A DNA stretch of 64,000 nt from Termitomyces sp. T153 (taxonomy: Eukaryota; Basidiomycota; Agaricomycetes; Agaricales; Lyophyllaceae), in NCBI GenBank assembly GCA_018296165.2, contig JACKQL020000065.1:1-64000 (forward strand), written 5' to 3'. The translations under genes and the position numbers were made by a program. Positions within the stretch are counted from its first letter, which is position 1; each line of letters opens with the position of its first letter. The notes under the pieces are model-generated. The model was not told the DNA's origin. It made no database searches and saw nothing but the letters and a program-made list of their open reading frames with translations. Shown piece after piece: positions 1-64,000 of the stretch.

Positions 1-3000
1 TCCTTTCTTCCCTTAGCTCTTGTAGTTTAGATGGAGTGATATCAATCCATTCTTCTATACTGGTAGGCAGCATGATGTGTTGCCTAGCCTTGTAAGGAAT
101 GACCCTGAATGCTGCCACCCTTTCTTGCCACACAGTACCATCCAACTCTGCCACTATGTAGTTGCCCCCTTTAGTTCTTGTGAGCACTACCATAGGTCCC
201 CAATAGCGAGCAGACATCTTCCCACTCAATGACTTGGCTGCCACCATATTCCTAACCAATACTAAGTCTTTTGGCTTGAACTTGTACTCTTTAATAGAGG
301 TTTCATTTTCTCTTGTGAAATTCTCTGCCCATTTCAACTTTTCCTTACTAACTCTGCTCCTCATCTCCTCCACATGCTGATAGTGCTTTGCCAATGCTTG
401 AGCCCTGAGGCCAACTAGTTCTTCAGTAGACACTGGTCCTTCAGGCCAGTCCACTAACCAAGTTGCCTCCACTAAGTCCAATGGTAGAATAGGATGTGCT
501 CCAGTTACTAAGAAAAAGGGGGAACACCCAAACCTCTTTCTAACTGTGATCCTGTCTGCCCACATTACATGCCAGAAGAACCAATACCACTTGGTCTTGT
601 CTTCACAGGCTTTATACAAGGCTTGCCTCACATCCCAATGTGGTCTTTCTATCCTTCCATTAGCTCTAGAATTATAGGGAGCAATAGTTATGCCCTGTAT
701 TCCATACTTCTTAGATAGCCAATGTACCACCTTTGTAAACTGCCCAGCATTGTCTGTCACAATGTTGCTTATACACCCCCATCTACAGATTACTTCTTCA
801 AATAGCCACTGCCCAATCAACTTGTGGTTGTCCTTCCTCAAAGGTCTACCTTCCATCCATGAGGTCAAAGCACACCTCCCATGTACAATATATTTACACC
901 CATTTGAACTTGGTGTCATATGCATGGTATCCAAGTGTATGGTTTCAAATATACTGGGAGTATAAGCTACCACTGGTTGCCTGCACACTGCCACCTTCTG
1001 ACGAACTTGGCAAGCATGACAAGTGTCTATGTACCACTTTACATCTGCTTCCATTTCTGGCCACCAAAACCTTTCCTCTAACAAGGCTTTAGTTGCAAAG
1101 GTCCCTCTATGGCCTAGTGCATCATGGGCTGACTTCAACATGTACATCCTCCTGTCCTTCTCTATCACTAGCTTGTGTTTTCCTTCTTCTCCTCTTCTAT
1201 AGAGCCTTCCTTTAAGATCAAAGAAGAATTGTCTTGCAAACTTGAAAAACTGTCCTTCCTTCATCCCTAACACTTCTCTTTGTACTTTTCCAGGATGCCT
1301 AAGCCAGTCCTGTACTAGAGGCAAGAGACTATCTAAGGTTTTCCCCTTCTCTGTTCTTCTTTCTTCTTGGTACTCTCCTACTGTAGAGGAAGAGGGTTCT
1401 TCTGGTAACAAGAGTGTAGACAAAGTTAGAACTGCCACTGGATTCAAGGTAGTTCCAGCTTTATTACTCTTCTCTTGCAACCTTAAGCCTATCCCCTGCT
1501 CCCTGTCTCTACCCAACTTCACTTCTTCTTGCACATCTTCTGGAGATGTTGCTAGCAAGTAACCTCCTCTTGTGTCAATCTGGTCTATGAAGTCTTCCAA
1601 CTTGAGGGGCACATGCTCCTCCCAACCAGGTACTTTGTTAATCTCATCTGGGTATTCAAAGATCATTGGTTTGGGATCATCCAATAGTGACTGATCTACA
1701 GGAGCATACTCCTCATCCCCTGGCTGCTTCTCCCTGCGAGATAAACCATCCATACTGAAAGTCTTCCCTGGGACATGCCTCAAGGTGAAGTGATACATAA
1801 GTACAGCTTCCACCCAGCGCATTATAGTGGCATTAGGCCCAATCCCTGGATTGCTTAGCATCCCTTTCAGGTACTTAGCATCACTCTCAACAATAAGCTT
1901 CCTGCACCCTAGTAACCAATAGCTGCTGACTTGCAAGGCTCTCATAAGCCCATACAACTCCCTCTTAGGTTGTGAAAACCTGGCTTCTCTCTCATTCAGA
2001 GTGATTGACCCTAGTCTAGCACAAGTCCTTATCTTGGGATTGCTACCATCCTCCTGGAAGATACCAAACCCAACAGCCATCCAAGAAGTGTCCACTGCCA
2101 GGATTACAGCACCTTCAGACTCATAGTCTATGGGTTTCAGGGCTGCACAACTTGCTAACCTCCTCTTCATTTCCTTCATAGCCTCCTTCTGTTCTTCTCC
2201 CCAGACAAAGGCCACATCTTCCTTAGTCAACCTATTAATAGGTTCTGAGATCTTGGCATAATCTTGGATGAACATCCTAAATGTGCCACAAGTCCCCAGA
2301 AACTTTCTAACCTCTGAGACATTATGACAGTCTCCCCAGCTCATGACTACTGCATATCTCTTTGTTTCTGGCTTGCAACCTTCATAAGAGCACAAGTGAC
2401 CTACTACAGTTATTTCATCTGCACATAGCACAGACTTAATCCCTGAAAAGGTTCCTCCAGCATACTTGATGCGCTGCACAATCCTATTCACATTGTTCAG
2501 ATGCTCCCATACAAAGCACCTAATCCCCTTGTTTTCTGCAATGGTCTCATAACCTCCCCCTTCTAGCTCATACCTAGTCTCTGGTCCTCTTATTGGAACA
2601 TCATCAATGTAAGGCCAAGTGAGATGGGGTATTTCTTCCTGCAAGATATAAGTAACATCATCATGGAATATAGGAACTGAATTAGTCCATCCCATTGGTA
2701 ATGTAACCAATCTCAGAGCTCCATAGGGTGTCTGAAAGGTTGTATAATCTCTGGACTTGGGGTCCAAAGTTCTTTCATCATATCCAACATAGAGATCACA
2801 CATGCCTCCACATGCTCTTCCAGCAAAGTGGTTGGCTAGCTCTTCTGTAGCAGGAGGTACTCCAGAATGTGCTATTGTGACCTTGTTTAGAGGTTCCAGA
2901 CTATGCACAATCCTTAGACTTTTCCCATCCTTCTTCAGAACTGCAAACCATTGGGATCTATATGAGGAATTTGACCTCTCATAAACCCCTGCTTCCAACT

Positions 3001-3700
3001 TCCTCTTAATCTCCTTGCACAGATCATTGTACTTTCCAGGAGGAATGGGTCTGTTCTTCAACACCCATGGCTGGTGAGGTACTACTGGCATCACCACTGG
3101 TGGAAAGTATTCCTCTTTGAACTTCCCCTTCTGACTATCATTCCATGCAAAAGCTTCATTTTGCTGCATCATCAAGTGGTGCAGTAACTTTCTTTCTTCT
3201 GGCCATAGAAACTCCCCTTCATGTGCTTTGTCTATAATCTGTTTGCACTCCTCTGTGTACCTCCCAGTAGGTCTGAATTCAGGTGGATTTGGATTCAAAG
3301 GTGGCATATCCTTTAAAGGGTCCCCAATGATATTCCTCTCTATCCTGAACTCTTCTGGTGTAGTACCTAGGACTGGCCTAACTTTCTTGGCTACAGGCTT
3401 ATACTTCCCAAACACTTGTACTGTTTCTTCCTGGCTTTTCTCCCCCCCACTCTTGAATTCTTCAGGTAGGTATCCTAGCTCCCCATTCAGATAAGCTCCT
3501 AATAACTGCCCTGTCCTTTCTCCTGCTACTCCAGTGGCATGGTAAGCATACAAGAATGCATCCTTGAGTTCTTGCTGCTCAAAGCTCTTCTCCTTAACAC
3601 AGTACCCCTTAATCCAGAAACCCTCCTCTTCACTGCCCTCTATCATTACTGCAGCCTCTCCTTGGTCAGGGATCAATTCCTCAAGGCTGACACTTTTCCC
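1..3700 (-). CDS. pol: Pol polyprotein of Element I (RT, RNase H, integrase), partial
   Basis: Replication and integration enzymes of the element, open for more than 1230 codons to the window edge, hence incomplete. Reverse transcriptase lies near 3000-2450 and has the LPMGWTNS motif and the active-site box PYIDD. RNase H lies near 2150-1700, with AVDTS, NEREARFSQPKRELYGL and DAKYLKGML. Integrase follows: the zinc-binding C-x2-C (CHAC) is near 1015-1045, core aspartates are in HLDTMHM and VTDNAGQF, and the glutamate is in ANGRIERPHWD. Near 250-190 is the GPY/F-like RYWGPMVV module. Frame use requires the -1 slip at 3694-3700. No stop or frameshift is visible in the part seen. Confidence 0.92.
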
Positions 3701-4695
3701 AAGTCTTCATTTTTGTCAGGAGGTTTCTTCCCTCTCTCAAAGGTGGGTAGTGCAGTTCTCTTCCCAGTATTAGGGTCCCTGATGGTGATAATTGCACTCC
3801 CATCCTTCAAGTTCTGCACATTGCTCTCTGTTGCTGTGTCAAATGGCCTCCCCAGTAGTACTGTATAGGCAGGTTTCTCAAATATATGCACTTGCAAGTA
3901 TATTGTGAAACCTTCAGCAAACTTGAAGGGCACATTCTTAGCCATTCCCAAAGACTCATTGACTTGTTGATTGGCACTCTCCATGCACAGTCTTATGTCA
4001 GGATCCCAAGTTAGGCCCAAACTTAGAGCTTTGTCCAAGGCCATGCACACAATCTGAGACCCACTATCCAATATGGCTTCCACCTTAGCCTGGTCATTCA
4101 CACTAGGGTACAGAGACCTTAACACCTGCAAGTCTCTAGCCACATAGACCATTTCAGGCCTATCCCCTGGTGGAAGCTGTTCCAAGAAGGTAGCAACACA
4201 GTCTTCATGAACCACTGATCCCTTTGGAATTCCTTCTTCTTCACCTTTTGAGATATGATAACTTGGCTGAGGCAAGTCATCTATATTGACTTGTGCCATC
4301 ACAGATTCCTCCTCACTATCCTGCACAAAGACCTTGGCTGCTGACCACTTGGTAGCACCTTCTTTCTTTCTCCAGGTCTTCTCCAAAGCTTCCTGTATTG
4401 CTGGTACCTTCAACAGTTCCCTGGTAGAGACTGTTACTTCACTATCCAGTATTTTACTAACAATTTCTTCCTCCTTTCTTTGCCATATTCTGGGTTGATA
4501 CAAGTCTTTCTTCTCATTTTGAAATTTTATCACTCTGTCTCCATTAACAGCAGGCACCTGCTCAAATGGCAGACTTCCTTTTTCTATCTCTATGACCCCC
4601 CTTTGCCTTCTTAGATCACTCTCAGGTGGTAGTGGTGTCCTCAATTCAGGCTGGACCTTGCCATCTACCACCCTCCTTGAGTTCTCTAAAAACCC
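3673..4695 (-). CDS. Retropepsin-type protease frame of Element I
   Basis: Aspartic protease read as a Gag fusion after -1 frameshifting. The frame has no ATG near its beginning and starts in register from the heptamer at 4689-4695, so independent initiation is unlikely. The catalytic motif is ILDSGS (D-S-G), near 4060-4090, within a hydrophobic context, followed by the flap-like and C-terminal hydrophobic segment TVLLGRPF typical of retroviral-like proteases. A roughly 200-residue charged N-terminal extension precedes the protease fold. The frame ends at TGA 3673-3675, 19 bases past a second slippery heptamer that leads to pol. Confidence 0.85.
   Translation of the reverse strand, partial: GFLENSRRVVDGKVQPELRTPLPPESDLRRQRGVIEIEKGSLPFEQVPAVNGDRVIKFQNEKKDLYQPRIWQRKEEEIVSKILDSEVTVSTRELLKVPAIQEALEKTWRKKEGATKWSAAKVFVQDSEEESVMAQVNIDDLPQPSYHISKGEEEGIPKGSVVHEDCVATFLEQLPPGDRPEMVYVARDLQVLRSLYPSVNDQAKVEAILDSGSQIVCMALDKALSLGLTWDPDIRLCMESANQQVNESLGMAKNVPFKFAEGFTIYLQVHIFEKPAYTVLLGRPFDTATESNVQNLKDGSAIITIRDPNTGKRTALPTFERGKKPPDKNEDLGKVSALRN
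3694..3700 (-). promoter_or_regulatory. Putative -1 ribosomal frameshift site, protease to pol
   Basis: The minus-strand heptamer is G GGA AAA in register with the protease codons TTG GGA AAA GTG. Slipping back one base gives GGG AAA AGT GTC AGC, which is exactly the pol frame, open from here to the left edge. The protease stop follows 19 bases downstream. With 4689-4695 this gives a two-step gag/pro/pol arrangement. Confidence 0.75.
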
Positions 4696-5963
4696 TCCTG
4701 TTTCTGCTGCTGGGTGCCCTTCTCATAAACCTGACTCCTAGTGGTTATTAGACTTGACACCAAGTTCTGCAATTCCTCTATCTTCTTCTCCAAGTCTTCT
4801 TTCTCCTTGGGGACTGCCTGCACATAAGTAGCTACACTTGGCATAGTTACTAAGGGTTCTTCTACCCAACCATAGAAGGCTGCAGCTTTTGGATCCATGA
4901 TTGTATTGACCCTTTCTTTAGGAGGCACATTAGGTGGACTCCTGGGAATGGGATCCCCAGAAGGTAACCTAGGCCTGCCTTCAAAAAGAATGAGCTTTCC
5001 CTCTTGGAGTTGAGTTTTGAGGTATCCACAATCATTGGTACGATGTCCTAGCTCCCAACAATGATAACAATTTATCCCAGCAGCTGTATTGCTGTTGCCT
5101 TGGAACTGCATGGTCTGCAGAGTCTGTGCAGGTACCCCAATCCTATTCTGCAGTCCCCCTTGCACAGAAGTCTGACTTTTTGCCTTCCACTCATTGTTCA
5201 TGGTCTGCATAAATCCCCTCAAGCTACTCATCTCTTTTCCCAAAGCCATAACTCCATCCTGAAGGTTGGCTAACCTTCCCTCAGTCTCCAAATCAGCCTC
5301 CTGTTTAACCTTGATCATCCCTGGCCCTCTTTCTTTTATAGTTTCTTCACTCCTGAAGGAAGTTCCAGAGTCTACTAAAATAGCCACTATGTTTATGACT
5401 TCTTTCAGATCAAATCTGTCATCTTTGTGTCTCTTCCTGTTAACATCACTATAATGTCCATATTTCTGTAATGCTTGGGCCAAGATGAGCTCCCTGAATG
5501 CTGGAGTAAAGCATTTAGTGAATTTCTCTACCAGTGCTCCATTCCCCAATACTCCTGTCAACTTCTTGGCCTCTGCTCTGAACTTCCTGACAAGTGCATG
5601 AATTTCTTCTGTGTCATTCTGACTTAATCTGGCATGCTCTTTGCAGATCTTGTCAAGCATGGCCACACTTCCTTCTTCAGATATTGCTTCTGGATAAGAA
5701 CTCTGCACTTCTTTGACAAAGGTCTCCCAGCTTGATCCATCACTAAAACTGTCCAATCCTCTCCATTCACTGTCTGTTTCTGCATCCACATACTCTGTTA
5801 CTCTTTCCTTTCTTTCTTCATCATCATTTATTCCTGCAGCCTTGAAGAGGCTTTCCATCTTCCGGATGAAGCGGCAGACTTCTGATGGCTGAGTATGAGT
5901 GAAGCGAGGTGCATCACGGCTTGTAGACAGTGGTAACTTTTGTTTTGAAACTTCTGCTGGCAT
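4686..5963 (-). CDS. gag: Gag polyprotein of Element I
   Basis: Structural capsid/nucleocapsid protein of the element. The open frame extends to 6230, but the first ATG is at 5963 (MPAEVSKQKL...), so I place the start there, giving about 425 aa; a start further upstream would need a non-AUG codon or splicing. The middle has the helical charged look of gypsy capsid (WRGLDSF..., WETFVKEV). A single zinc knuckle of the form C-x2-C-x4-H-x4-C (CYHCWELGHRTNDC) lies near 5040-5080. The C-terminus is a short coiled coil rich in E, L and K followed by a Q-rich tail. The TAG stop at 4686-4688 directly follows a slippery heptamer, which would fuse Gag to the protease frame. Confidence 0.88.
   Translation of the reverse strand: MPAEVSKQKLPLSTSRDAPRFTHTQPSEVCRFIRKMESLFKAAGINDDEERKERVTEYVDAETDSEWRGLDSFSDGSSWETFVKEVQSSYPEAISEEGSVAMLDKICKEHARLSQNDTEEIHALVRKFRAEAKKLTGVLGNGALVEKFTKCFTPAFRELILAQALQKYGHYSDVNRKRHKDDRFDLKEVINIVAILVDSGTSFRSEETIKERGPGMIKVKQEADLETEGRLANLQDGVMALGKEMSSLRGFMQTMNNEWKAKSQTSVQGGLQNRIGVPAQTLQTMQFQGNSNTAAGINCYHCWELGHRTNDCGYLKTQLQEGKLILFEGRPRLPSGDPIPRSPPNVPPKERVNTIMDPKAAAFYGWVEEPLVTMPSVATYVQAVPKEKEDLEKKIEELQNLVSSLITTRSQVYEKGTQQQKQEGF
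4689..4695 (-). promoter_or_regulatory. Putative -1 ribosomal frameshift site, gag to protease
   Basis: On the minus strand the heptamer is G GGT TTT, in the canonical X XXY YYZ form and in register with the gag codons, immediately followed by the gag stop TAG. A -1 slip reads GGG TTT TTA GAG and enters the protease frame, which is open through 3673. Function is inferred from the motif, its register and the position of the stop. I have not modelled a downstream stimulatory structure. Confidence 0.75.
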
Positions 5964-6284
5964 GTTGAATGTTTGATTTTGTAATGTTGATGTATTGTGA
6001 TTGTTAGTGGTCTTCTTTCTGCTTGCTCTTAAGATTTGTTCAGGGTCCTCAACACTAATTAGATTGAGTGCTTTAGTCTTGTTGCTGTGGGTTGTGGGCT
6101 TGTGAACTTGCTCTGTGGTGTTGACCCTTTGCTTTGGCACTGTTCTCTTCAGTCTTTCTGGGGTAGACCCTCTTGGTGCAAACAATATTTTGATTTTAGC
6201 TTGATGTGTGAACCCTGCTTGCTGGTCCACAAAGTCTTGAACTTGATAACAGTGCTTCTTCTTGTAAACTTTCTAAGCCAAAGC

Positions 6285-6302
6285 CCCTCGCGGTGGGCTC
6301 CA
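6285..6302 (-). other. Candidate primer-binding site of Element I
   Basis: Two bases inside the LTR edge the minus strand reads TGGAGCCCACCGCGAGGG, beginning with TGG as expected for pairing with a tRNA CCA end. I could not assign the tRNA, and it is not an obvious initiator-methionine match. It contains two CpGs in an otherwise CpG-starved element, consistent with constraint from pairing to a tRNA. Confidence 0.55.
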
Positions 6303-6304
6303 GA

Positions 6305-7268
6305 TGTAGTACTGGGTTAGAGTAATACTGATAGTTCTGGGGCTTTCTTGAAGACTTAGGCAGTCTACTCCAATTCCACACTGATGTCTTGATGAATGCT
6401 TGAAGTTGAAGGGGTTTACTTCCAAAATATTTCTATTCTGAATGCAGAGGGGTCTCAACAAACTCCAGCCTAAGTGATTCACTCCCTGGGAACCACCGAG
6501 CCTTTGCCTATTAATTGCCTGTCCATTTACTACTCTACTTGGGCTTTTTATACCTCTTTCTACAGTGCACAGACCACCCCCTACATGTGACTTTTGGTTC
6601 CATACTTTCCAGCCCCTTATTCATAACTGTTATTCTAATTCCCCCTTTTGGCATGCCTGTTTCAGTGCCACAGGCCAGTTCCTGGTTCCATCATTCCTCC
6701 TTTGCATTCTTAGCTTCCATTTGCCCCATTTATCTCTCCCTCCTTTGTATTTCTCCCATTCATATTCTTCCCCATTCAGATTCTTTCCCATTCAGATTCT
6801 TCCATTCATCTGTTCCCTCCCATTCATTCCATTCATCTTCCTTTGTTCATTTCATATTCTTCCATTCATCTTCCTTTCCCTTCCCTTCATTCCATTCATT
6901 TCATATTCTTCCATTCATCTTCCTTTCCCTTCCCTTCATTCCATTCTTTCTCATTCATTCCCCTTTACCTCCTTTCAGTCAACATTCCAATCTGGTTATT
7001 CTTAGATCAGATCTAGATCTTGCCAGAATTGATGCCACTCAGGTGCTTTTGCCAGTCCCATGCTTCCCCTCTCATTACAGTGATTGGACTATTATTGAGT
7101 GTATAGTCTAGTATAGTCCTTGTTCTATCCTGTTCTGTCTTTCTTCTGGTGTATTTAAAGGGATAATGTTGCTGGGACTTGTTTTACCAGGAGGCTTACA
7201 GTTTTCAGCCTTAATAAATGTTTGTTTTGACTTCTAGTGTTTATTATGTTCCCAATGGTGTGACAACA
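6305..7268 (-). repeat. 5' LTR of Element I (about 964 bp)
   Basis: On the minus strand it begins TGTTGTCACACC and ends ACTACA, giving TG..CA ends with imperfect terminal inverted repeats. A TATAAAAAG box on the minus strand at 6544-6552 would start transcription toward gag. Positions 6760-6970 are a pyrimidine/purine-biased simple tract on the plus strand (repeats of CATTC and CTTCC), which generates long meaningless open frames. The partner LTR is outside the window, so target duplication and LTR age cannot be checked. Confidence 0.78.
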
Positions 7269-8374
7269 TTGTATCACTAGGTCTTGGTCTCTGTGCACCT
7301 TGTCACACTCCTGCTGGACCCTATTGCAGTCCCTCTCAATCCTCTAGACCTCCTTCTCATGTGACACCAGCAGTCAGATTAGTGCTCCTACTTGTTGCTG
7401 CTAGAACATCTCAGAAACTGTGGGATAAGGACCAATGGCCCCACTAAAATCCCCAACCAGGACTCTCATATCTGGAAAGTACACATGTGGCCCTGGAGGG
7501 CTTGCCATCAACTCCTCCCCCCAGGGTTATTTGCTAAGCCCCACCTCTGATGTGGGGGACACATGCCACATGCCCTTGTTGCATGCCATCAAGGCCCCCT
7601 CTCTCCATCCACCCCATGCAGGTCCCACCTTCATTGGAGACTGCCTTGCACCCTCTCCACCCTCCACTTCAGACCTCCAACCTGACACCTTGCCCTTATG
7701 CCCTTCAAGCAGTTGCTCCACCACCCATGCCACATCCCACTCCTGCTCCTCCAACATGCAAGCCACATGCCAACTCAGCAAGATTAGGCACTTCTCATAC
7801 CTTGTACAACAGGGAATGCACACTGAGGTGTCCTAGTGGGAGCCCTGCATCAGCTCCTTGATCTCACAGTGCTTCCTGTGGCAAGCACAAAGGGCACACT
7901 ATGAGATCAAATAGGTCAAGGCCCAACACAATGATGCTGGATACTTACTAGAGCTTCTACTTGACACCACTCCAGGGTCAGAGGACCTTGCACTCACACC
8001 ACTGCCTCTGCAAACTTCTCCAGGGTCACCTCTGCCTGGGCAACCTGCAACACCTTCAGAACCACCTGAATCTCCTCCAGACCACAATTAGGCCTCAAAG
8101 AATGCTTTGTCAATGCTGGGGCCAATGGTGCTGAAACCTTGCTCTGTAACAAAACCCCCAATGAGCCAGCCACCACTGCAGACAACTCTGTTAAGCTTGG
8201 TCAGCAGCTCCAGAATACAGAGAAAACACAACTGCACTCATGGCTACAGTACATAGCCTTTATGTGTTGGCAGCCACAATAGGAATCAGATTTCTTTAAG
8301 GAAGAGGGAGCAGGAGACATTGAGAGTGATGCAGATGATGCTGACAATGCTGAGGAGTAGGCAGAAGAAGACAT
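7269..8374 (-). pseudogene. Antisense accessory gene of family A, decayed copy
   Basis: Homologous to the spliced gene at 24990-26685. The ATG at 8372-8374 opens MSSSAYS, identical to the intact copy. Exon 1 retains the block AQAEVTLEKFAEAV. A 50-nt GTAAGT..ATAG intron (7899-7948) sits at the same place as intron 1 of the intact gene. Exon 2 keeps all six cysteines of the cluster, C-x2-C-x6-C-x15-C-x2-C-x6-C, and the following block YEKC...LSWHVAC. Stops are present, including TAG between the two cysteine groups. Homology continues to the Element I insertion, near the start of the coiled coil. It gives independent support for the gene's exon structure and the cysteine cluster. Confidence 0.85.
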
Positions 8375-8585
8375 GGGGAAATCTGGAGGCCCCAGGGTGC
8401 ATTCTGACCCTTTTAATTTCTCAAAAAAAGCTTCTTGATGGGTGACAATCCTGCTTTGACTTCATTACCCATGCTGCCATGGCTGCAAATTTGATCAATA
8501 TTGCTTATGCTTTGATTCCTATGCCCCTGCCAATCCCTGCCTCTTGCCCCACACCTTGAGAGTCTCAATGCTGAAAGGGGAGTGA
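8375..8585. other. Leader of the antisense gene and polypurine tract, Element II
   Basis: This is the 211-bp spacer between the antisense start and the LTR, matching 24776-24989 of Element V. It retains the TTGATCAATATTG block (near 8491-8503) and an AT-rich TTAAAAG-like box on the minus strand about 35 bp upstream of the antisense ATG. A purine tract ending GGGGAGTGA abuts the LTR at 8585, as expected for the plus-strand primer of a plus-sense element. Confidence 0.7.
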
Positions 8586-9634
8586 TGTCATAACCTGCTC
8601 CTGCACTCCTGGACCTTCTTCCAGGTCACTCTGCTTTCCTAGAGCACTCCCCAATGCTCCTCCCAACCTACCCCAACCTTTGTTGACCCACAGTGCCTGC
8701 CCTGGCTAACTCCAGTGCTTCTTTGGCAAATCCTGATAACCTCCTGGCAAACCCCAACACATCCTCTGTGAGCCTCCTCAGCTTCTTCTCTTGCTTACAA
8801 GACCCCCAAGCCCCTCTGACACTTCCCCTGACTTAGGCAGTCATTAACTAACCATCCCCACAATCTACATAACCCTTCTGGAGTTCTCTGATAACTGTGG
8901 GACAGACCATGTTCTCATCAGAATATCACTGCAGCCTGCCCTCCAATCAGAACTGACACCCATCAACCCTGCACAGTTGTAACAAACCCTGCTGTCACAC
9001 TCCAACTCCTAGAGAATGTCCAGCAGTTAGTATATAAAGACATAGAGTAGCATCTGTGACCTTAGTCTCAATATTACATTAACTAGTTACTTGTGTCTTG
9101 TGTTTCTTTCTGTCTCTGTTTCTATTTTTAGTCTTGAATTTATATTCTCTCTTGGTTCTGTCTCATTTCATCTCCATCTCACCTTAACTGTCTCCATCTC
9201 CATTGTTTTCCTAAGTTTCTTTCATCTCTGATGTCATTACAAACTCTGTGCATGTGCTATGACCTTCAAACATTCTTATGACCACTCTGGACCTCATCCC
9301 TTGTTCAGCCCTAGAACCCATCAGTCCTGATTGATCCCCCATCAAACTCTGGGTCTGCTCCCATCACTGGCAAAGCCTCCACTTACTCCACAGTCTATTT
9401 ACATGCCCACAAACTTGTTCCTAATGCCCACCCAAGCCCAATGCTTAATATACTTGGTCTTAGACTTTCCTAGAATACTCTGGGCTTGCTCAGACTGCTT
9501 TTCTTAGCTTCCCCTTCCAAGTCCCTATAGTCCACACCACCCTGGAATGCTAGGTTATAAGTGCAGGATACCATGTCCACCTAGTAAGGACTTACCCAGT
9601 GTAGCTGAGCCCCTGTAGTCAGCGAAACCTGACA
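8586..9634 (+). repeat. Family-A 3' LTR of Element II
   Basis: Begins TGTCATAACC and ends AACCTGACA, a CpG-decayed match to the family-A LTR (TGTCACGACC...CCTGACA in sense orientation). It contains the TATATAAAG promoter box near 9034 and a decayed TTAATATTACATTAA stretch where other copies carry TCTTGATATT. CpG is nearly absent. Its terminal roughly 100 bp are duplicated immediately downstream. Confidence 0.82.
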
Positions 9635-9753
9635 GCAAGTATCTGAAGTCCACACCCTCCCTAGAGTGCTAGGTTATAAGCACAGAACATCACATCCACC
9701 TAATAAGGACTTGCCCAGTATAGCTGAGTCCCTGTGGTCAGCAGAACCTGACA
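9635..9753 (+). repeat. Tandem duplication of the family-A LTR tail
   Basis: Positions 9655-9753 repeat roughly 9538-9634: each copy runs from the CTAGGTTATAAG block through GGACTTRCCCAGT to CCTGACAGCA. The two copies have diverged at many positions, so the duplication is old. It adds a second LTR end without a second LTR start. Confidence 0.75.
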
Positions 9754-9798
9754 GCAGGCCATAGTGACACACTAGTGTGGGTCCATAACATGTGCTAG

Positions 9799-10918
9799 TG
9801 ATGTAGTTCTATGCTGCCTAGTGCCATGCAGGAAACCAAAAGGAGGACCTAAACACTAGCAACTAAGTAGGGTAGCTGGCAATAGGAAGTTAATAGGGGC
9901 AAGTCAGTAACTGTCCTGGAAAATTAGAGCTAATAGTTGTGGAGTGAACAAGAAGTAAAAGGTACCACTATTGCTAGTCTAAGTTGCTAAACAGTAACAA
10001 AAGGTTGCTGGGTAGAAGAAGGGGAAAGTAACAAAGGCAAAAGAGTCACTAAGAAAAGGTGAACTCAGTAGTAGAAAGGAAGTTGGAAATAAGGAATGAA
10101 TGGAATTAAAGTGTAACAGGGGACAAATGCAAAATAGTTGCTAGCTGTAGTCACTAGCATTGCTAAGTTGAAATAATGCTCAGGGTACCTGCAGTTAGTA
10201 CCCACTCTAAGTCAAAATTGAGGTTGTCAAAACTGTTGCTAAGTTGTTGGCAATGACAAGAGAGAAAAAGCAATAAGAAATCTGAAGCTGGTAAGCTGAG
10301 AGCTAATGAGGGGGAACAGTACTGTGTTCATTGTTTATTGTCTCTATATACAGGTGGTATTTATACTGTTTGTAGGTATAGTATTAGAAAGGAAATATTA
10401 GTCACCACCAGCAACAGCATCTGCCAAAGTGTTTATGATACATACTGAATGTCAGTCTGGTAACCAAGTAAATGTATGCAATGTCAATATGATGCATAAA
10501 TATTGTCAATCACAAGAAAAGAGCATTTCCAATGTCAATACCTGAAGTGTAGACACTGTTCAAGTATGTTTGTAAGCTCAACAAGAGAAATGATAAGTAA
10601 GAAATCACATGACTGTCAATATATCCCTTTTTTTGGAGAGGAGGTGGTGTTGCTGCCAGGAAATCTTGCTAGTGGTCATTGCTAAGAAAGGTCTTGGCCT
10701 TGTTGTTCTAGATCCAAAGTCCAGACTCCACATGCTGTGGCTCATGATCCATAAGTCTTGTGGTTGTTAAAGCATGCAAAGGCTACATTGTTCCAGACCT
10801 TGGGGCTAGACCTCACATGATAAGTGTTGTGACATGTGCCAGCTCATATACAATATAATCAGCTGCTGTCTAGTCAGAAATGCCAAAAATGGTGCTCAGC
10901 AACAAGTGGGTCTTATTA
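9799..10918 (-). repeat. Family-B LTR (3' LTR of Element III)
   Basis: Starts TGATGTAG and ends near TCTTATTA, corresponding to TGATG..CATCA in the better-preserved copies at 42802-43935 and 54748-55827. Homology with the latter continues past this edge into the internal region, so this is an element end and not a solo LTR. Sense is minus: a purine tract lies on the minus strand next to 10918. The 45 bp at 9754-9798 between this LTR and Element II hold nothing recognisable. Confidence 0.75.
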
Positions 10919-11099
10919 TCCTCCCCTATGCTGAAATCTTGACTGCCCTCAGTCAACCCAAAGTCCCATGATCACTTGCATGGTCCATGTGCCTATAGTG
11001 GTAGGAATAAAAGCAGCTAGCAATTCAGCTGGACTTCATCAACTCTCCATTCCATCTTCTTATCTCTCAAATCTCCTCAGCAATCTCAATCTGATTGCC

Positions 11100-12282
11100 A
11101 TGTCCTCTGATCTCTCTTTACAACTTGAGAAGTGTGCTATGGCCCAGGCTTTTCTTGATTGGGTCAACCATTTTCTGTCTGTTGCATGTGTGTCCTTGGT
11201 GACAAATCCTTGTTTAGCAGTCACCACTATCATCAAGATTTGGCTTTGCTGGTTTGAGATAGCTGGGAGTGGGATGGAGTGGGCAGAGTTAGTGGTTGTT
11301 GACAAAGAGTATCAGCAGCTGTACAAGCAGTACAAGGGAGAGGATTGGATGAAAGAATTTGATAAGCATTCTGTAAGTCTTTCTTGTGCTTTTTTAGCAA
11401 AGATGTTAATGCTTTTGCTAGGCTCCTCTTTTGCCTTCACTTGAGTTTCTGATGGAGGACTTGGAAGCTGAGATGACAGTAAGTGCTGGTGACATTGCTA
11501 AGGCCAGCAACTCTGCTAAGTTAATTTTAGCTATTTGAAGACTTATCTCCCAATGACAAATTCTTCTTCCATCACCCACCATGCAAATTGGCAGTGACAA
11601 TGGGGGTTGAATGTAGCAAGGGCTATAGGGGCAATGTTACTGCAAATTAAGGGGACATGGGGAGGCTGGGCCCTCTACTCCCAAGTGTGTGACTGGTGGC
11701 ATTGCTAAGGGGTTGGCAATGTTGCCAAGAGTGGCAACAACCCCAAAGGGTAAGAGTAAGGGCAAAGGAAAGGCCAGAGAGGAGGAGGAGAAAGAATTTG
11801 AGGTAAGTCTTGATCCATTGCTAACTCTAAGCAATTGTTGCTAACATTGTTACAGGAACCCATTAAAGACAGCTTTACTAACAAACACTTGGCAAATCTT
11901 CTTTGTTGGCAAAAGGCCTTGATGGTAGTAAATACTGGTATGGGTGCAGGAGTAGTGTTGAAGAGGGCTAAAGGGAAGTTGACAGTGTTGCCTGAGGAGA
12001 AGCAAGCATTCAAGGAATGCCAGGGAGCAGTAAGTACTTAGTGGTCATTGTTATCTTAGTCACTAACCATTTTTAAAAGTGCAACAACTGCTAGTCAGAG
12101 AACAACCCAGAGGGCTGCTAGTACCCTACTGGTACCCAGCCCTGCTATTGCTGTGATAGCAAAAGAAAGGGGTGTTTGTACAGTGGCAAATCTCCAAGGA
12201 GCACTGGCAGTAAGTTTGTCAAGAGGATAGTGGCACAGGTGGCCTTGGTGTGATAGGCAAGGGTTCTTGTGGAGTGGCAGAG
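11100..12282 (+). pseudogene. Antisense accessory gene of family B, truncated copy
   Basis: Runs opposite to the element's sense strand. Exon 1 starts MSSDLSLQLEK and continues AMAQAFLDWVNHFLS...QLYKQYKGEDW. A GTAAGT..GCTAG intron (about 11370-11423) leads into APLLPSLEFLMEDLEAEM, the same junction as the copy at 52543-54573. Later exons keep FEDL...KFFFHH, a basic stretch rich in K and R near 11745-11800, and IKDSFTNKHLANLLCWQKALMVV. Homology to the other copy stops at the LTR beginning at 12283. Function unknown; it shares no obvious residues with the family-A antisense gene, only its position and orientation. Confidence 0.72.
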
Positions 12283-12496
12283 TGTAATGTTTCCATTATA
12301 GGTTGCACTGCTTATGGTTCACACAATGTAAGTCAAAACCAGTCAATAGTTCTGTCTATGAAGTATGAAGTAAGGTGCTGCCTTACATAAGTAATACTAT
12401 AGTACTTCTAGGGATAGCATCACATGATGCTATCATTATAATCAGATAAGATATACTAGTGACATATGTACAGTGTATAATGGATGCTCTGTTACA
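12283..12496 (-). repeat. Short (214-bp) 3' LTR of Element IV
   Basis: Plus strand begins TGTAATG and ends GTTACA, so the ends are TGTAA/TTACA inverted repeats. On the minus strand it is preceded by the purine tract AGAAGGGGGGTA, a good polypurine tract. It also contains a short internal palindrome GCATCACATGATGC. The partner LTR is not in the window, so the assignment rests on ends and tract only. Confidence 0.6.
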
Positions 12497-14603
12497 TACC
12501 CCCCTTCTGAGTCTGTCAATGGACTCACTTCCAACAACAAATAAAGTCAAAGACAGAAGGGTGGGATATGGCATCCCACCCAAGGGTGTGCATCAGAATT
12601 TGCTTGCAAATTCCTATGTTTATCAGTAGTAGAATCAACTGATTCTATGTGGACAAGGATACTTTAGTGCACTGTCCAACTGCATTGAGTGAAAAATATG
12701 GGCTGCTCATGCTCAGGTGTAGTTATCAATTTCTGTGAGCTATGATAGTAGCTCACTCTGCTCATTTGTCTATCTTTGAGGGCTCTGCTTGCTTGTTACT
12801 CACAATGTCTGCCTAGCACTCCAATACAGCATTTGCTGTATCACTAGAGCCACTGGATCCAGCCTCAGGAGCAGTAGGAGTAGTGATATTAGTTGCTACT
12901 ACCACTTCTGTGAGGCTGGGGACAACTTGTGAAGTCATTGCTAGTTGGATGGGCATGGTCAATGCAGAATCATCAGCATAGTCTAATTTCATGGACTTCT
13001 TTAAAGGTGCATTGTCCAAAGATGCACCAGAGCTCAACAGTGGTGGGATGGATGTGGCTGCAGCCACTGACAATGAAGGCCCCTCCTCAGTTGGAGCTGC
13101 ACTTGCAGAAGGAGCCACTGATGAGGGCTCCTCAGTAGTGGCTCATGAGGCTCTCACAACCTCCACAAGTTAGTGCAAGAAATAAGTGAAAATACCATTC
13201 TCATCAAAGTGCAGCCATCCAGCTGCATCAAGAGGAGAGTGGCCTCTGCTCTCATGAATTTGGAGGAGCACACAGAAGCACTCCTGGTTGTCAGTGGTGG
13301 GAACATATCATCCATTGTACTCTGGTAGGGCAGGTGGCACCCCAATGGTTTGGAGTCAATGATGGCATTTATTGTTGACCTGCATAAACAAGTCTGCATG
13401 CAGTGCACTCCTAGACAAATGGTGATTGAGAAAGCATATACCATAGGTATATGCATGATTCACCTAGGAGGGAGGCACATGGTTGGCCAGGAGGTGACAT
13501 ATCACCTCTGTCTCACTCAAGTTGTTGATCTCTGTAGGCAGCACTTGCAGCCTACATAGAGTGAAGGTGTGGGAAGTAATTGTGTTAAAGCTCCCCTACA
13601 CCAGATTGGTAGTTGTCTATCACCTCTTGATGGAGACACAGCTGAGCAACCACCATCACAAACAGCCTCATATAGGCCATTTGATGGCCACACCTGAGTA
13701 CAGGTTCTGTGAATCTGAGTGGCTGTGGTGCAGGATATACTGCACCTATGCCTTGATGTCAAAGTGATGGCTGATTGGGACTTGATTAAGTCCTGCTCCC
13801 CACATATTGTTGTCTGTATGGCCTAGCATGGCCAATAAATGTGAGGGTAAGGGGACCAGTACCCAATGGTGGTCCCCTCTGGGCAGAGATTTTCCAACTC
13901 TGCTGGAGTTAGCTCCATAGCCCACCTCATTGTGTGGTTCCTCAATTGTGGAGCCATATAGAAGGAGATCCAATGGAACTCCTGAAGGAGGAGAGTGGCA
14001 TGAATCTGCTCCCTCATTGTGACCTTGGATCCACCAACTCAAAAAAGTTTAAGGATCAGGCAGATCTACTCTGGATTCATGGGCATCCCACAGGGAGCCC
14101 ATCAGTACAACAATTTGTAACATAGGGATATATGAGATATCCCAGCCATCTCTGTTAAGTGGGCAAAGACTGCTTTGTTGCTAACAAAAACTGCATTGCT
14201 CATTGGTGACCAGTAGAAGTTGTGGTGTAGCATACCCCTGAAGTCATTCTAGTGCTCAAAGAACCTGCAAACCAATGTGGTATCCCACTATCTGGTAGGC
14301 AGCCAGGCACTGTATCATTCAGACACTTGAGGTCCAGTTTAGACTTCTCAGCATCAATGGCTAATAGCCATTTGGCATTAGCATTGTGCTGCTCTTTGCA
14401 ACAATGCACATTAGCATTGTTATTGGAGTCATTGTCCAAGATACATTGTTTAGATGTAGGGACATCATCATCATTATCACTACCTGAGTTGGGTGCCACT
14501 GGAGCACCTGCTATTGCTTGGGCAGCTGCTTGCTGAGTGACAAAGAATTTCTCATCATGCAGATTACATTGCACTGGTGGCCTAAACTCTTGAAGGAGCA
14601 CAC
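12497..14603 (-). pseudogene. Unrecognised accessory reading frame of Element IV, distal part
   Basis: Minus-strand coding-like sequence broken by frameshifts and stops. Recognisable stretches are a Ser/Ala/Pro-rich region (12813-13118), a segment with MREQIHATLLLQEFHW and WSPYPHIYWPC (13823-14017), and an acidic, Asn/Asp-rich segment (14200-14601). It continues across the solo LTR into 15765-16246. 12497-12812 holds only the polypurine tract and AT-rich sequence. I do not recognise the family; it could be a gag-like or regulatory accessory protein encoded downstream of pol. Confidence 0.45.
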
Positions 14604-15764
14604 TGTCAGGTTCTGCTGATTATAGGGGCTCAGCTACACTGGGCAAATCCTTACTAGGTGGATGTGATATCCTGCACTGATAACTGGGCATTTGGAGAAG
14701 GTCTAGACATTGGGGACTTGTGAAGATAAGCAACAGAGAGTGATTCAAATAAGTCTGAGGTGGTCTGGAGAGGTTTAAGATGAGTTGTGGAGAAAGAGTT
14801 GGATTTAATAGAATGTTAGGTACAAGTCTGGAAGCAAGTATTAGGGGTGCAGGGTAAACAGAGGCTATACAAGTGATGTGAGCAGGACCAGAGTTTGATG
14901 GGGGATCAATGGAAGTTGATGAGTTTTGGAGCCAAGCAAATAGTGAGGTCCAGAGTTAGTTCAAAGCATATTCAAGTTTGTAATTGTAAGTGCAGAGTTT
15001 GTAAAAGTGTTAGGGTTGAAAGGACTTAAATACAATAATGGAAATGGAGTCAAATGAGACAAGATGGAGTTGAGACAAGATTGAGACAATAATAAAAATA
15101 GATTCAAGCAGAGATACAAAATAATAACAAGAACAATAACAGAACTAGAGATGAGACAAGACTGGGAGACTGAGATAAGACTGGGAGACTGAGGAAAAAG
15201 GAAATGGGACATGGAATACAAAACACAAGACAGAAACAATCAGACCATAGGTAGTGTTAAGCAGGTAATATCAAGACTAGAGTATGAGGTGCTACTCTAC
15301 TACTTATATACTGACTACTAGAGAGCTCTGGGGGACAGCAGGTGTAGTGGTGGGACTTATTGGTACTATGCAGAGTCAATGGGTGTTGATTGTGATCAGG
15401 GGATGGGCTGCAGTCATATTCTGATGGGGTCAGTTGAGGATGTGGGCTGTCCTGGGTTTGTAGTGATGCTCTGGAGTTAGTTAGGCAAACTAGGGGATGA
15501 GTTTGTGATGCATGCCAGAGTCAGAAACAGTGAGGGAGGGTCCCAAAGGCTCAGGAGAGTCAGGAGAAGCATTGACAGCTGTGGGGAAGGTGTCAGAGTT
15601 AGCTAGGTGGCCATCAGAGTTTGCCAGGGAAGTGTTGGAGTTACCCAGAGTGGGTGACATGGATGGGCAAAGGTTGGGGAAGTTGAAGAGGGAGATGCAA
15701 GTGAACTCTGGGGAAGCAAGGTGGTTGCAAATGAGGTCCAGGGTTCTGGGACTGGGTTGTGACA
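14604..15764 (-). repeat. Solo family-A LTR with target duplication CACAC
   Basis: Starts TGTCAGGTTC and ends GGTTGTGACA on the plus strand, 1161 bp, flanked by CACAC at 14599-14603 and 15765-15769. Both edges match the family-A LTR. Internally it keeps the TATATAAG box (minus strand) and the adjoining TAATATCAAGACT block. No internal element sequence remains, so it is the product of LTR-LTR recombination. CpG-depleted, hence old. Confidence 0.92.
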
Positions 15765-16246
15765 CACACTAGGCATAACATAGGTTCTTATGTCAAGAAC
15801 CTCAATCATACCAGCTTCTAATCTCTGAGGAACATTGGCCAGGAAAGCAATCAGGGTGGCAACAACCATAGAGTTGTCTGCCTCTATTGATGTTATAGCT
15901 GGCTGTACAGTGCCAGCTCTTTTTGTGGAGGGCCTTAATGTTCCCTCCTTTGTTGCTGCTGGTTTTGGTAGCTTCATGTAAGCTACTGCTGGCTTTAATG
16001 GCCTAGCAGTGGATGAGGCTGCCTTGAAATTGGGGTGCTTGTCCATCCTCTAGTCATTACTAGTAGGTACCATATCATCATAGGGCACAAGTGGTGCCCT
16101 CTGAGTCAAGGATCCTTTAACAAATACAGAAGGCTCAGTACAAGCCTTCTTTGCCTCTGGAGGGTTAGGGGGGGGGGGAGGTTGCTACTCACTTCTCCTT
16201 CTTCAAGGCTGAATGGAAGAGGTTGACCCAGGCCTCATTCCTCTGA
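15765..16246 (-). pseudogene. Unrecognised accessory reading frame of Element IV, middle part
   Basis: Minus-strand frame MDKHPNFKAASSTARPLKP...AYMKLPKPAATKEGTLRPSTKRAG runs from 16046 to the solo LTR. Upstream, 16246-16050 encodes NEAWVNLFHSALKKEK, a GTGAGT splice donor-like site, and RAPLVPYDDMVPTSND. The protein is basic and rich in A, P and K. The Helitron separates it from 23106-23777. No family recognised. Confidence 0.45.
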
Positions 16247-16620
16247 TCTATAATGTATGGGACGACCTGTGGGAATGTGGCTGCACCTATGCGACGACTT
16301 TTCTGCTTAGTAAGGCTGACCAAGAACCTTCCTTTTTGGGTAACTTGGCTGTTTTTCGCACTTGGAACAGGTTTTTTCTCAAAAAAAATTACAGTAGACA
16401 GCTTTAATACATATATACAATCTTTTGACTATGTTTGAAACATGCCACATAGCCTGCAGGTGTCAAAAAGGCCAAACGCGATTTAGTGGACACTGTTTTT
16501 CATGCCTCGCGCATTTTTTGACACAATATGACCAAATAATGGACATTTCCGAGGTTGTGGAAAGGAGGCCACACGACAAAGTATGTTTCGTCACATCTAT
16601 TGATTGATTGATGTTGACTA
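16247..16620 (+). promoter_or_regulatory. CpG-retaining 5' leader of the Helitron
   Basis: Roughly 350 bp with many intact CpGs (for example GACGACC, GCGACGAC, AACGCGAT, CCTCGCGC, TTCCGAGG) between strongly CpG-depleted flanks. It precedes the coding region and is likely the promoter/5' UTR, possibly with a small first exon: GTATGT near 16580 followed by TGACTAAC resembles an intron donor and branch point. The coding start was not resolved. Confidence 0.55.
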
Positions 16621-16737
16621 ACAAGCTTATTAGTAACTCCTTAACCACATTGAGCTATTGATATATCAAATATCTCATCATGCAAGTCAATTTTAATGGT
16701 TTTTGACTATTAAAATGCTTAACAATGGATGTTTCAG

Positions 16738-19700
16738 GCAACCACCTACTACTCCTGAAAGCCAAAGGCAACAAGCTAGGATTCAGAGGAGACTTGAACA
16801 GTTACAAATGACAGATCCTGATGATTGTCGTGCAAATAGAAACAATAGATCTTTGGAACAGATCAATACTGTGGTTGTCCCACCACTTCAATTGGGGCCT
16901 GGGGGTATGGGAACTGGGGGTATTAATCAATCTATGGGAACTGGGGGTATGGGAACTGGGGGTTTGAGACTTGATCACCAATCTATAGCCACCACTTCTG
17001 GCTCTTCAGGAAGACCTATTAGGCAGCCAGCAGTGGCTGATGATCCATTTTCTATAGTGATTCCTGAAACTGTTTTGCCTGAAGGGTGGGATGCTCCTTT
17101 ACAGAATCCTATCCCTAGAATGGTGCCACCTCCACCTGCTCCTATACAGAGAAGAGGCAATAGACTTAATCAGTCTGCTGTTGCTCAAGCTGCTATGGTC
17201 ATTCCAGAAACAGTTTTGCCAGAAGGTTGGAATGCTCCTTTGCAGAATCCCTTACCTAGATTGGTGCCTCTTCTACCTGCTCCTGCACTGAGGAGAGTGA
17301 GACCAGATGCTCATAGAGAAGTAATGGCAGACCACCAAATTCAACAACAGCATGCACTAGCAGCATTGCAGGAGCAGCAAAGGCTGAGACATATTGCTAT
17401 GGTTGAAGAGCAGGAGAGGCAACAACAAGCTTTGGCCATCTTGCATCAGGCAAGGCTGAGGGAGGAGGAAAGATTGAGGCAACAGGAACAAGAAGTCAGT
17501 CAAACACTTCTTTGAAATGCTACTTTAACTAACAAAGTTCAATAGCATATTGATCTAGATCCTGAACATAGGCCTTTGAATGCAGCTATGGCTCAAAGGA
17601 TCTTTCAAGGCTGGGAACAGCAACATGAAGCTGATCTGGAAGAGGATTTCAATGATTTAGGTCCTCAGAATGATATACCTTCTGAGGATGACTTGGAATA
17701 TGTTGATCCTGTTCAACAGAGACCTGCAGAACAATTGGATCCTCCCCTTGATGTGCCATTGGGTCTTCAGGATGACATCCCTTCTGATGATGACTTGGAA
17801 TATGTTAATCCTGTTCAACAGAGACCTGCAGAGCAATTGGACCCTGCTCCACCCAACCATCCAGCAGGACTACAAAATCCTGCTGAACAGCCTCCCCTTG
17901 AGCTTCCTATTCCACCACAGCTTGGTCCTATTCAGCCTGTTCCAAGAGGAAGGCAACCTTACTTGATTGAATACCCTCCACACTATCTTGGTCCTATGAC
18001 TGTCATATGTCCACACTGCCAAGCTTTACATTTTGATGCTGAAAAGCTCACCAAGTCTACTAGAAACAGCCCAAAGTTTGGCATGTGCTGCTTACAAGGC
18101 CAAGTAAACTTGCCCAGGCTTCGAGATGCTCCAGCAGATTTATTGAACCTGCTCCATGGGCATCATCCTCTCTCTAACACCTTTAAAACATCAATCCGTC
18201 AATACAATGCAGCCTTTGCATTCACATCTTTGGGAGTCAAAATTGACCATGCCATTACCAATGCACCTGGACCATACAGCTTTAGGATCAATGGAGAACT
18301 ACATCATTTGACAGGTGCCTTGCTTCCTATTGAAGGCAATCTGCCTGTATATGCACAGCTCTACTTTTATGATCACAATCAGCAATTGGCTTTTCGTCAA
18401 CAGAACAATCCCAGGCTTGATCCTCAGATAATGGCCTCTTTGCAGGATATGCTTGCTAGAGTCAATCCCTTCATTGGCTTATACAAGCAGGCCAGGCAGA
18501 TCATGGGAGAAGTTCCAGAAGGCCAACCACAAAGGCTTTCTGTCAAGCTTACAGCTGATTTTGGAGATCCTCGACACTATAATGACCCTAATGAACAGGA
18601 GGGAGTTGCAGCTGTAATTCCAGGAGATGGCTCAGAAGAGCGATCAAATGATCATGATATAGTCTTGCACTTGCATGGAGGTCAATTGAAGCAGATCAGT
18701 CACTTGCACCCATATTACACTCCATTGCATTATACCATCATCTTTCCCACTGGACAGCCTGGATTTCACACCAACATTCGCTCTCATTTTGGACCACAGA
18801 ATCAACAAAGATCAGCAAAGGTCACCCAAACAGCATATTATGCATACAGGCTGCAGCAAAGGACTTTGGAATTCAATGCACCATTACTCTGGAGTGGGAG
18901 GCTATTTCAACAATATGTTGTAGATGCATGGGCTTCCACTGAACAAAACAAGTTGAATTGGATTCGACACAATCAGAAGAAGATCAGAGCTGAAGTTTAT
19001 CAGGGAGTAGTGGATGCTGCTGCTGGAGATGAACAAGTCACCCCACAAAGCCGACGTGTTATCCTCCCATCCTCCCATACTGGAAGTGATCAACAGATGC
19101 AGCAATTATTCCAGGACTCTATGGCTATCTGCAGGAATTTTGGAAAACCTGACCTCTTCTTGACTATGACTGCTAATCCAAAGTGGTCAGAAATTGAAGA
19201 AGCTCTCTTGAAGGAACCTGCAGTCAATGGGAAAAGGCAAACAGCTGCTGATCGACCTGATATTGTTGCCAGAGTTTTTGAACTCAAGAAAAATGCTGTA
19301 GTAAAGGAGATCAAGGAAGGTCTCTTTGGCAGCTGTGTGGCTTATGTTCATACCATTGAATTTCAAAAGAGAGGACTTCCACATATGCACATCTTGATCT
19401 TTTTCCATCACCATCACAGGATCAAGGATGCACCTGATGTGGATTCCATTGTCTCTGCTCAGATTCCAGATCCAGTCACTCAGCCTCAATTGTATCAGGT
19501 ATTGGCTTTGTTTGAATTCTGAATTCAGTTACTTATCTTTGTTGTCAGGTTGTTACTGCCAACATGGTCCATGGTCCATGTGGAGCTGCCAAACCCAATG
19601 CTAAGTGCATGGTAGATGGCAAATGTTCCAAGAAATACCCAAAGGAATTCCAAGAGGCTACTCAGTATGGAGACAATGGCTATCCTCAATATGCCAGGCC

Positions 19701-22257
19701 TGACAATGGCCGCTTCTTTGAAAAGAATGGTCATCATTATGACAATCAAGATGTTGTTCCATATAATCCTTATCTCTCAGCCAAGTACAAATGTCACATC
19801 AATGTGGAGGTCTGTGCTTCAGTAGAAGCCATCAAGTACATTCACAAGTACATCTACAAAGGCCATGATAGGACAACTTTGGAGATTGCTGGAGAGCAGA
19901 TGGACCAGAGGGATGAAATCAAGGAACACTTGGATGCCAGATACATCTCTGCACCTGAGGCTTGCTGGCACATCTTTGAATTCAACATGCATGGAGAACA
20001 TCCCCCTGTATATCAATTACCTGTGCATTTGGAGGGCCAACATGAAGTCTACTTTCAAGATAATGAGCCTTTGGAGATGGTAGCTGCCAGGCCTAATGCA
20101 AACAAGACTGCACTCACTGCTTGGTTTGAAGCCAATGCCAGATTCCCTAATAACAACACCACTTATCAGAGCTTTCCAACCAAGTTTGTCTATGAAGCTT
20201 CCAAAAGGACCTGGAAGGAGAGGCAGAGAGAAACAGCTATTGGGAGAATGTACTTTGCTTCACCTCAACAGGGAGAAAGGTTCTACCTTAGGATGCTCCT
20301 GACAGTTGTGACCAATGCAACATCATGGGCTGATCTCAGGACAGTCAATGGCCACACTTATCCTACTTACAAGGAGGCATGCAAGGCCCTTGGTCTTCTA
20401 GAAGATGATGCAGAATGGAGGCAGTGTCTTGCTGAAGCTGCTCCAATCCAATCAGGATCAGCTCTCAGACAGCTCTTTTGCACTATCCTATTCCACTGTG
20501 CTCCTACCACTCCAGAGGCTCTATGGAATGAATTCAAGCACTCCATTTGTGATGATCTTCAACACAGATTGGAGAATATCAGGCAGTACAGGGACAGAGT
20601 CTTTACTGATGAAGATGTCTATGACTATGGCCTTCATCTAATCAATGACAATCTGAAGAATTTTGGCAAGACTCTTCAAGACTTTCCAAACATGCCAGAA
20701 CCCCAACAAGTTTGGAATGTGATTCCAGGCAAGTTGGACATTGTATAAAGAGTTGACATTGATACTGAACAAATGATTTCAGGAAATAGGCTTTTGCAAG
20801 AAGAAACAGATTATAATGTTGAAGAGTTGAAGAGAAGGGTGGATGAAAACAAGGCCAGGTTTAATGGTGAACAACTGGGGGCCTTCAATGAAGTTATGGA
20901 CTCTGTGGACAACAACTTGGGCAAGATGATATTCATTCACAGTGCAGGTGGATGTGGCAAAACATTTGTCTGCAACACTTTGGCTTCTGCTGTTCGGTCC
21001 AATGGAGATGTGGCATTATGTGTAGCATCATCTGGGATTGCTGCTTTATTGCTGGAGGGTGGTAGAATTGCACATTCAAGGTTCAAAATCCCCATTCCTG
21101 CTCTGGATACATCCATTGCCAATATCAAAAGAGGAACTCAGTTATCTCAACTCTTACTCCAGACCAAAGTTGTCATCTGGGATGAAGTTCCAATGCAACA
21201 CAAAAATGCCATTGACTCTGTGGATTGAGGGTTCAGAGACATCCTGGAGAAGGATGTTCCTTTTGGTGGAGTGACTGTGGTGTTTGGAGGAGATTTTAGG
21301 CAAACTCTCCCAGTTATCCAACGAGGACTCAGGCAGCAGATGATTGCTGCTTCACTCAAAAGGGGAAGACTTTGGGATCAGATTCAAGTCCACTACTTGG
21401 TTCAAAACATGAGATTGGATCAGACTCCTGATAACATTGCTCATGCAGCTTGGTTATTGGATGTTGGTGCTGGAAAAAACCTTGGGCCTGGAGAAACAGT
21501 ACAACTTCCAGAAACCATGATCTGTAATGACAATTCTGTCACTGGATTGATCTCTTCCACTTATCCTCATATTGATCACCATCAAGATGATCAGTATTAC
21601 CTGGACCGTACCATCCTTTCTGGCAAGAACTCTGATGTAGAGGATATCAACTCTGAAGTTCTGCAGAAATGTCCAGGAGAAGAGAAAATCTTGCAGAGTG
21701 CAGACTCTATTATATCTGATGATAGGAATCCTAATGGTCTTGCATTGTATCCAATGGAATACCTCAACTCTCTCAGAGCCAGCAGTTTGCCCTTGGCTAA
21801 ATTGGCTCTGAAGATTGGTGTTCCTGTCATGCTGCTCAGGAATCTGGATACAACCAAAGGACTTTGCAATGGGACAAGAATGATTGTCACTCACATCAGC
21901 ACCAGAGTTCTCAGATGTAGGATGATCAGTGGAGATGCCAAGTTTGCAGGATCAATTGTTTTGATTCCAAGAATCAACATGGATGTGTCTGAAGAAGATT
22001 TGCCAATTCCATTGCACAGGAGACAATTCCCAGTTCAATTGGCCTTTGCCATGACTATCAACAAGCCTCAGGGTCAATCAGTCAAGCATGTTGGATTGGA
22101 CCTTTGATCAGGAGTTTTTTTGCATGGCCAACTTTATGTTGCACTCTCACGGTGCACATCAGGAGATCGTATCAAAGTCATCTTGGACCCAGAAAACACA
22201 TCAAGAAAGACTGCAAATATTGTCTATCAGAAAATCTTGAATGGTTTACAAATGTAA
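16738..22257 (+). pseudogene. Helitron RepHel protein (HUH replication initiator plus Pif1-like helicase)
   Basis: An exon begins after an acceptor at 16736-16737. Introns at 17495-17545 (51 nt) and 19499-19548 (50 nt) join frames in phase. The N-terminal part is Q/P-rich. The Helitron_like_N and Rep domain spans about 18000-20000: the HUH-type motif is in GLPHMHILIFF (about 19370-19400), and the catalytic tyrosine region KYIHKYIYKGHDR is at 19836-19872. The Pif1-type helicase has Walker A SAGGCGKT (about 20940), Walker B WDEVPM, GGDFRQTLPVI and a C-terminal YVALSRC block. Frame-breaking stops are TAA at 20746-20748, TGA at 21226-21228 and TGA at 22105-22107; both TGAs fit CGA to TGA changes. 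The gene ends with TAA at 22255-22257. Confidence 0.88.
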
Positions 22258-22551
22258 GTGTGAGTTTTGTTGGATTCAAGCAAGAAATTGCTAACTTCTA
22301 TGAACTTCAGCACCTAATGTCTATAGCTGGACTATGTAGTATAGATATTCTTAATGGTTTACAAATGTAAGTGTGACAGTTTAAATAATTGGTTGGTTAG
22401 TACTAACTTTTATAATTTAATTTTCAGCATCTCTAATATATACCAGTGGACATTGTAGTATTTTGTTAATAATGTAATATAGATACATGATTGGTTTATA
22501 GATGAAATCTCAATGTATTGAATGGTAAGAGAAAAGCAACACTTGGTCAAC
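22258..22551. other. Non-coding 3' part of Helitron
   Basis: AT-rich. It contains an imperfect duplication of the gene's end: TGGTTTACAAATGTAAGTGTGA occurs around 22244 and again around 22354. No coding potential seen. Confidence 0.5.
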
Positions 22552-23073
22552 AAAATACAAAGACCTAACCAAACAAAGTGAGGTTGGGTCTAGGAATTAG
22601 CATTGAGTTTGAAATACAAGGACCTAACTGAATGAAGTGAGGTTGGGTCTGGGAATTAGCATTGAGTTTGAAATACAAAGACCTAACCAAATGAAGTGAG
22701 GTTGGGTCTGAGATGAAGCACTGAGTTAGAAATACAAGGACCTAACCAAACAAAGTGAGGTTGGGTCTGGGATGAAGCACTGAGTTAGAAATACAAGGAC
22801 CTAACCAAACAAAGTGAGGTTGGGTCTGGGACTTAGCACTGAGTTAGAAATACAAAGACCTAACTGAACGAAGTGAGGTTGGGTCTGGGATGAAGCACTG
22901 AGTTAGAAATACAAAGACCTAACCGAACGAAGTGAGGTTGGGGTCTGGGATGAAGCATTGAGTTAGAAATACAAAGACCTAACCAAACAAAGTGAGGTTG
23001 GGTCTGGGATGAAGCATTGAGTAGAATATCGAGGACCTAACCAAACGAAGTGAGGTTGGGTCTGGGATGAAGC
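22552..23073. repeat. Minisatellite of about 58 bp, nine units
   Basis: Nine tandem units at about 22562, 22621, 22679, 22738, 22797, 22856, 22915, 22974 and 23032, each holding GACCTAACC...GAGGTTGGGTC and then a spacer ending near TGAGTTAGAAATACAA. The two arms can pair into a 9-bp stem with one wobble, with an 11-nt loop. Units vary mainly at AACGAAG versus AACAAAG or AATGAAG, i.e. CpG decay of an ancestral CpG-bearing loop. Confidence 0.88.
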
Positions 23074-23105
23074 AAGAGCTACAGGCCCATGCTGAAGGCA
23101 CGGGG

Positions 23106-23777
23106 CGTAGCTCATTTTAAACAACATCAAGCTCATTCAGAGCTTAAGCTAGTGCTAGCTGCACTACAGAATTGCCAAGGACATCAGCGCCAATGTCCTC
23201 TGAAACTCCAGCTTTGTGAAGCTGCTGGAGCAGGTGAGCAAGCTGCTGGAACAGGTGAGCAAGCTGCTGGAGCAGGTGAGCAAGCTGCTCATCTGCAGCA
23301 GTCAAAGGCTCAGGCTCTCTTTGCTTTTTCCTTGCCCTTCTCCTTTGCAGAAAAGCATTGCTCAACTGTCTTCTAGGTGGTCAATAAGGAAGTGCTACTC
23401 TTCTGTGCCAGTGTGGGCAGCAACATTGCAGTTGCCTCACCCTTTTCTTTGCTAATCAAAGCAACCATTGGTTGCTCTGACACACTTGACAATGATGAAG
23501 GCATGTCTGACAGATGTGTCCCAGTAGGCAATGGCAGATATGACTACTGAGGAGGTGCCAACAACTGCATCAGAGCTGTGATTGACTCTGGGCCTTTGTC
23601 ATCCACCTCCATTGCATCTGATGACAATGTTGCAGGGACCAAGATCCCTACCTGTGATGACATAGTGGCAGGTTATTGTTTACCTGCCATGCCCATTGTA
23701 TGGCTAGGACCAGCCACTGGGGGTGGGGCCACAACAAACTGTAGCATCACAAACTGCTGGAACTCCTGGGACTACAC
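23106..23777 (-). pseudogene. Unrecognised accessory reading frame of Element IV, proximal part
   Basis: Minus-strand relic between Helitron and Element V, continuing at 34599-34987. Three copies of a 24-bp unit (about 23216-23300) encode an 8-residue Leu/Gln repeat (LLQQLAHL), a possible coiled coil. The rest is Pro/Ala/Val-rich with stops. No family recognised. Confidence 0.4.
23773..23777. other. Target-site duplication TACAC, left copy (Element V)
   Basis: TACAC immediately before the LTR start at 23778; the same five bases follow the other LTR at 34599-34603. Confidence 0.92.
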
Positions 23778-24775
23778 TGTCAGGTTCCGCTGACGACGGG
23801 GGCTCAGTACACTGGCGAGTCCTTACTAGGCGGACGCGATGTCCTGCGTTTATAACCAGGCGCCCGGGGTTGGAGCGGAGGTGGGGAAAGCTTGCGAGGG
23901 GTCCCTAGGGATAGCGGTCCGAGTAAGTCCTGAGTGATTCAGAGGGGTCTAAGACCGGAGGTACTGGTCGCTGACCCAGGGCGGGTGTCAGAGCTAGTTA
24001 GTGGGCGCACGAGGAGATTGCGGGGTAGGCAGAGGCTTCTCGGCTGTTGAGGGGCGGGGTCGGTTGGATAGGGGATTACCGGGGCGTGGTGGGTTCCGGG
24101 GGCGAGCGGGTAGCGAGGTCCGGAGTTGTCGTTAAGAATGTTCAGGTCGTGGCACATGCGCGGAGTTCGTACTGATGTAGGGAGCAAGGGAACTTCAGAG
24201 GAACAAAGGAAATATGTACAGTCGAGACGGGACGGAGACGAGACGAGACTGAGAAAAGATAGATTCGAAACCTAGAAACAGAAATACAGACGAGACGAGA
24301 GACGAAACATAGGAAACCGGTAAAATGTAATATCAAGACTAAGGTTTGAGGAGTTATTCTATGACTTATATACCAACTACTGGGTGCCTCCGAGGGCGGC
24401 GGATGTGATGGCGGGGGTCGACGGAGCTGTGCTGAGTCGACGGGTGTCGGGTACAATCCAAGGTCGGGCCGCGGCGGTATTCTGATGGGATCAGTTGGGG
24501 GCGCGGCCGCTCCGGGGACGTCGTGGCACTCCGGGACGGGTCAGGTGAACTAGGGTAGGGGGTCGGGGACGTATGACGTGGCCAGGAACAGTGGGGGAAG
24601 GTCTCAAGGGGGTGTTGATGGCTACGGATAGGGAGTTGCCATCGGGGTTTGCCGGAGAAGCGTCGGAGTTGCCCAGTGTGGGCGTCGAAAGTGTGGGCGG
24701 GGTTCCGGGGAGTTAGGCGGGAAATCGGGAGGGGTTGGGGGCCGTGTCTAGGGATCTAGGGAGCGGGTCGTGACA
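23778..24775 (-). repeat. 3' LTR of Element V
   Basis: 998 bp, plus strand TGTCAGGTTCCGC...GGGTCGTGACA. Contains the TATATAAG box (minus strand, 24365-24372) and the TAATATCAAGACT block (24328-24340). Near-identical to 33601-34598. Confidence 0.95.
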
Positions 24776-24989
24776 TCACCCCCCCTTCAGCATCGAGACC
24801 CTTGAGACGTGGGGAGCGAGTCGGGCATCGGTAGGGCGTGGGAATCGAAGTTGATCAATATTGATCAAACCGCAGCGAGCGGCGGCGGCGTGGGGAAGGA
24901 AGTCGAGGTGCGGCCGCCATTCATCAGGGGCCCCTTCTTGATTCATTAAAAAGGGGTGGACGCACCCAGGAGTCTGCCAGCTTGTTGCG
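24776..24989. promoter_or_regulatory. Polypurine tract and leader of the antisense gene
   Basis: On the minus strand GAAGGGGGGGTGA abuts the 3' LTR at 24775/24776: the plus-strand primer for reverse transcription. On the plus strand the rest precedes the antisense ATG. It holds TTGATCAATATTGATCAA, a palindromic block kept in Elements II and VII, and an AT-rich ATTAAAAAGG box about 40 bp before the ATG. Element VII has ATTTAAAG at a similar distance. This may be the antisense promoter. Confidence 0.65.
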
Positions 24990-26685
24990 ATGTCTTCTTC
25001 AGCTTATTCTCCCACAGCATCTAGGTCGCCGTCCCCGCCTTCCCAGCCGTCATCCTCCGAAGATTCAGAGGGTCGCCGAGATCGCTGTCGGGTCGAGGCG
25101 ATGTACCGTAGTCGTGAGTGCGGCCCGTTCTATGTATCCCAGAACACTGATTGTTCCCTCGCAGAGTTGTCCGCGGCCGTGGCTGGTCCCTCAGGGCCAC
25201 CGTCTGGTGCGGATGCGACGCAGCCCCTGGCGGGCGTGGTTACTTCTACGCGTTCCAAGCCTGGCATTCGCCCGGGGGTGGTTCGACTTGTTCCAGAGGG
25301 TTCGAGGGTGGTGCAGGCGGAGGTGACGCCGGAGCAGTTTGCCGAGGCGGTGGGTCGGGCGAGGGGTCCCCCCACCCTCGAGTGGTGTCAGGCGGCGGCC
25401 CCGGTGAGTGGCCACTTAGCTTCATGTCTCCCGGACCAACATGCCCTTGCAGTGTGCGTCTTGTACCCGACGAGGGGAGCAGTGTGAGTTTGAGGAACCG
25501 GCATCAGGGGTGCGGCGGGACACGTCGGTGTGCCTCCCGTGCCGTTCGCGGCACGAGAAGTGTTCCGTCACCCTGAGTTGGCGGGCCGTTTGCGTCGCGG
25601 CGGAGCAAGGGTGGGATCAGGGTTGGGTCGCAGCACAGCTGGAGGAGGGATGGAAGGGCAGGGTGTTGGGGAGGGGCTCCGGGGCTGGGGAAGGGGAATG
25701 GGTTAGCGCGTCTGTCATGAAGGTGGGTCCTCCGCGGGGTGGGCGGAAGGAGGGGGCCCCTTCCAGGCAGGAGAAGGGGAAACGGAGGGCGTCCCCTTCA
25801 CCCGAGGCGGGTCCCAGTAAGCGGGTGCGGGGCGAGCCGGTAATGGGGGGCCCCCCTGGTTCCGCGGTGTATTCCCCTACATCCGGAGTCCCCGTTGAGC
25901 AGTCCACGGACGGGTCGTGGTCGGTTGCGGAGGCCTATCTGCGGCGTCGGGTAGAGGGCTTGGAACGGTTGTTGGTCGCACGCGAGGGGGAGATTCAGGG
26001 GGTATGGGAGGAGAGGGACGGGGCTCGACAGGAGTTGGACGGGGTTCGGAGGGAACGGGACCTGGCGCGGAAGGACAAGGACGTCGCCGTCGGGACTGCC
26101 ACGGAGCGATTATCTCGTCTGCAGGAGTTGGAGGTGCGGACGGTGCATTTGCAGGCGCGGGCGGAAGCGGCGGAGGTGGCGGCGCAGCAGGCAGGGGGCC
26201 CAGGGGTGCGGGAGACTCAGCAGGGTTCCAGCGCTGGGGAAGTCCGGGCGGCGGCGGAGAGGGCGCGGCGGCGGGAGGAGTGGCTCGCCAACGAGGCGGC
26301 CTCGGGCCGGCGAGGAGTGCTTCGTGAGTGGTTTTCCCGCTTTCTTCTCCTAAGCGTTGACTCGGGTTCCACAGACTGGGCCCAGGAGCATCGCATCCTT
26401 CTCGACGGAGCGTCGGCAGCGCTGGGGTCCATCCACGATGGGTTGGCGAGGATGCCCGGGGACCTTCCGCCGGAGTTGGGTCAAGGGGTAACGCAGATGG
26501 GGCGTCTGTTGGCAGGGCATCGGCGGAGGGCGACGGCAGACCCCGGGGCGTGGTGGGAGATAGCGACGGACGTGGGGGAACCGCTCCCCGGGCAACCCGA
26601 GGTTCTGGCGGCGGTAGTGGCACAGTTGGAGGTGTTCATGGTGGGAAGGGTAGCGGGGTTAGGGTCGGAGGAGGAGGGAGGGTGA
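24990..26685 (+). CDS. Antisense accessory protein with Zn2Cys6-like cluster and coiled coil
   Basis: Spliced gene opposite to gag-pol. Exon 1 is 24990-25403, intron 1 25404-25452 (49 nt, GTGAGT..GCAG), exon 2 25453-26323, intron 2 26324-26374 (51 nt, GTGAGT..ACAG), exon 3 26375-26685; about 531 aa. Exon 1 is Ser/Pro-rich, then has AEVTPEQFAEAVG. Exon 2 opens with C-x2-C-x6-C-x15-C-x2-C-x6-C, close to the fungal Zn2Cys6 DNA-binding pattern but with a longer central loop. It continues with a basic patch (GPSKRVRG), then a long charged coiled coil (about 25920-26170). Exon 3 is a conserved domain (EHRILLDGASAAL, AGHRRRA, WWEIA). Intron 1 is conserved in the decayed copy at 7269-8374 and intron 2 in Element VII. 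I infer a nuclear DNA-binding regulator; no direct proof. Confidence 0.8.
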
Positions 26686-26915
26686 GGGGAATTCGGACCC
26701 CGTTGCTGACTTGTTCCCTGCCCCTTTCTTGTTCGAGTATATACGTGTACACTACTTGTTCTTATACAGTCGTTGGGCCTTCTGCTGAGTGTGGGGAGTT
26801 TCAGATAGAGCGAGGAGAGGAGTAAGTGGAAACACGTAGGAGAGTATTGGTGGGAGTTGAATCCCTGGTGAACCCAGAGGCGGGGGTTACGCCCACTATT
26901 GCCATCTGTGTTGGG
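26686..26915. terminator. Shared 3' region of the convergent antisense gene and pol
   Basis: 230 bp between two converging stops. The block from TTGAATCCCTGGTGA through GAGGCGGGGGTTA to CAGTCCCGGGG (about 26857-26930) is conserved at 48473-48545 of Element VII although the flanks differ. Both transcripts must end in or beyond this region. No canonical hairpin was established. Confidence 0.45.
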
Positions 26916-29900
26916 TCAGTCCCGGGGGTTCCGGGGCTTGGCGGGATTCCGTCGGTGGAAGTCCCGGATTTCATCGGGGGCTCTGTCGAGGTTCCTTCGG
27001 GGCTCCCACGTATCGTCCTCAGGCCTGTAGCCCTTCCAGCGGACCAAGTACTGGAGTCGGCCGCGAACTACCCGGGAGTCGAGGATCTTGTCGACCTCGT
27101 AGTGGTACTCGTCCTCGACTTCAACGGGGGGCGGTCGGCTGGGGCGTTGGCCGGGGAAGGGGTCTGGAGCGTGCCTTTCAAGGAGTCGAATGTGGAACAC
27201 AGGGTGGAGGCCCTTCAGACCCAGAGGCAGGTCGAGCTTGTAAGCGTGGGTGGAGACCTTCCGGAGGATCTTGAATGGGCCGAGGCGTTTGTGGTCGAGT
27301 TTGATAGAGGGCCTCCGGGTCTTAAGATTTCGTCGGTCGAGCCAGACCAAGGTGCCGGGGGGCCAGTCGGGGGTCGGCTGGCAGCGGGCGTCGGCGTGCT
27401 TGGAGTAGGCTTGGTTGGCGGTGTCGATCTCATCCCGGAGGAATTGGTGGAGGGACCGGAGGTCCTCGGCAACTTCGTGGGCAACGTGGGAGGGGATGTC
27501 TTTGAGGGACAGCGTGAGTCGGGGATTGTAGCCCTTGTTGGCGTAAAAGGGGGAAACTCCGGTGGCGGAATGAGGCGTGTTGTTGTAGGTGAATTCAGCG
27601 AGGGGGAGCTCCGCGCGCCAGTCGTTCTGTAAATAGTTAACGTAGAGGCGAAGATACTGTTCTAACGTCTGGTTTACGCGCTCGGTTTGCCTGTCGGTTT
27701 CCGGGTGGTAGGCGGTAGAGAGGCTGGTCTTGATCTCGAGTGCCTTGCACAGCGATTGCCAGAAATGAGACACGAATAGGGGCCCACGGTCGGAGATGAT
27801 GTCATTGGGAAGTCCGTGTTTGGAGAATACGTGTTCTAGAAATAGTTTGGTGAAATCCAGGGCGGTGTCGGTGGTGTGGCAGGGAATAAAGAGGGCCTGC
27901 TTGGTAAGGCGGCAGACGACGACAAGGATTGCGTCGAAACCTTCGGAATCGGGGAGTTCAACGATATGATCCATCGATATTGAAGACCAGGGGCGGCGAC
28001 CAACGGGGAGGGGTTTCAGTAATTCGTGGGGGCGATGGCGGGGGACTTTAGCCCGTAGGCAGGGCTCACAGGCCCTCACGTATCGCGTGACGTCCTTCTT
28101 CATTCCTGGCCAAAAATAAGTCTGGGAGATGAGTTGAAGGGTCTTACGAATTCCTGGGTGCCCCCGGAGTTTGTGATCGTGGTGCTGCCGGAGTATGTCG
28201 AGGCAAATGGACTTGTGGTCCGGGGCGTAGATTCGTCCACTTCGGAGCAGCAGGCGGTGGTCCGGGGATAGCGAAAAGGGGTTGTCTACGCTCGACTTGT
28301 CGGGATTGTTGCGGGGGTCGTGCTGGTTGAAGAAGGGGTCCGGGGGTGAATTCCTGATTTGCTGGAGGATTCCTTCTTCGTTTAAAATCAGCACGGCATG
28401 TAGATGTTCGGGTGGGATTACCACTCGATGGTTGAATGCATTTCATTTGGTTTCGAACGATTTCTTCGGATACACGTTGGGTCTTCGAGTGAGGGCGTCG
28501 GGCTTTGCGCCGAGTCGCCCGGGGCGGTAGTGAATGGTAAAATTGTACTCCGAAAGGGTTTCGGACCATCGAGCCTGGCGGCGGCTGAGCTGTTTTGTGG
28601 TCGTGAAATATTGCAGGTTGTTGTGATCGGAGTAGACTTGGATGCGGTGCGGGGACCCCTCGAGGTAGGCCCGCCACTGATGGAAGGCTTCAACGATCAC
28701 GAGGAGCTCCTTGTCGTAAATGTCGTAGTTGAGTTCCGCTGGGATCATTGATCGGGTGTAGAAGGCGACGGGGCGGAGATCCTTGCCCTCCGAGTTCGAC
28801 TGGGAGAGTATCCTGGCGATAGCGTAGTCGGAGGCGTCACATTCGAGCACGATCAGTAGGGAGGGATCGAAATGGCGGAGGACCGGAGCGGAGGTGAAGG
28901 CCTTCTTCAGGAGGAGGAATACGCTCTGGCACTTGCTGTCCCAATCCCAAGGGGTGTCCTTCCTTGTGAGCCAGTTGAGGGGCTTGGTAATTCCGGAGTA
29001 GTTGTCGATGAAGCGGCGATAGAAGTTAGCAAACCCCAAGAATGACTGTACCTCCTTGACGTTCTGCGAGGAGGGCCAGTTGAGTATCGCGTCGACCTTG
29101 GCGGGATCCATGCGCACACCGTCGGGGGTGACGATGACCCCGAGATATTCGACTTCCGCTGTGTGGAATGAGCACTTTTCGGGTTTAGCATGAAGGTGAT
29201 ACTCTCGGAGCCGTTCCAGGACACGGCGGACGTGCTCTGAATGCTCCGCCGGCGAATTTGAGTAGATCAGGATATCGTCCAAATACACAATGACAAAGAC
29301 GTCGTTCATGTCGTGGAAGATGTTGTTCATGAAGTACTGGAAGGTGGCGGGGGAGTTAGTCATTCCGAAGGGCATTACGAGATACTCAAAGAGGCCGTAG
29401 CAGGTGCGAAAGGCGGTCTTCCATTCATGCCCCGGGGCGATCCAGACGTTGTTGTAGCCGGAACGAAGGTTGATTTTTGTGTAAATCTTGGCGTTGCGAA
29501 GGCGATCAACAAGGTCTCCGATTAAGGGGAGGGGGTACCGGTTCTTCTTGGTGACTTTGTTGAGTCCCCGATAATCCACACAGAGTCGGAGGGATCCGTC
29601 TTTTTTCTTGGCGAACAGAACCGGGGCGCCAGCCGCAGAGATCGAGGGACATATGAAACCTTTGCCGAGCATGTCATCGAGGTATTCCTTCAGGGCCCGG
29701 AGCTCGATTTCGGACATGTTGTAGATCTTGCCAAACGGGGGTGAGGTGCCTTCTTCAAGGTCGATCTGGTGGTCGTAGGAGCGGTGCGGAGGGAGTTCCT
29801 TGGCACTTCCTTCGGAGAACACGTCAGCGAATTCATGATACTCCGGGGGAACTACTTCGGATAGGATCTGTTCCTCCGTCTTCCTTTCTGGCGTGATAGT

Positions 29901-31088
29901 CCCTGTGCAGAGGTATTTCTCCGGTAGGGCTGGCGTGACTTGCAACTGGAAGGCGGGGGTGCCTTCTTGTAGGAGGCGCGCGAAGGGGACGGCGCCGATG
30001 ATTTTAATGTCGAGGTTTCCGGAGTCGACGGGGTTGGGTCCCGTAGATGTAGCAGTCGGATCCGGGGTGGCGTCGGGGTCTGGGATAGGCTGGAAGCGGA
30101 GGTGGATGGCAGCTGCTAAGCTTGCTTCGGGGCCGGGGAATTGCATGGTAAGGTTCTTCCAGTTGATGTCGGGGTTGACGTCTTGCAGCCACGGGAGTCT
30201 GAGCACGATTGGGGTCGACGGGGGTAGTTGGGTAACGAGGAGTCGGGCCTGAAACTGCAGGTCGTTATCGAGGGTGAGGGTGTTGTCGTGGTACTGCGTG
30301 ATTCTTGTCGTGGCAGGGCTCCCATCGAAGAGTTGGAGCTCGAGGGGTTTGTCGAGGTCGTTGCGTCGGAGGTCGAGTTGGTTGCTGACAAAGACACCGG
30401 AGGCGCCGCTGTCTACGAGGGCGGGGAGTTCCTTGAGCGAGCCGCCAAGTCGGACATAGATGACGAACGATCGCGCAGATCTAGAGCGAAGTTGCGGCGG
30501 GGTCCGGGGTTGGTTGATCGTGGCCTCGGAGCTCTCGGAGGGGGGTGGGACATGGAAGGGTACCAGTCCGGAATCGGCGGGGTTGTCCCGGTCGAGGCGT
30601 AGGGTGAGACTGGGCCAATTGACGCGGGGATTGGTGGAGCGGAGCCATGAGAACCCTAAGACGATGGGGGCGGAGGGGTGTAATTTTGTGATGAGTAGCC
30701 GGAGTTCTTGCTGTTGTCCGTCGGCGAAGGTCAGGGTCATTTCTAGGCAATGAGTGATGTCTCCCGCTGGGGTAGAGTCTCCGTCAAAGAGTTTGAGGGG
30801 GATCGGGGCGGGGAGACGGCGGAGGGATTGTGGGGCGAGCGCTGCCAGGGATTCGTCAACAAAGTTATCGGTGGCACTGCTGTCGACTAGTGTGGGGACG
30901 GGTTTGTCGGTGAAGGGGAGAGTGGTGCGGAGGAGGAGGTTTGTGGAGGAGTGGGAGGGGAGGTGTGCCGGGGGGTTGTCCAGGGCGAGCATCATTGCGC
31001 GGAGAAGTGTGGCTGGGGCGGAGAAGACGTCGGGATGTGGTCCGCGGTCTAGTGCGTCTTCCAGACCTAAACCGCCGACTCGTTTTCC
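26916..31088 (-). pseudogene. pol: Pol of Element V (two protease-like domains, RT, RNase H, integrase, chromodomain)
   Basis: Single frame interrupted by TGA at 28443-28445 (consistent with CGA). N-terminus: a protease-like domain with TLVDSSATDNF (about 30870-30890), then a second with ALVDSGASGVF (about 30393-30420). RT has YRGLNKVTKKNRYPLP, YTKINLRSGY and YLDDILIYS; the first catalytic aspartate appears as Asn (29469-29471). RNase H has ECDASDYA, YDKELL and YSDHNNL. Integrase has HGHPG...[20 protein letters not shown] and NQTLEQY. The tail [25 protein letters not shown]...DDTWEP is a chromodomain. The frame is -1 to gag and overlaps its end, with GGAAAAC at 31082-31088 as a possible slip site. 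Confidence 0.92.
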
Positions 31089-33568
31089 GTGAACTGGTAG
31101 TTACAGTCTTCTCTGTCGATCGTCCACACGGCGCGTCCCATTACCTGTCGTTTAGGGCAACTGCAAATAAAATGTCCCTGCTCACCACATAGGATGCACG
31201 CGCCCTCCTTCCGTCGTTTCTCCTGCGTTTCTTCCGGCACGTCGATCCACTGACTGTCCTGGATCCTGTTTGCGCATAGGGCTTCCTGATCGTCGGCGGG
31301 GTCCGGGATGTCGTCGCGATCGTCGGGATTGGTATCCGGAGGTACTGGGGTGTTGTGGAGGTCGGCGGCGTTGAGCTGGGCGGGTGGTCGCTGCCCCGGG
31401 GGCCGATTAGCGTTGGGGACTCCTCGGCCCGGGGGAAAGCGGGGTGCAGGGTTAGCAGGGTTAGCGGGGATGGAGGGTCGGATGCCATTGGTTGCTCCGG
31501 CCTGCCAGTTGGTGTTACCGGAGGTATTCCACGAGGTCCGGGGCGCCGTGTTTTTGCTGCGATCTTCCCAATAACGTTGGTCGACCTGGGTAACAAGCGC
31601 CTTGTACCCGTCGTAGGTGGTTTGTTTGGGCGCGAGGCGAAGGACGTCCTTGATCCGTTGGGGCAGGGCACGACAGAGGGCGAACCGGAGGGCGTTGTAA
31701 TTCCAGCCGGTCTTGTAGGCCTCTCGCTCGAATCGTACGATGAAGGTTGTGAAGCGTTCATTGTCGCGCATTCAGAGGTTGAAGAGATTTTCCTCCGCCT
31801 CTGCTACGGTGTCAAAGACGCCAAACTTACTCGAGAACTCTTGAGTGAAAGCGAGCCAATGGGAGAGTACGGGATTGTTTGGGTCGAACCGGAGTAGCGC
31901 GGTGTAGTGGTCGAAGGCGATGCCCTGTAAGTATGATGCGGCGAAGGCTACTCGTGAGCTCTCAAGCTGAAAAGTGATGGGCTTAGCTTGAAACATAGTT
32001 AAACACTGGGTCAGGAAGATTCGCCACTTCCGGGGGTCGCGGCCGGTGAAGGGTTCGGGCTTCTGGATGTCGAGCTTTCCTTCCCGGGCCAGTGCGTCGC
32101 GGGTGTCATCCTGCGAATTTTGAGTTCAGGGTGGGGGTCCAGCGTTGTAGTAGTAGTAGTAGTTGTTTCCGTTTCCGCGCTGGGGGGGAAAATTGTCCAT
32201 CGCCGGGCCCCCCGGTCCGCCATTGGGTGGTCCCCCACCGGGGTTTTGACCTACACTACCCGGGGCGGGTCCTGGGGCCCATCGAGGGGGAGAGGGTCCT
32301 CCGGGATTCGGGGGTCCGAAATAGTTGATGTCGTTGGGGGGGTTAGGCATCGGGGTGGGCGGGGGACGAAAGGGGTTGGCGGACAGAGGGGGTCGGGGCG
32401 CCCCGGGGCCCAGGGGCTGTCGCGGGGGGACTGGGGCGTTGGGACGGGGCGGAGGGGCGTTGCTACGAGGGGCGCGGAGGTCGAAATGGGGGGGTCGGTC
32501 TCGTTGGGGCCCGTTGCGCGGGGGGTGTTCGTCGACGGGGTTGCCCGGCTCGTCGATATAGGAGAGGGTCCGGTTGTCGTCGTCGACGCGTAGGGACGGT
32601 CGTTGGGAGCGGATTTCGGGGATGGCGGGTTGATCCCAGGTTCGGAAGGCGCTGGGCACCGAGCTGGCCCGGGGCCGGGCGGAGAGGGCCAGGGTGTGGG
32701 CGGCGGGTTGGTCGAACAGCCCCCCCGCGGGGTTGAGATTCCTCAAGATGCTGGAGGCCGCGTTGAGTTCTTCCTGCTGGCGGGGAACGGAAGATGGGGC
32801 TTTGTTTCGTGTCCCGACGGGTTCCTCGCGTTGCACGTGGAAGGAGCGGGCGGGGTCCAGGGGGTCTTCGAAGGGGCGGGGGTTCGGGCTAGTGTGGATT
32901 TCTTCGACCAAGGTGCGGAGCTCGTTCCGTAAGTTCTCGTCGAGGCCCAGGGTGCCTTGCGTATTCTCCGGGAGGTTCCCTTGCAGGTAGCGTTCGTGGA
33001 AGTCGAGGAGTCGGTCCGCCCAGACCTCCGGGGTTGCGGAGGTGTTGGGGTAGCCTAGGCTGGTAAGGAAGGTGCAGGTACGCCTTGCGAATTCCGCAGG
33101 GGACAGGCGGAGGAAGCGGAGAACTTCGTCGCGTTGCTGGGCGTAGGCTTCGATCCTCTGCTGCCTGGGGGAAGGAGGGGTTTGAACGGCGAATGGTGGG
33201 CGGGGTGGGGAATAGTTATCCGTAGCTTCCGGAGGGGCTGGGGCTGCAGCGGGGATTGGATACGCATAGTAATGGGCGGGGGGAAGGTAGGCGGGGTTGG
33301 GGGGTGCTGCGGAGTATCCTCCAGGGTTGATACGGGGGTTGTTGCCATCGGCGTGGAATGCGGGAGGGCGGCGCCAGCCCGGGGGTATTCCCTGGCTGAT
33401 GGAGGGGGCGTAGAACACCTGGTTGGGGTCAGGGGTCCAGTGACGGGGCACATATTGGTCCGCGAAGGGGCCCGGGTAGAATGGGGCGTAGGAATTTTCC
33501 AATATGGGCTGGCCGTAGGCGTCGGTTGGGTAACCGACTGGGTTGTACGCGGGGTTAAACGCAGACAT
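31067..33568 (-). pseudogene. gag: Gag of Element V
   Basis: ATG at 33566-33568 (MSAFNPAYN). One frame, broken by TGA at 32126-32128 and 31772-31774. Both stops fit CGA to TGA, since conserved gag sequence continues in frame beyond each (LAREGKLDIQKPEPFTGRD after the first, MRDNERFTTFIVRFEREAY after the second). The N-terminal 480 codons are Pro/Asn/Tyr-rich. The capsid-like part is at about 32090-31400. One zinc knuckle, CILCGEQGHFICSC, lies near 31150-31200. It ends at TAG 31067. Confidence 0.9.
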
Positions 33569-33587
33569 CGAGAACGGGGTAAGGGGG

Positions 33588-33600
33588 AGTCTTGATATTA
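33588..33600 (-). other. Self-primer binding site of Element V
   Basis: Directly adjoining the 5' LTR the minus strand reads TAATATCAAGACT, not a TGG-type tRNA site. Its exact reverse complement lies in the LTR at 34151-34163 (AGTCTTGATATTA in sense), at the predicted RNA 5' end. This is the arrangement known for the Tf1/sushi self-priming group. Confidence 0.8.
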
Positions 33601-34598
33601 TGTCAGGTTCCGCTGACGACGGGGGCTCAGTACACTGGCGAGTCCTTACTAGGCGGACGCAATGTCCTGCGTTTATAACCAGGCGCCCGGGGTTGGAGCG
33701 GAGGTGGGGAAAGCTTGCGAGGGGTCCCTAGGGATAGCGGTCCGAGTAAGTCCTGAGTGATTCAGAGGGGTCTAAGACCGGAGGTACTGGTCGCTGACCC
33801 AGGGCGGGTGTCAGAGCTAGTTAGTGGGCGCACGAGGAGATTGCGGGGTAGGCGGAGGCTTCTCGGCTGTTGAGGGGCGGGGTCGGTTGGATAGGGGATT
33901 ACCGGGGCTTGGTGGGTTCCGGGGGCGAGCGGGTAGCGAGGTCCGGAGTTGTCGTTAAGAATGTTCAGGTCGTGGCACGTGCGCGGAGTTCGTACTGATG
34001 TAGGGAGCAAGGGAACTTCAGAGGAACAAAGGAAATATGTACAGTCGAGACGGGACGGAGACAAGACGAGACTGAGAAAAGATAGATTCGAAACCTAGAA
34101 ACAGAAATACAGACGAGACGAGAGACGAAACATAGGAAACCGGTAAAATGTAATATCAAGACTAAGGTTTGAGGAGTTATTCTATGACTTATATACCAAC
34201 TACTGGGTGCCTCCGAGGGCGGCGGATGTGATGGCGGGGGTCGACGGAGCTGTGCTGAGTCGACGGGTGTCAGGTACAATCCAAGGTCGGGCCGCGGCGG
34301 TATTCTGATGGGATCAGTTGGGGGCGCGGCCGCTCCGGGGACGTCGTGGCACTCCGGGACGGGTCAGGTGAACTAGGGTAGGGGGTCGGGGACGTATGAC
34401 GTGGCCAGGAATAGTGGGGGAAGGTCTCAAGGGGGTGTTGATGGCTACGGATAGGGAGTTGCCATCGGGGTTTGCCGGAGAAGCGTCGGAGTTGCCCAGT
34501 GTGGGCGTCGAAAGTGTGGGCGGGGTTCCGGGGAGTTAGGCGGGAAATCGGGAGGGGTTGGGGGCCGTGTCTAGGGATCTAGGGAGCGGGTCGTGACA
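33601..34598 (-). repeat. 5' LTR of Element V
   Basis: 998 bp. The sense strand starts TGTCACGACC and ends AACCTGACA. TACAC follows at 34599-34603, completing the target duplication. Differences from 23778-24775 seen by eye include CGCAATG for CGCGATG, GGCGGA for GGCAGA and AGACAAG for AGACGAG, mostly at CpG. Confidence 0.95.
34151..34195 (-). promoter_or_regulatory. TATA box, predicted start site and self-primer of Element V
   Basis: The sense TATATAAG occupies 34195-34188. Exactly 32 nt after its first base comes AGTCTTGATATTA (34163-34151), complementary to the primer-binding site at 33588-33600. The 32-nt spacing is kept in Element VII (51469 to 51437) and in the solo LTR at 60291-61470, so the complementary segment should be the first bases of the RNA. 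Confidence 0.78.
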
Positions 34599-34987
34599 TA
34601 CACTGGTTGTGCAGCCACAGGGTATCCAAAGTTAAACTGAGGGGGGGCTGGTGGTTTCCCATATCCTTTTGCTGCTCCTTGAGGGGGGGCCAATAGTTCC
34701 CCATGCCCTCTGCCTGCTCTGCCTCATTGAGGGGGCAGCCCATGTCCCCTTGCTAGCAACTGCTGCATTGCCACTGTGTAGCTCAGTGGAGCTACATTTC
34801 CTGGCACCACTGGTGGTCCTCCACTCATGGGCCTTGTGTCCCTTTGAGTTGGGGCTACTCTTCTTGTAGGTGCTATGTCTCCCAGCACCAAGCCTCCTGC
34901 CAATGCAGTGAAGCCTCCAAAGCCAGGGAGCAAACTACTCCCTGACTCTCCCCCTCTTAAGCTCTGTCCAGAGCTCAACAAATATTC
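34599..34987 (-). pseudogene. Element IV segment just downstream of integrase
   Basis: Minus-strand Gly/Pro/Ala-rich sequence beyond the broken end of integrase. It reads in frame past the TGA (GDTT then EYLLSSGQSL), where related gypsy proteins have Trp after GDTT, so the stop is probably TGG to TGA. It continues into the accessory frame at 23106-23777 once Element V is removed. Function unrecognised. Confidence 0.45.
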
Positions 34988-36504
34988 TCAAGTGGTGTCC
35001 CCAAGACTCCAGCAAACCTCAAACTTGAGGTTCTTACCATCCCAACAATGACCTACTAAGTCATTGATGAACCATTCCTGGTTGTCTGGGGCACCAAAGT
35101 TGTAAGGCTCTGGTGTTGCCCTGTTGGGGAATAAGGCATTGTTGCTGGCCTTATATGGGCACAGCAGCAACACATGGAACTTAGGATGTATCCTTTGTTC
35201 ATGGAGTGCCATAGGCAACTTCAATATATAGTTGGAAGTCTCACTATAGGCCTCCAAAATCTTATACAGCCCAACCCACTTAGGGCAGAGTTTCTTTGCT
35301 CTGCCTTTAGGTAGGTTGAGATTTTTTGTTGAAAGGTACACCAATGCACCTTTCTCTAGTTCAGGGTCAGGCCTGCAACATGAATTGGCCAGATGCAACT
35401 GAGAAACACATGCCTCTATAATTATGTCATGTGCCATTGCCAAGTTCTCTAGAGCTTGGCAGGCAAACTGCTGGATTCCCTTTGGAATTACAGTATCTGC
35501 CCTGATTTCCTGTATCATAGATGGCATGTACCCACTGTTCAACTTAAACAGTCCAAACTGCATTGTCTTAGAAATACTTGCATTTATCATGAACTCTATT
35601 AAGTCTATTTGACTTAACCAGTCTTTTTGGTCTGGTTGTACTACCATATGCAGGATCTGACCATTGGTCTGTGGGTGAAACAATGTAGACATCAGGGGCT
35701 TTGCTCCTAACAACTTATGTAGTTCATACCACCATTTTGATGTGAACTTTGAGTTTTGATCACTGATAACTGAGCTTAGGAGGCCATGTAGCCTCACAAC
35801 CTTGTGCATGTAAATCCAGGGCAGCTGTGAAGCTGTCATAGTAGTGTGCACCAGAATAAGGTGTACTATGCTTGTCATCCAACATGTAACTATCCACAGG
35901 TAGTTATACTCTTTTGATTCAGGAAATGGACCAGTAAAGTCCATCTCTATCAAATCCCAGGGTCTAACTGGCACAGGCAGGGAATGTAACTTCCCTGAAG
36001 GGAGCTGATTGCTCTCTTTTGCCTGCTGGCACAGCTGATAAGTGGTACAGAACATGCATATGTCTGCAACCACTATCAGCCACCAATACCAACAACAAAT
36101 GTACTATGTTGTTTTCTGGGCACAAAAATGCCCTATTACATTGTGTGCTTGCTTGACTCTCAATCACAAGGTATACAAAGTACCTCATGGCCCAAGATGT
36201 TGGTAGTCCAGATCAACTTATCCTGGAGGCAGAAGGACTTATAGTCCTTTGGTTGAGTCATGATTTCAGCAAAGAGCTTGTCTTTGCTGTACAGGGATTG
36301 GATATGATGGAGGAATTCCCTGTCTGTCCTATCTTGGGGTTGGGGAGACTGGGCCATCCCTAGGATAGCTTCTCCCAGAGACATATTGATTTTGTCCTCC
36401 TTAATATCAGACCCATGTTGAGCTTGTGCTGAAGCTCCCTTGCTGTCATTACTGGTGGCTAGTATGTGTGCTTCCTCATCACAAATTTTGTGACAATTGC
36501 ACAC
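34988..36504 (-). pseudogene. Integrase of Element IV
   Basis: Long minus-strand frame with the integrase core: IEMDFTGPFPESKEYNYLWIV, VISDQNSKFTSKWW (related proteins have SDRDSKF) and STLFHPQTNGQ. Then PDPELEKGALVYLSTKNLNLPKGRAKKLCPKWVGLYKILEAY, a GPY/F-like region, and a WSLGDTT tail. Upstream (36160-36504) is the degenerate zinc-binding region. Arg-to-Cys/His/Gln replacements fit CpG decay. Nonfunctional. Confidence 0.85.
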
Positions 36505-38300
36505 TCACCTGCATCTACAGCTAGGTCTGTCATGAAGAGCACATATCTGATTCAGCTGTGCTTGCAGTTTCTGTATGTGCATAGGGGGCAGATCATCCCC
36601 CTCTTGGTCAATATGAGCATCTGCATGGATGTAGTCATAGACATGGTGCATGTCTCTAGAAGAGTTGCCATGGTAGCAGAAGTCTGCTACCTTATTGAGC
36701 TCTCCTTTTACATACATGATGTTGAAATTAAATTTCAACATATAATCTATTCACTGTTGTTGATGTGGTGACAAGTTCTGTTGAGTTTTGAAGAACTCAA
36801 GTGCTGTATGGTCCATTATTACATGGACCTTGTACCCTAGAAGCTTATCCTCCCACTTGAGGAGGGCTTCTAGGATTGCCAGAGTTTCAAGTTCATGCAC
36901 AGCATAATTTTGCTGTGCATTAGTGAACTTTTTGGACATGAATCCTGCTGGCCAACATTTCTACTAGCTTGGACCTTGTCCATACATTGCTCCAACACCT
37001 GTCTTTGAGGCATCACAAATCAGCTAGATAGGATCCTTGTGTTGAGGATCAATTGGGTGTATTACTGGAGTTTCAGCACAGATCCTCTTGATCATGTCAG
37101 AACACTTTCATTGGTGACCCATTCTGTGTCATGGCCATTAGTGGCCCAGTGTATGCTGATACATTGGGCAGAAAATTCCCAATGTAGTTCACCAGTCCAA
37201 CAAACCATTGGATGTTGTTGTAGATTTTAGAAGTGTGCCACTCCTGGATCCTATTCAACTTCTCTATATTAGGATGTATACCCTGCAAGTCAATTACATG
37301 GCCAAGGCATTCTATGCACTTGGCAGACAACTTGCACTTTCTCCATTTGAGGTAGAGCTTGTTTTTACATAGTCTTTCAAAGACTACTTTGAGGTGCTGC
37401 TTGTGTTTCTCAATGGAGTCCAAGAAGATGAATATGTCATCTAAATAGACATGCATCCACTTGCCAATAATGTCCCTCAAGATGGACATCATTAGACATT
37501 GGAATGTGGCTGGCACATTACAGTTGCCAATCTGCATGATGTTACTGCAATATGTTCTAGTAATGGTCATAAATGCAGTCTTAGGTATGTCCAATGTATG
37601 TATCCTCACTTGCTCATACACATTGGTAAGATCAATTTTTGATCTCACTGGTGCACAAGCCACATCCTCCCTAATGACCTCTTGGTCTGGTAAGGGTGTT
37701 ACATCCTTAACAGTATTGTCATTGCACTGATGAGCATCTAATGCTGTCTACAGGGATCCATCCTTTTTAGGGATGCATAGTAATAGTGCAGCCTGGTTGG
37801 CCACACATGGCTCCCACCACTTAGCCTACATATAGCAGTCAATTTTATCCCACAATTGCTGCTAAAGTGACTTAGAACACCTCAGCATGAAGTATGAGTA
37901 CTGTTTGGACTCATCAATGAGATTTATCTCATGATTTACTTCTTGCCAAGAAGGAAGTTCCTCCTTTGTTTCATTGACCATGTCTTGGAGCTTGTCATAC
38001 CACTGCTGTCAAAGGTGCAGAATATTGCCTTCTGATAGCTTGGAAGGTTGTGCCTTTCCCCCAACTGTTCTTGGCAAAGAGCAATGCTCTTCCTTGTTTG
38101 ACTTCACTGGTGGTACAGGCTTTGCATACTTATCATGCAAGGCCATCAGACAAATTTCTGATTTGTCTGGTATGTTCAGCTGAGCAGGACCATGAGCTGT
38201 CTTGCTTCTTGCTTCTTTCCACAAGTATTCAAATTTGCTAGGCTCAGATATTTCATCCTTCATAGCCATTCTATATATTTTGTCCTCAGGGATCAATTTT
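36505..38300 (-). pseudogene. Reverse transcriptase and RNase H of Element IV
   Basis: Broken into pieces by stops. RNase H: YAVHELETLAILEALLKW and DHTALEFF (36751-36939), then FNFNIMYVKGELNKVAD (36505-36741). RT: SKIDLTNVYEQVRI, then MHVYLDDIFIF and CLGHVIDLQGI (37097-37663). The upstream part to about 38300 is a degenerate linker and N-terminal RT. Same strand and order as integrase. Confidence 0.82.
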
Positions 38301-38335
38301 CTTACCCCTTCCTGTTGTGTCAGGTCAGCTATGAT

Positions 38336-39352
38336 CTAATTCCACTCTTGTAGCATGTGTGGATTATATACCCATTCCAGGGTAAACTTTGGGATTGGTC
38401 TGTTCCAGATCTTCCTTTCCCTTGCCTTCAAAGGGTCAACTTGAGCCTTCTGGTGTACTCTCCCCCTCTCTTGAAGAGTACTCCTTTGATACTCTTCTTC
38501 AGATACCAACAGGAATGGTTGATCATTGGGTAGACTCTCAGTTACCTGAACTTCATCCTCATCCATTACTTCCTCTATGGTGGGCCACTTGAGTCTACTA
38601 GGGAGTCAAGGCTGCTTGTCACACTACTTCTCCACTGTGCAAAAGCATTGTGCACAGCCATTGGCATCCTCCAGCTCCAACTTATGAGCTGGAGTTGCCC
38701 TTCCATCAATGACCACCTGGTCATTTGAAAAATCAAGGAGAACCTTATGGGTACTCATGAATGGTGTCCCTATGATCATAGCATAGCAATCAAAATTTGC
38801 AATGTCCACATAGGCATTGCAAATCTTGTCAGGGACCTTTATGGTAACCCTAGCACCATAGTTCAATATGGAACAACTTCTAATTGTTCCCAGCTACAGA
38901 GTAATGGGAGTGGCCAATAGTGCCACCCATATTCCAGCCACATGTGTAAACAAGGGAGTGATTACAGAGGTGGTACTCCCTGAATCCCATAGCATCCACA
39001 CTTTGTGGCCATTCACCCAAGTGATGAGACATTCTTTGTCTTGTGATAGCAGCACTAGGTGTTCCATAGCATCTTCGGATGCCATGAGCTGCACTCTTCT
39101 CATGTGAACCTCATTGCTAGGTTCTTCCTCCCTTTGCTCACCAATAGGAACCTCTGTGAGGGCAAATAGTCCCTCACTATTACTACCACAAGTATAGTAC
39201 TTGTTGTGATATGTTTCCAATTCAATGTACTCCTCACTATGCTCCTGAGTCCCATCAGACTCAAATGCATTGTCAGCATTGGCCTTAGCAGGCTCTTCCT
39301 CCTGCTCATCATTGGCTTCCCCTACATCTGACAGAGCAGCTGTATAAGCTCC
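38336..39352 (-). pseudogene. Retropepsin region of Element IV
   Basis: Motif MLWDSGSTTSVI (about 38965-39000) in 38894-39220, followed in another piece by MIIGTPFMSTHKVLLDF (38624-38866), the usual C-terminal half of a gypsy protease. 38336-38566 is the linker toward RT. The acidic linker at 39230-39350 joins gag. Confidence 0.8.
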
Positions 39353-41764
39353 TCACACAAATACCTGAGAAGCTGGTTTAGCTAGCTCCCTGCATTTATG
39401 TGCAAAGTGCCCAGCCTTCCTGCACTTATAGTAGTTTGCAGACTGCCCAGCCTCTTTGCTGGGTTGGCCAGATGCTATGGCCACAACATTTTTTCCTGTA
39501 GCAAGATGTTTTCTTGCTGCCTGCACTGCAGCCACAGGTTGGGAGGGCCCCAAGCCCACACTGGCTCTTGGTATCAAGAGTCTCAAGGCCATGAATATAG
39601 CTGGCCTCTTTGCTGACCACAATAGCCATTACTAACCATGCTGTCTGGTCACCTTTGTCTGCTTGGCTAATGCAGACCCTATTACTGGGAACTGTGCTGC
39701 TGCTAATAACTGCTACCATCCTGACCAACTTTTCTTGCTGTGCTCTAAATAGTGTACAGCAGTTTTAATGCTGCTCTTGTAGGCTTTGGCCTCTGAGACA
39801 AACTCCTTGACTGTATTTACTTCAGGAGCCAGTCTGCTGTTGTGTATTAATGCTACAAGCATGTCAGAGGGTATTTCCTCCAAGAACCACTTACAAATAG
39901 TAAATTTGTCAGGAAACATGGCCATGTTTTGAGCATGGTTGAGCAAGGCATTATAGAAGCCTTGCACCCCTTCTTTGACTGCATACACTATATTGCAGAA
40001 TGTGTTGCATGCATCCTGCATTGTTGAAGGCTGTACAAACTGGTCATACAGTCCAAGGATTATGTCCTTAAACCTCCAGTAAGACTGGGCCTTATTGACA
40101 TGTATGATATGTCATAGGTACCATTTCAGTGCACTCACAGCTAGGAAGTCCATTAAAATTAGGACTTTCTTGTGATCATGCCCATCCCCACCATACTGAG
40201 CTACAGTGTAAAATATACAAATGCTCATCAGCTGGTCTTCAAGTTTTCTGAACTTGGCAGACCCTGCATATGGAGTGATTGTTTTTGATGGATCACTCTG
40301 TCTGGGCTTGAGTCCTTCTGGTATAGCCAGTTGTACTGCAAGCAGCTGTTCCATCACCACCCTCAGACAATTGTGCATTGTCTGGCAGTGATATTCATGG
40401 TCTTCCCCCACTCCTGGAGTAATGAACCATCCACAATATTGTGGCAGCATTGAGAACTGCCACAGCTGTCTCTCTGGGAGGACTGTAGTCCTCCTCCTTA
40501 CAGTTCTGCATCCCATGTGTGGCATAGATAGAAGGAAGACACAAGATCACTTTTTGGTGATCCCTTTTCTGGGTCTCCTCTGCTCATAAGCATTTCTCCA
40601 GACCAGTTTGCATAGGCATTTGCTCCATGCCCTGTGTGTCCCTAGGAATCTGTGGGGCTCTGACCAGTCCCAGCATGTCCATCTCTGAGAGGAGAGCAAG
40701 AATCACACTCCTCTCTTTTAATTGGCCTAGTTTGTTCCAGTGAAATGTACTATTCAGGCCAAGCATTATAGGCAGTATTCCCTTGGAACACCACCCCTTG
40801 ATCATTCATGTAGGACTGTCCAAAGTCCTCCATGTCCCTGTTGCAAAATTGCTGTAGAGCAATTTGATCTTCCCAAGTCAGCACTCTCTGTATAGACCTA
40901 TCCAGTCCACACTACACTACTGGTTGCTCTACCATAATCACTGACCCTGCATCAGTAGATGCTAAGTCTAGTGCTACAATTGTGTTCAATGTGGCCTGTT
41001 ATTGATAGTCTACAGCAGCCTGTCTAGTTGCATAATTACATGGCATCTCACTAGGCTGTTATAGTGCTTGCAACAGAGTCAATGCTTTGTTGACTGGGGA
41101 CAGTGGGGGCACATAGGCTCCCCCAATATATGGAGATGGCATTGCAAACAATGTCTACAATCTCCATAGCTTCTTGCACTGGAGGTAATCCATTACCTCC
41201 TGTGCTAAAAACAGCATATAAATATCCATATATTTCTGGGGATTAGTTGGGATGATATTGTCTCCCAACAATCTCTGAATTGCAATGTGCTTAGCTACTC
41301 TAGCAGCTAAACATTGCTGAGTTGAGGTCTTAGGGACCTCAACATAATTCTGCCAGAATGCCATCACCCTTCTACAAAGGATGTCATCTAAATAAGCCTC
41401 ACCATCTGTATCAGAGGGGTCTCTGACATCCTCTAGTATCATCTCAATAAATGCAGCTGGGGCTACCAATTGCATACCCAGTACTAGCCCAGCTCACAAT
41501 CTTATAGACCCACAAGCCCTGTAAGAGAAGTCTTCTCCATTTCTCAGCAGTGTTCCCACCATCAAGGAGTCAATCTGACCTCCCACAGCAACTGGGAAGG
41601 ATTAGAGTCCTTCCAGCCTCAGTGCTGTGGATGCATACAAAGGAGTTTTCCTCTTGTCTGTCAACACCACTGTGCTTTCTGACTCTGCTGTCAGATACAG
41701 TCAAGTAGAGGGCCCTTGAGAGCCCTCTGCTAGAACACCCTCCTAACCACCTGCAGGTGGTCAT
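39353..41764 (-). pseudogene. gag: Gag of Element IV
   Basis: Zinc knuckle relic at 39353-39622 reads YYKCRKAGHFAHKC, in which the first Cys is Tyr. Capsid-like stretches include FPDKFTICKWFLEEIPSDML (39713-40021) and DHKKVLILMDFLAVSALKWYL (40112-40525), plus EDVRDPSDTDGEAYLDD at 41155-41475. The N-terminus is near 41764. Multiple stops and frame changes. Confidence 0.72.
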
Positions 41765-41808
41765 ACCAGAGTGACTGCTGGCAGTCCTCCTGGCACCATA
41801 GCACTCTC

Positions 41809-42520
41809 TGTCAGGTTCTGCTGATGACAGGGGCTCAGTTACACTGGCAAATCCTTACCAGGCAGATGCAATGTCCTGTGCTTATAACCTAGCACTCTGG
41901 AGGTAGCATGGAGGGGAGAGACTTGCAAGGGGAAGCTAAGGGAAGCAGTCTGAGCAAGTCTGGGGTAGTCTGGGAAAGTCTAAGACCAAGTATGTTAATG
42001 TTGGGCTTGGGCAGGCATCAGAAACAAGTTCATAAGCATGCCAATAGATTGCAGGGTAGATGGGGGCTTTGCTAGGGTTAGGAGCAGAGCTGGAGTTTGA
42101 TGGTGGGATCAAGTAAGACTTGATGGGTTTGGAGCTGAGTGAAGAGTGAGGCCCAGAGTTGTTGTAAGAATGTTCAGGGATTGTAGCATGTGTGCAGAGT
42201 TTGTACTAACATCAGAGATGGAAAGAACTTAGAAAAATAAAGGAAAAGGAGACAATTGAGATGAGACAGAGACAAGATGAGATGAGACAGATTCAAGACT
42301 AAAAATAGAAATGAGGACAGAATGAAAACACAAGACACAAGAAACCAGTAAATGCAAGTAATATCAAGACTAGAATACAAGGAGCTACTCTACAACTTAT
42401 ATACTGACTACTGGACAGCTCCAGAGAACAGCAGGCATGGCAGTGGGGCTTGATGGAGCTGCGTGGAGTTGACAGGTGTTGGGTACAATCAAGGGGCAGG
42501 CCACAGTGATATTCTGATGG
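41809..42520 (-). repeat. Truncated family-A LTR
   Basis: Starts TGTCAGGTTCTGC and aligns to the first 711 bp of the family-A LTR, stopping at ATTCTGATGG where other copies continue GATCAGTTGG. The missing piece includes the end with GTCGTGACA. CpG-depleted. At 42521 the sequence switches directly to family-B pol. Confidence 0.85.
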
Positions 42521-45500
42521 TACTTAGGATTTTCATCAAGAACTTTGCACACTGAGCCAACAACTTAACTAAACTTACTCATGTTGGTGTTCCTTTTGAG
42601 TTCGGCCCCAACCAGATAAATGCCCAACATGACCTCATGAAAGCCTTATAAAACACTAAGCCCCTAGTTCCTATCAACTATGAATCACCTAACCCTGTCA
42701 TCTTAGTGACACTTTATATATAGTGGTTGGTTATTATCTTTGCCAGTGCACTAGCAAGAATCACAAAGAACGTTGTTACAACCACTTTGGATTGATTATG
42801 CTGATGTGCTCCTATGCTGCCTAGTGCCATGCAGGAAACCTAAAAAGAGGACCTAACACTAGTCACTAGATAGGGTAGCTGGCAGTAGGAAGTTAATAGT
42901 TGAGGGCAAATCAGTAACCGTCCCAGAGAACTAGAGCAAAAGTTGAGATGTGGGGTGAAGTAGAAAGAAGTCACTATTGCTAGCTGAGGTCACTAGTGAC
43001 AATAAAGAAAAATGGGTAAAGACAGATAACGTTGCTAAGACAAAGCACACTTGTAATGGTGGTGAGGAGAGTAGGGAGAGAGAAGACAGTAAGAGAAGGA
43101 CTGAAACCAGGGGACAAATGTGAACTAGTCACTAGCCATAGTCGCTAGTGTTGCTAAGTTGAATTTATGCAAATAGGCACTTGCAGTTGGTACCAAACTA
43201 AGTCAAAGTCAAAGTTGAGGAGGCTCATTGCTAAGCCAGAGTCAAAGACGCAATAAGGGAAAGAAAGGCAAAGTGAAATTTCAAGCTGGTAGGTTTAGAG
43301 AGAGCAGCTAGTCAATTCTGAAGGGGGTTCTCTGTTCTTCTCCTGTTGTAGTGTCTATGTACAGTCAGTATTTATACGTTTCAAAGTATAGTTATGTGAA
43401 AGTAAACAAATAAGTACTAGCAACGGCATCTGTCACTGTGCTTATAGTGCATACAAGGCATCAGTCTGTAACTAAGTGAAAAATCATAGGCGAAGTCTTG
43501 GCGATGCCTAATTGCTAATAAAAACCAAAAAGAAATGAGTCCAATGTCAACACCTGAAGCGTAGATGCTGTTCAAGTATGTGGGTAAGCTCGGCAAACAA
43601 AATGATAGTAAAAAGGTATGTGTCTGATAATTTGTCCATATATGGTAGGAGAATGCTGTTTTGTCACCAGGATTGCTAGGGTCACTAGAAATCATCGCTA
43701 GGGGGGGGGGTCTAGGCCTTGATGATCTAGGCCCAAGTTCTAGACTCCACATGATATTTCTTATGCTCAATAAGTCTCATGGTCGCTAGAGTCTCATGCT
43801 TTGGTCCAACCCTCAGGCTCGGTCCCATGTGCTGAGTGTTGTGACTTGTGTCAAATACAAAGTAGTCAGCTGCTACTAAGTCTGCAATGCCAAAAATGCC
43901 AAAAAATGGTGCTCAGCGATAACTGGGGCTCATCAATGCTAAACAACAGAGAGGCCAGATACAGTCAGCCCAAGTTGGAACTTTATGGCCTTTATTGTGC
44001 ACTACAAGCCTTGCAGATGTACCTTATTGGTGTTAGGAACCTCATCATCAAAGTCAATGCTTGTTACATTAAGGGTATGCTTCAGAACCCTGATGTCCAA
44101 CCCTCCACCAGCATGAACTGCTGGATTATGGTGATTTTAATGTTTCACTTCAAGCTTGTTCATGTTAAGGGAACTTTCCATGGCCCCAATGGTCTTTTGC
44201 AATGCCTGCTCCAGCCTGGTGATCCTCCTGTGGATGATAGCAACAATTCAGTTTACAAAGATTGGATTGATCATTTGCATGGGTTCATCCACCAAGTTCA
44301 GCTACCATTACCACTCCTTCACCAATTCTCCATGGCTTCCCATTGCCTACCTCCTCTGGTTGAGTACCCTTATTCACAACCCTTAGCAACTTTTGCTAGC
44401 AATAAAGATGCCACCCCACAACTAGCTACCAATAATGATATTCAGCCCCTCCATGACAATGGCACCACTACCTATAGCAATGTGCCCCACAGTGCTAAAG
44501 CTATTGCCAGCAATGCCTGCATACTCCTAGTCAAGAAATGGCTTCAAGATCTTGCCAGACCCAAAGGCCTTAGTAACAACGAGTATTCAACTTTTATCTG
44601 CTATGCTTTTATATTCTTTGTCATAGGAGGCAAACTTTGGTGAAGAAGTCAGAATGGTGCTCACAAGCTATTCATTCCCACCACTAGTCACCTATGAGTC
44701 TTGAAGGCTATGCACAATGATTTGGGACATAGAGGCCTCTTTACTACCTACTCAGCCCTTCTAGAATGATTTTGGTAGCCTCAAGTTAGCACTAACATTG
44801 TATGGTACATCTGAACTTGCCACCTCTGCCAGGTACACCAGATGACCAAGGTTCTCATCCTGCCAATAGTCACTATACCAGCATCCTTATTCAGCAAGAT
44901 ATATGTTGACACCATGTTCATGCCACCCTCTAATAAGTTCAAATATATCATTCAAGAACATTGTTCACTTCACTAACTCATTACTCTGAGTTTTATATGC
45001 TAGTCAGAGAGAACACTGAAGCTATCGCTAAATGGCTATACAAGGACATTATCTGTCATTGGAGCACACTTGGCAAAATTGTTACTAACAATGGACCTCC
45101 AATCCTGAAGGCAGTCACTTACTTAGCAAAGAAGTACAACTTGCACCAAATTTGGATCTCTGGATACAATAGGCATGCTAATGGAATAGGCAAGCAGCCC
45201 CATTTCAATGTTTGCCAAGCCCTCTTCAAAGCGGTCAACAGTGATCAGTCCAAGTGGAGTACAGCTACTTACTCTGTCTTTTGGTCAGAATGTGTTACAG
45301 TTCACAAGCAAATGGGTTGCTCCTCTTACTACATGACAACTGGTACCCACCCTCTCCTTCCAGCTGACATAATAGAAGTGATATATTTGCAACCACTACC
45401 AAACTCTCTATTGTCAATGACTGACCTCATAGCCCATTGAGCAATTGATCTTCAATGCTGCCAAGAGGACCTTGACTGCCTTCACAGTGATGTCCTTAGC

Positions 45501-45769
45501 ACTCGTCGCTTAGCTGCCATTTGCTTCAAAGCAGAACATGCCACTATAATCCACAATTACAATTTCCAAACCAGTGACCTTATATACTGATGAGGAACAC
45601 TAGGATTGAGGTAACACATAACAAGAAAATAAAGCCTCATTACCTAGGCCCACTGGTGGTAATCTCTTATAACTGTAGGGGCACTTACATTCTTTGCAAA
45701 CTAGATGGTTTAGTACTGCATCACCCTGTAGCTGCCTTTTGATTGGTTCCTTACTTTGCTAGAGAACAC
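42521..45769 (+). pseudogene. pol: Pol of Element VI (RT end, RNase H, integrase)
   Basis: 42521-42801 encodes the RT/RNase H joint (FEFGPNQINAQHDLMKAL, then VPINYESPNPVIL). After the solo LTR, 43936 onward reads NNREARYSQPKLELYGL and YIKGMLQNPD. Integrase: HNDLGHRGL...CHLCQV, KIYVDTMFM, GKIVTNNGPP and YNRHANGIGK; the last differs from the usual glutamate-bearing motif. The GPY/F-like HYLGPLVVIS is near 45640. TGA at 44641-44643 and other stops break it. The C-terminus continues at 51911-52022. Confidence 0.83.
42802..43935 (-). repeat. Solo family-B LTR with target duplication ATGC
   Basis: TGATGTGCTCC...GGGGCTCATCA, 1134 bp, perfect TGATG/CATCA ends. ATGC lies at 42798-42801 and 43936-43939. 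Removing it plus one ATGC joins the flanking RNase H coding sequence in frame (FGLI then MLNNREA). Confidence 0.9.
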
Positions 45770-45774
45770 ATAGC
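45770..45774. other. Target-site duplication ATAGC, left copy (Element VII)
   Basis: ATAGC before the LTR at 45775; repeated at 51906-51910. Confidence 0.92.
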
Positions 45775-46958
45775 TGTCAGGGTCCGCTGACCTCGGGGGC
45801 GCAGCTGCACTGGGCGAGTCCTTACTAGGCGGGTGTGATCCCCCTGCATTGGTGACCGGACACTCAAAGACATTCTGGGTCCTGGGGGTTTGCACGGGTA
45901 ATTGGGGAGATGTGATCCAGACAGGTCCGGGAAGGTCCGGAGAAGTCGGATTGTGGGGAAATGAGACGGTCTTGGCGGGGTTCAGGCAGAAGGCCGTACG
46001 GGAGATTTGCGGAAGCAAGGGAGTAGGTGGCTGTGTGATCAATGGGGGCGGAGCCGGGGTTTGATGGGAGATCATTTGGAGTTGATGGAGTCCGGGACCG
46101 AGCGAAGAGTGAGGTTCGGACTTGGTAAAGAGTGTCGGGGTTCGTAATTATAATCGCGGAGTTCGTGAGGTCGTTAGGGTTGATGAAGAATTGGGCACAA
46201 GGGTCAGACGACGTCACCGAGACGGCGTTGGACGAGACATTATGGGACAAGAGTAGATTCGAGTGGAGGTACGAAACGATAACGAGAACGATAACGAAAA
46301 GGGGACGAGACAAGACCGGGAGACTGAGATAAGACCGGGAGACTGAGATAAGATCGGGAGACTGAGATAAGATCGGGAGACTGAGATAAGACCGGGAAAC
46401 TGAGAGTAAGGAGAAAAAGACACGAAAACGAACACGAAACACAAAAAGGAAGAAATCAGACCATAGGTAACGTTAAGCAATATCAAGACCGGAGTACGAA
46501 GAGCTACTCGATGACTTATATACTGACTACCGGAGGACTTCGGGGTACATCGGCTGTGGCGGCGGGGCTTGGCGGGGCTTGACGGAGTGGGCGGGTGTCG
46601 GTTGTGATCGAAGATCGTGCCGCGCTGATACGTTGATGGGATCGCGGGTTGTTCCGAGGTTGTCGTGATATTCCGGAATAGGTCGGAGGAAGCAGGGTGT
46701 TGAGTTAATGATGGGTGGGCGAAGATCAGGAATAGCGGGGGTGGTTCTCGGGGTTTGGGAAGCCCAGGGTAAGTGTCAGTGGCTGCGGGGCAGGCACCGA
46801 AGTTGGCCAGGGGGCCGTCGGAGTTAGCCGGGGAGGTGTCGGAGTTAGCCGAAGTAGGCGTGGGCATGGGCGGAAGTTTGGCGGAGCGTTGGGGGTCCTT
46901 TTGGGGGTTCGGGGGTTTGATGGGCGATGTGCGGGGTTTTGGGGAACGGGTCGTGACA
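45775..46958 (-). repeat. 3' LTR of Element VII
   Basis: TGTCAGGGTCCGC...GGGTCGTGACA. Holds five units of a 19-bp tandem repeat (about 46308-46405) against four in the other LTR, which explains most of the length difference. Confidence 0.93.
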
Positions 46959-47168
46959 TCACCCCCCTTTCAGCGTCGAGACCCTTCGAGACGCAGGGCA
47001 GGACGGGGATCGGCTGGGCGTGGGAGTCGAAGCCGAGCAATATTGATCAATCCGCAGCGAGTGATAGCGGCGTGGGAGGCGAAGTCGAAGCGCGGCCGCC
47101 GTTTCGTCAGGGTCCTCCTCACTCAATTTAAAGCTTTGGGCGTGCCCCGGGGTTTCCCAAATTTCGTC
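46959..47168. promoter_or_regulatory. Polypurine tract and leader of antisense gene, Element VII
   Basis: The minus strand AAAGGGGGGTGA adjoins the LTR. Positions 47036-47053 keep a decayed GCAATATTGATCAA block. ATTTAAAG lies about 45 bp upstream of the antisense ATG at 47169. Same arrangement as 24776-24989. Confidence 0.65.
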
Positions 47169-48299
47169 ATGTCTTCCCCCAGCGTTCCAGTGGTTTCTCC
47201 CGCCGATTTAGACGAGGTGGTGGTGTATGACAGTGGGGGTGAGGAGTTCGAGCGTCGGCGCCGGGGTAGCGTTAGGGACCGGAGTCGTAAGTGTTGTCGA
47301 ATTTTCCTTTCGGGATGGTTGACGGGGTTCCGGTAGAGTCGTCCGTAGTAGTAGTGGTGGACTTTCCGGGGGTTCCGAAGCGGACCAAGTTTCGTCCCGC
47401 AGTGCCAAAGGGGAAGGGGGCGTCTTCGGTGGTGGTTCGGGGAAAGCGTCGAGCTTCCCCACCCTCGGGGGCGGGACCCAGCAAGAGGCCGCGTGGGCGC
47501 GAGTTGTCGGCGGGGCCTCCCGAGTCTTCCCTCTTTTCCCCTGTCCCTGGCGTTCCCTCGGAGCGGTCGTCGAGTCCCTCCGCGCCGATTCCTTCAATCA
47601 CGGAGGTCTTCCTTCGCAAGCAGGTGGAGGCCCTGACGACGTCGTTGGCAGTACGGGAGGGGGAGCTCCGCCGGGCGAGGGAGGATCGTGACGCGGCGCG
47701 GACGGAGAAGGAAGCGATGGAGCGGGAGAGGAATACTTCGGTGCGCGTGGCGACGGAGCGGGCGCTAGAGGTGCGGGGTCTGCGGGAGCGTTTGGCGCAG
47801 GTGGAGGGGCAACCCGCGGGGGAAGCGGAGGGGCGGGGACGAGTTCCGGAGGGGGATGCGTTGTGGGCGGAGCTGGAGGCGGCGAGGCGGAGGGAGGATT
47901 GGTTGGCCAACGAGGCCGCCTCGGGTCGCGCGGGGATTCTTCGTGAGTTGTCTCCCGTTCCTTCGTTCGTTATTGACGGTTCATTTTCGGAGTTTAGGCT
48001 GGGTGCGGGAGCATCGGGTCCTCTTGGACGGTGCCTCCGCGGCGTTCGCGTCGATTCAGGACGGGTTGACGCAGGGGTCCGCGGTCCAGCCTCCGGAGTT
48101 GCAGCAGGGAATGGCGCGGTTGGAGAGGTTGCTGGCGGGGCATCGGCGACGCAATGCGGTGGCCCCGGGGTCGTGGTGGGAGGTGGCGGCCGATGCGGGG
48201 GAGGCATTGCCGGGGTTGGCGGAGATCCTAGCGGTGGTGCGGGCCCAGATGGAGGTCGACCTGGGGGTTGGGCTTCCGGGAGGTCCGGGGAGGGAGTGA
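47169..48299 (+). CDS. Antisense accessory protein, finger-less form
   Basis: Exon 1 is 47169-47286, intron 47287-47336 (50 nt, GTAAGT..GTAG), exon 2 47337-47942, intron 47943-47997 (55 nt, GTGAGT..TTAG), exon 3 47998-48299; about 341 aa with no stop. Compared with 24990-26685 the cysteine cluster and AEVTPEQFAEAV block are absent, while the basic patch (GPSKRPRG), coiled coil (EVFLRKQVEAL through RGLRERLAQVE), EDWLANEAASGR and the exon 3 domain (WVREHRVLLDGASAAF, AGHRRRN, WWEVAADAGEALPG) remain. The last intron is at the same codon and phase as intron 2 of Element V. Possibly a shortened or antagonistic version; that is inference. Confidence 0.78.
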
Positions 48300-50741
48300 G
48301 ATGGGTGTGGGCCTCGTTTCTTGTCGCTCTTGGACTTGCTGCCTTCCCGCCTATTGTATATATGATTTTTTGTACGCGAACATGTCATTTCTTGGTCCCT
48401 GGGCGTGTGAAGTGAGATTTTTAGTTTTGTCTGAGGGCAAAGTAAGCGAAACACGCAGGGGTGTGAGAGGGAGTTGAATCCCTAGTGAGTCCAGAGGCGG
48501 GGGTTATGCCCGCTAGTGCCGTCTGCGCTGGCTAGTCCCGGGGTTTGTTGGGACGGGGCGGGGCATCGCAGGAGGGCTCCCGGGGTCTGTCGGGGTTGGT
48601 GGGAGTTCTCCGGTGGGGTCCCCGGCATTTCGGGCGGTGTCGTTGAGTTCGTTTCTCGGAAATTTTCGACTGGGGGTGTAGGGGACGTGCGCCGTTTTGG
48701 TAGTAGAGGGTGGCCTTTGAATTTTGTACGGCGCCCAACGGGTTCGGGGCTTTGGTTGTCTTGGCGGTGCGGTGGGCGGGGGGTAATGGGGGTCTTCCCA
48801 TGGTCTAGCCCTTACGTCGGTATTGGTGGTGAAGGCGGGCGGGCCTTTTTTTATTGGCGGGGTTGGGTGAGGCGGGGTTCGTCTTTGCAGTATAGTTGGT
48901 CCGGGTCGGGGTCGTGTTCCGGAGTGCTGCGTCTGTGGGCGGGCCTGCTTCGGGTGGCGCTTTGGTGTGCTCCGGAGTGTCGATGACCGAGGGGGTAGGA
49001 TGCGGGGTGATCAGTCCCAACCAGTTCCTTCGGGTCCGGGGCCCAATTTGGGGTTCCGGGTCATCTACGTGATATTGCTCTCCTGACCAAAGGTAAGCCC
49101 GCGGTGGACAAAGGGGGTCTTACGTATTTCTGATACTTCCTCGAGTTCGGAGGTTCGGGGGTCGGTGGTTCCTTCATCGGGAAGAAGTGGGTGGTCCCGG
49201 AGTCGACTCAAGGGTCACTTGGTGGGGGTTTGTTGGTTGTTCCTGGTTGTTGGGGCGGCGGGAAGGTCGGCCGCGGGGGCACTGGAGTGGGGCTCCCCGG
49301 GAGATGCGGCAGGGTCGGATTTACTCTTCATTCGTGTTCCGGAGCGGTCCGGAGATTGTGCAAGTGCAGGGGTGATAGTGGGGGGAGGCACTGCCAGCTT
49401 GTCTGGAGGCCCCGGTGATGTGGCCCCTGTTCGGGTGGACATATTCCGGTGTAGGGGCGGGGTTCGGAGTGGGTGGTGATTTCTGTTGCGGAGTTGGGGC
49501 TACCAGGGCATCGTTGTCGAGCCGGCGCTGTGAGTTTTCTTGGTCAGATGTCGGGGTCGGAGCGGAGGCCCTGGAGTCGTGTCGCCAGGGTCCGGAGCTG
49601 GATTGATGGGTTAGGAGGGGTCTGGGTGGGACTGTTTCGGGCTGGCGCGGGGTCGTTTTGGGTCGTCGAGCCAGATGGGGGAGGTCTTTTGAGGATATGG
49701 GAGCGCGTGCCCTTGGGGTTGTCGGGTCGCTTAAATGGCCGATCGTTGTTTTCTGGATGATGGTGGGGCTTCTCCCTCCCTTATATGAACATGTCAGCGA
49801 ATTTAGAGCACTTAGGGAACTACTTCGTATAGGGTCCTTTTTCCCTATAGTTAGTTCGGGGTGGCCCCCATGCTGGGGATTCCTTCGTGGGAGGTGGCGT
49901 AGTCTGGTGGCGGAGTGTAAGCTCGGGGATGTTTTGGTCCTGTTCCGGGGTTGTCAGGGTCGGGTCGGGGGAGTCGGGGCCCCTTCATTTGTTGGGCGGA
50001 GGTGACGGCCGATCGATCGAGGTCCGGAAGCAGGTCACGGGGTTGGAGCATAGCCTAGGTCTGAGGTTCTTGTCCTGTGGTGGATTCGAGCTTGATTTCG
50101 ATGGTTTCGGGGTTAGTTGTCGGAGGGTTTAGTTCCTTGGAGGGGGTCGATAATAGGGTTTGGTGATGTTGTTGGTGATTAGTCGCGTTCGTCGGTCTGC
50201 GGGGTTGCTGGGGGGCCGGTGAATCCACAGGCGGGCTTCGGGGAAGCGCGTTCTCAGTGGTTTCTTTGTAGCTGGCGATCCTCGCGCTGTGGGTGACTGT
50301 TCCATGGCAGGTTGGCATTATTGTGGGTCGGAGGGCTGGCGCGGTGCCGGAGACCTTGTTACTCATTCGATCGGATGGTCGCCAGGCTTTAGGATGTTAT
50401 TCTTTGGGTGATGTCGGGGTCGACTTTGTGCGAGAGAGCGGAGTTGGCGGGGAGTGTAGGGGTGGGGTGGAAGATGAGTTGACGGTTTGCGCGAGGGGTT
50501 GGGAGTTGGGTGTGAGCTGGGGAAGGTGTCCGTGGGGGGAGCCGTTGTATGAAAGTAACTGGAGCAGAGGGGACGTTTGGTGTCGGATCCACGACTCAAT
50601 GTGCCTCGGCAAATTGGGCAGGGCCGTATGAATCATAAGGGTTCCCCGGCACGGGTAGACCATAGACATCGGAGTTATTTGATTGTGTGTGCGGAGATAA
50701 TGCGGGCATCACGGACGGGGTAAGGTCGGGTCTTGATATTA
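48300..50741 (-). pseudogene. Diverged pol scraps in Element VII
   Basis: 48473-48545 is the conserved convergent block. Further on, fragments align with Element V pol, clearest at 49791-49843 (GTCAGCGAATTTAG...GGAACTACTTCGTATAGG) against 29822-29874. No RT, integrase or gag motif survives. GC-rich composition yields many spurious open frames on both strands. Confidence 0.6.
50729..50741 (-). other. Self-primer binding site of Element VII
   Basis: The minus strand TAATATCAAGACC abuts the LTR at 50742. It pairs with GGTCTTGATATTG in the LTR (51437-51425 in sense), 12 of 13 bases. Compared with Element V, the last base and its partner have both changed (T-A to C-G). Confidence 0.78.
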
Positions 50742-51905
50742 TGTCAGGGTCCGCTGACCTCGGGGGCGCAGCTGCACTGGGCGAGTCCTTACTAGGCGGG
50801 CGTGATCCCCTGCATTGGTGACCGGACACTCAAAGACATTCTGGGTCCTGGGGGTTTGCACGGGTAATTGGGGAGATGTGATCCAGACAGGTCCGGGAAG
50901 GTCCGGAGAAGTCGGATTGTGGGGAAATGAGACGGTCTTGGCGGGGTTCAGGCAGAAGGCCGTACGGGAGATTTGCGGAAGCAAGGGAGTAGGTGGCTGT
51001 GTGATCAATGGGGGCGGAGCCGGGGTTTGATGGGAGATCATTTGGAGTTGATGGAGTCCGGGACCGAGCGAAGAGTGAGGTTCGGACTTGGTAAGGAGTG
51101 TCGGGGTTCGTAATTATAATCGCGGAGTTCGTGAGGTCGTTAGGGTTGATGAAGAATTGGGCACAAGGGTCAGACGACGTCACCGAGACGGCATCGGACA
51201 AGACAATATGGAACAAGAGTAGATTCGAGTGGGGGTACGAAACGATAACGAGAACGATAACAAAAAGGGGACGAGACAAGACCGGGAGACTGAGATAAGA
51301 CCGGGAGACTGAGATAAGACCGGGAGACTGAGATAAGACCGGGAAACTGAGAGTAAAGAGAAAGAGATACGAAAACGAACACGAAACACAAAGAGGAAAC
51401 AATCAGACCATAGGTAACGTTAAGCAATATCAAGACCGGAGTACGAAGAGCTACTCGATGACTTATATACTGACTACCGGAGGACTTCGGGGTACGTCGG
51501 CTGTGGCGGCGGGGCTTGGCGGGGCTTGACGGAGTGGGCGGGTGTCGGTTGTGATCAAAGATCGTGCCGCGCTGACACGTTGATGGGATCGCGGGTTGTT
51601 CCGAGGTTGTCGTGATATTCCGGAATAGGTCGGAGGAAGCAGGGTGTTGAGTTAATGATGGGTGGGCGAAGATCAGGAATAGCGGGGGTGGTTCTCGGGG
51701 TTTGGGAAGCCCAGGGTAAGTGTCAGGGGCTGCGGGGCAGGCACCGAAGTTGGCCAGGGGGCCGTCGGAGTTAGCCGGGGAGGTGTCGGAGTTAGCCGAA
51801 GTAGGCGTGGGCATGGGCGGAAGTTCGGCGGAGCGTTGGGGGTCCTTTTGGGGGTTCGGGGGTTTGATGGGCGATGTGCGGGGTTTTGGGGAACGGGTCG
51901 TGACA
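50742..51905 (-). repeat. 5' LTR of Element VII
   Basis: 1164 bp, TGTCAGGGTCC...GTCGTGACA, followed by ATAGC at 51906-51910. The TATATAAG box is at 51462-51469 (minus strand), 32 nt from the predicted RNA start at 51437. The 19-bp tandem repeat occupies about 51275-51350. Confidence 0.93.
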
Positions 51906-51910
51906 ATAGC

Positions 51911-52022
51911 AGTGCCTAGCAATGCTTTTGACATCGACACCTTGCAACTCAGAGAACTCAAGCAAACCAACCTTGTAGACAACAATGATATTGGCAACAC
52001 TGCCAGGGAAGAAGAAAACTAA
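51911..52022 (+). pseudogene. Pol C-terminus of Element VI
   Basis: Continues the pol frame broken by Element VII: FAREHIA before the insertion joins VPSNAFDIDTLQLRELKQ after it, ending EEEN and TAA at 52020-52022. Comparable to the end of Element I pol (ARQHIMLP...LQELRE). Confidence 0.8.
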
Positions 52023-52542
52023 AACATACCTCTTACTAAGCCCTAGCAACTTTTCTTGATTCCACCCAGTTTTTCACTGTTCTTGTCCTTATTATCCAGA
52101 AAGACCATGAAAAATACCTTACAAAAATATTAAGTCCTTTCATTCTTGCTACTCTTTCTTTGTATTACTTTCATTTAAGAAGCCTTTCACAGACACTCTA
52201 CTTTACTATTCTCTTATTTTCAATGTTGTGCTTGGCCACTCTGTTGCTAGCATTTGGCATGCCTTTGGGGGTATTTTGCCATGATGACTTACCAAGCATT
52301 TTCCTCCAAGTGTTGCTAGCATCAAGTGACAGTTGCTAGTATGTACTGCCTTATTAATCTTGCTTTTCTTGGCTTTCTCTCAGTTTCTGAACTGTAATGT
52401 GCACTATACATTTTGGGGCCCCTTAAGGGGGCCAGTCTAGGGCATACAAAACAGAAAACTAGGAAGCCCCTTAAGGGGGCTAGTCTGCATCTATACTATA
52501 AAAATCAAAACAAAAATTATTTACAGAGGGTAGTGGCAGTCA
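52023..52542. other. Intergenic region between convergent pol and antisense gene, Element VI
   Basis: AT-rich, non-coding. Contains two copies of a GCCCCTTAAGGGGGC-type palindrome (about 52420-52435 and 52465-52480), which could form hairpins and mark transcript ends, plus several GTTGCTAG motifs. Confidence 0.45.
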
Positions 52543-54573
52543 CTAAGCATCAAGGTTGGCATTGTCATCAGAGACATCCACCAAATCCTCCTTCTCCCAA
52601 TCTCCCTCTCCAATATTGTTCTCCTCCTGCCAGGCCAGAAAAGCCTGACAGTTGCACCGATATCCCACCAATGTCACCAAGGTTTGCTTGGCAACAGCAT
52701 ACCATGCCCTTGCCACTATTAACTCCTCTTTTGCCACCTCTAGCTCCCTCTGGAACTGTTGTTCCACCCCTGCTGCCCTCTCATCAAAGTCTGCTAGTGA
52801 TGCTGCTAGCATTAGTGGCATTGGCCAAGCCAGATCCTTGCCCAGCCACTCCAGCTTGTCATTGCCAATTTGCTATAGTGGTGTGTCACTCCAGGTCCCC
52901 TAGCAAAGTCATTAGCAATCAAGAAAAAAGCAAAAAGGGAGAGACTTACTCATTGTTGGACCTTGACCTCCCCTGCCTCTTTGTCCTCCTCCTTGTCCTC
53001 CTCAATGGTGACTGGGGCAGCCTTGAACTCTTCCTTACCCTTGACCTCCATGTTGCTTGCTTCTTGCTCAACCTCAGCAACCATTGCTAAGGGAGTTGTC
53101 TCCCTCATCTCCACATCTCCCTCACCCTCCTCACTAGTGACTATCCATGGTCACTTAGTGCTAGCAACCAAGGTGGGACTTGCAGGTTGTTTCTGTGCCA
53201 GAGGCATGTCATCATCACTGTTGTTGTTGCTGCCATCATTGCTATCACCCTCCTTGTTGCTCTTCACCAGCTCCCTGCTCTTCACCTTAGCAACCTCACT
53301 ACCTCCAACAGCTGCCTCCCCCTGCAATGTTGGCAGGTGCAAGCTAGAGGGCTTGACCTTGATGGGCTCCCCTCTTCTCTTCAGCTCCCTCTGTTGCTCC
53401 ACAAAAGCCCTCACATTTCTTACCAACACCACCTTCACTGCTATCCTCTTAGTGAACTTGCTGCCCATGCTCCTCAACAATCATCTGCTGTGCAAACAGC
53501 TCTTCCTGGTGCTGTTGCAATGATAGCAGGGCTAAGCCCCTGTTGGGTACCAGCAGCCCTCTGAGTCATTGTTGGCCCAGCAGTTGTCACACTAAGAAAA
53601 AGTTAGCAACTAATAAAGAAACAACTGCTAAGTAACTTACTGCTCCTTGCATGTGCTTGAACTCTTGTTGCTTCTCTAGCAACACAGTCACCTTTCCTTT
53701 AGCCTTTTTCAGCACCACCCCAGCTCCCAACCCAGTATCTACCATGGTCAAGGCCTTTCACCAGCAAAGAAGTGTTGCCAAGTGCTTGTCAGAAAAAGTT
53801 TCTTCAATTTGCTCCTATAAAGAAAACTTAGTGATTGTCACTAAGAGTTTGCAAAAATAAAGGGACTTACTTCAATGTCTTTGTCATCCTCTTCTCAAGC
53901 CTTTCCCTTCCTCTTCCCTTTGCTCCTCAGGGTTGTTGCCAATCTTGGCAATATTGCCAAACCCTTAGCAATGCTGCCAGCTGCAGCCTTGGGAGTAGAG
54001 GGGCCCTCTTGAATATCCCCACAATCTGCCTTCTCCTTGCCACCATGGCCCTCACTCCATTCCTCCCCCCTTGCCACTACTAATGCACCTACCAGGTGCT
54101 GGAAGAAAAACTGGTTATTTAGGAACAAATCTTCAAAAAGCTAACATACCTTAGCAGTGTCACTAGCACTAGTAACTGCTGGAGCACTTACTATCATTCC
54201 TGCTATCAAATCATCCAGCAAAAACTCCAAGGAGGGATCAACTGGAGCCTAGTGATCTTGTTAGAACTGTCACTAAGAGAAAGAAAAGAAGAAAAGAACT
54301 TACAAAGTGCACATCAAATGGGAAAACCCATTCTTCCCCTTTGTACTGCTCATAGAGCTGGCAACACTCCTTCTTGACATTTGCCAGCTCCAGCCACTCA
54401 ACCCCACTCCCCATGGTCTTGAACCACTGAAGCCATGTCTGGAAAATGGCAGTGACTGCCAAGCAAGGATCCTTTGCTAAGAATGCATGGGCCAAGGAGA
54501 GCAAATGGTCAACCCAATCAAGGAAGGCATGGGCCATAGTGATTTTCTCAAGTTGAGAGGCAAGGTTAGCCAT
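52543..54573 (-). pseudogene. Antisense accessory gene of family B
   Basis: Minus-strand multi-exon gene in a plus-sense element. Exon 1 (54573-54304) has MANLASQLEK, AHAFLDWVDHLLSLAHAFL and CQLYEQYKGEEW. The 55-nt intron (54249-54303) joins APVDPSLEFLLDDL in phase, the same junction as in Element III. Later exons have LFEDLFLNNQFFFQHL, a basic GKRKGKA stretch broken by TGA at 53895 (CGA in origin), SDKHLATLLCWQKAL, then KRIAVKVVLVRNVRAFVEQQRELKRRG, an acidic linker, and a C-terminal coiled coil (FQRELEVAKEELIVARAWYA...AFLAWQEEN), ending TAG 52543-52545. No family recognised. Order of basic region, acidic linker and coiled coil suggests a nuclear or nucleic-acid-binding role by analogy only. 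Confidence 0.7.
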
Positions 54574-54747
54574 AGCAATAAGATCAAGATAGAAGAGGAG
54601 ATAAGATGAGAGGAATGGGAGGTTGATGAAGTTCAAGCAAAACTGCCAGCTCTTTTTATTTGAAACTTTTTGGCACATGGACCAAGTGATCAAACACATG
54701 ACTTTGGAGTTGACTGAGGGCAGTCAAGATTTCAGTATATGGGAGGA

Positions 54748-55827
54748 TGATGAGCCCCAGTTGTTGCTGAGCACCAGTTGTCACTGAGCACTATTTTTTG
54801 GCATTTCAGACTTAGCAGCAGCTGACTATTTAAATTTGGCACAAGTCACAACACTCAGCATGTAGGGCCTAGCCCAAGGTCTGGACTGAGGTAGCCTTAG
54901 CATGGGACTTTAGCATGTGGAGCCTAGAACTTGGGCCTAGATCAGCAAGGCCTAGATCCTTCCTAGCAATGATTATTAGTGACTCTAGTGACTCTGGTGA
55001 CAAAACAGCTTTCTCTTGCCATATATGAGCATATTGCCAGATGTGTACCTTGTGCTATTATTCCCCTTGTTGAATTTGACCAACATACTTGAATGGCATC
55101 TACACTTCAGAGACTTTGCTTATAGTTTTTTACCTAGTTACAGACTGATGCCTTGTATGAACCATAAATACATTGACAGATGCTGTCACTAGTGGTGACT
55201 ATTTGCTTACTTTCCCATACTATACTTTGGAACCATATAAATACTGCCTGTACATAGACACTTGGACAAGCAAATCAAATTGACTAAATCCCCCTTGAAC
55301 CATATTTATCTATCTCTAAGCTTACCAGCTTGAGATTTCACTTTGCCTCTATCTTCACTCTAGTCCCTTACCTGCCATTGACTTTGACTTAGCAACAAAC
55401 CTTATCAACCTTGACTTTGATCTAGTGTGGTGCCAACTAAGAGCACCCTTTGTGTTATCTTGACTTAGCAATGTTAGCAACTGTGGCTAACAACTAGTTT
55501 ACATTCATGCTCCTGATTCTGTCTCCCTATTTCCCCTTTTCTATTACATTCCCTCACTTCCCTACCACTGTTTAAAGTTCACTCTTGTCTTAGCAATGTG
55601 TTCTTGCCTTCACCTATTCCCCTTTCTGTCACTAGTGATCTAGGCTAGTGATAGCGATCCTTCCAACTTCACCTTACAACACAACATTTGCTCTTATTCT
55701 CTGAGACAGTTACTGACTTGCCCTCAACTATTAAATTCCTACTGCCAGCTATCCTATCTAGTGACTCATGTTAGGTTCTCTCTTTTTAGGCTTCCTGCAT
55801 GGCACTAGGTGGCATAGGAGTGCATCA
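54748..55827 (+). repeat. 3' LTR of Element VI (family B)
   Basis: TGATGAGCCCC...GTGCATCA, 1080 bp, preceded by the purine tract GGGAGGA at 54741-54747. The TATAAATA box on the plus strand near 55235 gives plus orientation, so the gene at 52543-54573 is antisense. The 5' LTR is not in the window. Confidence 0.82.
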
Positions 55828-56140
55828 GTGGCTTGTCAACAAGGCAGCCTCAGTGTGGAGGGGAGTGATGTATCAGTTTTACTTTTTTCTGCTCCAGCCC
55901 TACTACATGATCTTGTAGACTGAATCTGTGAGCACAGGATCCTCCTTGATGGGGCAACTGCTGCCTTTATGTTGATCCAGGATGGGCTGGTACAGATGCC
56001 CAGAGATCATCCAGCAGAGTTTAGCATGGCATAGGCTAAATAGGGAGGGTGTTGATGGGGCACAGGCAAAAAAATGTGGCAGCACTAATAATTTTGGTCC
56101 CAAGGGTTCCAGATTGATGGGGGCAAGCATTGTAGTAGTG
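55828..56140 (+). pseudogene. Antisense accessory gene fragment, Element VIII
   Basis: Starts at CTTGTCAACAAGGCAGCCTC, matching the WLANEAAS codons of Elements V and VII, and includes the intron region and then CATAGGATCCTCCTTGATGG-like sequence matching EHRVLLDGASAAF and IQDGL. Stops and frameshifts throughout. The Element VI LTR abuts it. Confidence 0.7.
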
Positions 56141-57806
56141 GTGATAGGGTCTGGAGTTGGGCAGAATGTCTGGAGTTATCAGGCATTGTTAGTTGGAGTA
56201 CTACAGTCCTTATGTCAATTTCTAAGAGAGAGGGGGGGAGGGTCAGAGAAAACCTTTAGAGTGTGTCTAAGGATAGCTGAGATAGAGGTGTGTATTTGGC
56301 ATGCAGAGATGCACTTTTGATATTTGGGGTTTCTGAATCAATGTGATTGGGCACTGAAGTTGCAGGGGACCTAGAGTGGTGTTAGTAGAGTTTGGAATCT
56401 TGGCAGGCAAGTCTGAAGTAACCTAGAGTAGTCAGTCAGTCCATATTGGTTCTGGAAATGTTAGGGAAAACCCTTGGAGTGTGTGCAAAGAGGATCAGAG
56501 CAAAAGTGCATTTTTCCTCCTTACTTGGTCATTCTTGAAAGTTGGTTGGGTTTTGGTTGCTCCAGAGCTGTTGGAGTCAGGTTGGGAACATTGATGTTTA
56601 AGAGAAGCAGGAAGCAAGGGAAAAAGATTGGTCACTGCTTTATTTTAGGGTTGATTGGGTTTTGGTTGCTCCAGAGCTGTTGGAGTTAGATTGGGAATGT
56701 TGATGTTTGAAGAAAGCAGGAGGCAAGAGGAAAAGATTGGTCGCTGGTTTGTTTTGGGACTGGAAATTTGCATAGTGGGGTTTTCTTCAAGTTAATGTTG
56801 GGGTTGTCATCCTATAACCAGGGTGTACCAGATTGACTCCAGAGGTTAGGTGGTGATGTGCTGGCCTTATAATCTTGAATTGCTATTGAGGAGGAGGGTG
56901 TTGTCAGGGCAGGGAGTAATTCCAGTGGAGGTGGGGCTTTTGTTAAAGAGTTGAGGTCCTAGAGGCTGGTCAAGAGTGTTGTGTAGGGGTTGAATTGTTT
57001 GCTAGCAAAGTGCTAGAGGCTTTGCTATCAGTGTAGGTAGGAGGGTCAACTGCCAGCAAGTCATCAAGTTGAATATTGGTGACATACAGACTTTGAATGG
57101 AGCTGTAAGGAGTACAGAGGACATTAGTATTGTCTTTTTGGCCCTTGGAGAAAGGTGAGGTGTCAAAGGGGCTGGTCTGGAGTTGGGTGGTTACTCTAGT
57201 TAGAGTGGAGAGTAGGGTTGGGCTAGTGGGATCAGGAATTGGTTGGTGGAGCCAGGAGAAGCCAGGAATAAGGGGGCAGAGGTGTGTGGCTTAGATGACT
57301 AATAGTTGGAGATCTTGCTGTTATCTGTTGGTGAGAGTGATAGTTGCTCCTGTGCAGTGAGTGAATACTTCTAGTGAGTTTAGGATTGCTGTTAAAGAAC
57401 TTTGGGGAGGGTGGGAATAGTGAGGTGCCAAAGGAGTTGTTGAGCAATTGAGCAATCATTGCTGGGGATTTGTTGATGGAGTTGTTGGATGTGCCATTGT
57501 TGACCTTAGTGGGGGCAGAGCAGGCAAAGGAAGAGAGAGAAACACAGAGGAGCATGGTAGAACAGGAGTGCAAGGAGAGGTGAGCTGAGAAGGTGTCTAT
57601 AGAGAAAACTCATTATGTGGGTGTATAACTGGGGTGGAGAAGATATTGGTATCTGATCTGCAACTTAATGTGCCTTGGCAATCAGGGCAAGACAGAAGGT
57701 TTCAGGTACTGGCCAAATATATAAACATTGGTTAAACTTCTAGTGAGAGTGTATGTGAGGTTAATTGCAGACATTGAAAACAGAGTCAGATGGAGTCTTA
57801 ATATTA
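56141..57806 (-). pseudogene. Pol/protease scraps and primer site, Element VIII
   Basis: 57232-57573 on the minus strand aligns with the first protease region of Element V (NNGTSNNSINKSP at the place of VDSSATDNFVDE, then the QQQ-L-L-LL block). Gag appears deleted, because protease-like sequence lies close to the LTR. 56527-56760 is a tandem duplication of about 117 bp (GGGTTTTGGTTGCTCCAGAG in each copy). 57794-57806 is a decayed primer site, AGTCTTAATATTA on the plus strand. Confidence 0.6.
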
Positions 57807-59416
57807 TGTCAGGTTCTGCTGACTATGGGGGCTCAGCTTAACTTAACTGGGTGAGTTCTTACTAGGTGGACACAATGTCCTGCACTTATAACCTAGCATT
57901 CCAGAGAGATCCAGACTTCAGATACTTGCAAGGATAAGCTAGGGGAAGTAGTCCAAGCAAATCTGGAGTAATTTAGGGAAGTCTAAGATGAGGTATGACA
58001 AAGGCTGGGCTTGGGGATGCTTCAGGTACAAGTCCAGAAGCAAGTACTGAATATATGGGGCAATTTGAAGTCATACAAGCAATGAGAGCAGGACCAGAGA
58101 GTTGATGGGGGATCAGATGTGATTTGATGGATTCTGGAGTTAATTGTAGAGCAAGTCTGGAGTTAGATAAGGTTGTACAGAGTCATGTAGACATGAATAG
58201 AGTTATGAACAGAGATCATAATGGTGTTAAGCTTGAAGGGAATTCAGGCAATTGTTAGAGGAAGTGGAGGCAGATAAGATGAGATAGAGTTGAGGTGAAA
58301 ATGTCAGGAGATGTTCCATTTCCCCTCTGTCCTGTTCTCCCTCCTTATGATTTTCCTTCATTCTCCTTTGCTTTTGCTATCTGTTGGTCCCAGTTCTAGC
58401 CCTCAGGCTGCACCAGTTCTCTGTCTGTGATTCTGGCAAGTGTTGCTCCCTCTACATAGCCTCTCACCAGACCCCTGGATTGTTTTCTGCATTCCTGGCC
58501 TACTGCTGATTGTAGGCCTCCCATCTTTGGACCACAGGTATCTTCAACTAAGGGCTATTCTTTGGTCATATTGGCATGTGGTTATGTGCTGGGAGTCCAG
58601 AGATCAAGGCCATTTACAATGGATTTCCAATTGTTGATTGGACTCTAGATTTGGTTGTTGTTGGGTGTTTTTTTCAGAAGCTCTAGAGTAAATTTTCCAA
58701 ACACAGAGGTTGCCCTTATAGAGAATGAGATAAATTGAGAGAGATATGAGGCAATAACAAGGCAAAGATAGAGATTGAGATAAAACCAGGAGACTGAGAT
58801 AAAACTGAGAGACTGAGATAAAACTGAGAGACTGAGATAAAACTGAGAGACTGAGATAAAACTGAGATGTGATGAAGACAAAAGGTAATAAGAAACACAA
58901 AACACAGATAACTAAGTAAAGCAATATCAAGACTAGAATACTAGATACTACTCTACAACTTATATACTGACTACTAGAACTCCTCTGGAGATAGCGGGTC
59001 TGATGGCAGGGCTTGTTGGGGCCACACAGAGTCAACAGGTGTTGGTTATGCTTGGTGGGTGGGCCACAGTAATATATTGATAAGAACTGATGGGAATGTA
59101 AGCCACTCCAGGGTTGTCATGATGTTCTGGACTTGATTGGGTAAGCCATGGTAACAAGTCAGTAGTGTATGCCAGGGTCAGGAACAGTCTTGGGGGGTTC
59201 CAGGGGCTCAGAAGAGGAGGGGGAAGCATTGGGGCCTGCAGGGAACATGTCAGAATTTGTCAGGAGGGCTGTCAGAGTTTGCCAGAGAAGCATCAAAGTT
59301 AGCCAGGGCAGGTGCTGTGAGTGAACAAAGGTTGTCAAGGGGGTGTTGGAGAGGAAGCTCTGGGGAGGCACAGTGGCTTGGGGACAGGTCTGGAGGTCTG
59401 AAGACAGGCTATGACA
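57807..59416 (-). repeat. Family-A 5' LTR of Element VIII, enlarged by an insertion
   Basis: Starts TGTCAGGTTC and ends GGCTATGACA. At 1610 bp it is about 430 bp longer than other copies because of foreign sequence at about 58316-58725. That insert has no clear ends or coding potential. The 19-bp tandem repeat (about 58780-58870) has five units, and the TATATAAG and CAATATCAAGACT blocks are kept near 58919-58965. Confidence 0.75.
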
Positions 59417-60290
59417 GTAACAAGCTGACATTCTTCTGTCCATCTGTTTTGTTGTGCTCTTGCATGGAGGTAGTGCACCTGATTGACTGGTGAGATTGGT
59501 TATGAATTTGATATGAGCAAATTGAAGAGGAAAGTGGGCCAATGCAGATATGTTGAATGAATAGAATTGGCAGGCAGATTGAGAATGAATCAACAGATAT
59601 CTGAGTGGAAAGCAACTTACATTCACAGAGAGTTTCAGGGTCATTTTCCATATCCAGATTAGCTTGCCATATCCAAGAAACCTTTATTCTTGAGGATCCA
59701 GGAATATTTGGATCACATATAGCCATGCTTGCAGTAAGATCCACTTCTTGCAGAATGCAATATTTTTTGTCAAATATGAAATCTATGCCTAATTGCATAA
59801 GAGCACTGCAACATTTTCTATAGGCCCTAGCTTTGATGAAAATGGCTGCCTGAATTTTGTCAATTGATGCCCTAGCTTGGATTTTGACACTTTTGCTTGG
59901 AGCAACCTGGACAACATGAGAATACATGAAAGACTTTTTGGCAATGAGTTCTCAGAGTGTTTGAATATGCCTTTTGATTTGAAGCAAATGCAATTGCCTT
60001 TCAATACTGGACAGTTCTAAGCAATTGCCAGCAATTGTTGATGGCAAGGATATTTCAAATTCTTTGGGTACAATAGAATCCAGTTCCAACAGCAGATCTG
60101 GTCTGGCTAGCAGGTTTGGTGCCAGGTCTGGCAATGTTTCATTGTCTTCTGACATTTCTTCATCAAATGCACCAGGAATCTCACCTGCCTCAAGTGGTAT
60201 AGTCCTTTGTGCATTGGATGAATAGCCATGCTTTGCTTGGGAAGCAGCTAGGACATTTAGTTGAACCCTTAACAATTCTCTGTCTGCTTC
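59417..60290 (-). pseudogene. KDZ-type transposase relic, C-terminal part
   Basis: Minus-strand exon with EFEISLPSTIAGNCLELSSIERQL, then HIQTL and TGA at 59952-59954 (fits CGA), then IAKKSFMYSHVVQVAPSK, IKARAYRKCCSALMQLG and GSSRIKVSWIWQANLDMENDPETL. A GTAAGT donor at 59615-59620 ends it. The order (ELSSIERQLR-type helix, RA..KY..ALM.LG, SWIW) is that of the region after the catalytic domain in KDZ transposases. 59417-59614 is intron or lost sequence. Confidence 0.68.
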
Positions 60291-61470
60291 TGTCACGACC
60301 CATCCCCTGGACCCCCACACATCGTCCAGCAACCCCCCAATTCCCCAAAACCCCTGACACTCCGCCGAACTTCCGCCCATGCCCCGTGCCTATTTTGGTT
60401 AGCCCCAACACAACCCCGGCTAACTCTGATGCCTCCCCAGCTAACTCTGACGGCCCCCTGGCCAACTTTAACACCTTCCCCACAGCCACTGACACTTATC
60501 CTGGATCTCCCAAACCCCGAGAATCACCCCTGCTGTTCCTGATCTTCACCACCCATCATCAACTCGACACCCTGGTTCCTCCAACCCATTCCAGAGTATC
60601 ACGACAACCTCAGAGCAACCCGCATTCCCAAATGATCCCAACAACGTATCAGCGCGGCCCGACCCTCGATCGCAACCGACACCCACCCACTCCGTCAAGC
60701 TCTGCCAAGCCCCGCTGCCACAGCCAACATACCCCAAAGTTCTCTAGTAGTCAGTATATAAGATGTCAGGTAGCTCTTTGTACTCTAGTCTTGATATTGC
60801 TTAACGTTACCTATGGTCTGATTGGTTCCTTCTTGTGTTTCGTGTCTCGTGTCTCGTTTTCCTCATCTCAGTCTCCCAGTCTTATCTCAGTCTCCCGGTC
60901 TTATCACAGTCTCCCGGTCTTGTCTTGTCTCCATTTCGTTATCATTCTCGTTATTGTTTCGTACCTCCACTCGAATCTACTCTTGTTCCATATCGACTCC
61001 ATTTCATTTCATCTGACGCTGTCTCGGTGACTCCGTCCAGCCGTTGTGCCCCAGTCTTCATCAACCTTAACGACCTCACAAACTCCGCAATTACGATTAC
61101 GAACCCCAACACTCTTTCACCAGGTCCGAACCTCGCTCTTTGCTCGGTCCCAGACTTCATCAACTCCAATTGATCTCCCATCAAACCCCGGCTCCACTCC
61201 CATTGATCACATAGCTGCCTACTCCTTTGCTTCCGCGAATCTCCCATACAGTCTTCTGCCTGAACCCTGCCAAGCCCGTCCCATTTCCTTGCAATCTGAC
61301 TTCTCCGGACCTCCCTGGATCTGTCCGGATCACATCCCACCGACTATCCACACAAGCCATCAGTGCCCAGAATGCTTTTGAGTGTTTGGTTGCCAGTGCA
61401 AGGGGATCACGCCTGCCTAGTAAGGACTTGCCCAGTGCAGCTGAGCCCCCGAGGTCAATGGAACCTGACA
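60291..61470 (+). repeat. Solo family-A LTR with target duplication GCTTC
   Basis: TGTCACGACCC...GAACCTGACA, 1180 bp, plus-sense. GCTTC lies at 60286-60290 and 61471-61475. It retains a good number of CpGs, so it is younger than the KDZ relic it splits. TATATAAG is followed 32 nt later by AGTCTTGATATTG, as in the full elements. Confidence 0.93.
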
Positions 61471-62640
61471 GCTTCAACCTTTTGTCACTCATCCTCCTAT
61501 GCCTGCCAACTCATTGAATGGACTTGACCTTGTAATGCAATCCTAATATCACACTTAGTCCTTCACCATCATGAATCTGAGTTTGACTCACTGTCATTCT
61601 TTAATGTCGAGTTTAAGTTGGATCCAGAATATATCAGTATCTGGCATCTAGCCCCCAGCTTCCAATCCAGTGTCTGACAGATTATCACCATGTCTTGCTT
61701 AGAAGCCTATGGTCCAAGCCTTAAGGATGTCTATTGCCTTTTTGTCTTAGTCCCTTAGACTTTCAGCAATGGTGATCTCAGCCTCCCAGCTCTATATCAG
61801 TTCTGCTAAGATTCCCATGGACCATTTAGCAAAATAATGAACAGCAGCCTCACTTGTCTCAATGGCTGTCAAGTATTTTTGGCATAGGAAAGGAACCATA
61901 TCAAGTAACTTCTTCCAGTTAGAGTCACACATATAATCATCAAGAATTTCCACCCAATGTGCAAAAGTAGTAGTTTGTGCCATCTGTGAAACTTCATTGA
62001 GAGTAGACCAAAAAAATCCAATTATCTCCCCAGCAAGGTGGCCAACTCCTGGAATAATTGATGGGGCAAAGTGGAAAAAGCAATTTTCTTTGTGGCCATG
62101 AACATGAAGGAGGCCAATTGCATAGTCAACCAGTAGATTATCTGGTAAAACTTCCATCCCATATAAAAAGACTAGCAACAACAAAAAGACCAGTGTTGAT
62201 GACATAGTAGCCAGCCATCAAAACTGATAACAGGGCACAGAGGAGTGGCAGTATGCTTGAGCCAATAATCCAATCACAGATTACACATCTTACTTTCATG
62301 TAAACACATAGTTTCAAATTTGATTGACATTGATATGGCAGTCTCAAATGAGAAATAAAGAAATCAGTCCAAAAATTCAATATATTTGTAAAACAATACA
62401 GAATATCTATAAAGAGCTGAAAACTGTAAACTCAAGGATAACATCAAAAACTGTAGATGTTGGATGCACTTTGAAGCCAGCATCAGTCCCATACAAAAAG
62501 ACCAAAAAGACCAGCAACAACAAAAAGACCAGCAACAACAAAAAGACCAGCAACAATAACATAGTAGCCAGCCATCAAAACTGATGGCAGGGCACAGGGG
62601 AGTGGCAGTACACTTGAGCTGATAAGCCAATCATAAATCA
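61471..62640 (-). pseudogene. KDZ-type transposase relic, catalytic part
   Basis: On the minus strand, 62205-61792 encodes LLHVHGHKENCFFHFAPSIIPGVGHLAGEIIGFFWSTLNEVSQM and ILDDYMCDSNWKKLLDM, the characteristic KDZ block HVHGHK..CF..(Y/F)AP..I.G.G...GE..E..W..LN with E..LDD.M...N..K. The catalytic glutamate position in GEIIEtlW-type motifs reads GEIIGFFW here, another sign of decay. 61476-61790 holds the degraded continuation. 62205-62640 shows the fainter upstream region with a duplicated segment. Confidence 0.8.
62155..62640. repeat. Direct duplication of about 135 bp plus 18-bp tandem repeat
   Basis: 62155-62290 recurs with changes at about 62488-62640 (CATAGTAGCCAGCCATCAAAACTG in both). 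Between, at about 62508-62560, the unit ACCAGCAACAACAAAAAG is repeated about three times. Both lie within the KDZ relic. Confidence 0.75.
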
Positions 62641-64000
62641 CACATCTCAGGTCTAACTATCAGACAGGTACCCTCTCTTTCCCTCAAAAGCCCACTGAGA
62701 CAGTGTCTCAAGAACCCACAAAGACCCACAAAAGAGTCAACCTAAGGAACTCCAGCAGGACAAGTTTGAGGAGGAACAAAAGAAGAACAAACCACATAGA
62801 AAAAGATGGCTTGATCAAGTATTCAAACAGCTGATACTAAAGATAAGTGCTTAGATGGATCTCTCAATCAAAGCCACCAAAAACAACATGCCTGTTCTCA
62901 AATTTGCCTCAAAAACATACTCAGCTAATTACCAGTCACACATGGATAAGGGAAAAAAGATTGGAAGAGGCAAAGGATACAAAAGGAGGTAGAAGACAGA
63001 AAAAAGAGGAAGGAATCTGCTAGGATAAACAACATGGCAGATACAGTGCAAGGCCAACCACCAGCCACCATCATTTCCAAACATATAACAAAAACACAAG
63101 GATATGCTGTAGTCTATGTGCAAACAATGGGTTATAAAATGGGAGGGATTTGAAAGGAAAAACAAGCAAACTAGTTACTACAGCTCAGAGACACTCCAGG
63201 GAGCATTTCCCTTAGGCTTACAAGTATTATTTGCTTTGGGATCATTTAATATACTATTGTGCCCATTCTTCTGTGCAAGACCATTTCAATCATTCAAATA
63301 AAAATCATAAACTATTAATAATATTTCTATTTTAAGTGGAATTTTGCATGTAACTAAGCCCTCAAACATCTGTGAAAAGAAAGTTTGATCAGTTGATCTG
63401 ATCAAATGATGGCATCAAACTTACATTTCACATTGATATTGAAGGTCAAATTCAGTACAATCAAAATATGACCTTGCAGCTAGCACAATTGATTTTTCTC
63501 TGGAAATGATTATGGATGTCCTGCACCTTCTTGCAGACTATCACATCAACATGTTTTTAACCTCAGTGAAGATCACCAGTGAGAGAGACTTAGCAATATT
63601 GGCAGGACTAAATACTATGCAAGATTATAACTCTTGGCAGTCATTGTTGTGGCAGTCAAGACAGATATTTTACACAGCCATACAAAATATGACAATCTCT
63701 GCAGGTCAATTTGGTGATTCATGATGCCTGAAAACATTCCACTTGGGAAAAGTACACATCTTCTATTCAATCCAAGCTTACAGCACTGTAAACAACATAC
63801 CAATTTCCAATACTTGGCCAGCTTCAATTCAATAAATTGAGATTTGATGTCATTTCTCTTCCTTCAGGCCAAAACACAACAATGGACATGCTTCTGCTCT
63901 TGGAATCACATGTGGACCCATTGTCTCTATCAGATACCTGCATCTACTGTATCACTCTGGTGTGTTTTTGGGGGTGGATTCATTTAGGCAAAATTGTACC
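62641..64000. other. No recognisable gene
   Basis: AT-rich and CpG-poor with only short open frames on both strands (for example 63506-63724 plus, 72 codons). Could be the upstream part of the KDZ relic or older repeat sequence. Nothing here can be supported as a feature. Confidence 0.4.

What the first reader, a model, noticed from the sequence alone, without database searches (positions are those of the whole stretch)
24990..26685. Spliced antisense gene with a Zn2Cys6-like cluster carried inside a chromovirus
Between pol and the 3' LTR, on the opposite strand, is a three-exon gene of about 531 codons. It encodes C-x2-C-x6-C-x15-C-x2-C-x6-C, a basic patch, a coiled coil and a conserved C-terminal domain. 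A decayed copy (7269-8374) keeps intron 1 and all six cysteines, and Element VII keeps the last intron at the same phase. Introns on this strand make it a true antisense gene, since they would be lost if it were copied from a transcript of its own strand. The domain order resembles a transcription factor, so the element may carry its own regulator.
Basis: partly seen in the sequence, partly recalled or inferred. Interest (0 to 1): 0.86.

Follow-up and report, generated by a model that had tools for sequence, protein, structure and literature searches.

The report
Mushroom jumping genes' selected antisense gene
In a Termitomyces-like mushroom genome, copies of an LTR retrotransposon carry, on the strand opposite their own genes, a selected protein-coding gene with predicted introns, kept even by shorter relatives that lack the copying enzymes, so its product likely works as a nuclear regulator of the elements that carry it.

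Summary
The antisense gene is real and under selection. It has four predicted exons (514 codons), not three (531): a 51-nt in-phase intron (25114-25164) was missed. It lies between pol and the 3' LTR of a chromodomain Ty3/Gypsy element; 46 of the 50 best-scoring RT loci have it within 6 kb downstream on the opposite strand. Between families, transversions favour third codon positions (0.21/0.15/0.28), most strongly over the six-cysteine module; of six frames in exon 3 this one is the most constrained and alone lacks stops.

It carries a shorter antisense gene without the cysteine module; at least 150 places match it, and 13 copies read show the same codon signature (one sense frame there cannot be told apart by wobble alone).

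The six-cysteine spacing is exact in distant relatives, but Pfam Zn_clus stays below cut-off and its halves match in swapped order. A basic patch, a long helix and an upstream motif ~130 bp before the ATG suggest a nuclear regulator of the element's own family; this is inferred. Antisense genes at this position are known (Grande, Retand, Boty brtn).

The parts
23778..24775 (-). 3' LTR of family-A element (998 nt; TSD TACAC at 23773-23777 and 34599-34603)
   Evidence: 7 differences from the 5' LTR
24776..24989 (+). leader between LTR edge and the antisense ATG; likely antisense promoter
   Evidence: mean identity to family B 0.80, 0.70, 0.67, 0.62 in the 50-nt steps from 24776 to 24975; function inferred
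24851..24868 (+). TTGATCAATATTGATCAA, perfect 18-bp palindrome; its part AATATTGATCAA also precedes the genes of C and D and of 27 of 30 B copies
   Evidence: 4 matches in the window vs 0.47 expected; 128-133 nt before the ATG in A, C, D
24946..24952 (+). TTAAAAA, TATA-like box; TTAAAA in the leader of 28 of 30 B copies
   Evidence: function inferred
24990..25113 (+). exon 1 of the antisense gene
   Evidence: donor GT in 37 of 38 family-A copies
25165..25403 (+). exon 2
25404..25452 (+). intron b (49 nt)
25453..26323 (+). exon 3 (cysteine module, basic patch, long helix)
25453..25563 (+). C-x2-C-x6-C-x15-C-x2-C-x6-C module
   Evidence: stretch 25453-25680 is the most constrained of the five tested (0-fold/4-fold transversion ratio 0.25)
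25774..25830 (+). KGKRRASPSPEAGPSKRVR, bipartite NLS-like basic patch
   Evidence: several of its columns are invariant or nearly so; NLS reading is inferred
25906..26196 (+). long helix, likely coiled coil
   Evidence: P0001 273-369; pLDDT above 90 over 281-360, about 80 at the ends
26230..26660 (+). conserved C-terminal helical part (crosses intron c)
   Evidence: P0001 381-506
26324..26374 (+). intron c (51 nt)
26375..26685 (+). exon 4 with stop TGA 26683-26685
26916..31100 (-). pol: protease, RT, RNase H, integrase, chromodomain; one in-frame stop at 28443-28445 in this copy
32126..33727 (-). gag-position open frame
   Evidence: no Pfam match
33601..34598 (-). 5' LTR of family-A element
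47169..48299 (+). family-C antisense gene without the cysteine module: exons 47169-47286, 47337-47942, 47998-48299 (stop included); 341 codons
47039..47050 (+). AATATTGATCAA, 130 nt before the family-C ATG
7182..8374 (-). decayed antisense gene (D) with six cysteines and introns a and b recognisable; motif at 8491-8502
55823..56022 (+). fragment of the C-terminal part

Best explanation
This is a protein-coding antisense gene of a Termitomyces-like chromovirus family, kept under purifying selection with its predicted introns, and its product likely enters the nucleus and regulates transcription or silencing of the elements that carry it. Shown by sequence: position, antisense orientation, codon-level selection, conserved splice signals, and presence in a pol-bearing family (A) and two pol-less ones (B, C). 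Inferred steps: the gene is transcribed from its own leader (conserved AATATTGATCAA and a TTAAAA box); the mRNA is spliced; the protein is imported by the bipartite basic patch, dimerises by the long helix and, in families A and B, touches DNA by the six-cysteine module; it acts on its own family. Reason for the last step: gag and pol can be supplied in trans and are missing in B and C, while this gene is not, so its benefit must fall mainly on the copy or family that encodes it. The loss of CpG sites in old copies fits a host that methylates these elements, so countering silencing is a fitting target.
For: Codon-position constraint A vs B: transversions 0.214/0.151/0.284, introns 0.248; 0-fold/4-fold ratio 0.48 overall and 0.25 in the cysteine region; in exon 3, 0.44 in the annotated frame, 0.64-1.55 in the other five, all of which hold stops. 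Within family A, non-CpG transition columns 24/19/66 by codon position, p=5.6e-9, introns faster still. Within family C, shared transversion columns 0/1/7 (p=0.0026) and non-CpG transitions 34/14/64 (p=2e-7). No pol in C: none by tblastn or in five open frames by Pfam, and 40 of 40 scored copies of its 5' segment lie 2.6-2.9 kb from the gene. No pol match in 0 of 30 B loci just past the gene, nor between the LTRs of the two B copies read at length. Exact cysteine spacing in 44 of 123 homologues found, including P0116, which is 36% identical to P0090. Columns of the basic patch invariant or nearly so; long helix confident. Upstream motif 128-133 nt before the ATG in three elements of the window.
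Against: No expression, localisation or DNA-binding data. Zn_clus is below its cut-off, and only 9 of 39 relatives match it even at E up to 1. Family C spreads without the module, so DNA contact by it cannot be the gene's general role. The cysteine region has low AlphaFold confidence, and Foldseek gave no match below E 0.001. Within A, transversion columns alone are 10/7/16 (p=0.051) and shared ones 4/4/5 (p=0.45). Copies within B show no codon signal in transversions (0.0285/0.0290/0.0290), so selection in B after its spread is not shown; B vs C alone is not significant (p 0.21-0.28). In C a sense-strand frame in the mirrored register is also open and scores almost alike (0.19/0.37 against 0.18/0.25); in A the mirrored frame scores alike too but holds 4 stops. 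The intron c donor is broken in 5 of 12 C copies fetched. A pol-bearing sister of C with the short gene is not excluded.
Confidence: 0.53

Rival explanations
1. The protein is a structural or integration accessory: it joins the particle or pre-integration complex and helps nuclear import or target choice, without regulating transcription.
For: Basic patch, long helix and conserved helical C-terminal part; family C does without the cysteine module.
Against: Such a factor could act in trans like gag-pol, so its retention by C without pol is harder to explain; a separate conserved leader is odd for a particle part.
Confidence: 0.2
2. The product mainly limits its own element (copy-number control or latency), as HBZ does for HTLV-1; the short family-C version is a dominant-negative partner that escapes or blocks the full-length protein.
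For: Family C keeps the long helix and C-terminal part but lacks the cysteine module, and looks the youngest of the families seen: 19 of 150 scored copies, the window's included, are identical over 178 aa. HBZ precedent read in passages of PMC10186651.
Against: No interaction data; selection on the C gene does not tell activator from repressor.
Confidence: 0.2
3. The antisense RNA itself is the functional product (repression or small RNAs), and the reading frame is incidental.
For: Non-coding antisense transcripts are known in LTR elements (PMC7264820, two of three parts read).
Against: Constraint follows codon positions, and in exon 3 of A vs B only the annotated frame is both constrained and open; introns change faster than first and second positions.
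Confidence: 0.04
4. A host gene captured once and now passive cargo, or a separate transposon nested in the element.
For: Three predicted introns and a transcription-factor-like order.
Against: Three protein searches list relatives only from Termitomyces (two of them scored only the ~8000 candidates sharing most words); same position and intron phase in at least three families; purifying selection inside TE families.
Confidence: 0.05

Closest known systems
Boty/BcGypsy1 of Botrytis cinerea with antisense gene brtn (Zhao et al. 2011; seen only as cited in PMC8365987 and PMC7264820)
   Same: Fungal LTR element with an extra gene antisense to gag-pol, listed in the review among those between pol and 3' LTR
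   Different: No introns, cysteine module or pol-less relatives in the passages seen; homology to brtn not tested, its sequence was not at hand
Plant Retand elements with antisense TRP28 ORFs (PMC11963269, passages)
   Same: [quoted passage not shown] predicted DNA binding; some carriers non-autonomous; regulatory role proposed
   Different: Non-chromovirus plant lineage; the word intron does not occur in its main text; PF04195 not matched here
Maize Grande gene23 (in PMC7264820)
   Same: Antisense accessory gene with own promoter and a nuclear product
   Different: Plant element; sequence relation not tested
HTLV-1 HBZ (PMC10186651, passages)
   Same: Spliced antisense gene at the 3' end of a retroelement; nuclear regulator with a dimerising helix
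   Different: bZIP, promoter in the 3' LTR; here no bZIP match, and the conserved motif lies between LTR and ATG and not in the LTRs
Arabidopsis VANDAL VANC anti-silencing proteins (PMC5735166, passages)
   Same: Works-like candidate: element-encoded protein that frees its own family from silencing through short motifs
   Different: A different kind of transposon (recalled: MULE-type DNA element); sequence relation not tested; our motif stands once or twice per leader, not in arrays
Fungal Zn2Cys6 transcription factors (PF00172)
   Same: Six cysteines with permitted spacing, basic patch and likely coiled coil downstream
   Different: Below the Pfam cut-off; first triplet matches the second half of the profile, second triplet the first half

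Membership tests
Chromovirus (Ty3/Gypsy with chromodomain) | RT, RNase H, integrase and C-terminal chromodomain between LTRs with target duplication | tested here: met
   (PF00078, PF17917, PF17921, PF00665, PF00385); LTRs and TSD TACAC
Antisense additional ORF between pol and 3' LTR (aORF-3R) | antisense, between pol and 3' LTR | tested here: met
Antisense additional ORF between pol and 3' LTR (aORF-3R) | present in most copies of the family | tested here: met
   97 of 150 scored RT places within 6 kb on the opposite strand (1 on the same strand), 46 of the best 50; the gene list holds 135 places only, so a lower bound
Antisense additional ORF between pol and 3' LTR (aORF-3R) | transcribed from its own promoter | tested here: inconclusive
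   conserved leader motif and TATA-like box; no RNA data
Retand TRP28 (PF04195) | TRP28 domain | tested here: not met
   Pfam scan at E up to 10 lists only Zn_clus
Zn2Cys6 (PF00172) | six cysteines C-x2-C-x6-C-x(5-16)-C-x2-C-x(6-8)-C (range recalled) | tested here: met
Zn2Cys6 (PF00172) | profile score above curated cut-off | tested here: not met
   18.4 vs 21 bits; 14.9-19.7 for the pieces that matched
Zn2Cys6 (PF00172) | canonical order of the two cysteine halves | tested here: inconclusive
   first triplet matches about profile 13-35 in pieces from three families, second triplet profile 2-14 in P0001 (11.1 bits); second-triplet pieces alone gave no Zn_clus match
Zn2Cys6 (PF00172) | binds two zinc ions and DNA | not testable with these tools
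   needs protein
HBZ-like antisense bZIP | bZIP domain | tested here: not met
   no bZIP family listed
HBZ-like antisense bZIP | spliced antisense transcript | not testable with these tools
   splice signals only
Non-autonomous LTR element (family C) | LTR pair and TSD without pol | tested here: met
VANC anti-silencing | family-specific loss of methylation | not testable with these tools
   no methylation data

The most novel reading that the evidence does not exclude
A retrotransposon lineage threw away pol but kept, under selection, a spliced antisense gene as its only recognisable protein: a parasite of a parasite whose private possession is a nuclear factor that keeps its own family switched on against host silencing. 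The long form holds a zinc cluster with its two halves in swapped order; the short form has lost it and takes over or blocks the long form through the shared coiled coil.
Probability: 0.28. Interest if true: 0.9.

Novelty: new variant of a known kind. Interest (0 to 1): 0.73.

Why it matters
Antisense genes at the 3' end of LTR retrotransposons have been noted in plants and in a fungus, with function unknown (PMC7264820). Here families with well over a hundred matching places each give codon-level evidence of selection, and pol-less carriers separate this gene's benefit from that of gag-pol. That makes the open question, what such genes do for the element, directly testable in a mushroom. It also illustrates the one orientation in which a retroelement can keep introns for good.

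Tried and rejected

Selection of rows: the 8 family-A copies and the 12 C copies were all chosen because their listed segment had no stop (one A copy and four C copies proved broken elsewhere). This favours intact frames, but should not by itself put transversions on third positions. L053 and L059 were dropped for poor alignment; one search kept them.

Full report
Where it is. The element runs on the minus strand from 34598 to 23778, with 998-nt LTRs that differ at 7 sites and a TACAC target duplication. Its pol holds RT, RNase H, integrase and a chromodomain. One in-frame stop (28443-28445) interrupts pol in this copy; other copies have a 1394-codon open frame there.

The gene. It is left out of the J132 gene model (P0001), contains a stop in D, and its counterpart in C is 50 nt long, so that retention would break the frame. 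The gene therefore has four predicted exons and 514 codons. Of the 30 best-scoring copies, 24 are open to the stop. Over 38 A copies, the donor GT is kept in 37 (intron a), 38 (b) and 34 (c); the broken donors are G to A after a C, as CpG decay would give. In family B the most frequent donors and acceptors at all three places are again GT and AG. In the 12 C copies fetched, donors are GT in 10 (intron a) and 7 (intron c), and acceptors TAG in all 12.

Is it a gene or a chance frame? Between A and 30 B copies, transversions per site are 0.214, 0.151 and 0.284 at codon positions 1, 2, 3 and 0.248 in introns. The six single pairs printed give p of 8.6e-7 to 8.5e-5. The ratio at 0-fold to 4-fold sites is 0.48 over the gene and 0.25 in the cysteine region (0.34 and 0.12 after correction). 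In exon 3 the annotated frame gives 0.44; the other five give 0.64 to 1.55 and contain stops. Among B copies, which decay after insertion, the three positions are equal (0.0285/0.0290/0.0290): a built-in neutral control, and also a sign that selection within B is not shown. Within A, transition columns that never involve a CpG are 24/19/66, with introns (0.219) above third positions (0.128) and well above first and second (0.042); transversion columns alone are too few (10/7/16, p=0.051; shared 4/4/5, p=0.45).

Carriers without pol. Between them I found no pol by tblastn with the family-A pol, nor any Pfam family in five open frames in and near it; of the family-A gag only a weak match to its first 90 residues remains. 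Its antisense gene has three exons and 341 codons, and lacks the cysteine module and intron b. At least 150 places score in the genome, 19 of them (window included) identical over 178 residues; 13 copies were read. For the 40 best copies of its 5' segment, the gene lies 2.6 to 2.9 kb away in all 40, leaving no room for pol. Of 83 C genes, one has a listed RT within 7 kb, at 6.1 kb; of 30 B genes none (the RT list holds the best 150 of 2302 candidates, so a distant helper could be missed). None of 30 B loci shows pol just past the gene, and two B copies read over 9.5 kb have none between their LTRs. Among 13 C copies, transversions are 0.0027/0.0027/0.0145 with introns at 0.0225, shared transversion columns are 0/1/7, and non-CpG transitions 34/14/64. 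Second positions slower than first in the antisense frame, the clear homology to the A and B proteins and the faster introns favour the antisense reading. So a family without pol most likely kept this gene working.

What the protein looks like. The cysteine spacing C-x2-C-x6-C-x15-C-x2-C-x6-C is exact in 44 of 123 proteins found; among 50 that span the region it is exact in 35, and the other 15 are mostly gene models that skip part of it. It is exact in P0116 of strain T32, 36% identical to P0090. Pfam Zn_clus falls short of its cut-off (18.4 vs 21). The first triplet alone matches about positions 13-35 of the 39-position profile in pieces from three families, and the second triplet matches 2-14 in P0001 (weak). 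This suggests the two halves stand in swapped order; it is a lead, not proof. The basic patch KGKRRASPSPEAGPSKRVR holds several of the invariant columns and reads as a bipartite NLS (inference). AlphaFold2 gives a confident 97-residue helix and a helical C-terminal part, but low confidence for the cysteine region. No known fold was matched with confidence.

Control region. AATATTGATCAA occurs four times in the window against 0.47 expected: before the gene in A (twice, as an 18-bp palindrome), C and D, 128 to 133 nt before each ATG, and not in the LTRs. It stands in the leader of 27 of 30 B copies and of 27 of 38 A rows; the 8 A rows fetched start after it. A TTAAAA box stands about 40 nt before the ATG in A and in 28 of 30 B copies. 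I infer an antisense promoter there; the same stretch may also serve the sense strand next to the polypurine tract.

How it most likely works. An antisense-transcribed, spliced mRNA yields a nuclear, dimeric protein that acts on the family's own control regions. Enzymes can be borrowed; a benefit that is retained when the enzymes are lost must fall on the carrier. Old copies have lost their CpGs (D leader CpG ratio 0.00 against 0.95 and 1.17 in the A and C leaders), which fits methylation by the host, so countering silencing is the role I rank first, with repression or rivalry between forms second. Nothing here tests either.

What is known. [quoted passage not shown] PMC8365987 and PMC11963269, passages). 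HBZ is a well-studied spliced antisense regulator of a retrovirus (PMC10186651, passages). Against these, new here are the predicted spliceosomal introns conserved across families, the zinc-cluster-like module, and codon-level selection inside a pol-less family. My searches for such a case in print listed none in the library held, which lacks most subscription papers.

Noticed in passing
28443-28445: pol of the window copy is split by one in-frame stop, while other family-A copies have a 1394-codon open frame; observed only.
   Followed up: no
contig starts of G000 (C10, C109, C112, C181, C241, C289, C306; C32, C39, C52, C85, C98, C256, C284): Several contigs begin near a family-A or family-C element with the gene at nearly the same offset (about 1.6-1.7 kb or 3.9-4.0 kb), so the assembly seems to break at these repeats and copy counts are lower bounds.
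   Followed up: no
22494-23083: Tandem array with a 59-bp period, eight overlapping copies reported, just outside the family-A element.
   Followed up: no
35162-38059: Remains of another Gypsy-like pol, about 30% identical to the family-A pol.
   Followed up: no
L077 353-2244 and 2245-9501: A family-B element lies directly beside a stretch 79% identical to the family-A pol region, as if inserted into an A-like element; only one side was read.
   Followed up: partly
60413-61473 and 14604-15654: LTR-like stretches 68-84% alike to family-B or family-C LTRs: further families of this group.
   Followed up: no
47272-48384, minus strand: A 370-codon sense-strand open frame lies exactly opposite the family-C antisense gene; in register it shares the wobble positions, so it may be a shadow of the selected frame.
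   Followed up: partly
P0098 (Termitomyces T112): A gene model containing the short, cysteine-less form, so family C is not confined to this genome.
   Followed up: no
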